64,000 nucleotides of DNA from Actinernus sp. WN-2022 (Eukaryota; Cnidaria; Anthozoa; Actiniaria; Actinernidae): positions 154,434,344-154,498,343 of the forward strand of contig JAOWCC010000577.1 in assembly GCA_030867875.1 (NCBI GenBank), given 5' to 3'. The position numbers and the translations under genes are program-made. This document shows positions 1-64,000 of the stretch, piece after piece (positions within the stretch are counted from its first letter, which is position 1; every line of letters begins with the position of its first letter). A model generated the notes under the pieces. The model was not told the DNA's origin. It saw only the letters and a list, made by a program, of their open reading frames with translations, and did not search any database.

Positions 1-1007
1 CTATTGGAAACATCTAGTTTTAACCGGATCTATGTTTTCCCTTGTCACTGGTCGTGATGAGATATAACTGGAGCTCCGCCCATTTGCTTGCCTATCAGTA
101 AGCAATAGACTACATGTTTCTATGTGTTTACTGGCGAAATAAAGCACGCGGGATGTTGGGAGAACACAAGAAATGCTTGAAAATCACAAGCCGAAGGCGC
201 TCCGACCCAAGTGCACTGAATGAATGGAACTTGAAGCCTTTATCTCGAAGTACTCTGTCTTTTTACATTAGAAATGTCAATTCTTTCATTCTACGATGAA
301 TAACTCATGAGTAAACCCGTAGCTTCCAATAAATTTGCCAGTTGTTTGAGCTGAAATCCGGCTTTCCCTCGCGGCAGAAGACATTTTTCAACGGCTACTA
401 AAACTGGAATTTTGAACCTCTTCACTTTCTTCTCTTGATATCACAGTAATGTCTCAGAAATGACATTTCCTACTTCAGCTGGAATAGCGGTGTGCATTTC
501 AAATGTTTTTCTCTGTCTTTTCTTTTCTCGCTTTCTGATTGGCTCTCCGCTATATGCAATTTAAGTACGGACAATGAAAATGACGTCACTCGCAAGCAGT
601 GGTAGCTTTGCAAAGTGCTTTTACGGCGAGGTTTGTGAATTCAAATGGCTGTTAACTTGGTTTCCAAAAACAAGAAAATGAGGATTTCACAAGCATTTCA
701 TCACTAGGAGAAGTTAATCGGTGACTCAAACTTCTTTGGAGTGTGCCATTTGGCAAAAATGTGAGTTCTCTCTTGAGTGGAACCGGGGTTCAGTTCGGAT
801 GCGACGCAGGCTAGAGTGGAGAAAGTTTCTGCGATTTTGGCTCGATCAGACTTTTTAGCTCAGAAGTCTTGAATTATATCACAGGCGTAAGGTTTTTGAT
901 TAACCGTTTATTTTACAAGACTTGACTGGGAATTATTGAGAGAATTTTTAGAAATTGTAATAATTCTGTAAATATTGTAATAAAAGAAACAAGACTTTAC
1001 CTGTGTG
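1..1007. other. Left-edge non-coding DNA
   Basis: I see no convincing exon or RNA gene here. The short ORFs have no recognisable domain. A stretch near 140-200 resembles part of a MITE at about 39,550-39,600 (both carry a segment reading acaagccgaaggcgc), so part of this region is repeat-derived. The missing 3' exons of the guanylate cyclase that begins to the right are not seen here. I looked for the conserved segment that follows RIGIHTG in receptor cyclases and did not find it. Confidence 0.4.
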
Positions 1008-2010
1008 TTGGGGTGTATTCGTTTGGGAAATCCGTTTTCGGATTTCGAGATCCGAAAACGGATTTCGTGTTCGTTTGGGAAATCCGAAAATGGATTTCGA
1101 CTTTAGCATGATCCAAGAAATCCATGTCTGAGAAGGATTTCGTGGATTAATCCAAATCCGGATTTCTGTCTTTGCGTTTTTGGGGGAAATCCGAAAACGG
1201 ATTAGTAAAATAGTACTAATGAACAGCAGTATTCATCGGTAATGCTGTGCGCACGCATCTGTTTCGATTTATATATGTATTGTTCATGGTCAGGCTCCTG
1301 TCATGGTCGGGTCCTAAATATATAAGCGCTTGAACAGGAATATGGCAGCCATCTATTGCACCTATTACACCTGGGAATCCTCGTTTCTCTTCAAATTGAT
1401 CGATTGTTTCTCTTACCCCCTGACCCTCTGGAAAATGGATGAATCTCGGCCCCATACGATTTACGATTACCTTGCAGACTCGGTGATAAACTTCAAAAGC
1501 AGTGGATGTTGTAACATCAAATCGATCTGACACTGACCTCATGCACTCGGGATGACCTAGTATCCAAACTGTAATGAGAATCTGCTTTCTTAAATCTACT
1601 GGGGCCCTGCCTCCGTGGGTTTGGTGCTGAGGTAGCTCTAGACAAAGAGCAAGAAGAATTGACCCGCGAGACATACGGAAACAGACGGACGGTAGTGTGG
1701 TACAACCTCTTCAAAATACAATGATATTCGCACTCGATTCGTCTGTTGGTTACTTTGCATGAGAAGCAAAAGAACAGCTCCATTGTCATCACACTCAATC
1801 AAAATATCTGCATCTATTTCAGTATCAAAAAACTCATCAAAAAGAAGAAAGAGCGCAGCGAGAGCTCTTCGCCAGTGTGCCATTTTTGATAGTGACCAAT
1901 TTAATTTAGGCTACAGTTGCGTTAGCAACAAATCCCTTTTCGGATTTCGTGTTTTTGTGAGAACTGGAAATCCAGGAAATCCGGATCACCTGGATTTTCC
2001 CAAAGGCAAT
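1008..2010 (-). mobile_element. PIF/Harbinger-type DNA transposon, degraded
   Basis: Both ends are built from clustered copies of AATCCGAAAACGGATT and its complement, densest at 1028-1200 and again at 1935-2005. They flank a minus-strand transposase relic at 1216-1883. The left end reads inward as GGGTGTATTCGTTTGGGAAA. A related terminus appears in inverse orientation near 17,735-17,765 inside the cyclase gene, so this is a dispersed family. Boundaries are approximate because I could not fix a clean target-site duplication. The transposase is frameshifted, so the copy is probably not autonomous. Confidence 0.6.
1216..1883 (-). pseudogene. HARBI1-like nuclease (Harbinger transposase), frameshifted
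   Basis: Reading leftwards from 1883, one frame gives an N-terminal piece (starting MAHWRRALAALFLL, running to HYRPSV near 1690). The protein then continues in another frame as FRMSRGSILLALCLEL. That frame runs to about 1240 and contains GVIGAIDGCHIPV. FRMSR followed later by GAIDGTHI-type sequence is typical of the DDE_Tnp_4 nuclease of PIF/Harbinger elements, where this Asp is the first catalytic acidic residue. The frame change at about 1675-1690 fits a one-base loss. The C-terminal half with the remaining acidic residues is missing. I infer a dead or non-autonomous copy. Confidence 0.65.
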
Positions 2011-2211
2011 TTCAGCGCATTTGGGCGATTTTTCTGGTTCTGCCAGGTGAATTAAATTTCCTTGTATGCTGCCATTTGTCAAAGAAAGCTTTCTCTCGGC
2101 GCCTAAGAAGTGTTTACATTTTGACTTTCAATGGCCTTTTTCGACTCGAAAGCAGACTAGTTTATTATGCAGTCATTTGAAGCTATGTAAGTGCCGTTCG
2201 TCGTTGTAAAA

Positions 2212-2427
2212 AACAAATCGCATACATTATTCCATTGTTCGTACTCGTATTGATCATATAAATGACTAGTCTGATTTTCAGACAGTACGAGGTCCTCCGC
2301 TCACTTAAATGACGTCATAAAATGTACAAAACTTTGCAGTGAAACAAAGCTCGTTTTGAACATTTTATGATGTCATTTCTATGATCAATACGAGTACGGA
2401 CAATGGAAAAATGTATGCGATTTGTTA
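2212..2427. repeat. Hairpin MITE, copy 1
   Basis: The two ends are inverted copies of each other: aaatcgcatacat followed by ccattgttcgtactcg on the left, and the reverse complement on the right. The interior includes TGACGTCAT-type sequence. A piece at about 2264-2303 closely matches the terminus of the MULE-like element at 31,987. A second copy lies at 2908-3094. Confidence 0.6.
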
Positions 2428-2907
2428 AACAGACGCGCGGCCGGCTTTCGTATCGAAGCGGAATTTGCAAAGATTTGTGAATCCACGTTATGTACAAATC
2501 TGTTCCAAAAATCAAGAAAGTGAGGATTTTAAAAGCATTTCATCACTGGGAAAAGTTAATCGGGAGTCAAACTTCTTTGTATGGTGCCATTTGTCAAAAT
2601 TTGAGTTCTCTCTAGAGTCGAACAAAGCATTTTCGGCGAATTTGTGATTGACTTTGTGACAAGTTCGACCGATCTGTTAGAACTAGAACTGAGATCGAAA
2701 TGGTCTTGAATTAAATACATAAGTTCTAGTTCGTAATTACAATCTCATTATTCAGGATATTTAAATAACATTCTTACGAAGAAACAAACAGTTTAGAGTA
2801 GCTTGTAGGCATTTTTATAGAAAAGACCGGTGTTTACGTTTTGGACTTTTAGACTCGAAGGCAGTTTGTACACACTCGTTTGAACCGAAAAGTGTTTTGT
2901 TGTAAAA

Positions 2908-3094
2908 TCAAATCGCATACATTTTCCATTGTTCGTACTCTTATTGATCATAGAAATTACGCCATAAAATGGCCAAAACTTTGCAGTGAAACAACTCGCT
3001 GCGCTCGTTGCTCCACTTAAGTTTTTAACAATTTATGACGTAATTTCTATGAGCAGTAAGAGTATGGACAATGGAAACATGTATGCGATTTGTT
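2908..3094. repeat. Hairpin MITE, copy 2
   Basis: Same inverted-repeat ends and same internal segment (aaaactttgcagtgaaacaa) as the copy at 2212-2427, but shorter and diverged in the middle. It carries the palindromic ctcgctgcgctcgttg motif that recurs in other MITEs of this window. No coding capacity. Confidence 0.6.
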
Positions 3095-3445
3095 AAGTAG
3101 AAGACCTGCGAGGGAAACAAAACTCATGTTTTTCTCCCAAGTCCAAAATAAAACAAACTACATACCTATGGTTTCCGAATTTCATTCAACATTATGTACA
3201 ACGGCGAAAAACAGAGTTAATTACAAAATACAAATTGTTTGCTTAAAAACAACGTGAAAACGCGAAATTAATTTGTCCATTTAGTAGAGGACACGAGACC
3301 TTAAAGTGCACGTATCATGTCAAAAAAATGTGTTTTTTTTATTGTACTATTGTGTTTGTTTCTCACAAAAAGGTATTAATCATGCAAATTTTGTAACATT
3401 TCTGGCATTTAATCCCTAATTTTGATTAGTTTTCGTGGAATCTGT
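3095..3445. other. Non-coding spacer
   Basis: AT-rich DNA between the second hairpin MITE and the SINE. I see no exon, RNA gene or clear repeat. Confidence 0.4.
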
Positions 3446-3819
3446 GACCGCCTCACTGGTTAGCTCAGTTGGTAGAGCACGGTCTAGAGTGCGGGAGGTC
3501 GGGGGTTCGAATCCGGGTCGCGTCCTTGGGCAGGGACGTTTATAAGCCGTTGGCCTTGTCTCCTTCCACTTCTAATCAGTATTTGAAGGGGACGTGAAAG
3601 AACCTGTTGTACTACTCGAACAAGAGCAGGGGATTGTCACCCGGTACAGCAGCCTGGCCATTGTACTAACCACATACTCAACATTGTAAACTGCGTGGCA
3701 GCTATTAGCGCCGTAAGCAGTCCGAAAAAAAATCACTGACGGGATATGTCAGTAATATGTAAAGCGCCATGAGACTGTGGTGATATGGCGCTATATAAAT
3801 ATGGCCATTATTATTATAA
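3446..3819 (+). mobile_element. tRNA-derived SINE with L2-type tail
   Basis: The head contains RNA polymerase III box A (TAGCTCAGTTGGTAGAGC, about 3460-3477) and box B (GGTTCGAATCC, 3504-3514). It resembles a tRNA, but the acceptor stem does not pair, so it is not a functional tRNA gene. A tRNA-unrelated body follows. The 3' end reads GTAAAGCGCC ... GGCGCTATATAAATATGG and then ATT repeats. That tail matches the 3' end of the L2-type LINE at 48,440-49,135, which suggests the SINE uses L2 reverse transcriptase. Confidence 0.75.
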
Positions 3820-4368
3820 GATGAATCAACTCCCTCCCTAGAGAAAACTACTATAATAAAATCCTGTTGTTTTCATTGTGACATCACAAGATGAATCAAT
3901 CCCTTAATTCGGGTAGTGTTTATTCTAGTTGAATTGCTGCTCCTGCCTCTCAAAGAAAACTAAGTTAGACAACTGAAGTATATCAGAAATGGAATTTGGA
4001 GCAAAAGGAGTTAATGTTGTTTTATGGCTTTACTTGCACTTAATATTATTCTATCCTTCAAAAATCTAGACGTGAAGCAACAGAAACAATTAAAATCTAA
4101 TTTCGCGAGAAATCACTTTTTCACCTGCCGTCGTCCTCAGCGGCCTGATTGCGTGGTCGATGTGACGCGCCACAACTGATTTCCCGCGGTCTCAAACTAC
4201 ACACACGTGCAAGTGGAAATGTAAAGCTGTTGTTTCCCTAGGGAGTTATCATGTTTTGAGGCCTGTCACGTGATACGTTCTCGTCCTATCGAAAAAGGCG
4301 GTTCACTTGATGGGGGGGAGGGTGCCGGTATAACAATAACACTAACTTCTACATCACTTGTTATGTAC
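3820..4368. other. Non-coding DNA left of the last visible cyclase exon
   Basis: By position this should be intron of the minus-strand receptor cyclase, because the exon ending at 4369 has a proper donor (CAG|GTACAT). I see no further cyclase exon, nor any other gene, before the window edge. Confidence 0.5.
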
Positions 4369-6595
4369 CTGTGTGAATTCCGATTCGCAGCTGTAGCTGG
4401 TCTTCAGGTCGGTGCCTTATACGGAACTCGGTCATGTGACTGAGTAGGTGCAGAGCCATACTGGCTATCTCGCCTGCATGTTGTGCGCCATTCAGCATAG
4501 GACAACCGCTGACCACCATGTACGCATCACCAATCGTCTCCACCTTTCACAGAGCACACATAATTATATAAGTAAAATCTATCTAAGCGTTCATTACCGC
4601 GCTACCTGGTAAATACTGTCATATAGTCACTATATACTATATCATACTGTCATACGCATCACCGATCGTCTCCACCTTTCATAGAGCACACATAATTATA
4701 TAAGTAAAATCTATCTACGCGTTCATTACCGCGCTACCTGGTAAATACTGTCATATAGTCAGAATATTTCGACCAATAAGAACGCTGAATATATCTATGT
4801 TGAACTCTCAAATGTTACTAAAATAATATGGGCTGCGTCAGGCAAAAAGGGCCCGGACGACATAATACGTAAATGTATTTTGAAATTGTACCATGTTTTT
4901 TATCGGCTTGTGGCGCGATTACAATATGCATCGCGAGCGCCACATTGTGCTACTAACAAGTAGTGGTGAATTGATCAGTGAAATCGAAGACGAAATTTAC
5001 GATATTTTTACACGAGGGTGTGATCACAATTTTAGCAGAAGCAAATGATTCCTTATCATCAGACGATTGTTTCAAGGTGTAACTTATACTATTGCTAAAA
5101 TCATATTATGAGCTACGGGGAGTAGAATGACTGCAGAAAAGAATTTTTAAGGCAAAAATTGATCATCTTGTTCATCTTATTTTTTACTCTTTAATGCTAG
5201 CAGGTATAAATGAATGTCATACATCAAAATCATCCCCTGTGACAGGATTCCTAATGTTTGTGGTCATATTTGTAATCGGGCCCTTGCATCAAAATCACGT
5301 AAATTTCACCCCTGATTTTTGTTGTCCATTTCTTGAAACTGACATTTATTGTTAGGAATGAAATCTAGCACTTCTCGTAAAGAATACAATACAATACAAT
5401 CTTCAACCTGTTATTAGGAACACCGTTGTAGGAATTATTTAACTTGAATGTCGTCCGGGCCCTTTTTGCCTGACGCGGCCCATATATGAAAGAGTTTTGT
5501 CAAAAGTTTTGGACGGAATCGTTCAACTGGTAGTAACATAATGTAAACCTACCTTGTACACACCAAACTGAGTGATTATCTCGTCAAAGGCAACGTACAG
5601 ATCATGCAACAAGTTGACAACCTGAAAAAGGTAGTAAATGTTATATGTCAGCAACAACACTTCAGTCGATCCTTTTTCTACAAAGAACCAAGACTCAGAC
5701 TTCGAAACATCCCTCGTACCTCGTGAGGTGTGCTGTTAGAGCACAGCTTTGTGAATCCTACGATGTCACTGAAGAAAATAGTCACCTCCTCAAATTCCTC
5801 AGCCTGAACCGAACTGTAGAGCTTGAGCTGCTCGGCCACTGATCTGCATGGAAAATAATTATGGATTTACTTTAGATCGTTAAAACCGCCAGGAACGAAA
5901 ACTTCATGGCAAAGATAATATGACGCTTTTTTTCTATTGCTACTGAATGATAGTATAAAAAAATATATTGGAAAACATTTATTATCATCAATATATATAC
6001 GCAGCAAAATCAATACCACTCTTCAGGCTTTTCAATAGGGTTTCACAACTGGCATATTCTATGAAGTAGCCGGGATACATAACTTCAAAATCTCCCTTTT
6101 CATACTCTTTTCAATAGAGATGCTTACTTTATCTGGGTAAAGTAGCCGACAAAATATCCAGAGTAGACAGTGAATTTCGCCGGCTACTGGCTATTATGGA
6201 AAACACTGCGCACGTCATCTGGAAAACGTACACGAAGGGCGGGACGCAAATACGTTAAACAAATAGAGTCATGGCAAACAGTTTGTTGGGCTCGAGCTGC
6301 AAATGGCAGTACGCGCCGCACAAACGAACACCATGCCCCCAAAGGTCATACTATTCCCTTAATCATATTTACTGTAGTTGGGAAGTGTCAGTGAGAAGCA
6401 AATTAAGAGATCGCCCAAGAAGTTTCTAACATGGTTCTTGGGTCCTGTACTTACGGAGGAAGCAATCTGTAGAGGAGGACATCTGTCTTCTCCTTTTCCT
6501 CTTTCAGATCGCGAGTTCTCTCTGCTGACAGTTGTTCCAGGTGATTCGCGTGTTTCTCCATCATAGATAGCATGTTCTCGATGATGTTGGTATTC
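4369..6595 (-). CDS. Cyclase exons 14-17: linker and first part of the catalytic domain
   Basis: Exons 6595-6455, 5843-5720, 5621-5553 and 4543-4369. The first encodes the dimerising helix ([20 protein letters not shown]...) and LLP|PSVAEQLK. The next carries [13 protein letters not shown], with the first metal-binding Asp, and the last carries [14 protein letters not shown]. In that motif the Glu is the guanine-specifying residue of guanylate cyclases and the Asp is the second metal ligand. The final visible exon ends RIGIHTG with a phase-1 donor. The segment with the second guanine-contact residue (PRYCLFGDTVN-like) should be in the next exon, left of the window. Confidence 0.93.
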
Positions 6596-9500
6596 CTACG
6601 AAATCGTCAAAGTATGTGACAAGTTATAATGGTTGACTTAGTTTTAAACAAAAAAAACTACTGCAGGTTTGCGTCGGCAGGGAAGTTAAACACTGGTTAC
6701 GTTAACACTGTCTTGGGAAGGGCTCACGCTCAGAACGGGTCAGCTATAACTCTCACCACACGACAGTTGGCATACGTCTATCAGCTGGGCGTTGTTAGTT
6801 AGTCAGAATTACTACAGACACTTGCCTGTATTGTCCACTGATTATCTTGAGTCTTTCTACGATACTCAAGAAGTGCGGTCTGTCTTCGGGATCTTCAACC
6901 CAGCATTCTTCCATGAACTGGATTAGCTCGGCGCGGACATCATCAGTGGATACGCGAGGACGGAACGGAGGGTTGTCTCGAGCTATGATACGCTCAATTA
7001 TCTCTGCAAAGAAATAATAGAATAGCACGACAAAGTCATAATGAATTACAATTTGTGGGTGTCAATGTTAAACCACCTGACGATGTCTGCGTTTGCTATT
7101 ATGACCCAAGGTCCAGTTGTTTAAAGACTGATAGTTAAGTTAATCCAGTCCTGACCAAGAGATATGCCAAATCCACTGCTGGGTCCTGGGGTTGAATCAT
7201 GAATTTTCGCCACTAAATATTTAATTAACATCTGTTTCAAGAAATCTTCTTAAAACGGTAACGTGCTGGTGGTGCGCCTATATGGAGCCAATGTTCGATT
7301 AGTGGCTGTTAATTGACTACGAACAGTTAAAGTGCATTTGGGTCCTAGCCAGTTATCATTGATTTAAAGGTCAAAGTGCATATGAGCACTAGCCAGTTAT
7401 CATTGATTTAAAGGTCAAAGTGCGTATGGGCCGTAGCCAGTTATCATTGATTTAAAGGTCAAAGTGCATATGGGCCCTAGCCAGTTAACATTGATTTAAA
7501 GGTCAAAGTGCAAATGAGCCCTAGCCAGTTATCATTGATTTAAAAGTCAAAGTGCATATGAGCCCTAGCCAGTTATCATTGATTTAAAGGTCAAAGTGCG
7601 TATGGGCCGTAGCCAGTTATCATTGATTTAAAGGTCAAAGTGCATATGGGCCCTAGCCAGTTATCATTGATTTAAAGGTCAAAGTGCATATGGGCCCTAG
7701 CCAGTTATCATTGATTTAAAGGTCAAAGTGCATATGGGCCCTAGCCAGTTATCATTGATTTAAAGGTCAAAGTGCATATGGGCCCTAGCCAGTTATCATT
7801 GATTTAAAGGTCAAAGTGCATATGGGCCCTAGCCAGTTATCATTGATTTAAAGGTCAAAGTGGAAAACGACCAACATAAGCATCTGCCATTTTCGTTTAT
7901 TAATCAAACTTCAATGACTTCATTTAAGCCACAAGTCAATTCTAGTTCCTTTTGCTCTGCGATTATGTCAAGTCCACTTGTTAAAATATATTTCCATAAC
8001 ATTGCAAGAATCACATGTCTGACGCTGAAAAACAACTGAAAGCACATTCAATGTTACGACTCAATTCATTTTCAGCTCATTAACATAACGTGACTTAAAT
8101 GATGTCTGTCTTTTTCTTCGTTGACTGCATTATTTAGCGATAAACGCAATTGCCTGAAAGAATGATATACCCTGAATACCTGATAAGATTTCAGTAGCCT
8201 GCTTTCAGGCGGTAGATCGGTGTTTTTTTCGCGCAGCAAACGGATCATCGAAACGGCCGCCATATTGGCCGAGCGTGATTGAGACCTGGGTTCGAATGAC
8301 AAACACCTGGTTTCTGAGTACAAAAGTTAGATCCCGCCCACCAGCGGACGGGGTATATGATTGGCTGAAACGGTGTCAATCAAAGCTTAACGCGGCAAGT
8401 GTTGAAAGCAAGAACTGAAATGAATAAGTGTAGCCTGCGAAGCGGCGTTACTAGAATAATTGTTGTGTACTGAGCTTGCAGTTGATAAAATATGGCGAGT
8501 AATACAAAAAGCTTTGTCTTTCTTGAAGACTAAGGTGAAGTACCCTGGTTCCAGAGGTTTTCTAGAGAGAACAGCCACGCAGAAAGAGCCGCAAAGGCGG
8601 CGATCGGCGAACTGCGAGAGGTTTATTGTCGAGTTCTCTTCGCAAGTTCGTAAACCGTAAATATCATACTCTTTCCAAAGCGCCAGAATATCTCTACTTA
8701 GAAGTAGGCTCTGTATATAGCTTCCTCCTGCTCCGTTTTCAAAGTTATCTCCTTCGCCTTTACCCTGGTTCCAGAGATTTTCTAGAGAGAACACAGCTGC
8801 TCGCTTCTTTCTCCGCGGCTGGGTAAAGGTACTTTGAAAACGGAGCAGGAGGAAGCTATACAGAACCTAGGCGTCTAGTAAAGATGTTCTGGCTGTGCTT
8901 TCGACAGGCTTTGGAAAGAGTATGATATTTACGGTAAAGAGAACTCGACAACGAACTGTGATTTAATTCGCCACTGTAAAGTATTATTGTCGACCAAATT
9001 GCAGAGATGCAATCCGGCTATTGACTTCACGGCCGTTGAACAAGGAAATAATCAGAAATCCGCCTCAATACATTTATGCAACGGTCGTCCATTTCTTTCG
9101 GCAAACATTCACCAAGATGGACTTCGACTTCTCAGAGAAAGAGCTTCTCGTTTCTACTCTCTCGTTAGGGTTGATGATCACAACATTTACCTGTGTACTT
9201 TGCACTCGTAGTTTGTTTGTCCACGAGTTCTTCAATATCGAGTTCTGACAAAAAATTGTCTCCATCGGAGTTTTCTTTGAAGTTTAGAGATTTTTTCCAT
9301 CCTGTATTTGTCCTCTGAGCTTTTTTTTATGCGAGCTTAATTATTTTAAGGAAGGAAGCAGCCGCTTGTATCGCACCTCTTCTGATTCGCCAGACTGTGC
9401 TTGCTGCGGTGTGGCTTTTTGAAGCAGCTTGTAATGTTGTATGTATTTCGGAGGATTTGCAAACTCTTTGAGAGACTGATGGGGCGAACGCAACAAGCTA

Positions 9501-12500
9501 AAACCGAACTGGCTACATATATATTCTAAAGTGGTACTGTCACAGTCCTTTCCATGGAGATCTTTGAACAAAAATAGCTGGTTTTATTGAAATTTCCGTA
9601 TCTGAGAACCAATTGATAATGTTACCAACATTTTGCATTGTATTTGACAGCGAGCGAAGTTTGTTTTGAATTGCACGCTTCATTTCAATCAAACCAAATC
9701 AAAATTGTCAGGCTGTCACACGTCGACTCCTATTGGTCAATTAAGAATGGGTTACAAGTAATGGGGTCATGTGCGTGGTGGGCGAATATTCAGAATCCAT
9801 GCGTTTTCGGGCAGGCGGTCTTTCCTTTCTGCTTCTTCTCCCCCACCCCCTCCATTTGTCATTCGATCCCAAGTCTCAATCACGCTCGGCCAATATGGCG
9901 GCCGCTTCGATGATCCGTTCAGCTGCGCGAAAAAACACCATCTACCGCCTGAAAGCAGGCTAAGATTTCAATAACCTGACTGTCCTTCTCGTTATTGAGA
10001 CCATTCCTTTGTATTAACATTTGGTCGGGTTTATCGACGCACTTCAGATAACCAAGGTCTATAGCTAGTAATAATAATACTCTTTATTTGCACCACTATT
10101 TAGAATTTTACAAAGCTAAAAGAAAAATTATCTTATAAATTACCATATACATACATTACAAAGGAAAGACAATGAAAGAGAGTGCAGGGGAGCCGGAGTA
10201 ACCTAGGTTTTCGAAGCCAACTCCCCTAGTTCTTTACAGGTCATTTTTTTAGTTAAACATATTTACAATATTGTTTTCCCCAAAAGCACTAGGCTTAGGG
10301 AAGAGGTCAAAACAATGGTACTCTGGCGGGACCCAATTTTGATGGAAGGGGGGTTGTACCCGGAACCCACCACCTATTTTGGCAAAATCTAGATTTTTGA
10401 CCACAAATATCTTCTTGAATAAAATACTTATTGAAAAGTAACTACATTTCTAGTTTCTACAGGCAGAGAAGAACGTGTGTCTGCATTAAAATCACGTATC
10501 CCTAGTTACAACGCGAAAAGATCACCCTCGAAAAAAGGGGTAGGGGGTATTACCCGCCACCCACCACCTCCCCTGACAAAATTGGGTCCCATTCGAAATC
10601 CATTGTTTTTACAACAATATACATTTTATTTTATTTTATACAGGCACACGCAAACAAAGAAAAAAAATATCAATAAGCAAACTAACCGAAAACAAAATAT
10701 AACAAAAGGAGCTGGAGTTCACCGAGAAACGATCAGTATTAATAATAACATTTTGAACTTCACGAAAAAAAGAACAATTCACATCATAATCAGTCCAGAC
10801 TTTACACCATACAAAATAAACAATAATTTATTTTTGTCGCTACTCGCTGACCACGTCTGTCCTAAGATATTAGCAGCAGAGGTAAGGAAAACATTACGCT
10901 GAGCGGCATACCGAGGACAGTGGAGGAAAAAGTGCTTAACTGTTTCTTTTTAAAGACCGCACTCACACAAAGGGGAAGCACAACAATTTATTTTAAATAA
11001 ATAACCCATTAAACTGACAAACCCAAGCCTAAGGCGAGTCTTGACGCGAGTCTTGAAATTGAAAATTCAAATAACTTATTATAAGTACGTGGTAATAAAG
11101 AGGATCGGATTTTTGCTTTAAAAGTAGGTAAATATATAGAGTTCCGGACTTCTATAAACATTAGTGTTTGTACACTATTTAGTGCTACCCTCTTAAAATA
11201 AAGGTATTATTATTATATTATTATTATTATAACGAATTCCAATAAAGTATATATAGAAGAGGGGAAAAATGACTGAAGAAATCTGGAAGTTCTGCATGAA
11301 AATTGAGTGAAATTTTCACTTGATCTAAGAGGGATATGAGTACGGTCACTAGAAATTTTAGGCAGAAGTTCGACTAAATAGTTAGGAGCAATATTTTTGG
11401 CAATTTTATAAAATTTTACCATCTTATGCATCTCTCTCCTAGTTCTAAGATCTTCCCAGGCTAGCTCCTCATGTAAACTAGCAGAACTGATCCCCTTAAT
11501 AGCTCTCGTTACCGCCCTCAGTTTCGGCTTCATATTGAATACTGTCTAACAAAACCGATTCACATTCATTACAATTGTCCCAGATAATATCCCCATATTC
11601 CATAAGCGGTCTAATTACAAGCATACTAAAGTAGACCTATCAACCTTAAATTTTAAAAATTTCAACAAATTTAATCGTTTGGATGCTTTTTCATGCATTA
11701 CTCCATGACATATTACACTGCAAGATAAGCCCAAGGTGAGTATGAGATTCTACTTCCTTTACAATCTTAGAATCAAGATAAATAGAGGATGATCAACCTT
11801 TTCTTTCTTAAGTAATTTACCTCTTGGCTCAAGTTCACTGCCGTTGAATGGCGCCGCCCTGGTGAAAATCTCCTGGACGATGATAGCAAAGCTATACACA
11901 TCTCCCTTTTGGCTCATTCCTTCTCGCTCCATTTTATCCATGTTGATGTGTTCCGGGGCACACCACAGCAGATCTGACAGAAACAATAATTTAAAAAGTT
12001 AGTTTTTAGGAAACTTGTTTAAAGGTTTCAAGAAAAATCCCACTGGAAAATGATTACTCAAGATACCTTCCACGGGAAATTATTTCAGTGATTGATAACG
12101 TTACAACACATTAACCTTTGTAGCCCATCAGATGTTTCTCTACTGCGTAATTGGTGGAATAGCGTCACGTGACGCAAGGTCGCGTGGCGACAACGGCCGA
12201 ATTGATTTCTTATTCAACACAACTGGTTTGGCTCATACCTCTCGGATCGGTTCCAGTATGTCGTAATTAACAACGAACGCTCAAATCGGTTCGACTTGGA
12301 ATTTGGCGTCCCTTATGGTTCTTGTTTGGGCCCACTCTTGTTCTCTATTTATAGTAGTCAGCTGTTTGACATTGTTAGCCATCATTTACCAGAGGTTCAT
12401 TCGTACGCTGATGATACCTAGCTCTACTTAGCGTTTAAACCGGCTGATGATACATCTCAAGCCGCTGCTCTCGCTGCCATGGAAGCTTGCAAAGAAGATC

Positions 12501-15500
12501 TTAGAAGATGGACGATTAAGGACAAGCTCATGATAAACAGTGGAAAGACTGAGTTCCTACTCATCGGGACAAGGCAGCACTTGGCAAAAGTGAAAATTAA
12601 AACTCTCAGTTGGAAATTCTGAAGTCTCACCCTCTGACCTTGTTCGTAATCTTGGCTCGTGGTTTGATAGAAATTTATCTATGTTTGTTCATGTCTCTAA
12701 GATTTGCAAAGCAGCTTATTATGACTTATACAATATCTCCCGGATTCGAAAATATATCAGTCGTGATTCTATAGAAATTCTCATCCATTCTTTTGTCACT
12801 AATCGCTTAGACTATTGTAACGCATTACTTTATGGACTACCGAACTCACAATTGGGTAAACTGCAGCGAGTGCAAAATGCCGCTGCTAGATTAATCTATC
12901 GTGCGCCTAGATTCTGTCATACTTCGCCGTTTCTACTAGAACTACATTGGTTACCTATTAAGTTTCGCATAATTTTTAAAATCATATTAATTACTTTTAA
13001 AGCCATCCACGGACTCGCTCCTAAGTATATTAATGAACTAATTTCTGTTAAAGTTAAATCTAATTATAGTCTGAGATCGAACAATGGACTCTATTTGACA
13101 CCTCCCTCTGTAAAGACTCTGGCTACTCTCGGTGACAGGGCCTTTGTTGCTGCTGCTCCGAATCTATGGAATAAGTTGCCATTATATCTTAGGTATATAC
13201 TGACTCTATTGTAATTTTTAAGAAAGTCCTTAAGACTCATGTTTTTAAAGAAGCTTTTCGATGATGCAGCATGTGTTTTAATAGTGTTAAGGTTAGTTAG
13301 TTATTTGATAACTTATTTATTGACGTGTGTATCTTTGTTTGTAAGGCGCATTTGAAAACGCATGTTGAATTTGCGCGGTATAAGTTAATAAAATTAATTA
13401 ACTAATAACCAAACGCAGTTTTTACCATAATACTCGCAAATGGTCTATTTCATAAAACGTTTTGGCGGAAATCTGGTAGTATGCCATGTTTGCACCAAAG
13501 TGAGCGACTTGGCGAACTCAAATGCTCTTTTATTCGGATCTCAAGTTCCTTTCAGTTCATTAATCAGACTACTAGTAGCAGTTATTTGAAATGTTAAAAT
13601 AATGCAAGCATAAAAGGAGCCCTGTTGCTAGCTGATTGAACCGCTGAACTGCTGGTACAACTGAGCCGGTTACAGTTGAACTTCGGAAGCATATCCCCAA
13701 GCTGGGTGTATCTGTCTGTCCCCAAACTGGGTGTGTGTACATAGACACACCCAGCTTGGGGATATGCGTACACTTAGAAAGAGGCTGAAACTTCACTCGG
13801 TTGTACAAAGTTAAGCAACATTTGTTTCGTTCAGTGCTTTCAACAAACGAGAAAACAGTGTTGGACATTTGCTGAAACTGTTAAAGTGAGGACCAGACGG
13901 AGTCAATATCTCAGGGTTTATTCGATTCACAAATTCGCTTCAACTTCTCGTGGTTTGTAATCGCTGATACTCCGTTCTCTGGCGAAGAGCAAAATGTGTT
14001 ATTAGCGTGCGCAGGGGCTCCCGTAAAAGAAACGAGCTTCACTCGCAGAAACTGTTCGCTTATCGTTCACATAAAAGGTCTATGCACTTTTTGTGAGTTC
14101 ACATACCTGAGTACATCTTTTCTGCTGATGCATTCCCTTTTATCTGGCCAGCTTTAAAGGAATGTAGGCCCCAATCTGTTACCTTCACCATCCAATGGCT
14201 GTCAATTACACACTTCGATGACGTGAGACAGCCGTGGTACTTGATTGGGCTGTCGTGAAGATACTTCATACCCTGTGAAATAAGATACATCAACTGTATC
14301 AAATATCATGCGCTTCCTCTGCATAGGGCCCTTTTTATTGACTCGGAATTTAATTTAGGATGAAGTATATATATATTACCGTAAAAAATGCATTAGACCG
14401 TCTTATCTACGACTCATATTTTTCTATTTCAAGTCTGTGGTGGATCAGAAGGAGCGTCCATCTGGAAATGGGTACTGACTCACAGACCAATTGTGGATCA
14501 AGATCAGGTTATTTTTAGAACACCCGAGGTGAATAAATCCCATACCCCGAGTGGATGGCCGATAAAATGCTTATATTTTCAGAACGGCGAGGTCTTCTCA
14601 TTGTACAGAGTACAACCACGTGATTTGTTAGCTGCAAAGGGCCTATTGAGGACCTTCCCTGGATAACAAACTAGATATGACCTGCAGTGCATGGCCGGAT
14701 GACATATGTTGTCGATATTACTAAAATAAATAAAATAATATTAACTCGAAACAAGAAAACACTAAATTGTAATCCAGCATACATACCGCAGCAATGTCAA
14801 CAGCCATGGACATTTTGAACGTCTCATCAATCTTGTACCCCTCGTTCTCCAGCACATCCTAAATAAGACAGTTAAGCAGTGTTAGCAGGTTGATGGTGAA
14901 TACGCCTTTTGTTGAATACTCAGTGGTCAGCGGTGTGGCTCTGTCGTGCGGGAGGTGGTTCGATCATCAGCCGGACCAACACTTATGGTACCCCTCGTGG
15001 GAGTCTTATGACAACTGAGGAGAAGGTGCTGCCTTTACGAAACACCTCAAACTCAAAATGGTCAGACTTTCACGCCATCTAGGAATAAGTCACTTAACTG
15101 TATCTTTATAACAATAGCCTAGAAAACTGTCTCTGTTAGTTTACTTATGTGATTGTCTTTCCGGGTTATAAAGTAACAAGAGGATCTGTTGGAAGAATGT
15201 CACCGAACTAGTTGAATATCATCATTTGCACATATATAAAGATACTAAAAGAAGTGATCGGGTGCATGTTGTACGAGAGGTAAGCCCTTGCTTTGTTAGC
15301 TTGGTCGTGGTTTCAGTTTCGCACAATGCAGGACGCAACTATTTTTAAAATCCCGCGTATAGTCCCTGGGCTTATACAAGGGCTTACGAGGAGGCTGATA
15401 ACCAGGGCAGCCAGGTACACAGAGGAGAGCATAACACCAGGATGAAGAAAACGGTCAGAAATGCGAGACAGGAAGCTACTTCACCTCTAGTCTTTCCACT

Positions 15501-18500
15501 ATCCACACAAAATGTGTTGGTGTAATAAAACTGTTCTTTCAGGCGGGAGGGGGAGGGGAGGTTCAGTATCAAAAGGTGCTTATAACCGGGATATATTTTC
15601 TGTCACCAGACAGATGGCCTATTAACGGGATGCATATGAGCAGGATTTTACAACAGTGATATGTATGCAAACATACCTGCAAGCTACCTTTCCTACAATG
15701 TGTCCACACGAGCAAGATGTTGGGTGACTCGATACAGGCTCCGATGAACGAGTTCAGGTTTTCGTGATTCATTTCTCGCACCTACAAAGAGAAATACACA
15801 ACAGTTGAGCGTCTCCCAAGATACCACCTTTTAATGTGAAACGAAGGCTGGTCGCTTACGAGAGGTTTCAAATGTAGTGATTTGAGGAACAAACAAACGG
15901 TTTGTACAACAATGGTCGCTAAGAGGCGTGGTCGCTTAGAGATGTTCCATTGTACAAAGATTGATTGATGATTTTAGTTTTATCAAAAGAACAAAACCGT
16001 AGCCTCGCTAGGGTGTAGATACCGATGTCTTGGATGTGTACTTGGGTGTTTGCCTACCTGTTTAAGTTCGATTAAGACTTTACGAGATAGGTGGACACTT
16101 GTCTTGTTCAAACGCTTGATTACAACTGCACGCCCCTGTAAGATGAATAGATTAATATCGTCATTATATAACCGCTTCAAGTTCTATAAAGTCTAAGAAC
16201 AGCTGTATCCTCCTCTAGTACTGTCCTTGGCTAGAGACAAACCACTGCGATATATCCCACCTGAAATTCACCAAACGTTGTAATCTGCTCCTCTGTGCTG
16301 TGTTCTTGGTTACGTGGACTCCTACTCAGCGGAGAAAACCCTTTCGCTGCGATTGCCGATGACTGTCCTTGCTTGGAAGGGTCTTCGTTTCCAAGTTCCT
16401 ATTCAACAAGATGACACAGTTGCATATGCATTAATGTTTACTTCTTGTAACATATTCATTCACACTTTTAAGAACAAAACCTCAGTACAATGTCAGACTA
16501 TTAAAAAACTGTTCGGACACATACCGGCTGGCAGAGGCGTAGCGGTGGTCCTGAAAATTGCCTCTGCCTCCCCCCCCCCACACATATTCACAGTGGAGAG
16601 GCTATTCATTGCCAATTTAGAAGCTTGAGTAGTTCGATCATTACCTTTCTGCTCATAAATATGTTATCAGACGTGCCCGCCTGAGGAGAGTCCCGTCGTT
16701 CTGCCTCGAACTGAATATCCTCATATCTGCTGATCTTCCAAGTCCTGTTCTGTGCCAAATCAGTCTCGTAACGCAGTTTTCTGTTGATGCAAAATATTAT
16801 AGAAATTCGGTAAAACCTCGTAAAGGTGCAGCGCAAGTTTGGCTAAGATTTTTCGAGTGCCAAATTTCAGTTAGTTGATAACAATATGCTCACGATCGAT
16901 AGATACCATAACAATTAGCACTAAGATCGTAGCAGGTCACTTAGGCGTATACAATACAAAACTTTCTAGGAACGCCTCTGAAAAAAAAAAGCACAAAGCT
17001 ATCTTAATGTTTAAAATAATACATGGCCTCGCTCCAGTGTACTTGCAAAATTTTTTACTCCCCGCAGCATAAATTTTGACCTACGAAACAGTAACAACAA
17101 ATTAAATGTACCCAAGCCCCGTACCGATTATTTAAAACGAAGCCTCAGTTATAATGAGGCTGTTTTGTGGAACAACCTTCCCCAAAACATTCGAAAAATT
17201 GAGTCACTTTGGAAATTCAAAAGGGAAATCAAACGTTCTTATGCGGCAATGGATTCCCACACGGCAATCATGTAAACCAGTTTTAAATGCATTTTAATTT
17301 GTTTTAACTCGTACTTACTGATGATTTTACCGTGTTTAAATAAAGTGTGTATGTATGTATGTATAGATCCGGCTATTCTAAATTTAACCTGGGTTCAATG
17401 TATAAGATGCAGTATTGGAATAAGTTTATCACATTTTGAGAGTGAGGTCACGCTGAATTGCTAACGTCAGCAGAAGGAAGTGTGCAAACCAGCCACTCAG
17501 TTCTAGTTCATTCTGGTGGTTAATTGTGATATTCTCAAGACGAAGACCGCTTGCCACGTGTACTGTTTTCGAATCCTTGCCCAAAGAAACGCTCGGATCA
17601 AGACTCCTAAGAATCCGGTTTTCGATTAATCCGTCGAATCCATTCTGAGTATGGATTCGATGGATTCAAAATCCGTTTTTGGATTCTAGTAAAGAAACGC
17701 AAACTCCATTTTTGGATTCAAGAATTCGGATCAGGATTTTACCAAACTGAAACACACCCTAAGACCGGCTCAGAAATAGTAACACGAGCGCTGCTGACGA
17801 TGCAGTATTTTGACGTGAGGTGATATTAATAGTTCATTGAATAAAGAAATGAAGCTATATATAGGAGAAGTGTATTCGAGGCAGCACATACCATTTGGTT
17901 AAATACGTTAAACAAACCTGACAATGAAGAAGAAGACTAGTGCAAGGACGACAACTCCTGCTGTCAAAGCCCCGATGACCAAGTTCACTACTTTTGCTGC
18001 TGCAAGAAGGAAATACAAAGATGCCGTCATTCGTTTAGCTAGAATCGAACACTCGCAAGAGAGTCTATTACAGTTGAACCACCCTTAATATGATTATATG
18101 ATTATAAACCAAATTTGATTTGGATGCTAGAATTTGGAACATTTTACCTAAGGAAACCCGCAAACCAGCATTGTGACTGTCCTCCTACAAGTCTCACCTT
18201 GTACAGTACTGATTACACATCAGCCCTACGAGCATCTTATAACGCAGACAATACGAACACGTGGAAGTCAGTTTGTGTAACTCTGTCCGTAGCCTGTTCA
18301 GTCCTTTAACTTGTTGTTTTTAGTCTAACTCAAGTTATTGTAAATTATTTTTTGGACTATTTAGTCTGGTAGGCTCGCAGTAATTGGCCTTAGGTCAACC
18401 CTATAACGTATTTCGGTTACCATTGCCCGACCGACCCATTTCTTTTGGAGAAGTAAAAAAAAAAAAAAACGATTGAAGACCGAACCAATTTTTTGGAAAA

Positions 18501-21500
18501 GTTAAGACAAAAATTAGAAGAATAATTTCATAACTACACGTCTTTTCCGGGCAATCTACGTATTAGTTTCTTGCCTAATATCATGTGACTGCTAATGCCA
18601 ATCAACAAACGATTTTCAATGTGCATTGCGTAAAAGGACTCATTTGAATATGTCCATAAAAGAATGGCCATTCTGCGCGATGTGAGCCGGAGATCGAAAC
18701 CAGGACCAAGTTAACACCTTCAGAACCCAAGCCCCGCGCTCTTTCCGCTCGGCCATGGCCATTGAGCCGACATTTGTTATATAGTTCGAAAATAAGCTAT
18801 ACGTAGAAAACGTGCATAAGTTATCAAGCACACCGCGCGTCAGGCTGCGCTCCGTGCGCCGGGCATGAATCAATGCTTTACTCTCTTCCTCTCTCTTCCT
18901 ATATCTATGGTATTCCGCTTTAACGATAGAGAAACGCTTTGTCGCAGCCTTTAAATAGGCAGTGACGCGTGCGTGCGAGATATCACACAACCTGTCACGA
19001 TGTCATCACGTGCAACAATTATCAGATGTGTATTTGTACGTATTATAAAATACACAGTGCACGAGAAACATGTATATTTGTTATTTAACCTTCTTTCTCC
19101 TGTTCATCACATTTCTCGTTGACCCATCCACACACAGGCTGGTCCGCTGGTGGTGTAGCTCGTCCTCCCGCCCATATGACAGTCACATCTACATATCATC
19201 GCAAACAACAAATCATGCATTAAACCAGCGGGGAAGTGATTTCCAGTCTCATTTGAGGCGAATCGACAGTTTTTTTGCCTGCGGATCATTTGCTGGAATT
19301 ATAAAATGGTAAGCATCGCCTATTCCTATTAGTCTGCTAGTTTGCGAGGTTCAATGCATTTATAGGCCTTTTTACAACACTCGTGATTGTTTTGCGACAA
19401 GTGGTAAAATACTTTATTAGTCCGTTTTTCTGTTATTTTCACAGTCTAATTTTTATTAACAGTTATTTTTGTATAAGGGGAAAGTCGTTACCTCTTAAAG
19501 TGAATCCTCCCATAGAGCGGTTGTAGTCAGCAATATTTTGGAAGCTGTCATTCACGTAATACTTCAGAGAATAGTCAGGCTCTCTGTCACCCGACGAATC
19601 GATTCTCACAGAACCAGAAGCACCTGAAGAACAACACAAAACTAACACCAAGATTCAACTCTGATACGCGGAGATCACCGGAGAGAAACATTAATTTAAA
19701 AAGTTATACCTGGGAAGCTTTCGCCAAAGATTTTTAAAGTACCGCAACAAGGAAGTGTAGGCCTGGGTCGTTATCCGAGGATACGTATGATCGAGTATGA
19801 CGTTCTAATTATTTTCAGATTCAGATCGAACAGATTTCGCAAGGGCAACACATTCTAAGGCAGCGTTGTTATTTTAAGGTTGTGAGTATTGCCGTGGATG
19901 GAAGCAAAAACCTGTTACAACACCAACCTACACGCTTCCAAATAACATAATCAGGCAGCAGTTAAAATAATAACTATGTTCTCATTCCACAGAACAATCT
20001 CGTGTTATACACATTCATGCATAGTAGGGAAGTTGTTATTATTTTATCAGACCTTGGAACTCTCTGTTCATCATCCTTGATGCGATTGTCTTGCCGTCGT
20101 TTTTGTGTCCTCCATTCGCCAGGGTTTCATTCAAGGCGATTGCATACAAGAAGATTGCATCGTAAATTGCGCCGGCATACACCTCGACCTTAACAAATAT
20201 AAATGAGAAGCAACATTAGCAATTCATGGCGAAATTTTTGTAATTTCATTGGATGTGCTTTTTGGGGTCTTTTTCTGTGAAGTCAAATTGCAGCATTACG
20301 ATTTTCACGCTGTTACAATGACTTAAAAGTGGGAATGTCAGTTCGGCCACGTGTCACGACAAGGTTCAGAAAGGTTACCGTACAGCATTGATGCCTACAG
20401 GTGAATTTCCACTGTCGCGTTTTTTTACGCTACTAAAACGTTCGTATAGAAAACGTGTGAAAATAATGTACACTCTCGCGTGACAAAAACAGAGCATCGC
20501 GAATGCAGAAGACATAGGTTTGTTCTGTTAATATGCTATTTCGACATTTTGCACGTAAAAACATGTTTTTAACACATGTTTTACGTGACAGTGAAAACCC
20601 ACCTTAACATTGAAATGGCTTCCCATTGCTTTTGTCCACATGATCCAATCACAGTGCATATAGTTATGGTACAGAATCATTTCAATACGATTACGGTAGT
20701 TGCCGCATTTCTAGCCCCTCATAAGGAATCAGCTTTATCTTACGGAATTAACCTAACATTAAAATGACAGTTGCACTTGCTCTACTTGCTCTTCAAGAAT
20801 GAGGATGCGATAATATATACATATAGGCAAGCCTAAAGCGTAGCCCCAATTGGCTGGTAGCTGGCTCTACAGAGCCATAACTTGTAGAATCGCAATTCCG
20901 GAAACAAAGCCGAGAAAACCCAAGAAATATATTTAAGATGGCAGATTTAAGAAAAATGAATGGGAAACGGGGCTTAAAAACATTTAGAATATAGCAAAAT
21001 ATTAAGAAAAGCAAGAAAGGAAAAAACAACAAAGGAAGATTATGAAGTAGCCTGCATAACAGGCGCTTTAAGGAGAGACAGAGAGTAAGAAGTAGGGAAC
21101 GGACCGAGCCGCTTTTTCCATTTCTGCGCCGCCAAAATCACCTTCTTTGCGTTTCAATAACACCGAGAGTCTGTTTCGCTGGCTAAAAACGAAGTTATAT
21201 GTAGAGAAAGTGCAGCATTTTTTCAGGCGCGTCGGGCATAATCAGCGAAATTTTGCGCTCTAGATCTCTATGGTGTTCTGATCGCGAGGGAGGAAGAGGA
21301 ACTCCGTTAAAAAATGTGTAATTCATCAAAGGAGAACTGAAGCCTAAAATCAACTTTAGCTCAATGAGTAGATCTAAATACGAAAAAGACTGTGTTTTGC
21401 GTCAAAGGAAAGAAAATCTGCAAATCTTCCTTCCAACTGCCGCAAAGTACAGACGGCTCAATTCCTGTAATCTGTGACGTACGATACGGGGAATAAATTA

Positions 21501-23650
21501 GGTTTGTCATGTTGTTCTCGGCTTTCAATAGATGGACTAACGACTCATAATTGCGCATTATTGTGCTTTCTTTGTGCTGGAGGTGTGGTTGTTTTTCCTT
21601 GGTATGCATGACGTACGGATACGGGGAGAAAAAGCACAGAATTGAGCCGCCACACAATCTAGCTTTATCAGCGGAGAATCGGCTATTTTTCGACCTTCAA
21701 AACGTATTTCCACTTTTTAGACGTGCACCACAAAGAAATAAAATAGCAGAACTCTTTTCTTTCGAATACATCTTTGTATAGATGTTGGGTTGATTTTAGG
21801 GTTCAGTCCCCTTTCAGAGCCATAATTTATACATGAATAAACTTTAAACAATACCGCTCCACAATGGGAATGTTGTACACGTTTCAATTTCCCTCACGAA
21901 TATTCTTTAAGATTTTACCTTCTCGGACTTTTTTAGGCTGATGTAGAAAGGTGGATCTTGCATTCGTCTGCGAACTTCCTTTTTGAACTCGAGCCATCTC
22001 TCCGTCGTGGGTTCCCGTACGTGAATACTAAGGATCCCACGAAACGCGAGGGTTGCATCCTGGTCCCGTCCATCGTTTCCCATCCACGTGTTGTTGCCGA
22101 TGGCGGCAGAGGGCAGAAGGTTAACGGTAAGAAAGGCGTAGTCTCCATTCAGCATGCCGAGATCATAAGCATGTAGCATAAGCGCACGAATGTCACCTCC
22201 GTAGCACAGCAGAATCAGAACTAAGTGATCAAAAGGATGACATGACACTTATGATCAGTATATTATAGGAAAATCACAGTCTACATGACTCCATCATTCT
22301 ACTAAAATTCGCACGATTTGAGAAAACGACTTCTCGGACGATATCAGTGTTTTTCGAGTGCAATTCAATTTACCGAGATAGACTACATAACGTTCGGCTT
22401 TTATAGCTTAGTTTAGCTTTTATAGTTATTCTATGCCACCCAGTACCGTATCTAAGTCCAGCAAGGGTTTGAAGATATCAAAGTTTAAGGGAGAACTACT
22501 TTTTTTTGAATAATATTAATTAGTACTCCACCATTATTAGAAACTTAGTTTAGGACGCATTATTATAGATCGGACTAAACTGTTTGTGAATGCGAAGTCA
22601 CAATTAATAAATGTGACGTCATTAGGTACCATGGCAACTACCAAGACCAAAATGGTCCTTTTGAAAATCGTTGAAACTCTAATTCGATTCAGCCGAACTG
22701 GTGTGGCGATTTCCTTTAAAATTTATTACAAAGTCGAGCCATTGGAAGTTTCAAAACGCATAAATAAAAATTCAAATCAGTAAAGTGCACAGTTTTCGTG
22801 CCACAAAAATAATACAAAGCAATAGACTCGGCTTAAATGTAAATGGCTTGGGAAAGAAAAGGAGCGAACTGAAAAAAGTTCATACTTGATCGAAATTCTA
22901 AACAACAGTACAGTAACATGTAATGTAAATGTAAGATACATTAGACTTTTATAGGAAAATCAAGTACTTACTCCTTGCGTTTTGCTTGGCGATTTCCAGC
23001 AAGCTGCGATACTCCTTTCGTTCGGTCACCAGTTGACTTCCAGGGCTGAGGGTCTGAAGATATCTTACATTAATTGAATGCGTCGCGACGAACGTTTTTC
23101 TCAAGTTGGTCATCGCCAACTGCCACATGTTCTCCGTGGATGCAATAATTCCTATGTCATCCCACTTGAAATACTTAAAAATTGATAAAAACAAGTCCCC
23201 CATTTTTGAAAACGACTGCACTGTTCGTACAAACGTAGGATATACTCTTTTCTCTGACAAGGCGCTCGATTCACATCCCCAAGAAATAATGGGGAGGTTC
23301 CACGACGCAGCCAGAAGGCTGGCCGGCTCGCAGATTATATCACAACCGTCGCCAATAATAGCATCCACATTGGCCAGCTTGAATTCTACGGCTTGGTTAA
23401 GGCCCTCGGCTGCTAGACACTGCGAGTCCTTCCACAAGAAAGTCATGTTGTAGCCGTTAAGGAGTGATTTGTCTTCATTAATCCTCTTGACGGCGATGGT
23501 GATGGCGGACGCGGACGTTTTACCGATTGGCCAGTACCCCGTCATGGGGAGGAGGACTCCTATCTTAACCTCCTGCTCCTGCTCGACTGGACTGGTGGTC
23601 TGAACACTGGACCAAATAACAAGACAAACTGCTATGAGAGAGAGAGACAT
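4369..23650 (-). CDS. Receptor guanylate cyclase (natriuretic-peptide-receptor type), 3' end outside window
   Basis: Single-pass membrane enzyme expected to convert GTP to cGMP when its extracellular domain is engaged. I joined 17 exons, phases consistent throughout: 23650-22972, 22220-21919, 20188-20053, 19623-19492, 19188-19090, 17999-17918, 16780-16645, 16135-16058, 15781-15677, 14858-14787, 14272-14107, 11973-11821, 7003-6836 (this one extends to 6826), 6595-6455, 5843-5720, 5621-5553, 4543-4369. They give about 942 residues: signal peptide (1-20), ANF-receptor ligand domain, one transmembrane helix (about 453-476), kinase-homology domain (about 523-773), coiled-coil linker ending LLPPSVAEQLK, and the cyclase domain up to RIGIHTG. 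The family is usually 1,000-1,200 residues, so roughly the last 100 or more are off the left edge. The start ATG at 23648-23650 precedes a clear signal peptide. The ligand cannot be told from sequence. Confidence 0.93.
4521..4761. repeat. Direct duplication of the last visible cyclase exon's splice acceptor
   Basis: A segment starting tacgcatcacc (4521) recurs at 4653 with a period of 132 bp, and the second copy runs to about 4761. The duplicated piece contains the first codons of the exon (VETIGDAY), its AG acceptor and about 90 bp of intron. The upstream copy is thus a decoy acceptor followed by a short open exon start. Differences between copies are few, so the duplication looks recent. 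Confidence 0.85.
6826..16780 (-). CDS. Cyclase exons 7-13: juxtamembrane and kinase-homology domain
   Basis: Seven exons: 16780-16645, 16135-16058, 15781-15677, 14858-14787, 14272-14107, 11973-11821 and 7003-6826. The domain keeps the VAIK-type lysine (VVIKRLNK, Lys about 529). It has [12 protein letters not shown] where active kinases have HRD...N, and DWG in place of DFG, so the catalytic aspartate of HRD is missing. This is the usual pseudokinase state in receptor cyclases, where the domain regulates the cyclase rather than phosphorylating. The last exon ends TACAG|GCAAGT, a GC donor. Introns here hold a 44-bp satellite, a MULE-like element and LINE relics. Confidence 0.92.
7327..7862. repeat. 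44-bp tandem repeat (about 12 copies) in a cyclase intron
   Basis: The unit reads roughly TTAAAGGTCAAAGTGCATAT then GGGCCCTAGCCAGTTATCAT and so on, repeating every 44 bp with few changes (GGGCCC/GAGCCC/GGGCCG variants). The first copy begins TTAAAGTGCATTTGGG. It closely matches the right-hand terminus of the TTAA-flanked element at 37469-37914, read outward to inward, including CCTAGCCAGTTATC and TTTGAT. I infer that the array grew from a transposon end. Confidence 0.85.
8195..9962. mobile_element. MULE-like TIR element with 9-bp target duplication
   Basis: The left end (TAGCCTGCTTTCAGGCGGTA) and right end (its reverse complement, closing at 9962) match for about 100 bp. They are flanked by AGATTTCAG on the left (8186-8194) and AGATTTCAA on the right (9963-9971), a 9-bp duplication with one mismatch. 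A 9-bp duplication with long TIRs fits the Mutator (MULE) superfamily. No transposase is evident inside. Internal inverted copies (about 8640-8770 against 8825-8960) carry GTTTTCAAAG and cggagcaggaggaagctata. It sits in the intron between cyclase exons 12 and 13. Confidence 0.7.
10068..11770 (-). pseudogene. LINE (L2/CR1-like) reverse transcriptase C-terminal relic
   Basis: On the minus strand, pieces in shifting frames read [15 protein letters not shown] (near 11,730), [17 protein letters not shown] (near 11,600), [20 protein letters not shown] (near 11,430), then [18 protein letters not shown] and [17 protein letters not shown] (near 10,900). These are the late reverse-transcriptase and C-terminal zinc-binding parts of a non-LTR retrotransposon. 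Frames change several times, and a small ATT-rich insertion interrupts it at about 11,160-11,230. A palindromic insert (about 10,325-10,600, arms gggacccaattttg) lies nearer the 3' end. It ends within about 50 bp of cyclase exon 12. Confidence 0.65.
12205..13410 (+). pseudogene. L2-type LINE fragment, 5'-truncated and mutated
   Basis: Plus-strand frames encode [16 protein letters not shown] and SYADDT (the catalytic YADD motif), followed immediately by a stop codon at about 12,420. Then come [20 protein letters not shown], a frameshift near 12,615, and a 177-codon open stretch (12681-13214) with [26 protein letters not shown] and [16 protein letters not shown]. This is the classic L2/CR1 end. 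The 3' tail GTAAGGCGCATTTGAAAACGC ... GCGCGGTATAA followed by ATTAA repeats also fits L2. It lies in the cyclase intron between exons 11 and 12. Confidence 0.8.
13690..13765. repeat. Short palindrome
   Basis: Arms ccccaagctgggtgt and acacccagcttgggg face each other within 76 bp, with a third partial copy (ccccaaactgggtgt) between them. It could form a hairpin in DNA or RNA. No terminator or gene is attached to it. Confidence 0.6.
14925..15120 (+). mobile_element. Degenerate SINE copy
   Basis: Text beginning near gtggtcagcggtgtggctct, with a damaged box B (ggttcgatcatcagccgg), is followed by gagaaggtgctgccttta and cgaaacacctcaaa. It shares this body with the SINE copies at 47,345 and 51,950 (gtagaaggtgctgcctttgt). 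It lacks a clean box A and is probably an old copy in a cyclase intron. Confidence 0.5.
16870..17366 (+). pseudogene. LINE 3'-end fragment (same family as 63,419-64,000)
   Basis: Plus-strand pieces read [16 protein letters not shown] and, in another frame, [15 protein letters not shown] followed by [19 protein letters not shown]. This is the terminal part of an L2/CR1-group reverse transcriptase. A simple repeat tail (GTAT)n closes it at about 17,350-17,366. The same protein order appears on the minus strand at 63,605-64,000. Frameshifts show it is dead. Confidence 0.65.
17560..17765 (-). mobile_element. Harbinger-family MITE
   Basis: This short stretch is dense in ATCCATTTTTGGATT-type repeats. 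Its right edge (aaactgaaacacacccta) is the complement of the left edge of the Harbinger element at 1008. It has no coding capacity and sits in the intron before the transmembrane exon's downstream neighbour. Boundaries are approximate. Confidence 0.5.
17918..17999 (-). CDS. Cyclase exon 6: transmembrane helix
   Basis: This 82-bp exon encodes [20 protein letters not shown] followed by FFFIV, a single hydrophobic span. It joins the previous exon to make EKEAAKVV, and it splits the following arginine codon (AG|A) so that the cytoplasmic side begins RKLRYETDL. Both splice sites are canonical: CTTGCAG acceptor and CAG|GTTTGT donor. Confidence 0.92.
18670..18780 (-). repeat. tRNA-derived fossil (Ser/Leu-like) or SINE head
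   Basis: Minus-strand reading gives ATGGCCGAGCGGAAAGAGCG, which resembles the box A region of class II tRNAs. GGTTTCGATCTCCGG, a degraded box B, follows about 50 bases later. The acceptor arms do not pair and box B is mutated, so I do not call a functional tRNA gene. It may be the head of a SINE. Confidence 0.4.
19090..22220 (-). CDS. Cyclase exons 2-5: rest of the extracellular domain
   Basis: Exons 22220-21919, 20188-20053, 19623-19492 and 19188-19090. Together they complete the type I periplasmic-binding fold. The first gives [20 protein letters not shown], the second [20 protein letters not shown], the third [19 protein letters not shown], and the fourth the juxtamembrane [19 protein letters not shown]. 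These match the conserved order in receptor guanylate cyclases, including the cysteine just outside the membrane. The exon at 19090-19188 is only 99 bp but is fixed by an in-frame TATGTAG acceptor and an AAG|GTTAAA donor. Confidence 0.9.
21329..21817. repeat. TIR-bounded MITE in a cyclase intron
   Basis: Left end AAAGGAGAACTGAAGCCTAA plus AATCAAC and right end GTTGATTTTAGGGTTCAGTC plus CCCTTT are imperfect inverted repeats. The interior holds further self-complementary text (cggctcaattc and gaattgagccg). Short ORFs inside have no domain. It lies between cyclase exons 2 and 3. Confidence 0.6.
22972..23650 (-). CDS. Cyclase exon 1: signal peptide and first lobe of ligand-binding domain
   Basis: Translation begins with a hydrophobic leader ([15 protein letters not shown]) and continues with [18 protein letters not shown], the usual opening of ANF_receptor/periplasmic-binding-like domains. 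[20 protein letters not shown] and [10 protein letters not shown] follow, with cysteines placed as in natriuretic peptide receptors. The donor is AAGGA|GTAAGT and leaves one base in phase. The upstream promoter and any 5' untranslated exon were not identified. Confidence 0.92.
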
Positions 23651-24116
23651 TTGGCGCTCATCATGTTACTTTGGCCTACGGACTAAAAAAAAATCTAACG
23701 GCGGTACTCTTTTTCGCCCAATTAAAGGAAACTCGCTTGGCAATGAAGTCAAGTGACTCCAAATTCTTCTAGACGTCAGTTCTTTGTGGACTGACCGCTT
23801 TTATGAGAAAGTTTTCGTTCACTCAAAAGAATTTTAGGGAAAAAATATAGATGACAGCGAAAAGGGTTTTTGAAACATACAGTTCTCGCGACAGGAAAAT
23901 TAATATGAAGTGACACTGCGCTGTGTGCACGTATATAATAGCAACATATGCCCATATTTGGTGCAATAGATGTCGGCCGCAATGCTTTGTCGGTCTTTAT
24001 GCCTGACAGGTATACCAGGCCCTAGAAAATAAGCTCGTGTAGAACAGACCGGCGTAAACTGGGCTATAGACTTTAATATGCGCTGTAGTCGGAGGGGGGT
24101 TACTCCTTATAATGGA
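23651..24116. other. Region upstream of the cyclase start
   Basis: This should contain the promoter and 5' untranslated sequence of the minus-strand cyclase. I see no clear TATA box at a convincing spacing and no upstream coding exon. Confidence 0.35.
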
Positions 24117-24400
24117 CTATACGGGAGGCTCCGCCCGAAAGTGGTAAGGGATTTCACGAGTTGAAGTATAGAAAAGGGCAGGCAAAACTGTCATTTAGGT
24201 ATTTAAAAAGGGCCTTTCAAAATATCTCGAACAGACGCACCTAACGGCTGATTCATCCAAGTATTTGAAGAGGTTACTCAAGTGAAAAGTTTAGTAAAAG
24301 GTATATGAAAGGGTTACCTTTTCTGTCAAAAATGGTAAAAACTATATAAAAGGGTAAGGATTTGAACCTCGGGGCGGAGCCTCCCCGTATAAAACATTGT
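24117..24400. repeat. Palindrome-ended repeat with GGAGGCTCCGCCC arms
   Basis: Left arm tatacgggaggctccgcccg and right arm cggggcggagcctccccgta are inverted copies about 260 bp apart. Between them are runs such as aaaagggtaagg that look like decayed internal repeats. No coding potential is visible. I treat it as a MITE-like element. Confidence 0.5.
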
Positions 24401-25190
24401 TGAGTATCCCCCGGGAGTCTTTCAGATCTTTTCTGTTCTGTTTTGACGTTTCAAACATTGCTATTATTTTGTTTTTTTATTGTGGTGAAAACCGAGTGTA
24501 GGAAATAGCTTATGAAGTTTTTTTTCCTGCACGTAGCGTTGAACGCATGTTTCAAACGTTATTAAACGTATAGCCATATAAAGTGATGTGTATTGATACG
24601 ATAAATATTACAATGTTAGTTACCCCGAGCTAAACTCCGTTAACAATATTTCCTTTTTATTGAATACTAGTACTGTGCTCTTAGAAACTGAGGTACAAGA
24701 TTGTGCTGTCAGTAGTTAAAGCAACGGAGTGTAAACAATAGTGTCTGAGCTCAGGAGATGGACATTTGGGTGATTTCTGTTGCTCAAGCATTTAAGCTAG
24801 TGTGTTGATCTAGGATAACTTTCCTAACTGAATAACATACATGAAATAAGTACTCGATGCTGATTGGCTAAGAGCAGTGCAGTTCAAGTGTAACACACGT
24901 GCAAAAAGTGTAACACAAGTGCAGAAAGTGTAACAACAATTTTCATGTTTTTTTGCCCTGATTCTTACGTAAATGTTCCCTAGCATTAAACAGGTTGTAT
25001 TTCTGCCAAATATTTGATAATTCAAACCTAAGAGAAAAGAGGAAAACATAAAATTGTATATGACTTGAGTGGAGAGTTTACAAATGTCGAACTTAGTTAG
25101 AGCGCGCGCTCAAGACTGACAAACGAATCGCTTTTTTATTATTGTTCATGTATATGTATCAAACGGTTTTCTCGTGCAGTTTAGGATTAA
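24401..25190. other. Intergenic AT-rich DNA
   Basis: I recognise no gene here. A short local repeat (gtgtaacacacgtgcaaaaa and gtgtaacacaagtgcagaaa) lies at about 24,888-24,930. Confidence 0.4.
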
Positions 25191-25560
25191 AGGGACTATG
25201 TCACCAGGATTTTACTGATTTTCTGTCAAGTAATAATTTAGAATGTTTTGATTATAAGAAAAATACTCACTATACACTAAGTGACACGAAACCGAGAGAC
25301 GGCAAGCTGGAGTAGAAACATTAGCTAACATCAAAGATAATAGTTTAAAACTTGAAAACGTTAGCCTAACTTTTTCAAGTTTTTCATAATCGTAATCCAT
25401 TTCCATCCTCGCCATCCGTTGTTCGATTAGCTTCTCTGTAGCTTAACTTTACTAAGGAAAATGCTTTTATTAAATCTACAACATTATTTCTTGGTTTCTT
25501 TTAGTTTGAATGTAAATTTCAGCGTTTCAATGTGTGCTAAAACTAGCGGACATAGCCCCT
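25191..25560. mobile_element. TTAA-target MITE
   Basis: The element begins AGGGACTATGTCA and ends GACATAGCCCCT, and it is flanked by TTAA on both sides (25187-25190 and 25561-25564). TTAA duplication plus short TIRs fits piggyBac- or Kolobok-type mobilisation. No transposase is inside. Confidence 0.65.
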
Positions 25561-25796
25561 TTAATTAAAACTCGTGTGTTTTCAAAGAGCTCAAATTTCG
25601 TTCGCCCTACGCGCTTGGTTCAAAGTTTTAAATCCCAAATTGCACTCGAAACCGTATGATTACCTATACAAACTATCTGGAATAATACATTAGGAAGAAT
25701 AAACTCAGTGCAGATGTTGTAAAGAACGACTTATGTGAAGCACCGCAAGCTAACAGCTGTGCGACGGAAGGCTCACTGCGCATGCGCTGCGCTCAC

Positions 25797-25916
25797 TCGT
25801 GAAACATTTTGACTCTTGAGGATAAACTTCATTGCATTCTGTTTCAAAACACTTGAACGATTCAGTTATTTTCATACACATTGGTACATGTTTCAAGCAT
25901 AATTCAGTTTCGAAAC
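25797..25916 (-). CDS. Candidate cysteine-rich exon, gene unknown
   Basis: A 120-bp stretch has a good minus-strand acceptor (ATTTCTAG|GTTTC) and donor (CACGA|GTGAGC). Between them is an open, cysteine-rich reading: FETELCLKHVPMC followed by FKCFETECNEVYPQESKC. Regular cysteine spacing suggests a secreted or extracellular module, but I recognise no family. I could not link it to neighbouring exons. It may be a chance ORF in repeat-rich DNA. Confidence 0.25.
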
Positions 25917-26517
25917 CTAGAAATAAATACAATTTGTCGGTACTATTACAAGGTTAGGCAGAAATATTACCTGAATGAATATTAGAATATTTACCCGGTT
26001 TCTAGCATGGCTCGAGTTTCGGCTCGGCAGAGTTACTCGTTGAAGTCTTCTATATTTTACACGTACGTGTTCCTCTAATAATTATTATTTCTGTTCAACT
26101 GAATAGTCTTCTGGGATATGTAAATTATAAAAAAATACAACAAATTCCAACGGATCATTGAGGACCAAACGAGAACAAAGTTTTATTTTCGGAAACAATA
26201 CTGTGCAATTTCTGAGCCGGTTAGACAATAAAAAAAGTTATTTATGGCTTTAGAGCCCTCGCATTGATAGAAGGCTCGGGACTCTATAGCTAGGGCCACA
26301 CCAATCGAACTTTGCTCGGATGGGTCAATCGGATGGTTTGTCGGCTCGGTCGGGCCCGACCAGCCGAGTACTCGGACCTCCAGCTAACTGTCTATATTTG
26401 TTTTTCGTTGTCAGGATCATTAATTAAATTTTACCTTGTATTTTTGTTTCACTGACAACTAACTAGATTTAAAGGCCTGTCTAAAGTTTTCTCCTAAAAT
26501 GTGAACATTGTGCTCGG
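25917..26517. other. Intergenic DNA
   Basis: I see no gene. Near 26,290-26,390 there is a patch rich in tcgg and gctcgg words without clear periodicity. Confidence 0.35.
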
Positions 26518-26940
26518 TCTTGTGCCTCTGATTGGCTTCAGTCCCGTTTATAGAGTCAGAGAGCGTCTTGTGCCTGTGATTGGTTTCAGGCCTATATTTA
26601 CAGAGAGCGTCTTGTGCCTCTGATTGGCTTCAGGCCTGTTTATAGAGAGCGTCTTGTGCCTCTGATTGGCTTCAGGCCTGTTTATAGAGAGCGTCTTGTG
26701 CCTCTGATTGGCTTCAGGCCTGTTTATAGAGAGCGTCTTGTGCCTCTCATTGGCTTCAGGCCTGTCATAGAGAGCGTCTTGTGCCTCTGATTGGCTTCAG
26801 GCCTGTTTATAGAGAGCGTCTTGTGCCTCTGATTGGCTTCAGGCCTGTTTCAGTAGAGAGCGTCTTGTGCCTCTGATTGGCTTCAGGCCTGTTTCAGTAG
26901 AGAGCGTCGCTTGACTGTGCCTCTGGTAGGCTTCAGGCCA
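26518..26940. repeat. 42-bp tandem repeat (about 10 copies)
   Basis: The unit is GAGAGCGTCTTGTGCCTCTG then ATTGGCTTCAGGCCTGTTTATA. Most copies are 42 bp; a few lose or gain a few bases (tgtcatagagag, tgtttcagtagag). The unit includes CTGATTGGCT, a CCAAT box on the opposite strand. I would not infer promoter activity from that alone. Confidence 0.9.
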
Positions 26941-27009
26941 ATAGGCTCTTTCTATTTTCTTTTTAAACTGATAACAACTCCCAGTTATTTTGGGAGCATG
27001 ACACGAACA

Positions 27010-27176
27010 GGCTTACATAGAGGATATTACATGGCTGCGCGGAGATACGTGTTTTTTCTTCGAGTGTTGATGTAATATCTTACGAGTGAGCGCAGCGAAC
27101 GAGTAAGATATTTCATTAACACGAGAAGATACAATTCGTATCTCCGAGCGGCCATGTAATGTTGTGTTTAATATAA
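27010..27176. repeat. Palindromic MITE (family A)
   Basis: Ends attacatggctgcgcggaga and tctccgagcggccatgtaat are inverted copies. The centre has cgagtgagcgcagcgaacga. A relative with the same ends and centre lies at 54,130-54,290. Confidence 0.65.
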
Positions 27177-27949
27177 AATTATCAATCAAATACCATTTTC
27201 AATCTAGAAAGGCTAGAAATCTAGAAAGGCTAGAAATCTTTGAAAGCCAGTCATATTTTCAAAAGTGACTTTTTAGAAAGAAATATACACTGGTATTTCA
27301 TCGACAATTATATAATAAAATATAGTTATATAGGTTTTTGAACATATTGCATGTAAGTAGATTAGATGACAGGCGAAGAGCCGCCTGTTGGAGAAACTGA
27401 CGTAAATCATCATCATAATTGTTATAATATTATTACAATGCAAATATGTCTAGAAACGTCGCTTGTGGCTCTAGAACAGACCGCGTAGGTTGACGACGAA
27501 ACGTAGAAAAGTGTTTTCTCCCAAAATTTAGTATTTATTCTTTCTTTTATTCACCTTTAAGTATTGTTCGATAAACGAGCAGCAGTATTTTATCAGATTT
27601 ACAAACACGAGAGCGTAGCCCGATCGTTTTTAGATCTGATGAAACACGTGCTGCGAGTTTATTGAACGGCTTCAAAAAGGTTGATGTATGCTAAGTTATT
27701 TGTCACAAGTCGACTACTTTGAAAACTGGAATAAACGGACTTTGAGAAAGTCTAACTATTCAGTTATTTCGGCGATACGACCTATTTCGGGCGATAAAAT
27801 CGAAGCATAAGTTTATGTAAATGAGACGTATCTTATCAGATTTTAACCACTCATTAAACATTCATTTGTTTTGTTTTTTCTTATATATTATTGAGTTTTT
27901 GAATTACTTTTCACATCATTTTGAAACGCAAATTTCCCTCCAAAAATAA
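27177..27949. other. Intergenic DNA
   Basis: I recognise no gene. A short tandem (ctagaaaggctagaaat) is at about 27,205-27,235. Confidence 0.35.
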
Positions 27950-28025
27950 GCTCCCCGGTATATAAGACCTCCCCGAAAATAAGCCAAATATAAGCCCAGG
28001 GCTTATTTTCGGAAATTTACGGTAT
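27950..28025. repeat. Fragment of a Tc1-like MITE
   Basis: Self-complementary text around aaataagcc ... gggcttattttcgg, ending tttacggtat. It resembles the terminus of the longer element at 28,738-29,082. Confidence 0.4.
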
Positions 28026-28251
28026 TGTACCAGTGCAACGTACATATTTTAAGAACCACAGTATATGTAGCACGAACTTTGAAAGGGCGCCAGTTCGCGA
28101 GGTTGTGATCAAATTCAATGCACTTTGATGGAAAATAACGTTCGTTTTCAAGGAGAATTTTTTTATGCCAAACTTTCAGCCACTTAATTCGACGAGAAAT
28201 GGCCGAAAATTCCATTTTTCCTTAGTAGGTGGAAAATGACGATATAGGCTA

Positions 28252-28660
28252 GCGTGTGTTGGGTAGTGCCATGCAACGTGTTTGGTTTATAATTTCGGAT
28301 TTGGCCGTGCCATTTCCATTTTGCACTACCAGATCCTCTTCGGAGAGATCCACATTGCTATAGCGCTTGTTCACATCTCTAGCTCCCACACGTGTTAGCG
28401 TGGTGGCTGGGGTTTAAAGCAGCTTTCGAGCTCGCCGTTAGAGTAACCAGATTCTGAGGCCTATGATCTAAAGTGAGGCTGACGGTCTTGGGGGCTATGC
28501 CATGCTGATGAGTCCTAACAAGGACGAAACAGCTGTACATGGTTGCCACTCTACCGGTAATAAGATGTGAGCATGCGTATTAGACGCTAGCTACGTCGTA
28601 GCGTGTGTTGGGTAGTGCCATGCATGCAACGTGTTTGACCAATATCATGTCTGATTATCG
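28252..28660 (+). mobile_element. Retroelement terminal-repeat region carrying a hammerhead ribozyme (Penelope-like or retrozyme)
   Basis: Two direct copies of agcgtgtgttgggtagtgcc followed by atgcaacgtgttt lie at 28,252-28,292 and about 28,598-28,640, roughly 350 bp apart. Between them is a minimal type I hammerhead ribozyme. Penelope-like elements carry such ribozymes in their terminal repeats, and retrozymes carry them in LTR-like repeats. No protein-coding part is attached here. I infer a solo terminal repeat or tandem fragment. Confidence 0.6.
28500..28542 (+). ncRNA. Hammerhead ribozyme, minimal type I
   Basis: All core elements are in order: stem I arm CCATG (28500-28504), CTGATGA (28505-28511), stem II GTCCT/AGGAC with loop AACA (28512-28525), GAAA (28526-28529), then a very short stem III (AC/GT closing AGCT, 28529-28536). 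H17 is A at 28537, followed by the second stem I arm CATGG (28538-28542). Predicted self-cleavage is after 28537 (GUA). The two-base-pair stem III is typical of hammerheads in Penelope-like elements, which are thought to act as dimers. Confidence 0.88.
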
Positions 28661-28737
28661 TTAGCGGTATCCACTAGTAGTAGTAATAATAATAACTAGA
28701 GGTTTCTAACAAAAGTGAAGTGTTGCAAGCAGCAGAG

Positions 28738-29082
28738 TACAGTAAAGATTCGATTAAGCGCCCTTCTTCAAATAAGCACCCCCTCTCGAATAAGCGCCCC
28801 CCTTCCACTGCGTTTTCTGAAATAAGTGCCCTCCTCCCCCACTCTCGATATAAGAAATGCGTGTTATCGATACAAAGTCAACTTCGACATTTTATTTATC
28901 ACATTCGGGCACATTACATGTTACAGTTCTTGTTAGGATCTTAATAAAAGTTATTATTTTTTATTGACCCCTCCCGAATAAGCGCCCCCTCTCGAATAAG
29001 CACCCCCCCCCCCCCCCCCCCCCCCTCGACCCTCAAAAATTAAATAAGCACCCCGGGCGCTTAATCGAATCTTTACGGTATA
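28738..29082. mobile_element. Tc1/mariner-like MITE with poly-C core
   Basis: The left end CAGTAAAGATTCGATTAAGC and right end GCTTAATCGAATCTTTACGG are inverted repeats flanked by TA on each side, the Tc1/mariner target. The inside repeats aataagcgccccc-type words and has a run of about 22 C (29,004-29,026). No transposase. Such poly-C runs often vary in length. Confidence 0.7.
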
Positions 29083-29432
29083 TGAAATTGTAGTTTAATA
29101 ATCTGACTCCTAGCTAGAGCCGTGTGATATTAGTGCACAAGTAAATAAATTGCCTGAATAATCTGCCATCGACAGACAACCTTTCCAAGGTTATCTCAAA
29201 ACCTTTAGTTGCTTAATTATTGATAATGTATTTGACTTCTTAAGTTATAATCCGCTGAACACCAGTGCATCGAATAATATATGTTTATGCGAGATTGCAG
29301 CATACATTGAAATGTAGCGAGTTCAGTTTGTTTTTTCAGTGTTTCTCTCATTAAAAAAGCTTGGCAATTGTTATATAAAACAAATAGATTATATTTTCCC
29401 GTTTGTCTGTTGTCATATATGTACAGAGGACG
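29083..29432. other. Intergenic DNA
   Basis: AT-rich; no gene or clear repeat seen. Confidence 0.35.
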
Positions 29433-29748
29433 TCACAGCGTGTGAAGATCGACAGTCACGACTGTGCAACGACCCAGTTCATTTGTGATTGTTTCAGTTT
29501 GATCATTTGCATTAAATGCGTAAACACAATGGGTCAAGCAGCTGTTCTTCAGTTCGTTAAAGCAAGGAACATCCGTCAGACAAGGTTTTAATCCTTCTAG
29601 CCTTCCCACAGCACCGAGAAAACATCTGATTGTATCGTCTGTTACTCTGGTGAGAAAAGAATCAAACACAGAAACTCTGCTCGGATACATGCCGCATTCA
29701 CCGAGGAAACAGGGTTTTCTTTCACAACCCAAAGCAGTAAACAGCATC
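29433..29748 (-). CDS. Candidate cysteine-rich terminal exon, gene unknown
   Basis: On the minus strand, an acceptor (AACATTAG|GATG) opens a 104-codon frame with evenly spread cysteines: LGCERKPCFLGECGMYP, then TIRCFLGAVGRLEGLKPC, then FNELKNSCLTHC. It ends at a stop at 29,433. The look is of a small secreted protein or extracellular domain. I recognise no family, found no matching upstream exon, and no clear poly(A) signal. Confidence 0.3.
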
Positions 29749-29997
29749 CTAATGTTTTGATAGAATGTTTCAATAACTTTTTGTGCAATATCCTACTTAC
29801 CTAAAGCGATAGAAGCGGGGATTATTGTGGGTATAGTTGAGGTCTTATGACAAAGCGCGGTTGTAGTTACCAGTTCTCTGCTCCGATGAAATGATAACGA
29901 GACACAATGTAGGTCGAGGAACCCAAAGGAATTCACATGAACTTCGGTATCGGCACATCAAAGACATCTGAAATAGGTTGCTGCTCGCTGCGCTCGC

Positions 29998-30105
29998 AGC
30001 AATAATAATAATAATAATAATAACAATCATAATCATAATTCCTAACGATAATCATAGAAATAATAAAATAATAAAATCATTAATTAATTAATTAATTAAT
30101 TAATG
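29998..30105. repeat. Microsatellites (ATA)n and (TTAA)n
   Basis: AAT/ATA trinucleotide repeats at 29,998-30,030 and TTAA tetranucleotide repeats at about 30,077-30,105. The first follows gctgcgctcgcagc, a small palindrome. Confidence 0.85.
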
Positions 30106-31229
30106 TTTGGTATGTAGCAAATAGCTAAAGGAACAAAACCCAGCCTATCTGATGTAATTTCTCCCAACTAGATTACATTTTTGCGTAATTACTCGTGCAA
30201 ATGAAGTTCAGGGGGGGGTTAAACCGATTTGAATTGTTTTGTTTTTGCTCACATTTCTTCTCCTTAACGTAGATTTCAACAAAACTAAGAGGACCATCTG
30301 TAGTTTTCTATGGGTAACAGTTTGGTGAAAACCCCATATCGCTACGACATTCCTTTCTACCCGTAAAAATCCATCGCCCTTTTTCTTGGCCGAGCGGGGC
30401 CTGGGTAACTATTTAACGTTAATTTTGTAGCTCTTTTCAGAACTTGAAATCTTGGTAACTGATCAGTTTTGTCATGAATGATATTCCGAACACGTTTGCT
30501 ATCACAAATGAAGTATACTATTTCCAGGGGGGGTGGGGTAGGGAATATTTGTAATTCATAGATTGGTGGTTTAATGATTGGTATATAACCAATAAACAAA
30601 GGAATAAAAACCAGCCTATCTTATGTAATTTAGTCCAACTAGATGATTTTTGGGGGCTGATATTCGCGCAAATTAAGTTCAGGGGGGACTAAGCCGTTTT
30701 GAACTTTTCTTTTGGCTGTCATTTCCCTCCCTGAACTTCAATATCAACCAAATTAAGTAGACTCCCTGAAGATTTCTATGGGTATCATTTTGGTGGAAAC
30801 CCCATATCTCTACGATGTTTCTTTCTACCCGTAAAAATCCATCGCCCTTTCCGTTTTGGTCGAAAAGCATGCTGGGACAGTTTCATTTGCTATTTCCGAG
30901 TCCAGAACTGGATTAAATAAAGTTGTAGCGTTAAAATCATAGTTTTGGTAGAAAACACGACGAAAACAACATATTGGTTGCAAATTTGGGGTAAGAAATG
31001 CAAACCTTGCAAAACTAAGGGGGGAGGGGTGGAAAACCCTATGCATTTCCTGTTAATAACGGTAACCTCCCCATTAAAAGTGTGTTAAAAGACGCTGCAG
31101 CTTTAAAATCATAGTTTTGGTACTAAACACAACAAACACAAGATATTGTTTGTAAATTTTGGTTAAGATTTGCAAGCCTTGCAAAACTGAAGGGGAAGGG
31201 TGGAAAAGCATATTCATTTCCTGTTAATA
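30106..31229. repeat. Diverged tandem duplication (about 470 bp) plus shorter repeats
   Basis: Text from cccagcctatctgatgtaat (30,140) through tacccgtaaaaatccatcgc (30,358) recurs, diverged, at about 30,610-30,845, an offset of roughly 470 bp. A second pair follows: aaaatcatagttttggta at 30,932 and 31,106, each followed by similar text ending atttcctgttaat. The short ORFs here have no domain. It looks like an old transposon or satellite region. Confidence 0.7.
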
Positions 31230-31869
31230 GTAGTACCGTCCCCCAGACCCAGATCCAGACTCAGACTGACCATATATGACCTTAAAAGTAATACTGGCTC
31301 TAGCCAGTGGAGTTTACGGAGTACAGGAGATAACACGGTTAGCAAGAAGTTAAAAAGTAATAAAAGCTCAAAAATCAAACAACCAAATCACAAAAGTATA
31401 CATAACACTTTATTTACAGCTGAGAGACGCCATCCAAGTTGAATTAATTCATTCCAAAAACAACAACGATAAAGCTATGGTGCGGTAAGCCTGGCCAAGG
31501 GCTCTAGGACACATTATCACGTTTTTATTCGATCCAATTCCGAGAGAATGAACATCGATAAGCTAAGAATACCCTTAAAAATATCATGTCCGTTTCCCGT
31601 TAAAGTTATTGACAATGAGTTAAAGAATTAAAGTACCTATTTTTTGTGGTAATTTGCTTGTTTCTGTCAGCCGCCATCTTGAAATTCTTTTATTACCATG
31701 CGACTTTCCTTTTTTTTTTTTTTTTTTATTTAAACATATTTGCTCTCTGCACTTTCCTCTGACCCTAAACAACTGGCTCGCGGCGAGCGAGCGCCGAGCG
31801 AGCTCCGAGCGAGCCCCAAAGGCGCGAGAAAAGACGGGGAGTGCAACCGTTAAGATTCTGTAGCTTGAT
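31230..31869. other. Intergenic DNA with a purine-rich patch
   Basis: No gene recognised. At 31,775-31,830 there is local redundancy of gcgagcgagc and ccgagcgagc. A T-run lies at about 31,709-31,727. Confidence 0.35.
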
Positions 31870-31877
31870 GCTCGTAG

Positions 31878-31935
31878 CAAATTGCTAGGCACAGGAGCCG
31901 TTGCTAGGCACAGGAGCCGTTGCTAGGCACGGATT
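31878..31935. repeat. 19-bp minisatellite, three copies
   Basis: The unit gttgctaggcacaggagcc is repeated; the last copy is truncated to gttgctaggcacgg. Confidence 0.8.
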
Positions 31936-31986
31936 TGAACAAAGTACTGTAGCATAACACAAACTAGAAGGGAGGTGGGAGTACCT

Positions 31987-33078
31987 TAGCCTGATTATCA
32001 GACGGTACGAGGTCGTCCGCTCACTTCCTCCCCCTCCCCGTCTGATGGACTTCATAGACTTTCATGTTCCTGACGTCATCAACCTTTGCTTTTACAATAA
32101 GCCAATACGAACACGCGTAAGAATTGAGGCGTAAAGTGTAGAACAGTCGTGCAGTAGCGGCTTTTACTAGTTGGATTTATCAGCTTTCATGCACTGGAAA
32201 AAAACATTCTACAGCTTCAAACTTCTCTCGATTTCTCAGAATGGTATCCTGTTTGATCTGCTGTGGTTCTTTGGAGAGCAGGAACTTTTTAAACGGAAGT
32301 TTGCGTGCAGTATTTGCAGGACAGGACAGAAATATACATACAAGAAATATCAGACTCGATTCACTGCCGTAAAGTTTGTTACTGTAAACTTAGAACTTTT
32401 ACGCTTTTACTTTTATTTTTAAAACGTTTTGAAGCTTGATATGTATGCCGATTAGTCACACAAGACCCTAAAGTTGTCCTAGTGTAGGTTTTCTGGTCTC
32501 AGAGATTGTTTTAACCGGACTTTTTGTGCAAAGTTTAGATGCCCGCCGTACATGAACTTACGGAAGTGTGTTCATAATTCTGAAAACAAAAATATTCTCC
32601 CAAGTGCCATGAAACTTTTTCCGTAACATACTCAGTATGTGTGTTCACTCCTGCAGAAAAATCATAATATTCCATGAAAGATTTGGTCTTCTAAAAGCCA
32701 AAAACCTAGGAGAATGTTTGAGTTCTATTAAATGCATGAGATCTATAAGCGGAGCTGAGGAAGATTAGATTAGTACGTAGATTCACAAACACATCGTTTC
32801 GATAAATGAACGATTCCAATGCTTTCTTCTGCTCTGGATATAGCTTCGAAATCCTGAAAACTTTACAACTCGGTCGACACAATGCTCAAGTTCTTCCCCA
32901 ACACCATTCAGAAAAATATGCGAGCACATTCCTTAAATTCCAGACTTTGCCAAAAGTGTAAAGTTCGCTCTGATTGGTTGACATTATGACGTCAGGAACA
33001 CGAAAGTCTATGAAGTCCATCAGACCGGGAGGGGGAGGAAATGAGCGGACGACCTCGTATCGTCTGATAATCAGGCTA
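31987..33078. mobile_element. MULE-like TIR element with perfect 9-bp target duplication
   Basis: Terminal inverted repeats of roughly 95 bp start TAGCCTGATTATCAGACGGT on the left and match the right end with few changes. They are flanked by GGAGTACCT on both sides (31978-31986 and 33079-33087), identical. TIRs contain TGACGTCA-like text inside. The interior has only a short ORF (32171-32422) with no known domain, so it is probably non-autonomous. The terminus resembles text inside the hairpin MITE at 2264-2303. Confidence 0.8.
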
Positions 33079-33087
33079 GGAGTACCT

Positions 33088-33894
33088 AGACCAAGTATTA
33101 AATAGATGAAGAAGTTAATTGAGGCGTGCGATTAATCAAAAGTCTGTTGTGATTTTTTTTCGTGTCGAAAATCATATGTTTAAGACACAATTTCCGGCTG
33201 AAAATTTAGTATAGATATCCTAGAGGTTTCAGAGAGTTTTTATTTGGTGAAAATCCATGCAGAAATCAATTTTCTCGCCCAAATGTTTTAACAGATAAAA
33301 AGCAAATTTAAAAAAAAATTCCTTTGCGAAAATCTGTGCTATTGCTGGTAAAAGAAGTTAAAAATACACTTCAGTCAACGTTCAAAAGTATATAACAAGT
33401 TGTCAGAAATTAAAATGTTTGTCCATGGACATTAGGTAATAAAAAAATAGTTTTACAGCTATAGTAATTACAAATAAGCGAATGTAGACTCGAAAACCAG
33501 AAGGCAATCTCGGAGTTTAATTTTGTTTTTAGACCCACAGCAGGCTCGAAAGCCATTTTCAGCTTGAGAGAAAAAAGGAACGTCGTTAATCAGTATGTCA
33601 TTTCATTTCATTCTGCATGTAAGGTTTGATACGCTGTTAGAGTTTATTTTGATGCAAATAGTTGCATTCGTAGTTTCCCGACACATCATGTAGATTTCAA
33701 ACCGTCAATTGAATCTCCAAATCCATGTCAGAAGGCTTTGAAAAGTCCGTTGTAATTGTCTGTCAGTACTGGTCTCGAGCTCCCCTGCCCCTGCCCCTCC
33801 GTTCGTTTTACGCCCGTCACTCACTAACTGCCCCTGGGTATCCAAGGATGGAGCCAATCGTGAAAGTTCTGTAACGGGATGTCCGACAACTAAG
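33088..33894. other. Downstream flank of the tailspike-like gene
   Basis: No exon recognised. On the minus strand an AATAAA lies at about 33,640-33,645, some 250 bp after the stop of the tailspike-like ORF. It is a possible poly(A) signal, but AT-rich DNA makes chance matches likely. A C-rich patch (ctcccctgcccctgcccctcc) is at about 33,780. Confidence 0.35.
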
Positions 33895-36069
33895 TTACCA
33901 GGTTGGCTTTAGGTTACCGTTCGGCTTTTTTATGAAGTTTTTCTCCTTTCCTGTCGGGTTAATAATAGCTTGAGTTCCATCAGTGGCGTACGTCCTATTC
34001 GCCACAGTAAACGAGTTATTTGTCGTTACGTCAATGGCCACATTATTTGCTACCACGTGGGCAGTGGTATCCAGCGTCGGGGCTCCTCCAGCCGCTTTGA
34101 AAACCGAGAAATCAAAGGTACAATTAGTAACCCTCCTGTACCAGCCAGTTGGAGTAAAGGCAGACTGCCCGTGGGACTTAGTAGCCTTATAGTAGACATT
34201 ATCCAGTTCGATCATACCTTGGAACTCTTGTCCACCTTCGTACATATCCAGACCGTCTAATGCATCTGAGTTTAGAAGCCGGAATACGGATCTCTTGCTA
34301 CCGTGCACGTGACCATAGCATCGCTCAAAATGCGTCGAGATGAAGCAGTTGTTTAACGTTGCTTCAAAACTAAGCTTGTCGAAGCCCGCACCACTCTTTC
34401 CGATTGTCAAGATAAGCGGCTTTGAAGCGCGGATATTTTGCAGGTTGAACTTCACTGCTAGCATGGTATCGAAGTTGTAAGGCACGGAATCGAAATCAAA
34501 ATGAAGGTAGCCCCCCACATCTTCGTACGATATATTGGAGATGTTAATCTCCCGTGGAAAGACTAATTTCTGGTGGAGTTGGTAGCAGTAGTTATTTCTG
34601 GGTGAAGCAATAAGGTACACATCCCCGCCATGGTTGATGCTAATATTTTCAAGGGTGATCTTTCTGGGAAGGTGGTAGGTACCTGGCTGCGATATCTTCA
34701 CCCCGTCCGATTCGCTGATTGCGCTTTCATTCAGGGAAACTAGAACGATTGCGGTACGCGGCTGTACGGTCTTGCGGGTATTGATAACGCAATCTCTAAA
34801 TATGATTTCTCCTTTAAGTTCACCGTAGTCCGATCGCAGGCTGATGCACGAGCTGGTGCGTTGGACGAATGTGCAGTTGTTCACTATGAAGGACGCATCG
34901 TGCGCTCCGGTTGCAAAACTCACGTTACGTCCAGATATCACACAGTTATCAAGCGTGACATCAGCAACATTAAAATGACCATGAAAAGAATCGATATAGC
35001 CGTCACGCACTGTAATGTCACGCGTATGATTGCCATCAATCGACTTCCATGATGTGTGACACTGAGGGTTCATCACTACGACCTTAACGCAATTCGAAAA
35101 TGTTAAGTCGTAACGCACGTTGTGCGTCACACCAATTTGGTTGTTGGTCACGCCGTGGCCACTTGTACTGAAGCCATTGATTCTTACGTCGAAGGCTTCT
35201 CTAACAGTCAGAATAGCTGAGAATGGGGGAGAGGTGAAGCTCGCATTGCCCTGCATTGCAACAAAGCTGTGAATATCTGTCATATCCCTGTTGATGAATA
35301 GTGCCCCTCTTGATGGTATTCTTACAAGCTCGAATCTTGGGCACTTGAAATCTAGCCTTGAGTCTGGTAGCTTGCGAAGGTAAAGCTGAACATTAGTTGC
35401 TTTGGTAAAATCATGGGTTAGAGTGTAACCAAGGCGACCGTATTTACCCATAACTCCTAGAGAGCGCTTGGGCTCGGGCGTCCACGTTCCCGCGTTATTT
35501 CGCCAGACAGAAGTCGAGTTGGAACTCAGTTTGTAAAAGCTGTTCTCAAACCGTTGTAGCACTGTAGAGTCGTTGAAGATAAACTCTGCTGCCAGATCCA
35601 CCAATGTTGTCTGGTCTAAGTCACTGCTGTTGAAGGACTGAGAAACGGCCCGAGCTGTTCTTTCGTCCGCGATTTTGATTCCCCCTCCGTCGCAAACGAA
35701 TGTCGCACTCGAGAAATCCGTATTTGTATAAACGGTAATATCGCTAGTGATTTTAAATCTTCCACTTCCTACAAGCATTTTTCCCGTCTGTCTCGCGTGG
35801 TCTGCGGCGGTTTGGATAGCCGCGGACGAGTCGTTTTGCCCCGTAGGGTCGATTCCCGGATACTCAAGGATGTTGATAACATCGGCGGTTCGTAGCGCGA
35901 GTTCATCTAAGGCTGACTGAGTGTCGGTAGCTCGAAGCTTACTTGTTGTGTTGTTGTAGTTGATAGTGCTAGCTGCCGTGTTTGTACGGCTGTCAGGATT
36001 AACTGATGAACTGCAACAGCTTGAGTCGTCACTGTCTGCTGAATAGCTTCTTTGTTTTAACCCCGCCAT
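33895..36069 (-). CDS. Phage-tailspike/pectate-lyase-like beta-helix protein, intronless
   Basis: A single uninterrupted 724-codon frame, the longest in the window. Residues 47-61 (ATDTQSALDELALRT) match the connector seen at the start of phage tail fibre and tailspike proteins (ATNVQxALDEL type). Residues 71-92 (PGIDPTGQNDSSAAIQTAAD) match the entry motif of pectate-lyase-3-type tailspikes (G-GDG-TDDT-AIQ-A). The rest is rich in short beta-strand rungs with N, G and V (DITVRDGYIDSF, VTLDNCVISGRNVSF), as in right-handed parallel beta-helices. No signal peptide or membrane segment is visible. By eye the ORF is richer in G+C than its flanks. Substrate and catalytic residues cannot be named. The neighbours are animal genes, so I infer horizontal acquisition from a phage, bacterium or large virus. 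Expression is unknown. Confidence 0.75.
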   Translation of the reverse strand: MAGLKQRSYSADSDDSSCCSSSVNPDSRTNTAASTINYNNTTSKLRATDTQSALDELALRTADVINILEYPGIDPTGQNDSSAAIQTAADHARQTGKMLVGSGRFKITSDITVYTNTDFSSATFVCDGGGIKIADERTARAVSQSFNSSDLDQTTLVDLAAEFIFNDSTVLQRFENSFYKLSSNSTSVWRNNAGTWTPEPKRSLGVMGKYGRLGYTLTHDFTKATNVQLYLRKLPDSRLDFKCPRFELVRIPSRGALFINRDMTDIHSFVAMQGNASFTSPPFSAILTVREAFDVRINGFSTSGHGVTNNQIGVTHNVRYDLTFSNCVKVVVMNPQCHTSWKSIDGNHTRDITVRDGYIDSFHGHFNVADVTLDNCVISGRNVSFATGAHDASFIVNNCTFVQRTSSCISLRSDYGELKGEIIFRDCVINTRKTVQPRTAIVLVSLNESAISESDGVKISQPGTYHLPRKITLENISINHGGDVYLIASPRNNYCYQLHQKLVFPREINISNISYEDVGGYLHFDFDSVPYNFDTMLAVKFNLQNIRASKPLILTIGKSGAGFDKLSFEATLNNCFISTHFERCYGHVHGSKRSVFRLLNSDALDGLDMYEGGQEFQGMIELDNVYYKATKSHGQSAFTPTGWYRRVTNCTFDFSVFKAAGGAPTLDTTAHVVANNVAIDVTTNNSFTVANRTYATDGTQAIINPTGKEKNFIKKPNGNLKPTW

Positions 36070-37468
36070 TAATTGATCCGAGTTAGCGGCTGAAGTGCAG
36101 TCAGTACCACCACAGAATCTCTACTTTTATCAAGCCGACTAGAAGGCCAACACTGACCCTTGAGGAGATTGATTACTGAAACTGAATTTTAATTTGTAAA
36201 GGTCAGCTTTTTACTCGTCTTCTTTTGTTATCATCAGTGAATTTACCCCATCTGTGTAAAGAAATAAAATGTGCCATAATTTAAGCAAATTACCAACATA
36301 AAACGTTTGAAACAAAGCTACATTTAGGTACTTATATTGCCACATGGAACTCCGAGCCATATTTTACATCCTGGTTAGGATGTGGTAACCGCCTTTGAAA
36401 GCAAGGTGTAGCTGAAAGTTTTCCGTTTCGAGTGCTGGCCCTTCTTCATACTAATAAACCACTCGGAAGCAAGGCACGCGGTGTTTACGGGATTTGTTTT
36501 GTCGATGAGATTGAACTCTCCCTTCAGGTAAATAGTCTTAAATTACTTGACCAGAAATTGGCGGTATTTTTGTGGACAATAATGGATGTTACGTTATGTT
36601 AGGAAATCACTACGATGATATCAATATTATTATAAGAGAATTGCAGAGTTCCGTTGTGGGTTCGATTCTGTTCATTTCTATACATATATAAAGTCAGCGA
36701 AATACAAATTGATAAAGTCAAACCTGGGAACTGCAAATCCACCAAAGCAGCAGAACGATGGTGTACGTGTACCACCTGCAGATATTCATTTCCCCAACTC
36801 CCACATGAAACCCCACGATGTTTTTATTGGTACACCTCATCTAAAGGCAGACGTCTACAAAACTGCGATTTTAATAACATTTTACTCATTTCGGTCGTTT
36901 ATTGACGCAAGCTTATTACTGTTTACGCATATGGGCCTCGTACAAATTTGAATTTCTGGAGTGGATTTTTGAATGTATTATATTCGATGATATATGAAAT
37001 GCCATTTTCTCCTTACAGTTTTACTAGGGACAGTACAGTGGATTTAATTTCAATCAATGTGAGAATATCTTTGCTGGTCGGTACGGCGCCTTATATTAAG
37101 GAAGCTTTATTGAAACCGCATTACGGCGAGTCATAACAGTCAATTATTCATAACAAAAAGGCTAAGTGAATATCTGCTTCACAGCGATTGCGAGACAAGA
37201 CTTTTTCTTTTACTGAAAAGATATTGAAATCTTATGCGGTGGCTGTAATTATGCAGTTTTTCGATGTTCCCAAAGCTAGACAGCGAAAACAATTAGATGA
37301 TACCTGCTTCAAGTGTTTTATTTGGACTTGTTTGACTAATTTGTTCATCTCATTCAAATCTACCAACTGAAGAGACTAAACATTCAAAAACGGCTGCATA
37401 AACAACCAACTGAACCGGTTTTCATAAAATATAACTGAGAACGGGAATCAACTTTAGAGAGTTCTTAA
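36070..37468. other. Upstream flank of the tailspike-like gene
   Basis: No second exon or neighbouring viral or bacterial gene is visible. The short ORFs look random. If the tailspike-like gene is transcribed, its promoter should lie here. Confidence 0.4.
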
Positions 37469-37914
37469 AGTGCATATAAGCCTTTGATATCGATTGTACA
37501 TGAAGTGGATAGTCCAACGGTAGAATATTTCTTGATTTGGATGTTGCGTCTATGAGATATAAAGGTTTATATTTTCAATATGCTAATGATGTGATGTCAT
37601 CACCGACATTTGCTGAATTTCTTTGTGCTTGTAAATTAAGCTATTTTCTAATTTAGATTTTTTTTTTGTAAAATCACTTTGATAAGCTTCAAATATAACT
37701 TAGAATTTAAAAAATAGGTAATTTGTCTCCACCAGCATGCTTTTGTATAATAAGTGATGTCGGTGATGACATCACATCATTAGCATATTGGAAATATAAA
37801 CCTTTATATCTCGTAGACGCAACACCCAAATCAAGAAATATTCTACCGTTGGACTATTCACTTCATGTACAATCGATATCAAAGATAACTGGCTAGGGCT
37901 TATATGCATGCACT
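37469..37914. mobile_element. TTAA-target foldback MITE
   Basis: Inverted arms of about 150 bp begin AGTGCATATAAGCC (left) and end GGGCTTATATGCATGCACT (right), with TTAA on both sides (37465-37468 and 37915-37918). The right arm contains the complement of CCTAGCCAGTTATC, shared with the 44-bp satellite at 7327. A degraded half copy lies at about 63,195-63,335. No coding capacity. Confidence 0.8.
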
Positions 37915-37918
37915 TTAA

Positions 37919-38805
37919 GTCAGCTGTTAAGTGGGTTTCATTAGACTCCGTTTGTTGGGGAGTAGAATAGGATGAGGAGAACTGAGTCAAATATTGTCAG
38001 TTAATAAAAGCAATCGAGACATCTCCAGACACAAAATACTGCAGGTAACTAGTTCCTGCCGTAAAAACTAGTTTGATTGGAAACGTAATATTGCACCCAA
38101 GAACACTCAGGAAAAAAATATTCATTCTTTCAATCATTGGTTTTTCATCCGTCTTGGCTCAGTTCGTTTCAGTCCAGCCGACTTTTAATAAAACTGACAA
38201 GAAGTTTGTAAAGCCTATATAGTTTTTTCATAAGCTAATATCTAACTAGCAAGGTTACTCAACGGTATAGAATGATTTTCAACTTCTTTAAGAATTGTTG
38301 TAAAACCAGTAACACCGGGAAACCGGAAAAACGGACGGCAATAGAATACCGGAACAGCACAATTATTGTATCAAAATGTTGTGTTTTCACTCTCCGAAAA
38401 GAGATTAACAATGGCTCCAACAGACACCTGACATCGCCAAAATCCTGTTAGTCAGAGTACTGAAAACAGAGCACTAATGTAGAGATTCAGTGTTTTAATT
38501 CTGAATTTTCGGCTGCCATTAAACACAAAAACAAGCGATAAACACAATGAAAGCACTGCTAGCAAAGCTTACTGATAGAAGCAACGTACTTTTCAGTCAT
38601 CCACAGAGTTAATGTCCTCTGGCTGCGCTCTCTTCTAGTGGATCATTTTCTCAAAATTAGAGCAGTTTTTATTCAAAACCCTAAAAAGAAGACGTCGCCA
38701 ACACTGTACATAGACCATTATGGGGAAGCTTGAGCCCTTGACTTTATGGCTCAGCGGTTTGCACTGGTTAAATTTGGCCCGAGAGGGAGGGTTGATTTAA
38801 GCACT
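37919..38805. other. Intergenic DNA
   Basis: No gene or clear repeat recognised. Confidence 0.35.
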
Positions 38806-38950
38806 CTGGGCCCGGTTGTTCGAAGCGAGGGTAACTTTATCCCTAGGATAGCGCTAAATCTGTAGTTGTAATCTGTACTGTTTATCCTCGGGTTAGCGAT
38901 TGAATCCGGCCCGGGGTAGAGTTTACCCTTCGCTTCGAACAACCGGACTC
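38806..38950. repeat. Small TIR MITE
   Basis: Ends gggcccggttgttcgaagcg and cgcttcgaacaaccgg are inverted copies. The interior is short and AT-rich. No coding capacity. Confidence 0.65.
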
Positions 38951-39511
38951 TGAATTTTACCAATTGAACCCAAATATGCCCAGTAGTGAAAGGGTTAAAC
39001 CAACCCATGCGGCAATTCATTACAACGTATGCGTTTCTCACTTTAGTCGCCATAAGGTTCCCATGCACTCGCTATTTTGATGTAACAATTCTTGGAAGAC
39101 GCTATAGAAAAGGGCGTTTGATGACAAATTAAATCTTGTGTGAGGGGTGGGGGTTAGGGGCATGCCTAGGTACACTCTCAAAAGGGTTTCAAGTCTTTAT
39201 TCACACGCTAGAACATGCATGATAATTCTGTGTATCACTACCAATTTGTACTTCAGTGGTTATATAGCAAATAATAAATAGTCAAGGCCTTGGAAAGCTT
39301 CTAAATGCACTCGCGTTCCGCTTATGCGTTCCCAGTTTTTCAAGACCTCCAAAGTGCATTATTTTATCTTCTATTTGTTTTATAATATAAAACTCGATCT
39401 TTGCAGAAAGAAATTATCGAGCGCGAATTGTAATAAAATCAAGCACGCTGAGCAGCCAAAGAAATTCTCCCGTACGTAATTTATATATTATAATAACAAA
39501 TAAAGAAGCTT

Positions 39512-39665
39512 TAGCCATTTATTATACTGTCACAAAACACGACAGGCACCTGAGAACACGAGAGAAATGTTGAAAATACAAGCCGAAGGCGCGAGCTTTT
39601 GACATTTCTCGAGTGTTCACAAATGTTTGTAATGTTCTATGACAGTGTAATACGTGGCTAAGGTT
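39512..39665. repeat. Small TIR MITE
   Basis: Ends ttagccatttattatactgt and acagtgtaatacgtggctaa are imperfect inverted repeats. The centre (acaagccgaaggcgcgagc) recurs near 190 in this window. Confidence 0.55.
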
Positions 39666-39918
39666 TCTTTACTTGCTCTATGATATAGATTGAAGTGCGT
39701 GAGGAAAGCAAACAATCATCTCAAAACTCTGATAAAACACTATTTTTAGCCAATCAGAGCACGCGTTATATGGTGGCTAAATGAATTCGTAACACTGTCT
39801 GTGTATTTCGTTTTCCCGTGACGTCACACCGCCATCTTGGTCATGTCGTACACGTATTTTCATTTGCCGAGTGAATCTCATGGATTCCTATATATATTAT
39901 TAATAGTAATATTCAGGA

Positions 39919-40920
39919 GGCATTACCAGGAGCGTACCTATGTCATGGGTAGCGCCCACAGCACAGTAGACGATGTGGCTATTTATAGTATATATCACCA
40001 GGAGCCCATTACCAGGAGTGTACCTATGTGATGGGTAGCGCCCACGGCACAGTAGACAATGTGGCTATTTATAGTATATATCACCAGGAGCCCATTACCA
40101 GGAGCGTACCTATGTGATGGGTAGCGCCCACAGCACAGTAGACGATGTGGCTATTTATAGTATAGATCACCAGGAGCCCATTACCAGGAGCGTACCTATG
40201 TGATGGGTAGCGCCCACAGCACAGTAGACGATGTGGCTATTTATAGTATAGATCACCAGGAGCCCATTACCAGGAGCGTACCTATGTGATGGGTAGCGCC
40301 CACAGCACAGTAGACGATGTGGCTATTTATAGTATATATCACCAGGAGCCCATTACCAGGAGTGTACCTATGTGATGGGTAGCGCCCACGGCACAGTAGA
40401 CAATGTGGCTATTTATAGTATATATCACCAGGAGCCCATTACCAGGAGCGTACCTATGTGATGGGTAGCGCCCACAGCACAGTAGACGATGTGGCTATTT
40501 ATAGTATAGATCACCAGGAGCCCATTACCAGGAGCGTACCTATGTGATGGGTAGCGCCCACAGCACAGTAGACGATGTGGCTATTTATAGTATATATCAC
40601 CAGGAGCCCATTACCAGGAGCGTACCTATGTGATGGGTAGCGCCCACAGCACAGTAGACGATGTGGCTATTTATAGTATATATCACCAGGAGCCCTTTAC
40701 CAGGAGCGTACCTATGTGATGGGTAGCGCCCACAACACAGTAGACGATGTGGCTATTTATAGTATAGATCACCAGGAGCCCATTACCAGGAGCGTACCTA
40801 TGTGATGGGTAGCGCCCACAGCACAGTAGACGCTGTGGCTATTTATAGTATATATCACCAGGAGCGTACCTATGTGATGGGTAGCGCCCACAGCACAGTA
40901 GACGATGTGGCTATCTATAG
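39919..40920. repeat. 86-bp satellite (about 12 copies) with higher-order pattern
   Basis: The unit runs cattaccaggagcgtaccta ... atcaccaggagcc every 86 bp. A variant with gtgtacc, cggcacag and acaatg together occurs in the second (from 40,007) and sixth (from 40,351) copies, four units apart. Copies with tatagatc rather than tatatatc also alternate. The last copies are shortened. ORFs across the array are by-products of its periodicity. Confidence 0.92.
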
Positions 40921-41232
40921 ATGGTTTGCACTCAATCCCCAGAGATTCAAATGACAAAGGGCATGGCGGCCATGTTGGTGTACAGAACAAAACAAGCTAA
41001 CGAAGAATCAACATGGCAGCTATGACCTAATCTGGGAGATGCACGCTCCTGATAACCGGCTCCTGTAATATTATAACATTATGCCTTTTATAAAGCTCAG
41101 CAGTCTGCTTCGGTGCGGTTTGGCTCATTCATAGTTATTAGTTTGCTTTTTTTAGTTTCTTTTTGCTTTCTTTGTTGTTATTGTTGGTGCTTTCTTATTG
41201 TACTCTCATATTATTTGTGTTTTTATTTTGGT
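40921..41232. other. 3' flank of the channel gene
   Basis: This would hold the 3' untranslated region of the minus-strand channel gene. An AATAAA (minus strand) lies at 41222-41227, only about 6 bp past the stop codon, and the DNA is T-rich beyond it. Confidence 0.45.
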
Positions 41233-44200
41233 TTATAGATCAGTGTTTTCTGCTGAGCTCAATTCTGATGTAACAAAGTACGCTCCACTTCTCTTGTTCA
41301 TATCTGCGAGAAATTTCTGCTTTTCCACTCTGTGCTTCTTTCGAAGTCTTTTTATCATGGACGTCACTTCCTCGTAAAAGTCTTGAACTAAACTGTGCAG
41401 TTCACACTTCATGTTTGTCATGTTGGCAGACGGCGTTGTCGACTCTGGAAATGAAGCAATAACATATATCATAATAGACGTTTACACTATTACGTCAGTT
41501 GAATACAACTACCAGAATCATTTGCGCAGATTCGTTTGTTTTTCTAATTTGGTATTCTCAGAAGAGTTAAAAATATCTGAACAAGAAAAAGAATTCGAAA
41601 GGGATTCTGGTAGTTGTAGTCAACTGATGTAACAGTGCAAAACGGGAATTAATATAGACTTAACTAGTGTCATCCAGCCTATATGCACTGCATAGATTAC
41701 ATACCTTCTTTTAGTAAAGCTTTTATTATTATAATTATTGTTATTATTATTATCCAAGCAAGCAAATTCAGGCTTGAGGTCACCCATGGAAACTAGGCTA
41801 AATTACGTATATCGTAACCGTTATCAACAAGATAACAGGGTCACGTGATATGTCATGTGATTATCTGAGATTTTGGATTTCAAAGCAATATGCTGTGATG
41901 AATATCAGAGATAGATACGTAAAATCTTAATCAGTAGCTTCCTGTTTTCTCGCCGTTTGAGGGTCAATGACGTCTTGTCCGGTAGCCCATCTAGTATACG
42001 TAAGGTTAAAATGTGTATAATAGGTCACGTGACTTTGAATTTCACCTATTATCTCCTTAACCAATGAACATAGCTCAGGTGCTAAATGTCATCATAACTG
42101 GTTTATAAAGTATAGTCCAAATGCACTGAATGCAGTGGAGTTTTCCTCATCATGAGTCGCAATTCAATAACAATGTGACATTTGTGAACATCTAATTAAA
42201 TGCAATATAAATTTGTCAAGGTCTATTAGTTTTTAGCCTGCTCATAAATTCGAAGAAAAAAGTAACGTCTGCTTACCCGAGCGCTTAATTAGCTTCTAAT
42301 ATGCACACCTCATTGTGTTATGGACCAATCAGATTTTACCTTCCATATCCTGGAAATTGACGTAATGTTAAATTTAAAAGGAATTCAGACAATACATTTG
42401 TCATCGACCAATCATAGGAGAGTGTTCACTGGCGCGCCAATTCACTAAAATTCTAACTGGCTTTGACTGGGCAGAAAAATAAAACCAACGTGCTGACGTC
42501 ATGCTTGCATATTGGAAACTAATTTTAAAAGCGCTCGGGTAAGCAGACGTTACTTTTTTCTTCGAATTTATAGACCCTGTGCATAAGTCCTGGTAACTAG
42601 CATGTCAACGAGGCCGGTAGGTCCTCTGGAATGTTGAAAGTGAAGCGCCCGGGGAGATTGTGAAATGCACTGAACGAATGTTCAGTGAAATAATGCCGTT
42701 AATTTGCTATGCGCCTGGCTGGTTGTACTATAAAGAAACATTTTTCAACTAAACAATCAGTCATGTTCAACACGTTTCACACCTCCTGCTAGTATTTCAA
42801 CTTCAACATTCCAGAGCACCTACCGGCCTCTTTTTCGTGTTGTGACCGCGCGAGTTATGCATAAAGTGTATGAGTGTAAAAAAATACGTCTGCATAGCAG
42901 GCTAATTTGTTTTATCTAGTAAAAAAAATTAAGGTGTATTTTAGCGATTGTTATCATGATTACTACTGAACAAACCAATATATACTTCACGAGAAACAAA
43001 AGCAGGCGCACGCACGTTAATCATGCTAGGAACATTGCGCGTGTCGGCAACACTTCGGAAGCAAACATTTTTTGTAATGTTTCGGAAACTTTATTTTTGC
43101 TTCTCGGAAGCAAATTTTGTAACAAATTAGTTTCGCGCGCACAAACAAGGAAACATTTTGTGAAACACTGAAATTCACAAATGTTTCCGCAACAATGTTT
43201 TCTGGTTTTCCCAGGACTTTAGTGCTGTGTGGATGGGAAATTAGCGACATTTGCGGCGCTGCCAAGTTTCACTGTATAATATGCACAAGTCCGTGTACAC
43301 AGGTGTGCACTAGATACTGATGCGGAATGAAAACTTGAATAGAAAGAGTTCGAATTGTAAAAAGGAAATGCAGATTCATTTTTACAGCATTATCTGACCT
43401 GACAAACATCGCTGAAAATCCTATCGTAAATCATGGTTTAAACAGCGGTTTAAACGTGGTTTACAGCGGAAGCACAAAGAAACGAGCATTCCGACGATAA
43501 TGAAACCCTTTTGCTCACCTATATCTGCGACCTTTCTCTCTGCTCGCCTGTTGTAGAGCAGGTCCCAGGCCAGCCCAAACACAAACGCACATCCAAGCAT
43601 CGCGGAAGTGTAAATTAGTGTCTGCTTGTACAGATGGCCTTCGAAGTCGAAGAGTGAGGAAGATATCTCTGTCGCTAAAGGCTCGTTGGGAACCTAGCAA
43701 TGGAAGACGGAAAGAGGATAATACGAGAGCCCATTTCGTATATATAGTTTCGCACACAAGGTGGGATTTTCTTAGTTTGATTTTGAAGCCCTCCACTCAG
43801 AATTAAATGGGTTTAAAACAAAAAAACGTATAAAAAGAGAGCCTGATAAACTAATGGACTTCTGGTCAGTAAAATTGTGGCATTAATTAAAACTGCAAAA
43901 CATATCATTGGCTTAATTATCTATGGACTTTACCTGTGGTCATCTTTACAACAAGGAACTGGATCATATACAGTGGATCATGGAAAAGTGGTACGGTAGC
44001 CATCAACCCGCACGCCATTATATTCTTGCATTGTAATTACATTGTCTGCTTTTATCGGTGGCCATATGTTTTTTACTTTAAACTAATAAAAATAACATAA
44101 GAATCTTCAAGACATTCGCCATTTGTCCTCATCATTTTAAGAAATGATTAATGAAATCGAAACATTTTCATTACCGAAAACCTGGTTTTCACTAGCGACG

Positions 44201-46609
44201 GAAGCAGAAACATAAGCTTCTACTGAAAATGAACACGATGGAAGCATAAGCACAAGCCTCGTTCAGATGCGCAAACCTCGCTTGCATGCTATATTTACAC
44301 TGCTGAGGGCGTGAGAATGAGCATTCTGATTGGCTAAATTCTTCGATTCTGCTGCTTCTTACATTTAAAGTGCCAATAACCCCCCAAAAAATATTTTTGA
44401 CGTCTATTCTGTATAGCGCCCTGACAAAGAATTCGAAAAAATAAAAGTGAAAAAACTAAACTTCGACGATTTTACTGGTGTCAAAGTTAGCGAAAACACC
44501 CGTTTTGGGCTTCCTGTTTCCAGTTGGAAGTCAGCGCGAGTCGTGGTGAGGGCCTGGAATTATGACGTCAATCGGGCGCATTTTACTACAACTACCAGAA
44601 TCCTTTGCACGGTTTCTTTTGTTCCTTTAATTTAGACTATTGTCTTGATATTCTCAAAGGAGTTGGAAAATCTGAATAAGGAAAAACGTCCTATTATAGT
44701 CTAATCAATAGGAAATAAACTCCATCACAAGAAAGAGCACAACGAAATTAGTAAATTTACCAAGTTTGGTGATATTTCATTGGATATTTATCATGTGGTG
44801 AGCTTGCAAGAGTCGCAGAAATAAGAGACGTTTGTATGGGATTGAACGAACGCCTGACTACATACACGTCACAGGCCACTGGTCTCCAGGCTCCCAAAGG
44901 GAATTGAAAACTGACGGCCACATGTTCTGGTTCTCAACTTTGAAACGCCGTAAAAAAAATACTGTTGAGTTTTAGCCTCCTATTTTTGCCTTAAGTTCTA
45001 AATAATGGTTTAAAGTTTCAATTCAAAAAAAATTTTTTTTTGGGTTATAGGCACTTTAACTAGGTCTCACTGGAACGGAAGCAACGGAAGCTCGACGGAA
45101 ACAGAAGCAGAAACATAAGAAGGAAACCTCCCGTTCCTTCTGCTTCTGCTTACATTTAACTAGTTTTCACTGGGACGTAAGCGAAGGAAGCAAAAGCAGA
45201 TCGAAACATAAGAAGGAAACCTCCCGTTCCTTCTGCTTCTGCTTACATTTAACTAGTTTTCACTGGGACGTAAGCGAAGGAAGCAAAAGCAGATCGAAAC
45301 ATAAGAAGGAAACCTCCCGTTCCTTCTGCTTCTGCTTACATTTAACTAGTTTTCACTGGGACGTAAGCGAAGGAAGCAAAAGCAGATCGAAACATAAGAA
45401 GGAAACCTCCCGTTCCTTCTGCGTATGCTTCTCTCGAGCTCTACGTTGAGCTTGCTTGTGCTTACGTCTCCGTTTCTTCATTTTCACTAGAACGTAAGGC
45501 TCCTTATGCTTCCGCTTCTGTCGCTAGTGAAAAGCAGGCTTAATGAGCATGTGAGCAGTGATATAAACAAAATATATGTTAGGCGTTACTTTGAAAGCTT
45601 GCAAAAACAATAAATGTTTTTGAGGCAAATTATATTCTGCTAAAATATTTTAAGATGTGCCTGTTCATTAACAGTGCCATTTTCTTTTGTCGCCCCTCAC
45701 CTGTATTTGAACAGCACTATTTTTTACCAGGTCTGAGATGTCTTGAGCATTGGTCCTAGCGTAGGAGTGGAAACATGTTTTCAATTTAACTGAATCACCA
45801 GACATTACCACTCCGCGAAGGAATCGTACATCGTATATCTTGTGGACGCGTATAAATGATTTCTCGAACAGGTCTCTTCTGCTACCCAGGCCCAGTGAGT
45901 CAAGGAGGGCTCCGTGTACACGACCGCTCGCCAAATCCTTGTAAATCTCGTCGTAGCTTTCGTATTCATTCTCTGCAAGAAGAATGAACATGAGGGGAAA
46001 AAGTGAGAAGGGAGCATATTCTAACATTATCAAACCATCATGGTTGGCTCAGCTTTACTGAGTCAAACAGGATAAATTTGAATTGTCAAGTACTTATACT
46101 TGGCGAAGTTTTATTAAATGTTCAATGTGTTATATAATGTTTGTTACCTAGCTTTATAAATGTATCGGTTAGTACTCCTTGAGGGTTTGGTAAGCCACCC
46201 CCCATGACCTTGTGTCATGAACGTGAGGCCACAAGCACTTACAGTACAGGCAAGCTGCTATAGATGCCATTGCGTTCGTCAACTTCCGTGAAAGCCATTA
46301 GCAAGTGCTATTCGTAATTTTGTTTTTGGAAAATGTGCTCATTAAGAAATTCAAGGACTTTTGAAGACTGTACAAACCATGTTGATTTTCTCTGAATGTA
46401 AACGTTAATGACGACGATTTCAATACGGACCAAAACAGTTTGGGTCAATGAAGTACGAAGGATATCCGAGAGAAGGTACATCGTGACAGCAATCCTATTT
46501 TGATGTCATATTTCCTGGATTAGAAAATGAGGTAACACTTACCGACATTAACTTTGGCATTTCTTCTGATGCCAAAACGGTATTCGTAGGAACCTTTTAT
46601 AGCAGAAAC
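41233..46609 (-). CDS. Channel exons 4-7: lobe 2, TM3, C-terminal tail
   Basis: Exons 46609-46543 (VSAIKGSYEYRFGIRRNAKV), 45972-45701 (YESYDEIYKDLASGRVHGAL, then LDSLGLGSRRD), 43693-43519 (TM3, LIYTSAMLGCAFVFGLAWDL) and 41444-41233. Repeated YxxYxxIYxDL-type text is typical of the second lobe of solute-binding domains. The tail is charged (MIKRLRKKHRVEKQKF) and may form a helix. Phases are 0, 1, 0 and 1, and the total length is a multiple of three. Confidence 0.85.
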
Positions 46610-49600
46610 CTAAGAAGATTTATATAAAGACTAGTTAATAGGAACATGTACTGCTTAATTGTTTAATATTTGCTACAATGAAAAGAGTATGGCTTCGGAT
46701 AAAGTTTGGATATATTACCGTTATAAGAAAACTAACTTGATCAAAGAAACATGCTTCTTCCCCGGCGACAGAAAAGGCATCAAGCTTGGTTTTACTACCT
46801 TAACTCGATTCAAGTAATTGTCGGTGTAACCTGTATGCTAAGGGCGCGTTCCATTACAATGAACAGACTGGCATGAACGGCCATGCAGTTCTCAAATGGA
46901 ACGCGTCAGTTCTGAGAACTGGTTCGGGACAGACTGGTCCTACTTAGGGAGGATAATTAGCCATTTCTATCTCACAGTGCACATAATATATATTATGGCC
47001 GCCGTCGCCTTAACCGTCACTGGCTTACCAGCGAACCTTTCATACTGGCAAAACTTCCATGGGATGGAAATGGCTCGCAAATTAGAGTTCCAACAAAATT
47101 TTAAAGATATTTCCAAGATATTTTCATCCACTGGAAGTGTGCAAAACCATGCATGGAAACCATGGAAACTTCCAACTATTTTACAACAAACTGCCATCGC
47201 ATGGGAGAGATCCAGTGTCAGTTGTACCAACTAGACAAAGTCCACGCAGTAAGCGCCCTAAACTGACCTTGTATCATCTTCTGTCAATGAAATTGTTTTA
47301 TGATTTGTGGACAAATGTTCTAATAATTGCATTTTTCCTAACCTCAGTGGTTAAGCTCCGGTCTGTTGAGCGGGAGGTTGTGGGTTCAAACCCCGGCCGG
47401 ACCAATACTCAGGGTCTTAAAATAACTGAGTAGAAGGTGCTGCCTTTGTGAAACAACTGCAAATGGTTAGACCTTCACGTCTTTTCGGATAACGACGTAA
47501 AATCGTAGGACTAGTGTCCCCAATTAGTTGCAAAGCTAAATACATTTGACACTTAAATAAAGTTACTTACTTACTTACTTACTTACCTTGAGTCCGTACA
47601 GACTACTAGCTTGCTTGATGGCGATGGATGAGAGAGAAGTAGAAATACTGCCCACAAGAAGGCCAATAACCACGACGCCCGACAGGGTCCATACGATGGC
47701 CACTAGTCGAGATAGAATGGATGAAGGACTACGGTCTCCATAGCTGCAACGATAAGTATGGAAGAACAACCTCTTAAGACGATCAATAGTCCAATTCGTA
47801 ATTCTTGACCGCCATTTTGAATGGCAACCAAGCCTTTAGTGACATCGATGCTGGAGTTGACTCAGCTTAGTTAGATGCTTGTATCGAGTAAGCATGATAA
47901 TCAAAAGCTATCCATATTCATAGAAAGAGAGTTTGTGCCAGTGCAGGGTTTGTGCCAGTGCAGGGTAAACTCCATCCTCCATGGCTTGTAATCAAAATCT
48001 ATCATTATTAATAGAAAGGTTTGTATCAGTGCAGGGTCAACTCCATCCTCAGCCATGGCTCGTATCTAGTTAGCATGATAATCAGAATCTATCCATATTC
48101 ATAGAAAGAGGGTTTGTATCAGTGCAGGGTCAACTCCATCCTCCATGGCTTTTATCGAGTTAGCATGATAATCAAAATCTATCCATATTCATAGAAAGAG
48201 GGTTTGTATCAATGCAGGGTCGACTCCGTCCTCCATGGCTTGTATGAGTTAGCATGATAATCACAATCTATCCATATTCATAGAAAGACGGTTTGTATTT
48301 GTGCAGGATCAACTCCAGCCTCCGTGCGAGGCTAAGGCTTGGTTACCTTTCAAGAACTACGAATTGGACTATTCATAACGTCCCGTCCTCGCAATAGTTG
48401 ACACGAGTATATATATTGTATACCTTGGTTACTGTCACATCAAGGAATCGCAACCATAATAATAACATCAAGCTTATATAGCACTTATATATACAATTAG
48501 ATCTAAGCGCTTTACATGAATGTGTATGACTATATGAATAAATTATGTAAATAAAAAAATATGAGAATGTACATGTTTACAGAAATAAAAGAAATCGTAG
48601 CTAACCAATGTGCCACAAGAAAATCATCAAAAAATCATTACTAACCTACTGAATTGCCATACGCAACATAGAACAAATGAGTCTTCAGTATAGATTTAAA
48701 TTCTGTTTGATTGGTGCATTTTATGAGTCAAGCGGTTAGCTTATTCCACAATTTAGAAGCCGCTACTAAAAAAGCTCTTCCGTAAGTTTTTAAGAGTTCT
48801 TTGTCAGACATATAATTTTAAAAGTCAGTAGTATTATCTTATAAGTAATCCGCTGATAGTGCAGTTGTATTAATATTGGTGTACTTATGATCGTATATTC
48901 GGATCCTGATAGCAACCGAGCCGCTGCATTAATCACGTTCTGCAGCTTTCCTAATTGGTCTTCAGGGAAGCCAAACAGCAATCCATTAGGACAATCTAAC
49001 TTAGAGGTGACAAAAACATGAATAAGTGTTGCAGTGGTTTGGAATGATAAGTACCTACTACCACGGGCAATATTTCGAAGATGGTAAAAAGCAGACTTGC
49101 AGATGTTATTAATTTGCGAATACATAGTGAGAGACTGTCTGTTGTTTTTTAATTAGCAAACACCCGCGTTAAATGAGCTGCTATACAACAGCTGGAGACC
49201 GCTACGTCCGGTTTTGAGCCCTTAACACATCACTGTATGACGACACAGCTGTACTTGGTGAAATTCTGGGTGGGAGGGGGGGGGGGGGGGGAAACCCTTG
49301 TTTATGACGTCATACATATGTGCCCCGCCTCAGAAAATAGAGGCAGTACATGTCAACGCACTGAATAAAAAGTTTTTTTTTATAAATCGAAAGTATTTTT
49401 TCTTTTTTAATTAAGTGTATATAAAGACCTGGCCTTTAGCTACTATTACTACTACTGACTACAAAAATACGCGAGTCGGTAACACTCCTTTTGTTCGGAA
49501 AGTCATTTCAAATTCTTTCAGAATTTGAATTAATTACACTGCTAGAAAATTGCAAAGCTTACCGCCATTTTATCTTCTCATTAGTTAATAAGCTGATTAT

Positions 49601-52600
49601 CCAGAAAGGTTTTCCTAGTTTAATACATACATATCTTTAATATAAGTTCCCTGAAGGGCTTTTCAACATATATTTACAAATAAATTAAAATAAGTTAAAC
49701 TAGGAGAAACTATAAATTTGTTAAAATATTTATCGATAAAATTGCGTAAAAACTATCATATCTAAGATTAAAGACTAATTGAAATTACATTGAATTCAGT
49801 CGTAATAAGAAGCTAGTAACTTAGACTTATTGAGCTCTCTTAAATTTAGGAACTGATCTAATTACCGAACTGATCTAATTACCGAACTGATCTAATTACC
49901 GAACTGATCTAATTACCGAACTGATCTAATTACCGAACTGATCTAATTACCGAACTGATCTAATTACCGAACTGATCTAATTACCGAACTGATCTAATTA
50001 CCGAACTGATCTAATTACCGAACTGATCTAATTACCGAACTGATCTAATTACCGAACAGATCTAATTACCGAACAGATCTAATTACCGAACTGATCTAAT
50101 TACCGAACTGATCTAATTACCGAACTGATCTAATTACCGAACTGATCTAATTACCGAACTGATCTAATTACCGAACTGATCTAATTACCGAACTGATCTA
50201 ATTACCGAACTGATCTAATTACCGAACTGATCTAATTACCGAACTGATCTAATTACCGAACTGATCTAATTACCGAACTGATCTAATTACCGAACTGATC
50301 TAATTACCGAACTGATCTAATTACCGAACTGATCTAATTACCGAACTGATCTAATTACCGAACTGATCTAATTACCGAACTGATCTAATTACCGAACTGA
50401 TCTAATTACCGAACTGATCTAATTACCGAACTGATCTAATTACCGAACTGATCTAATTACCGAACTGATCTAATTACCGAACTGATCTAATTACCGAACT
50501 GATCTAATTACCGAACTGATCTAATTACCGAACTGATCTAATTACCGAACTGATCTAATTACCGAACTGATCTAATTACCGAACTGATCTAATTACCGAA
50601 CTGATCTAATTACCGAACTGATCTAATTACCGAACTGATCTAATTACCGAATTAACAAGCGCGCGCCGTTAGCTCAATTGAAATAGAACAAAGCACGCGA
50701 GTAACACTCCTTTATTCGGCAAAGTTATTTCAAAATAGATAGATGGATCGATCGACGCGAGCATTACGGGTTATAAAAACTTACATACCACGATAATTAC
50801 GTCAACTTCATTATGGTTTTCATGCATTTAAAAATCAACAGGCTATTTGGCAGTTGTTTCCAAATATGAGTTCCACTCGCTACAAGCTAAGGTAGTTTTA
50901 AAACTTCCCGCCATTTTAGATCTTAATTAGTTCATTAGCTTGTTTATTCAGGAAGTTTTCACGCGAGTCGGTAACACTTGCTCTATTCGGCAAAGTCTTT
51001 TCAAAGTAGGCGGATTTACGGGTTGTCAAAACCACAATAATTACATCATCTACATGTTGGCTTCAGGCAAGAATTACTAACAACTAATCATTCGAAGATT
51101 GACGAAGATTATAGGTGGATTGCAGAATCCCTTGTCGAGTTTCTTGTTGCACTGCTCGCGCGAATGAAAATTGCAGCGTTTACCGTAGAAAAGGCGGAAG
51201 CGTGAATTTTAAAATAAAATTGAATTGCATGCCTTTATACACATTACCGATAGCTTTTTGCCGTACTATTCTCCACATCAATACATTACAGTAATAATAA
51301 TAAGGAAACATGTATTCATACCCTTTTAAAAGGTTGGAGGGGAGGGGGGGGGGGGGGGCGAAATCGCTAGAGGGGGGCGAGGAAGGGGGGAAGGGGGGCG
51401 AAATCGCTGGTACACCGGGTCGAGTTTTGAAACTAATTCCGATTTCCGGGTCCGGTGTTTTCGTAAAAATATGTCGAATTCAGGATTATAGATTATAGAC
51501 GATTCAAAATAATGATTGAAACAGGGGGAAAATCCAGGTTCATTTTCACAATAACTTGGAAATCAGGGTTTTTGAGCCCCCGATTAAATCATAAAGCACT
51601 CGACTGTAAAACAGCCCCTTTCCTTGAAACGTAAAATGCGAAACCAAAGGTCAACAGTGATAGGTTTAAGAATAGCTACTTTAACAATCGCGCCTCCTCA
51701 TGTTATCACCATAATATCACTGTTAGTCAGAGGAGCGCAAACGAACTCACACTTGGAATTCATAGCTTTACATTACTGCAACCGAGGAGGCTTTCTTACC
51801 CTACAGTTGTCATGGAAACATAAGCCCACCAAAAGCCTTCCATGGATCCTGTGATAAACGACCTGGGAAATTGCTCTTCGTTTCCACTAGAATCCTGACA
51901 AAACAAGCATTTAACTGATGCGTGATTATAATTACAACTGATAATCGCCTCCCGCTTAGCTCAATGCCGGTCAAGCCCCGGTCTGACGTGGGTGGTCGAG
52001 GACTAAAACCTGAACACTCAGGTCATGAGAACAACAGAGTAGAAGGTGATGTCTTTGTGAAACAATCTCGTCCTCTCAGATAAGGGATGGACCACAAGAA
52101 ATCAGGAGAGAGAGAGGTGGAGGGAGTGGCAATTCTTCCAAAACAATTAGTGCAAGGAAAAATGGGCCCCCAAAAGAATCCTGCAAGCATTTGTTTAACA
52201 TAGGCAGGTCCAGGAAAGTTTCCTGGATCCACCTATGTTTTCTGGCATGACGTTTTTTGGGGGAATTGCCACCCCCTCTCCTGATTTATAATAGTCCACC
52301 CCTAAGGACGTTCAGTCGTAGGTCCCTTGCGGCCTCGAGTTCGTCAGTCTTTCAAGACCGTAACGAGTTATAGACTTTACTACATAGTTTGCTTGATTTG
52401 CCTTAAAAAAAAGACTTTTGTTTCATTGTGAGTGCATTCTTTTTTGTATGGCAAGCAGGTAGACATAGCACTGCATTTAATTAGAGCGCGAGTTTTCGAT
52501 TAAGTGTCGTAAAACCAAAATAAGTAAAAATGCAATGAACCAATCACGAACCGAAGTAATTCGGGATTGGTTTACTTAATTGAACCAATCACGAGGAAAA

Positions 52601-53260
52601 GTAAACGCAATGACCTGATTACATTTCGACACTATCGAATACCGGTCTAAAGTATTTTCATTTTCAATCATTTTCCCTTTCAACCTGACTAAATCATTTA
52701 AAGTCTTAATTATTTACCAAAAACCAAATGACGCATCCAGTAACGTAAGCAAATAGAAGCGAAACTAAGGCGAGCGGCCAGTTATCGATCGTCGACGAGA
52801 AGACAGAATAACTTGTTTCCGCGTCTTTATTGTTCAGTGTGAGCAAAAACGCTACGCCAGGTGTCTGGACGATTCCAGTGTACGCATGAACTGTCTTGTA
52901 TTTTTCTTGCATCGCGAAACCAGCGACAGGGAAAATCAGATTGGTGTCACCATCGATACTAGCTCGCAACGTCGTCCCCTGTGCCTTCTCTGAGGTCCTG
53001 TTCTTGCCGCTGAGGCGAAAATCCACGTAGGACTTGCCATGGCGTTTACACGTCCGACAGCAGGTCTTCACCATGCCTTTGAGGATGTAGGGAATAATAC
53101 CGGTGGGCTCGATGACATTGGAAATGACGTATGGAGGAAAATGCATCCAGTTGGTAGAAAGGCGCTTCTCACAACGACAAGTTTCTAGAATAAAAAATAT
53201 GAATATTGCGATGAAAGGAATGCGAAATATTGCGTCCGTGAAATGTGGAATGAGAGACAA
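41233..53260 (-). CDS. Ionotropic glutamate-receptor-like channel with K+ selectivity filter (TTVGYGD), complete
   Basis: Seven exons join in frame to 506 codons: 53260-52718, 51894-51800, 47743-47587, 46609-46543, 45972-45701, 43693-43519, 41444-41233 (stop TAA). Order: signal peptide (about 1-30), first binding lobe (PPYVISN... to about 150), TM1 (161-181), re-entrant pore loop FWWAYVSMTTVGYGDRSP (202-219), TM2 (about 222-254), second lobe (about 266-395), TM3 (404-426) and a charged C-terminal tail. Lobe-membrane-pore-membrane-lobe-membrane is the ionotropic glutamate receptor layout without the N-terminal clamshell, as in bacterial GluR0. The filter is that of potassium channels, not of animal AMPA/NMDA receptors. 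Lobe 2 has ALLDS, where many receptors have the amino-group-binding Asp/Glu. The usual lobe-1 arginine is not obvious. A plasma-membrane potassium channel gated by a small ligand is inferred. Confidence 0.85.
41504..41630. repeat. Hairpin repeat in a channel intron
   Basis: acaactaccagaatc and gattctggtagttgt face each other about 100 bp apart. The same left arm recurs at about 44,588 inside the TTAA element. Confidence 0.55.
42234..42904. mobile_element. MULE-like TIR element, third copy
   Basis: Ends TAGCCTGCTCATAAATTC and ...AGCAGGCTA, flanked by ATTAGTTTT (42225-42233) and ATTTGTTTT (42905-42913), a 9-bp duplication with one mismatch. Internal inverted repeats (gaagaaaaaagtaacgtctg against its complement near 42,550) and a second pair (gaggccggtagg / cctaccggcctc) point to nested foldbacks. 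No transposase inside. It lies in the intron between channel exons 6 and 7. Confidence 0.65.
44179..45542. mobile_element. TIR element with internal 93-bp tandem repeats and a nested insertion
   Basis: Terminal repeats AACCTGGTTTTCACTAGCGA (left) and the matching right end GTCGCTAGTGAAAAGCAGG are about 40 bp long. From about 45,060 to 45,470 the interior repeats a 93-bp unit (copies start at 45,127, 45,220, 45,313 and 45,406). The units contain versions of the terminal sequence (tagttttcactgggacgtaa, gaagcaaaagcagatcgaaa). A TTAA element is nested at 44,369-45,055. Confidence 0.75.
44369..45055. mobile_element. TTAA-target element nested in the 44,179-45,542 element
   Basis: Starts AGTGCCAATAACCCCCC, ends GGGTTATAGGCACT, with TTAA on both sides (44365-44368, 45056-45059). 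The flanks read ...cttacatTTAA and TTAACTAG..., which together rebuild the sequence cttacatttaactag found in the neighbouring 93-bp repeats. The insertion site is therefore visible. The internal stretch gtttcattggatatt-like text near 44,770 recurs at about 57,200. Confidence 0.85.
46850..47262. repeat. Possible MITE with GGGCGCGTTCCATT palindrome
   Basis: ggcgcgttccatt (46,855) and aatggaacgcg (46,895) are inverted copies. A weak outer pair, ctaagggcgc on the left and gcgccctaa near 47,255, may bound the element. A transposon origin is only a guess. It lies in the intron between channel exons 3 and 4. Confidence 0.35.
47345..47586 (+). mobile_element. tRNA-derived SINE
   Basis: Box A-like tcagtggttaagctccggtc and a perfect box B-like GGTTCAAACCCCGGCC, followed by the shared body gagtaaggtgctgcctttgt-type text. 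It ends with a (CTTA)n tail at about 47,565-47,585 that runs up to the donor of channel exon 3. Confidence 0.7.
47587..47743 (-). CDS. Channel exon 3: rest of the filter and TM2
   Basis: Begins YGDRSPSSILSRLVAIVWTL, continues into a long hydrophobic helix (SGVVVIGLLVGSISTSLSSI) and ends SLYGLK in phase 0. YGDRSP completes the filter. An intron of roughly 4 kb, holding the 17-bp satellite and an L2 relic, separates it from exon 2. Confidence 0.88.
47786..48366. mobile_element. TIR element containing about 90-bp tandem repeats
   Basis: Ends aatagtccaattcgtaattc and its complement gaactacgaattggactatt, with inner ggcaaccaagcctt / aaggcttggttacc. Between them, five copies of a roughly 90-bp unit (gttagcatgataatcaaaat ... 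gtgcagggtcaactccatcc) run from about 47,875 to 48,320. No ORF. Confidence 0.75.
48440..49135 (-). pseudogene. L2-type LINE fragment
   Basis: Minus-strand frame NNICKSAFYHLRNIAR, ATLIHVFVTSKLDC, LFGFPEDQLGKLQNVINAAA and LIQLHYQRITYKIILL is the L2 reverse-transcriptase C-terminus. The tail near 48,480-48,520 (TGTAAAGCGC ... GTGCTATATAAGC then ATT repeats) is the L2 tail also seen on the SINE at 3446. It is 5'-truncated and frameshifted. Confidence 0.7.
49272..49291. repeat. Poly-G run
   Basis: An almost unbroken run of about 20 G. Likely length-variable and a hotspot for sequencing error. Confidence 0.8.
49465..51060. repeat. Longer repeat copies around the 17-bp satellite
   Basis: Text near acgcgagtcggtaacactcc ... 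ttcggcaaagt appears at about 49,469, 50,695 and 50,959. A linked piece (ccgccattttatcttctcat / ccgccattttagatcttaat) is at about 49,563 and 50,907. This is a diverged repeat of about 264 bp into which the satellite expanded. Confidence 0.6.
49857..50650. repeat. 17-bp satellite, about 46 copies, highly homogeneous
   Basis: The unit is GAACTGATCTAATTACC, repeated with almost no variation. Two adjacent copies have GAACAGATCT (about 50,054-50,088). Near-identity over about 800 bp suggests recent expansion. It lies in the channel intron between exons 2 and 3. Confidence 0.95.
51335..51405. repeat. G-rich low-complexity tract
   Basis: Runs of four or more G separated by short spacers (gggggggggggggggg, then ggggggcgagg and ggggggaagggggg), with a duplicated gcgaaatcgct. 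It could form G-quadruplexes on the plus strand. No gene link is shown. Confidence 0.6.
51800..51894 (-). CDS. Channel exon 2: pore helix and start of the filter
   Basis: This 95-bp exon reads DSSGNEEQFPRSF then ITGSMEGFWWAYVSMTTVG. The acceptor is TTTGTCAG|GAT and the donor TAGG|GTAAGA. The final glycine codon is split (GG|C), so the intron falls exactly inside the TVG|YGD filter. GFWWA...TTVG is the pore helix and filter signature of potassium channels. Confidence 0.88.
51950..52370 (+). mobile_element. SINE interrupted by a MITE
   Basis: A tRNA-like head (cgcctcccgcttagctcaatgc, 51,949) and the body gagtagaaggtgatgtcttt place it in the same SINE family as 47,345. The body stops at about 52,080 and resumes at about 52,310 (ggacgttcagtcgtaggtcc). 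Confidence 0.6.
52080..52303. repeat. MITE nested in the SINE
   Basis: The left part (ggatggaccacaagaaatca, then aggtggagggagtggcaatt) and the right part (aattgccaccccctctcctg, then atttataatagtccacccc) are inverted copies. This is a small TIR element inserted in the SINE body. Confidence 0.6.
52718..53260 (-). CDS. Channel exon 1: signal peptide, lobe 1, TM1
   Basis: The ATG at 53260 opens a frame with a hydrophobic leader (IPFIAIFIFFILETCRC). It continues with the amino-acid-binding lobe (WMHFPPYVISN, GIIPYILKGMVKTCC, GVAFLLTLNN) and ends in the first membrane span (WPLALVSLLFAYVTGCVIWFL). The donor TTTTTG|GTAAAT is in phase 0. Three cysteines in KTCCRTCK may be special to this protein. 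Confidence 0.85.
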
Positions 53261-54116
53261 ACCGCGATATGTAACGAAACTTCAAGGTAGAATACAAACT
53301 AGTGGAAGATAGAGCTGATAGAGCAGATTTCGTATGAGTAGGACAAACATACGGCATATCCGTAGCCTTACCGTATCCCACACCGCGGCAACACAGCGGT
53401 CAAACGTCTGCGCGTGCGTATTACGGTCAGTCTCGTGGGCGGCTGCGCGAATTTCCCCGCGCAAAATTTACCTTAAAACATATTACAGCAACCCGGCGTT
53501 TAAAAAAAAAACTCGGCTTGTGAACTTCTACCCTAAAAAGTTAAGACATACGAGAAAGTTAAGATTTTTATTTTCACAGTCACAAACTTCAAACTAATTT
53601 TTTTCATAATTTAACAAAAAAGTTCTCAAGGTTTGAAAACGGGTGTGTGAACAATGACGGCCGCCGGCTCGCTTTGAATTTGTTTTGGAATATGTTGTTG
53701 TTGCAAGACTTTTGACGCATGCGCAGACGTTTCACCGCTGTGTGCACCGCGGCAAAACGGTATGCTCCGCTGGCCGAAAGAACGAAGGCTCTGCTATCAA
53801 ATACAAATTACCGAGGGCTTTTTTAGTAAATAATTTTATAACTTAGTTAAAGTCTTAGGCTTATCTTTTAAGAAGTTTTTTTGACAAAACAGTTCACAAA
53901 TGGATACTTTTAAGCATTTTATTTTCAGTTTTCGCGGGAAACTGGGGTCGGCCGCGCGCCGACAAGAAATAGCAAATACGCATGTGCTTGACGTTTTGCC
54001 GCGGTGTGACCGTAGCCATACTGTAACTGACTGCACCGTAACTCTGTAATTTGATTGGATCAGAAGGACAAAAACAATAGAAAAAACCATTTCAATGTCA
54101 CGGATGTCGTACGGTT
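53261..54116. other. Upstream region of the channel gene
   Basis: No exon found. The promoter of the minus-strand channel gene should lie here. CpG-containing text (cgccgtgttgccgc-like) is seen at 53,380-53,460 and near 53,740. No TATA box at a persuasive position. Confidence 0.35.
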
Positions 54117-54300
54117 ACCATGCCGTACGTAACTTCTGCTACATGGCCGAGCGGAGTACGTTTGTTTTATGTTCGAGAGGTGATTGTCGTAATACATAAG
54201 TGAGCGCAGTGAACGATCTAGTGTATTATGAGAAATTCACCACGACAAGATAAAACCACATCTGGCCAAGCTGCCATGTAAGGTTCTGTTTATTATTCAC
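54117..54300. repeat. Palindromic MITE (family A, second copy)
   Basis: Carries acatggccgagcggagta near its left end, gtgagcgcagtgaacga in the centre, and ggccaagctgccatgtaa near its right end. Same layout as 27,010-27,176. Confidence 0.6.
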
Positions 54301-54464
54301 CAAGCTATAAATTACCCGGTTTTTATGCGCGACATGAACGCGTGACATCACAGCCTATTTTATGGCTTAGCCAATAATAACATCTTATTTTAGAAAATCC
54401 GGTTGAGTTCAGTAAGGACGGATGATTTAAACGTTCCCAGGATCATGAATTACCCACTTTAGAA

Positions 54465-54630
54465 ACGAGTAGGGGAATGGGGCGAGTTCGGTTTCGCAAA
54501 GGTGCTTGGGATCGTTACTGGGGACACCCTAATTGCAGAATACAAAGAAACATGGCAAATATCGCAATGAACTGTCCCCAGTAACGATCCCAAGCACCTT
54601 TACGAAACCGAACTCGCCCCATCCCTCGAG
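54465..54630. repeat. Long near-perfect hairpin
   Basis: Left arm (ggggcgagttcggtttcgca ... gggatcgttactggggaca) and right arm (tgtccccagtaacgatccca ... aaccgaactcgcccc) are almost exact complements over about 60 bp, with a loop of about 50 bp. The arms begin near cgag on both sides. It lies between the channel gene and the fibronectin gene. Probably a MITE, but the arms are unusually well kept. Confidence 0.75.
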
Positions 54631-55019
54631 TTCTTATTAGTGAATCAGAGGTAGTATGATTACCGTTTATAAAATAGATTCAGTCAGTAGCATCCGCTGG
54701 CAGTTACCCGTGTTTGCATGGGCAATTGAAATTTTTAAAATAAAAAACTAGCAAACAGTTTCTGTGTTACATAACATTATGTAAACACTCAAGTTAGTAG
54801 TCGTGGAAACACTCGACAAGAGGCTCGTGTTTACGTAATGCTATATGTCAACACAGAAGCTGTGTTAGTCTATTCTTTTAAATATAGCTAGACTTACTGT
54901 GATTCGTTACATTACAACATTTCGTATGGAAGTCGTTATATTATCCCATAGTTACATATACTGGTAGGTGTCACCTTAGAAGAAAGCATTTCCACTTTCA
55001 AACAAAGCCCGCACCTTAG

Positions 55020-55747
55020 AGTGCCTATGAAATTAAATTTTCGTCATTAACATTAAGATTTCAATTGAAAATCCTTTCGAAATGAGGAAGGTGGCGTTTT
55101 CTGTTTTTCATTATCTCATCTCGTTGCAGAGATATTCAGGTTTTTCGAATATGCAAATTAGAGGATTTATGACGTCATTAGTTGTGCAAAGCCTGAAGAC
55201 AAATGACGAAATGAAGAATAACTCAGCATATAATAGGTAGAAACAATTGAAACTTTGCACATGTACACTAATAAGGAAAATACACATCAATAGGCAAACT
55301 ATGATGTTGTCATGGAAACACTATTGGATCCAGGCTCTTTTCACCTTGAACATAAAATTGCAGGGTCTGTCTATGTTATACAAAATAATTTACTCTAAGG
55401 CACTTACACATAATGCCTACATTGTGGCAAAACGTCTGCTGGGCCAAGAGTGTTTCCATGGCAACATTGTGGTTTGCAAAATGCTGTATATTGCTTTGTA
55501 CTACGCATGTACAAAGTTTCAATAGTTTGTACCCTATTGTTACAGAGATATCATTCACTTCAATGGGCCTTCCGCTGTGCACAACTAATGACGTTATAAA
55601 TCCTCTAATTTGCATATTCGAAAAACCTGAATATCTCTGCAACGAGATGAGATAGTGAAAAACAGAAAACGCCATCCTTCCTCATTTCGAAGGGATTTTC
55701 AAATGAAATCTTAATTTTAATGACGAAAATTTTATTTCATAGGCACT
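55020..55747. mobile_element. TTAA-type foldback element with long arms
   Basis: Arms of about 170 bp begin AGTGCCTATGAAATTAAATT and end with the complement (ATTTCATAGGCACT at 55,747). TTAG is on the left (55,016-55,019) and TTAA on the right. Terminal AGTGCCTAT/ATAGGCACT is shared with the element at 44,369-45,055. The interior (about 55,225-55,520) has small ORFs without domains. Confidence 0.75.
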
Positions 55748-55829
55748 TTAAAAGGGTCTCAACCAGGTTGAAGACACCTTCAGTTGTAAATCATCGCGCA
55801 CGTTCAACCATTTATAACACAAAACTTGC

Positions 55830-56133
55830 CTCCAGATGTAATGGCAAATGGCCCGTCTCCCTTCGAAGTGAATCCCGCTACTTGAATGATGTAGTAAGTA
55901 TATATATCCAGGTTGTCTAACGCAATACTGGTTATGCCAGCCGGAACAACTCTTTCTTGGTCAACGGGGTATTCTATTGTGACATCCCCCGTAGTCACCG
56001 GTGTATATATTACCCGATAGCCTCGCAGTATACCGGGGACACAATGTGACGGGATTGGTAACCACCTGACAGGTATGGTGTTTGTGGTAGCGTGGCTCTC
56101 AGCCTGTAGATTTGTTGGTGTTAGGCAAGGGTT
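55830..56133 (-). pseudogene. FN3 exon 3 with an apparent frame break and a GC donor
   Basis: The good frame reads LTPTNLQAESHATTNTIPV, WLPIPSHCVPGILRGYRVIY and YIIQVAGFTSKGDGPFA. The acceptor (CTTACAG|AA) implies a phase that would give EPLPNTNKSTG followed by a stop. A one-base shift near 56,118-56,128 restores the domain; the length, 304, is one above a multiple of three. The end reads GGAG|GCAAGT, a GC donor. Confidence 0.65.
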
Positions 56134-57119
56134 CTGTAAGGGAGAAACATTTATTACCTAAAATAATGGATTTTTTGTAACTTTTAAGAATTATATATAT
56201 ATTTCAGTCTAAAACGGATTAAATAAATTCAAATGGTTAAACAATTTTAACTTTATGTAATGTTCCGTTGTCATTTTGTACAAACCTTAATTAGCCTTAC
56301 CGAATATGTTCATTTTGATGGCGTCACAGACTCTAACCAGTCTTGAATCAGCCCGAACAAAATCATGCCATTTTGTTGATTACAGGTGACTCCACCCCTC
56401 TATACGCGTGAGGTATGTCAGCTATTTTAATATCCGAAATGTGCGGATTTTGCAGATATAGGAAATGTTTGAGCATGCGTTCAGTTAAAAAAAAAGTGAT
56501 CACATTCAAACTGTCTAATAGAAAGTTACAAATAATGGTCTACTTTTATTAAATGAAACTACAGAAAAACTTATCAGTCTACGGATTGGCATGGATTACG
56601 ATTGTGGAAACTTTAAAACGTTACTAGGTCACTTGTCCAAGTTTTAAACTTGTCTTTGATATACATTGAACCTTAAATTTTAATCGAGGTTGGTCTCTCT
56701 ATGAAATTTAAACAAATTAAATTTAAAATCACTATGACGACAGTAGCAAAGCTGATACGGGTGTGATGCTCCAAAAATGTCACTATGCATTATTAAGTGT
56801 CCGAAGAGTACTTTTCGTATAATCGGGAAGAGCGGGTGGGGTGGGAATTATAAAAAAAGGTCAAACCGCTCTAACCCGCTCAATTTCAGACGAAATGGAT
56901 TCAAATTTTCTCCAGAGAGAAAGAACAACACAGAACAAGTGAGTGAAGTTCCAAGATCGATTATACTTTTATTTCTTTATTACGAAAAATCCAACACTGT
57001 CATTACAATTTGTAAACCACTCATAGCGAGCTTGGGATACCTGTGGTTTGACCAAAAATCAGAAAAGTCCTGGTGTCCTGAAGTGTTATCATTGGGCGCA
57101 TTGGACCCAAATTGAAAAA

Positions 57120-57400
57120 AGGACTGGTCCGAGTATGTAAAGTTAATATAATCAGCATAATCCAATTTAGAAATGAAGTATTAGAAAGTTTACCAAGTTT
57201 GGGGGACGTTTCATTGGATATTTTATCATGTGGTGAGCTTTCACAAGTCGCAGAACTAAGAGACGTTTGTGTGGATTTGACGGATGCGTGTCCCTCCAAC
57301 CATAGAAACGTCTCTTTTATTTTTGTGATTTTCGAAAGATTTCTATTCAGTTTCTATTTACCAAATCATGCTCAAACTTGGTATTCTTACTAATTCCGAT
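57120..57400 (+). repeat. Partial copy of a TTAA-element interior
   Basis: Text from about 57,195 (tttcattggatattttatca, tggtgagcttt, caagtcgcagaactaagaga) matches 44,765-44,865 inside the element at 44,369-45,055. No terminal repeats are attached. Confidence 0.55.
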
Positions 57401-57410
57401 GGTCTTTCTA

Positions 57411-59134
57411 AAGCCTGGTTCACACTGGCGACACAAGCTTAAGCAAAAGTAACATACGCCGACTCAGTGCCGTCAGTAATTGTGAGATATATAAGAACAA
57501 GTACACATAACTGCTAATGATCAATGCATTACTATACGTATGCGTATGTTGCTTGTGTTATGTCACTAGTGTAAGATAACAAGCCCTGCTAATGATCAAT
57601 GCATTACTACGTATGCGTATGTTGCTTATGTTACTAGTGTAAGATAACAAGTACTGCTAATGATCAATGCATTACTATACGTATGCGTATGTTGCTTGTG
57701 CTTATGTTACTAGTGTAAGATAATAAGTACTGCTAATGATCAATGCATTACTACGCATGCGTATGTTGCTTGTGCTTATGTTACTAGTGTAAGATAACAA
57801 GTACTGCTAATGATCAATGCATTACTACGTATGCGTATGTTGCTTGTGCTTATGTTACTAGTGTAAGATAACAAGCACTGCTAATGATCAATGCATTACT
57901 ACGTATGCGTATGTTGCTTGTGCTTATGTTACTAGTGTAAGATAATAAGTACTGCTAATGATCAATGCATTACTATACGTATGCGTATGTTGCTTGTGCT
58001 TATGTTACTAGTGTAAGATAACAAGCCCTGCTAATGATCAATGCATTACTACGTATGCGTATGTTGCTTGTGCTTATGTTACTAGTGTAAGATAACAAGC
58101 CCTGCTAATGATCAATGCATTACTACGTATGCGTATGTTGCTTGTGCTTATGTTACAAGTGTAAGATAACAAGTACTGCTAATGATCAATGCATTACTAT
58201 ACGTATGCGTATGTTGCTTGTGCTTATGTTACTAGTGTAAGATAACAAGCCCTGCTAATGATCAATGCATTACTACGTATGCGTATGTTGCTTGTGCTTA
58301 TGTAACTAGTGTAAGATAACAAGTACTGCTAATGATCAATGCATTACTATACGTATGCGTATGTTGCTTGTGCTTATGTTACTAGTGTAAGATAACAAGC
58401 CCTGCTAATGATCAATGCATTACTACGCATGCGTATGTTGCTTGTGCTTATGTTACTAGTGTAAGATAATAAGTACTGCTAATGATCAATGCATTACTAC
58501 GTATGCGTATGTTGCTTGTGCTTATGTTACTAGTGTAAGATAACAAGTACTGCTAATGATCAATGCATTACTATACGTATGCGTATGTTGCTTGTGCTTA
58601 TGTTACTAGTGTAAGATAACAAGTACTGCTAATGATCAATGCATTACGATGTCTGCGTATGTTGATTGTGCTTATGTTACTAGTGTAAGATAACAAGTAC
58701 TGCTAATGATCAATGCATTACTGCGTCTGCGTATGTTGCTTGTGCTATGTTACTAGTGTAAGATAAGAAGAACTGCTAATGATCAATGCATTACTAGGTG
58801 TGCGTATGTTGCTTGTGCTTATGTTACTAGTGTAAGATAACAAGTACTGCTAATGATCAATGCATTACTACGTATGCGTATGTTGCTTGTGCTTATGTTA
58901 CTAGTGTAAGATAACAAGCCCTGCTAATGATCAATGCATTACTACGTATGCGTATGTTGCTTGTGTTATGTTACTAGTGTAAGATAACAAGTACTGCTAA
59001 TGATCAATGCATTACTATACGTATGCGTATGTTGCTTGTGCTTATGTTACTAGTGTAAGATAACAAGTACTGCTAATGATCAATGCATTACTACGCATGC
59101 GTATGTTGCTTGTGCTTATGTGTGAACCAGGTTT
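57411..59134. mobile_element. TIR-bounded satellite array, 74-76-bp unit, about 22 copies
   Basis: The outer ends AAGCCTGGTTCACACTGGCG (left) and TGTGAACCAGGTTT (right) are inverted repeats. Between them a unit of about 74-76 bp (actgctaatgatcaatgcat, tactacgtatgcgtatgttg, cttgtgcttatgttactagt, gtaagataacaagt) repeats about 22 times, with variants tatacgtatgcg, acgcatgcgt and cttatgtaacta. The unit holds short palindromes (ACGCATGCGT, TGATCA, ACTAGT). It is an array inside a transposon-like frame. Confidence 0.85.
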
Positions 59135-59228
59135 ATGACGAGGTTTATTCGTTAATTGGATGAACTTTACAAACTCACGTCCAGTCCTTTTTTCAATTTG
59201 TTGTAGGCGAATTAACATAATGACTTAC

Positions 59229-59526
59229 TGTTTTCATCAGTCTTCACAATTTGCCTGAATGTTGGGCCGTCTCCCTTTATAGTGAAGGCTCTTATAGTGA
59301 TCATAAAATCCGTGTAACTAGGCAGGTTCTCTATCTTGTAAAAAAAGGTATCGGGGAACAAGGTCTTGGTCTCAGTCGCGTTCATACTACTGGTGCTCTT
59401 GTGTGATAACCTGTATCCTAGGATAATGCCATTCTCGTAGCCAAATGGAACCTGGGTCCCACACAACGCCGATTGATGTCGGAGATGGTAATGAGAATGT
59501 CACTTGATCAGGAGGACGATCAGGAA
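59229..59526 (-). pseudogene. FN3 exon 2 with a one-base frame break
   Basis: One frame reads VPDRPPDQVTFSLPSPTSIG then VVW. Then a GGG run (59,458-59,460) is followed in another frame by QVPFGYENGIILGYRLSHKS and SYTDFMITIRAFTIKGDGP. Together these are one FN3 domain. The exon is 298 bp; 297 would be phase-symmetrical, as in its neighbour, so one extra base explains the break. Confidence 0.7.
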
Positions 59527-59959
59527 CTGAAAAAAAAGATATATTAGATTGATCAAGCCGGTTATTGTGGCTAATACTATGGGCGAGTTGTTTCTGTGAA
59601 AAAAAAAATAGTGTAGCGTCAGCGGGGCAGTTTGACACTAATTTTATCAAATGAGAGTGCTGCAGCTGGCATTTCGAGCGCTGGCATTTAATTCTTCCGG
59701 GTGAAAAAACCCGCAATAGTCGGAAGCCTGTGAATTTTTCTATCAGCATTAGACGCCTGCAAATTATTTGAATTTTTCATGACCTTTTGTCTCTATTCCT
59801 TGGATGATCTTTTTATTGCCAATTTAGAATATTTTTGGTAGTTGTAATCATGAGTAAAACAATTGCTTTCCGGGCTATTAAAGTCTTTGTGGTTTCTATA
59901 TAAAACCAGCCAGACAAAACCAAGGCGGCTTAAAATATGTCATGGAAACGTGAATGGAC

Positions 59960-60250
59960 CCGAGGTAAGGAGTATCGAGATCACATTACGGAGAAGAGGA
60001 AACCGTCGGTAGTTAGTAATACATAGGAGAGATCACTGTCCGATTCCTTCCAGATGATCTACTTAAACCATCACGATTTACTAGAAGTCAACATACTCAG
60101 TCTTTCATCCAAATGGCTACTGGCCCTACTGGTTATTGTATGAACAGTTTCTTCCCAAGAACTGTAAGTGATTGGAATGCACTTCCACCAACTGTATATG
60201 TAGATAATTTTAAGATTTCAGTTTTCCAACATTTTAGTACACGCAATTAG
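59960..60250 (+). pseudogene. LINE 3'-end fragment
   Basis: One plus-strand frame gives SQHTQSFIQMATGPTGYCMN and SFFPRTVSDWNALPPTVYVD, typical of the last part of L2/CR1-like reverse transcriptases (FFPRTVxDWNxLP). Frame changes upstream. An AT-rich simple-repeat tract follows (60,260-60,425). Confidence 0.6.
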
Positions 60251-60889
60251 TCAATAAGTAATAAGTTAAATTATTTATCTATATATTTACTTATTTATAC
60301 ATTATTTATTTATTTATTTACATATTTATTCATTCATCTACTCAGTCAGTCATTCATTCACCTATTCATTTTTTTTTACATAATTATTTATTTGCTTATT
60401 TATTATTATTATTATTACTATTATTTTGCTCTAAACGTTTACATATTTTAAGTTAACATAATTATTTTATATATTTTGTATATATTTTTTAATCTGCGTG
60501 ATGCTTATGGCTTTGCAGATCATAAATGTAGATGTAGTGATGACACCCTAATCTATACATGCGAATTGTGTCTGTGGACGAGAGGGGTAACGAGTAGCAT
60601 ATCGCTGTGCATCGTAATTATAATGTGTATGAAGGGGAACTTGTTTCTTGTCAAAAGACAACAAATACTTAAAACCTTAGTCGATGGTCCACTGCTGTTA
60701 TTTATTCAATTAAAGGGGAACTATATCAATCGAATTGAACCTGCATCAACTTTCTTTAAAACAAAACTACAAAAATAACACCGTGAGAGATAAGAGAAAA
60801 ACCATGTGAATGTCTTGATATGATTTTTAAACTTTTCGATAAAGGCAAAGATTATAATTATTGACTTTGTAATATATATATAAATTTCC

Positions 60890-62160
60890 AATTTAATGAC
60901 AAACATTTCTTGCAAAAACGGCAATTGGACGGCAATTGGTACAAAAATGGCACCTACTTACGCAAACCTGTTTATGCATCGACTGGAAACCAAGCTCATC
61001 GCGGAGGCTGAGATAAAACCTCATTCTTGGTTGAGATATATAGACAACATCTTTATGATTTGGACGGAGGGTGAAGAGAAACTCCAAGAATTTTTAACGT
61101 ATATAAATCATGCTCGGCATAATACCATCCAATTTACATGGGACTGGTCACAAGACCGTATTAACTTTCTGTATCTTCAAATTATCAACAATAATGGCCA
61201 ACATTAATACCGACTTATACACGAAACCAACGGGATAAACATCAATACTTGTACCACACGTCATGCCACCCCAAGAGCCGCAGGAAGAGTATTCCATAAG
61301 CACAAGCCATGAGACTTAGACGTATTTGCTCAACATTGGAATCATTTGAACGGAGGGCTGCGGAGTTATGAAACTTCTTGATAGTAAGAGGATATAAGAA
61401 AAGACACGTGTAGAGCCAAATACAAACAGCAAGAATGATGGACAGGGAACAGGCATTAATTAACACCCAAATCCAAAGTACAGAAAAATAGAACACCCGT
61501 TTGTTGTAACATACCATCCGGGCCTACCTAACATTGGAGGTATTCTTAGGGAGCTTCACCCGCTGCTCAGATAGATATAGGAGGAGCTATTACGGAGACA
61601 CCGATAATGGCATTTCGACGCCCGAAAAGCTTGCGGAACTACTTGGTTCGTGCTAAACTGAAACCATTAAAGAACATCAATACAGTTCCAGGTACACGGA
61701 AATGTAATGACAAAAGATGCGACGTCTGCACCTATATGCATTGTAACAACACCTTCCAGTAGCAATACTACAAAGAAATCGTATTCAATTAACTATGTAC
61801 TGGACTGTAACTCTAGTAATGTTATTATCTTCTCAGTTGTAAAGTATGCGGTATTCAATATGTCGGCTCTAGTGGCTCTACTACCACTAAGTTTAGATTA
61901 AGGTTTAATAATCACAAGAGTCGACTACGGGCTCATGCCAAATTATCGCCTCGTAACAAGGAAACCGGTGATTCCTATATACAGACATTTCTACAGCCAA
62001 GGCCACATAATGAATTGGATAATTTAAGCGTTCAGCTTCTAGATAAGGTGTTTGCTAGGGAGGACCCTTAGAGTTAAAGAAGGACAGTGGGATTACATGC
62101 TGAAGCTTAATACTGTCAGGCCTAATGGACTTAACGAGAGTGATTTCTTTTATGACGAGA
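60890..62160 (+). pseudogene. Penelope-like element: late reverse transcriptase and GIY-YIG endonuclease relic
   Basis: The frame at 60,896-61,207 reads GTKMAPTYANLFMHRLE and SWLRYIDNIFMIWTEGEEKL, the Penelope-like RT core (R-Y-I-D-D-I-F-M-I-W with the first D kept and the second changed to N). Further on, LRNYLVRAKLKPLKN, CDVCTYMHC, LDCNSSNVI and, in another frame, CGIQYVGS and FRLRFNNHKSRLRAHAK outline the GIY-YIG nuclease (Y-V-G). WDYMLKLNTVRPNGLNESDF marks the end. Several stops and frame changes show it is dead. Downstream, ctgaagaaggccgttctaca followed by cggccgaaatata is a PLE-associated motif. Confidence 0.75.
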
Positions 62161-62781
62161 ATCGCAAGAGCCGTGCGCGAAGATAGGTTCATATTTATAG
62201 TTCTTGGTCTTAACTTATTATTTCATTTAATTCTCTAGTAGTTCCAAATGGTTACGCGCGCAATTTGTAGAGCGTTATATAGTGCGCGTGTAGTTTAGAG
62301 TTGTATTCCATTTTTCAGTTATATTATACGCGCGCACTCCCAATTCTGTATGTATTTGTCATCATTACTTGTAGAATCATGAATGTAACGGTTTATTCAT
62401 TCACCCTGAAGAAGGCCGTTCTACACGGCCGAAATATAGGTGGCTATCGTTTAAACATCGTCTTACTTCATTTGTGTTTATATATGTATGTATATAAAAA
62501 AAAACTTTCTCGAATATATTAAATGATATGAGCTACACTGTAAATTCGAGGGTAAACAAAGTTTATGTATGTACTGAATAACATAACCAAAGAAAACTTC
62601 GCTCCAGCATGAGACAGTAAATTATGACACGACACTACAAGAACTGTTATTAATTTAATGTCTGATGAACTGGTTGTGAGGCTTCTGCATTTAATGTATT
62701 ACTAGTTTGTGTAATTAAAGAGCCAGAGATGGTTCCCCTTAACGTTTCATTCGCTTTGCCAGACATACAAGTTCCACTTAC
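62161..62781. other. PLE 3' region and spacer
   Basis: Contains the ctgaagaaggccg ... cggccgaaatata palindrome at about 62,406-62,440. No new gene before the FN3 exon at 62,782. Confidence 0.45.
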
Positions 62782-63105
62782 TGTCTTGATCTGTATACAC
62801 GTTCAGTACATTGCTCGAGTTACTATCCCTTGTTGTCCTAGCAACCACGTATATCGAGTATTCCACATATTTGTAGAGTCCGGCGATATCTGCTTCGCTA
62901 GCAGATGTTCCGACTGTTACGCTCAGAAGTCGGATAGGGGACGGTGCGTCGAAAGCACGATAATAGACACGGGTCGTACGGTAATAGACACGGTAGCCAC
63001 GGTGGATGCCTTTAGTTGTAGTTGCATCAATTGCATCCCATTTTACACGGATGGACGTGGAGCTCGTGTGTGCTGCTGTTACATTGGTGGGTACAGCTTG
63101 TGGTT
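62782..63105 (-). CDS. FN3 exon 1 (intact)
   Basis: 108 codons in phase 1-1: EPQAVPTNVTAAHTSSTSI, the conserved tryptophan in RVKWDAIDA, YRVYYR, and YVEYSIYVVARTTRDSNSS. These are the Pro, Trp, Tyr and late Tyr/Val landmarks of FN3. Acceptor TTATTAG|AA, donor GACA|GTAAGT. Confidence 0.8.
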
Positions 63106-63194
63106 CTAATAAAGACAATACGCAAAAGCTCGCTCCGTTATTTCCCTTTATAATATAAACTACGGGAACATCTTAAGAACGCGCGATTTCATTG

Positions 63195-63335
63195 GCTTAA
63201 AGTGTATATCAGGTCAAACATTTGCATCACTAATATCGGTTCTATATCAAGTGAATAGTTGAATAGTAGAATATTTCTTGATTTGAGTGTTGCATCCATG
63301 AGTTATAGAGGTTTATATTTATAGTATATTCAAGC
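63195..63335. repeat. Degraded half of the TTAA foldback family
   Basis: Text ttaaagtgtatatcaggtca ... gtagaatatttcttgatttg ... gttgcatccatgagttatag matches the left arm of the element at 37,469, without the second arm. Confidence 0.6.
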
Positions 63336-63418
63336 CGGTGGAGTAATATTGGTCTTCATTCATTATACAAAAACTTGCTGGTAAAGATGACCTTCTGTAA
63401 ACAGCTATGTTATATTTG

Positions 63419-64000
63419 ATAAGATAAGATAAGATAAGATAAGATAAGATAAGATAACTTTATTTATACACGGTAGGTCCTTCAGGAGTCATAAAAATAC
63501 AAATTATGGAAATGGCTATATACTACTACTACTACTATAATATGATAAAAACTAAAAATAAATAAAATTTCCCTGCTTTACAAGGACGCCGTGTCTTTAA
63601 GTGCTCACCCCGAGAAATCATGGCAGCGTATTTGAGATTTAAAAGTTGTCAGTGATGACGTCTGTCTAAGGTCTGATGGTAAACTATTCCACAGTACCGC
63701 CCCACTGTAACTCAAACTCCTTTTATAAAAGTCGGTGCGGGGGAGCGGCACTGCCAGCTTGCCATCTGTGTTTCTCAAGTTATATGACGCAACATCAGTC
63801 CGATTGATAAACCTGGAGGCCAAATATTCAGGAGCTTCATTATGTAACACTTTGTACATTAAAATCGATTTACTGACCTTTCGTTGTCGGTCTAGTTTTT
63901 TCCAGTTAAGTAACTGAAAGAGGTTATCGGCGTTAGCGTCATAGCTTGAAAATGTTATTATGCGTGCCGCGCGATTTTGTAATTTTTGTAATTTTCGGGA
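63419..64000 (-). pseudogene. LINE (L2/CR1 group) 3' end with (TTATC)n tail
   Basis: The minus-strand frame from the right edge reads KLQNRAARIITFSSYDANAD, NWKKLDRQRKVSKSILMYKV, LHNEAPEYLASRFINRT and LSYSGAVLWNSLPSDLRQTS, and ends at a stop near 63,605. A 3' untranslated part follows, then a (gataa)n run (63,421-63,455), which is the LINE tail. The frame is open in this part. The 5' part lies beyond the window. Confidence 0.75.

Follow-up and report, generated by a model that had tools for sequence, protein, structure and literature searches.

A phage tailspike homologue resident and duplicated in the nuclear genome of the hexacoral Actinernus sp.

Introduction

How does an animal genome come to carry an intact reading frame of phage type, and does the animal make use of it? 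The question is raised by a 64,000-nucleotide stretch of the Actinernus sp. genome (hereafter the window), in which an earlier inspection of the letters (the sequence-only reading) had singled out an intronless, tailspike- or pectate-lyase-like gene lying between animal genes. Beta-helix tailspikes attach to O-antigen or capsule and in many cases cut it as well, and a free tailspike does not require a virion for this. The reading that we favour, and consider likely, is that of a horizontally acquired tailspike, resident and probably functional in the anemone nucleus, duplicated there, and most likely binding the surface polysaccharide of Vibrio-like bacteria. The window belongs to a scaffold of 190,193,871 bp in a 1.39-Gb genome. 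The genome paper describes Actinernus sp. from the Haima cold seep, with a 1.39-Gbp assembly that was built from HiFi and Omni-C data and passed through purge_dups (PMC10598428); its main text nowhere uses the words phage, bacteria, tailspike or lyase.

An intronless reading frame among host exons

The frame and the features nearest to this part of the argument are:

33895..36069, minus strand: tailspike-homologue ORF, intronless, 724 aa, stop codon included (ORF list, phage homology, fold prediction)
33643..33648, minus strand: AATAAA, a candidate polyadenylation signal by sequence only, about 250 bp beyond the stop and identical in both copies of the gene
22949..23665, minus strand: ANF_receptor exon of a neighbouring host gene (Pfam E 6.5e-37)

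The 724-codon ORF was borne out as a single uninterrupted frame that runs from ATG to TAA without an intron. The longest other ORF listed in the window has 233 aa, and when the window was simulated 40 times under a first-order Markov model no ORF exceeded 183 codons. The 2-kb step 34001-36000 has a GC content of 47.5%, compared with 35-44% in the steps outside the ORF. At third codon positions (GC3) the ORF has 0.51, two exon-like host stretches 0.58 and 0.53 (the latter from a putative gene) and three phage relatives 0.34-0.39. Codon usage in the ORF correlates with that of the host stretches at r 0.06 and with that of four phage relatives at -0.04 to 0.44, with no consistent match to either side.

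The flanking genes had been taken for a receptor cyclase and a channel. The ANF_receptor exon and a kinase-like exon at 11759-11998 fit a putative receptor cyclase. The putative channel exon at 52706-53281 has no Pfam match at E ≤0.001 and no significant PDB match. Elsewhere in the window, fibronectin type III exons lie on the minus strand at 59212-63172 (62747-63172 with E 6.8e-10, 59212-59499 below the cut-off), and short tandem repeats form open frames at 45060-45449 (plus strand, HKKETSRSFCFCLHLTSFHWDVSEGSKSRSK) and 26548-26796 (minus strand, RPEANQRHKTLSIN).

Homology to phage tailspikes

Among Pfam families, PF12708 (Pect-lyase_RHGA_epim) matched the ORF below threshold, with 16.6 bits against a curated cut-off of 27. 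Searches with the ORF gave no significant match in PHROGs, nor to a solved structure in a PDB sequence search. A tblastn search of 50,697 phage records matched 61 at E ≤10, five of which cover at least 80% of the query (GenBank/RefSeq doubles counted). The best matches include Vibrio phage 1.067.O, whose tailspike aligns with aa 35-724 at 24% identity (E 2e-31), and the tail proteins of two Escherichia phages, ECO1230-10 (aa 105-683) and Paul, and of Proteus phage PM16. Phage tailspike homologues thus span nearly the whole length of the protein, which supports a phage origin, one of those proposed earlier. Eight of the 61 matching records were retrieved for closer comparison. A plasmid search returned one record (E 4e-8).

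Viral contigs provided closer relatives. An alignment-based scan confirmed 6 of 40 candidate stretches, and the best two, L011 and L012, show 31-32% identity to the anemone protein over 716 and 666 columns, with E-values, within a set of 15 sequences, of 5e-104 and 4e-91. The same two contigs carry both stretches confirmed, out of 169, when alignment A3 was used, and both stretches found by a DNA-pattern scan of viral contigs. The viral-contig scan with the ORF alone gave 10 stretches, none of them confirmed, and two pattern scans of genome contigs gave 5 and 21, again with none confirmed. Tail genes adjoin the tailspike genes in L011 and L012: a baseplate-type protein of L011 is 95% identical to one from Vibrio cyclitrophicus phages, and a tail protein of L012 is 75% identical to one from a V. 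alginolyticus phage. Since these neighbours match Vibrio phage genes, the anemone protein is closest, among the relatives found, to Vibrio-phage tailspikes. A homologous-protein search with the ORF, A2 and A3 found none, and it also missed the real phage proteins inside A2 and A3, so the empty result says nothing about rarity.

As a separate observation, L011:3996-7067 and L012:4203-7064 are 57% identical in their tailspike part over 792 aligned columns while their adjoining tail genes differ, a pattern that looks like module exchange between phages.

A phylogeny, also proposed in the sequence-only reading, placed the ORF among phage rows. In the midpoint-drawn tree of 15 rows, the anemone pair and nine phage rows stand apart from four others (100/99); the pair joins L011 and L012 with weak support (61/58), and long branches occur in two rows. 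The two anemone copies are the animal rows, and the tree left out L014, whose match is identical to that of L013, and L016.

Predicted fold and conserved residues

Structure prediction, with which sequence homology agrees, assigns the product a right-handed beta-helix body, as expected from the beta-helix-like rungs noticed earlier in the translation. The body and its most conserved segments are:

34249..35886, minus strand: predicted right-handed beta-helix body, about aa 62-607 (structure prediction and homology; limits from fold alignments)
35020..35037, minus strand: aa 345-350, with D345, N347 and R350 invariant in 12 phage relatives (column comparison)
34975..34977, minus strand: H365, invariant in 12 phage relatives (column comparison)
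34810..34836, minus strand: RSDYGELKG, aa 412-420, with R412, D414 and G420 invariant and E417 in 11 of 12 (column comparison)

A fold match was obtained with the Klebsiella phage K64 tailspike K64-ORF41 (PDB 8x8m) at 11% identity; it involves the predicted model, and a common fold does not amount to a common substrate. That a family is absent from the fold lists does not count against it. When a profile (A1) was run on PDB tailspikes, the best stretches fell within the first 221 of its 809 positions.

Residues were compared across 12 phage rows, a set that excluded the plasmid protein from V. alginolyticus and anemone copy 2. The anemone protein keeps 12 of the 14 columns invariant in these rows (S183, R190, L213, Y320, D345, N347, R350, H365, G388, R412, D414 and G420) and is changed at positions 340 and 463. 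By the same yardstick, namely columns invariant in the remaining rows, the score is 12 of 16 for Vibrio phage 1.067.O and 12 of 14 for L011 and for L012. Of the 36 columns that ten or more of the phage rows have in common, the anemone protein matches 32. It shares D345, N347, R350, H365, R412 and D414 with tailspikes of Vibrio, Escherichia and Proteus phages, and its body is homologous, over up to about 690 residues, to those of L011, L012, Vibrio phage 1.067.O, Escherichia phages vB_EcoM_ECO1230-10, Paul and P433.1, and Proteus phage PM16.

Protein ends and the problem of export

The segments outside the helix, together with a candidate exon upstream, are:

35971..36069, minus strand: Ser-rich N-terminus, aa 1-33 (low-confidence prediction; no phage anchor domain recognised)
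35887..35970, minus strand: phage-type linker STINYNNTTSKLRATDTQSALDELALRT, aa 34-61, preceding the beta-helix (motif matched by eye)
33898..34248, minus strand: C-terminal part, about aa 608-724 (comparison with relatives, fold alignments)
36724..36789, minus strand: weak signal-peptide exon candidate MNICRWYTYTIVLLLWWICSSQ (scan of the stretch upstream of the ORF)

In the predicted model, pLDDT is below 50 for aa 1-53. Two records of uncultured phages contain segments similar to the linker, which had been described earlier as a tail-fibre-like connector (EQVGYSNTGSGLEATNVQGAIDELAGRG; SEIIYDNGTSGLMAVQVQYAIDELALNF); the E-values, 0.03 and 0.6, are weak. The virion-binding N-terminal domains PF09008 and PF18668 are absent among the Pfam matches of the ORF at E ≤1; one or the other exceeds its cut-off in three of eight phage relatives, and they are not universal in the set. 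As no virion-binding N-terminal domain is recognised, we regard the product as a tailspike-derived protein and not as a virion tailspike, and it further differs from phage tailspikes in being nuclear-encoded. At the other end, the anemone protein stops at NGNLKPTW, whereas L011 and L012 extend about 42 residues beyond that point. We considered this shortening as a sign of decay and rejected the idea, because enterobacterial relatives stop near the same point.

No signal peptide was found within the ORF. Hydrophobic ATG frames number six in the stretch upstream of copy 1 and two in that of copy 2, with two, four and one in three control stretches, and among them only 36724-36789 has a listed donor. 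Its ATG in the window copy is CTG in the second copy, and it was accordingly rejected as an established signal-peptide exon. Delivery is thus the weak link of the favoured reading, which leaves three options: an overlooked exon, a protein at work inside the cell, or a gene that is not used.

An intracellular protein belongs to an alternative that we regard as possible but doubtful, in which the origin is the same and the use is another: the product would act inside the cell, or be a trimer that binds glycan without cleaving it, or have been repurposed in the manner of MYRF. The failure to find a signal peptide is in keeping with this, as is the precedent itself, since PMC3742443 describes the intramolecular chaperone domain of the animal transcription factor MYRF as a tailspike-related domain that functions in animals. 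However, the invariant acidic and basic residues are retained as for an enzyme, and so is the whole body, beyond a mere chaperone domain. MYRF has a distantly related chaperone domain, whereas the anemone protein has the receptor-binding body, and no family of the MYRF chaperone/auto-cleavage type is found among the Pfam matches of the ORF at E ≤1. The credence that we give to this alternative overlaps with that given to the favoured reading because phage origin is common to both.

Nuclear residence and duplication

A search of the anemone's own genome with the ORF gave two matches, the window copy and an intact second copy, 99% identical, at C1312:153619082-153621253, in opposite orientation and about 850 kb away. 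Each lies in one arm of a duplication:

1..41579, no strand: part of an inverted duplication that starts about 2.1 kb left of the window edge and whose partner, C1312:153614948-153649239, holds copy 2

The collinear block measures 44 kb at the window side and 34 kb at the partner side, and outside its ends, over the 94 and 110 kb that were compared, the only matches are short and scattered. No run of three or more N interrupts the 94 kb around the window copy; at the copy-2 locus a single gap of 100 N lies about 46 kb away from the gene. The unbroken sequence around the window copy and the matching flanks of the other one argue strongly against contamination or a chimeric join, as the sequence-only reading had anticipated, and nuclear residence of the phage-derived ORF is supported.

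It is possible that copy 2 is a haplotypic duplicate left in the assembly; the genome paper gives 129 self-syntenic blocks (PMC10598428). A true inverted duplication is nevertheless the preferred reading, because the homologous block comes to an end on either side inside the compared regions of 94 and 110 kb. The earlier claim of a phage-origin gene fixed in an animal therefore stands as to phage origin and nuclear residence, and as to fixation only in the sense of two copies in one assembly.

Two further features were noted near the window copy. About 455 bp at 37457-37911, missing at the second locus and with inverted-repeat ends recognised by eye, look like a non-autonomous DNA transposon inserted after the duplication. 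A tandem array with a unit of about 87 bp (..CTATAAATAGCCACATCGTCTACTGTGCTGTGGGCGCTACCC..) was seen by eye at ~39960-40860.

Divergence between the copies

The two ORF copies differ at 17 of 2175 sites with no indels, whereas the immediate flanks differ at 33 of 1968 (1.6% and 1.8%) and contain several gaps, so that divergence in the ORF is about half that of the flanks (Fisher p 0.0099). The 17 codon differences comprise nine synonymous and eight nonsynonymous changes, corresponding to a dN/dS of 0.26 (one-sided binomial p 0.0065; p 0.014 with transitions weighted twofold). The shortage of nonsynonymous changes and the low, indel-free divergence of the ORF together favour constraint after duplication. 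Purifying selection on the ORF since insertion is thus supported, on the small numbers that 17 codon differences offer. Gene conversion could reduce divergence in the ORF, but not the ratio of nonsynonymous to synonymous changes.

These comparisons bear on the view that the gene is phage-derived but non-functional, a phage or prophage frame that was inserted, has yet to decay and was carried along by the duplication. Consistent with it are the lack of a secretion signal in the ORF and the weakness of the upstream exon candidate, codon usage that resembles neither host nor phage, and the fact that 8 of the 17 codon differences alter an amino acid. We nonetheless judge it unlikely: nonsynonymous changes fall below the neutral prediction (p 0.007-0.014), the ORF has diverged about half as much as its immediate flanks and lacks the indels that they contain, 12 of 14 invariant residues are retained, and no further phage gene was noticed by eye among the open frames of the window.

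Origin and possible role

Large eukaryotic viruses can encode beta-helix proteins, which speaks for arrival inside a eukaryotic DNA virus, or a large mobile element, that had earlier taken the gene from a phage. We hold this route to be improbable, since no viral hallmark gene was noticed by eye in the window and the nearest relatives found sit in Vibrio phage-type contigs. Least credible is the view that contaminating DNA of a bacterium or phage was fused to the anemone scaffold, which an intronless ORF with strong phage homology might suggest but which we reject as largely refuted by the N-free 94 kb and by the copy with matching flanks ~850 kb away in an inverted duplication, in an assembly that PMC10598428 describes as built from HiFi reads and Omni-C.

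We therefore return to the horizontally acquired, probably functional tailspike. Its source would be the tailspike pool of Vibrio and enterobacterial phages, with transfer either direct or through a bacterial prophage into what is now the nuclear genome of the hexacoral. The gene would have kept the phage-like linker, the predicted beta-helix body, the conserved acidic and basic residues and the C-terminal part, with no recognised virion anchor, and a later duplication would have taken surrounding DNA along (44 kb in the window block and 34 kb in its partner). The product would most likely be a free, probably trimeric protein which, if secreted, would bind and probably cleave the surface polysaccharide of Vibrio-like bacteria, and the animal might benefit through the control or digestion of bacteria. 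Use of the gene by the animal is likely; the biochemical role is a reasoned guess. Counting against this reading are the lack of a signal peptide in the ORF and the loss of the upstream candidate's ATG in copy 2, a codon usage without consistent match to host or phage, the small number of codon differences (17) behind the selection test, the 61/58 join and the two long branches, the failure of the ORF to match a solved structure significantly by sequence, the confinement of the best A1 stretches to the first 221 profile positions, and the changed positions 340 and 463. The central idea of the sequence-only reading, that an animal genome harbours a phage-type gene, holds up well.

Another phage gene is reported to have reached animals: according to PMC8455502, cdtB was transferred from APSE phages into insect nuclear genomes. 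That gene is a phage-carried genotoxin, unlike the anemone gene, whose presumed ancestor was a virion receptor-binding protein. Among the matches listed from the open-licence literature on phage tail genes and phage gene transfer in animals, none dealt with a tailspike body carried by an animal genome. If expressed and active, the protein would show an animal using against bacteria the means by which phages recognise their hosts, so that a weapon of phages would serve the animal in immunity or digestion. In its most specific form, which we put forward tentatively, this would be a virion-free phage tailspike that serves as an effector directed at the glycans of particular bacteria and either strips or recognises surface polysaccharide of Vibrio type. 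Because tailspikes lend themselves to expression and to assays on defined bacterial polysaccharides, the reading can be tested directly.

Mitochondrial contig

Outside the window, a 35.7-kb contig of the assembly (C144) holds the mitochondrial genome about twice, with cox1 recurring at a period of 15,968 bp, and is probably a circular mitochondrial genome assembled as a concatemer. The contig translates by code 4, its nad1 and nad3 lie between two parts of nad5, and ARAGORN finds two tRNAs in it, features that together we take to be a hexacoral pattern.
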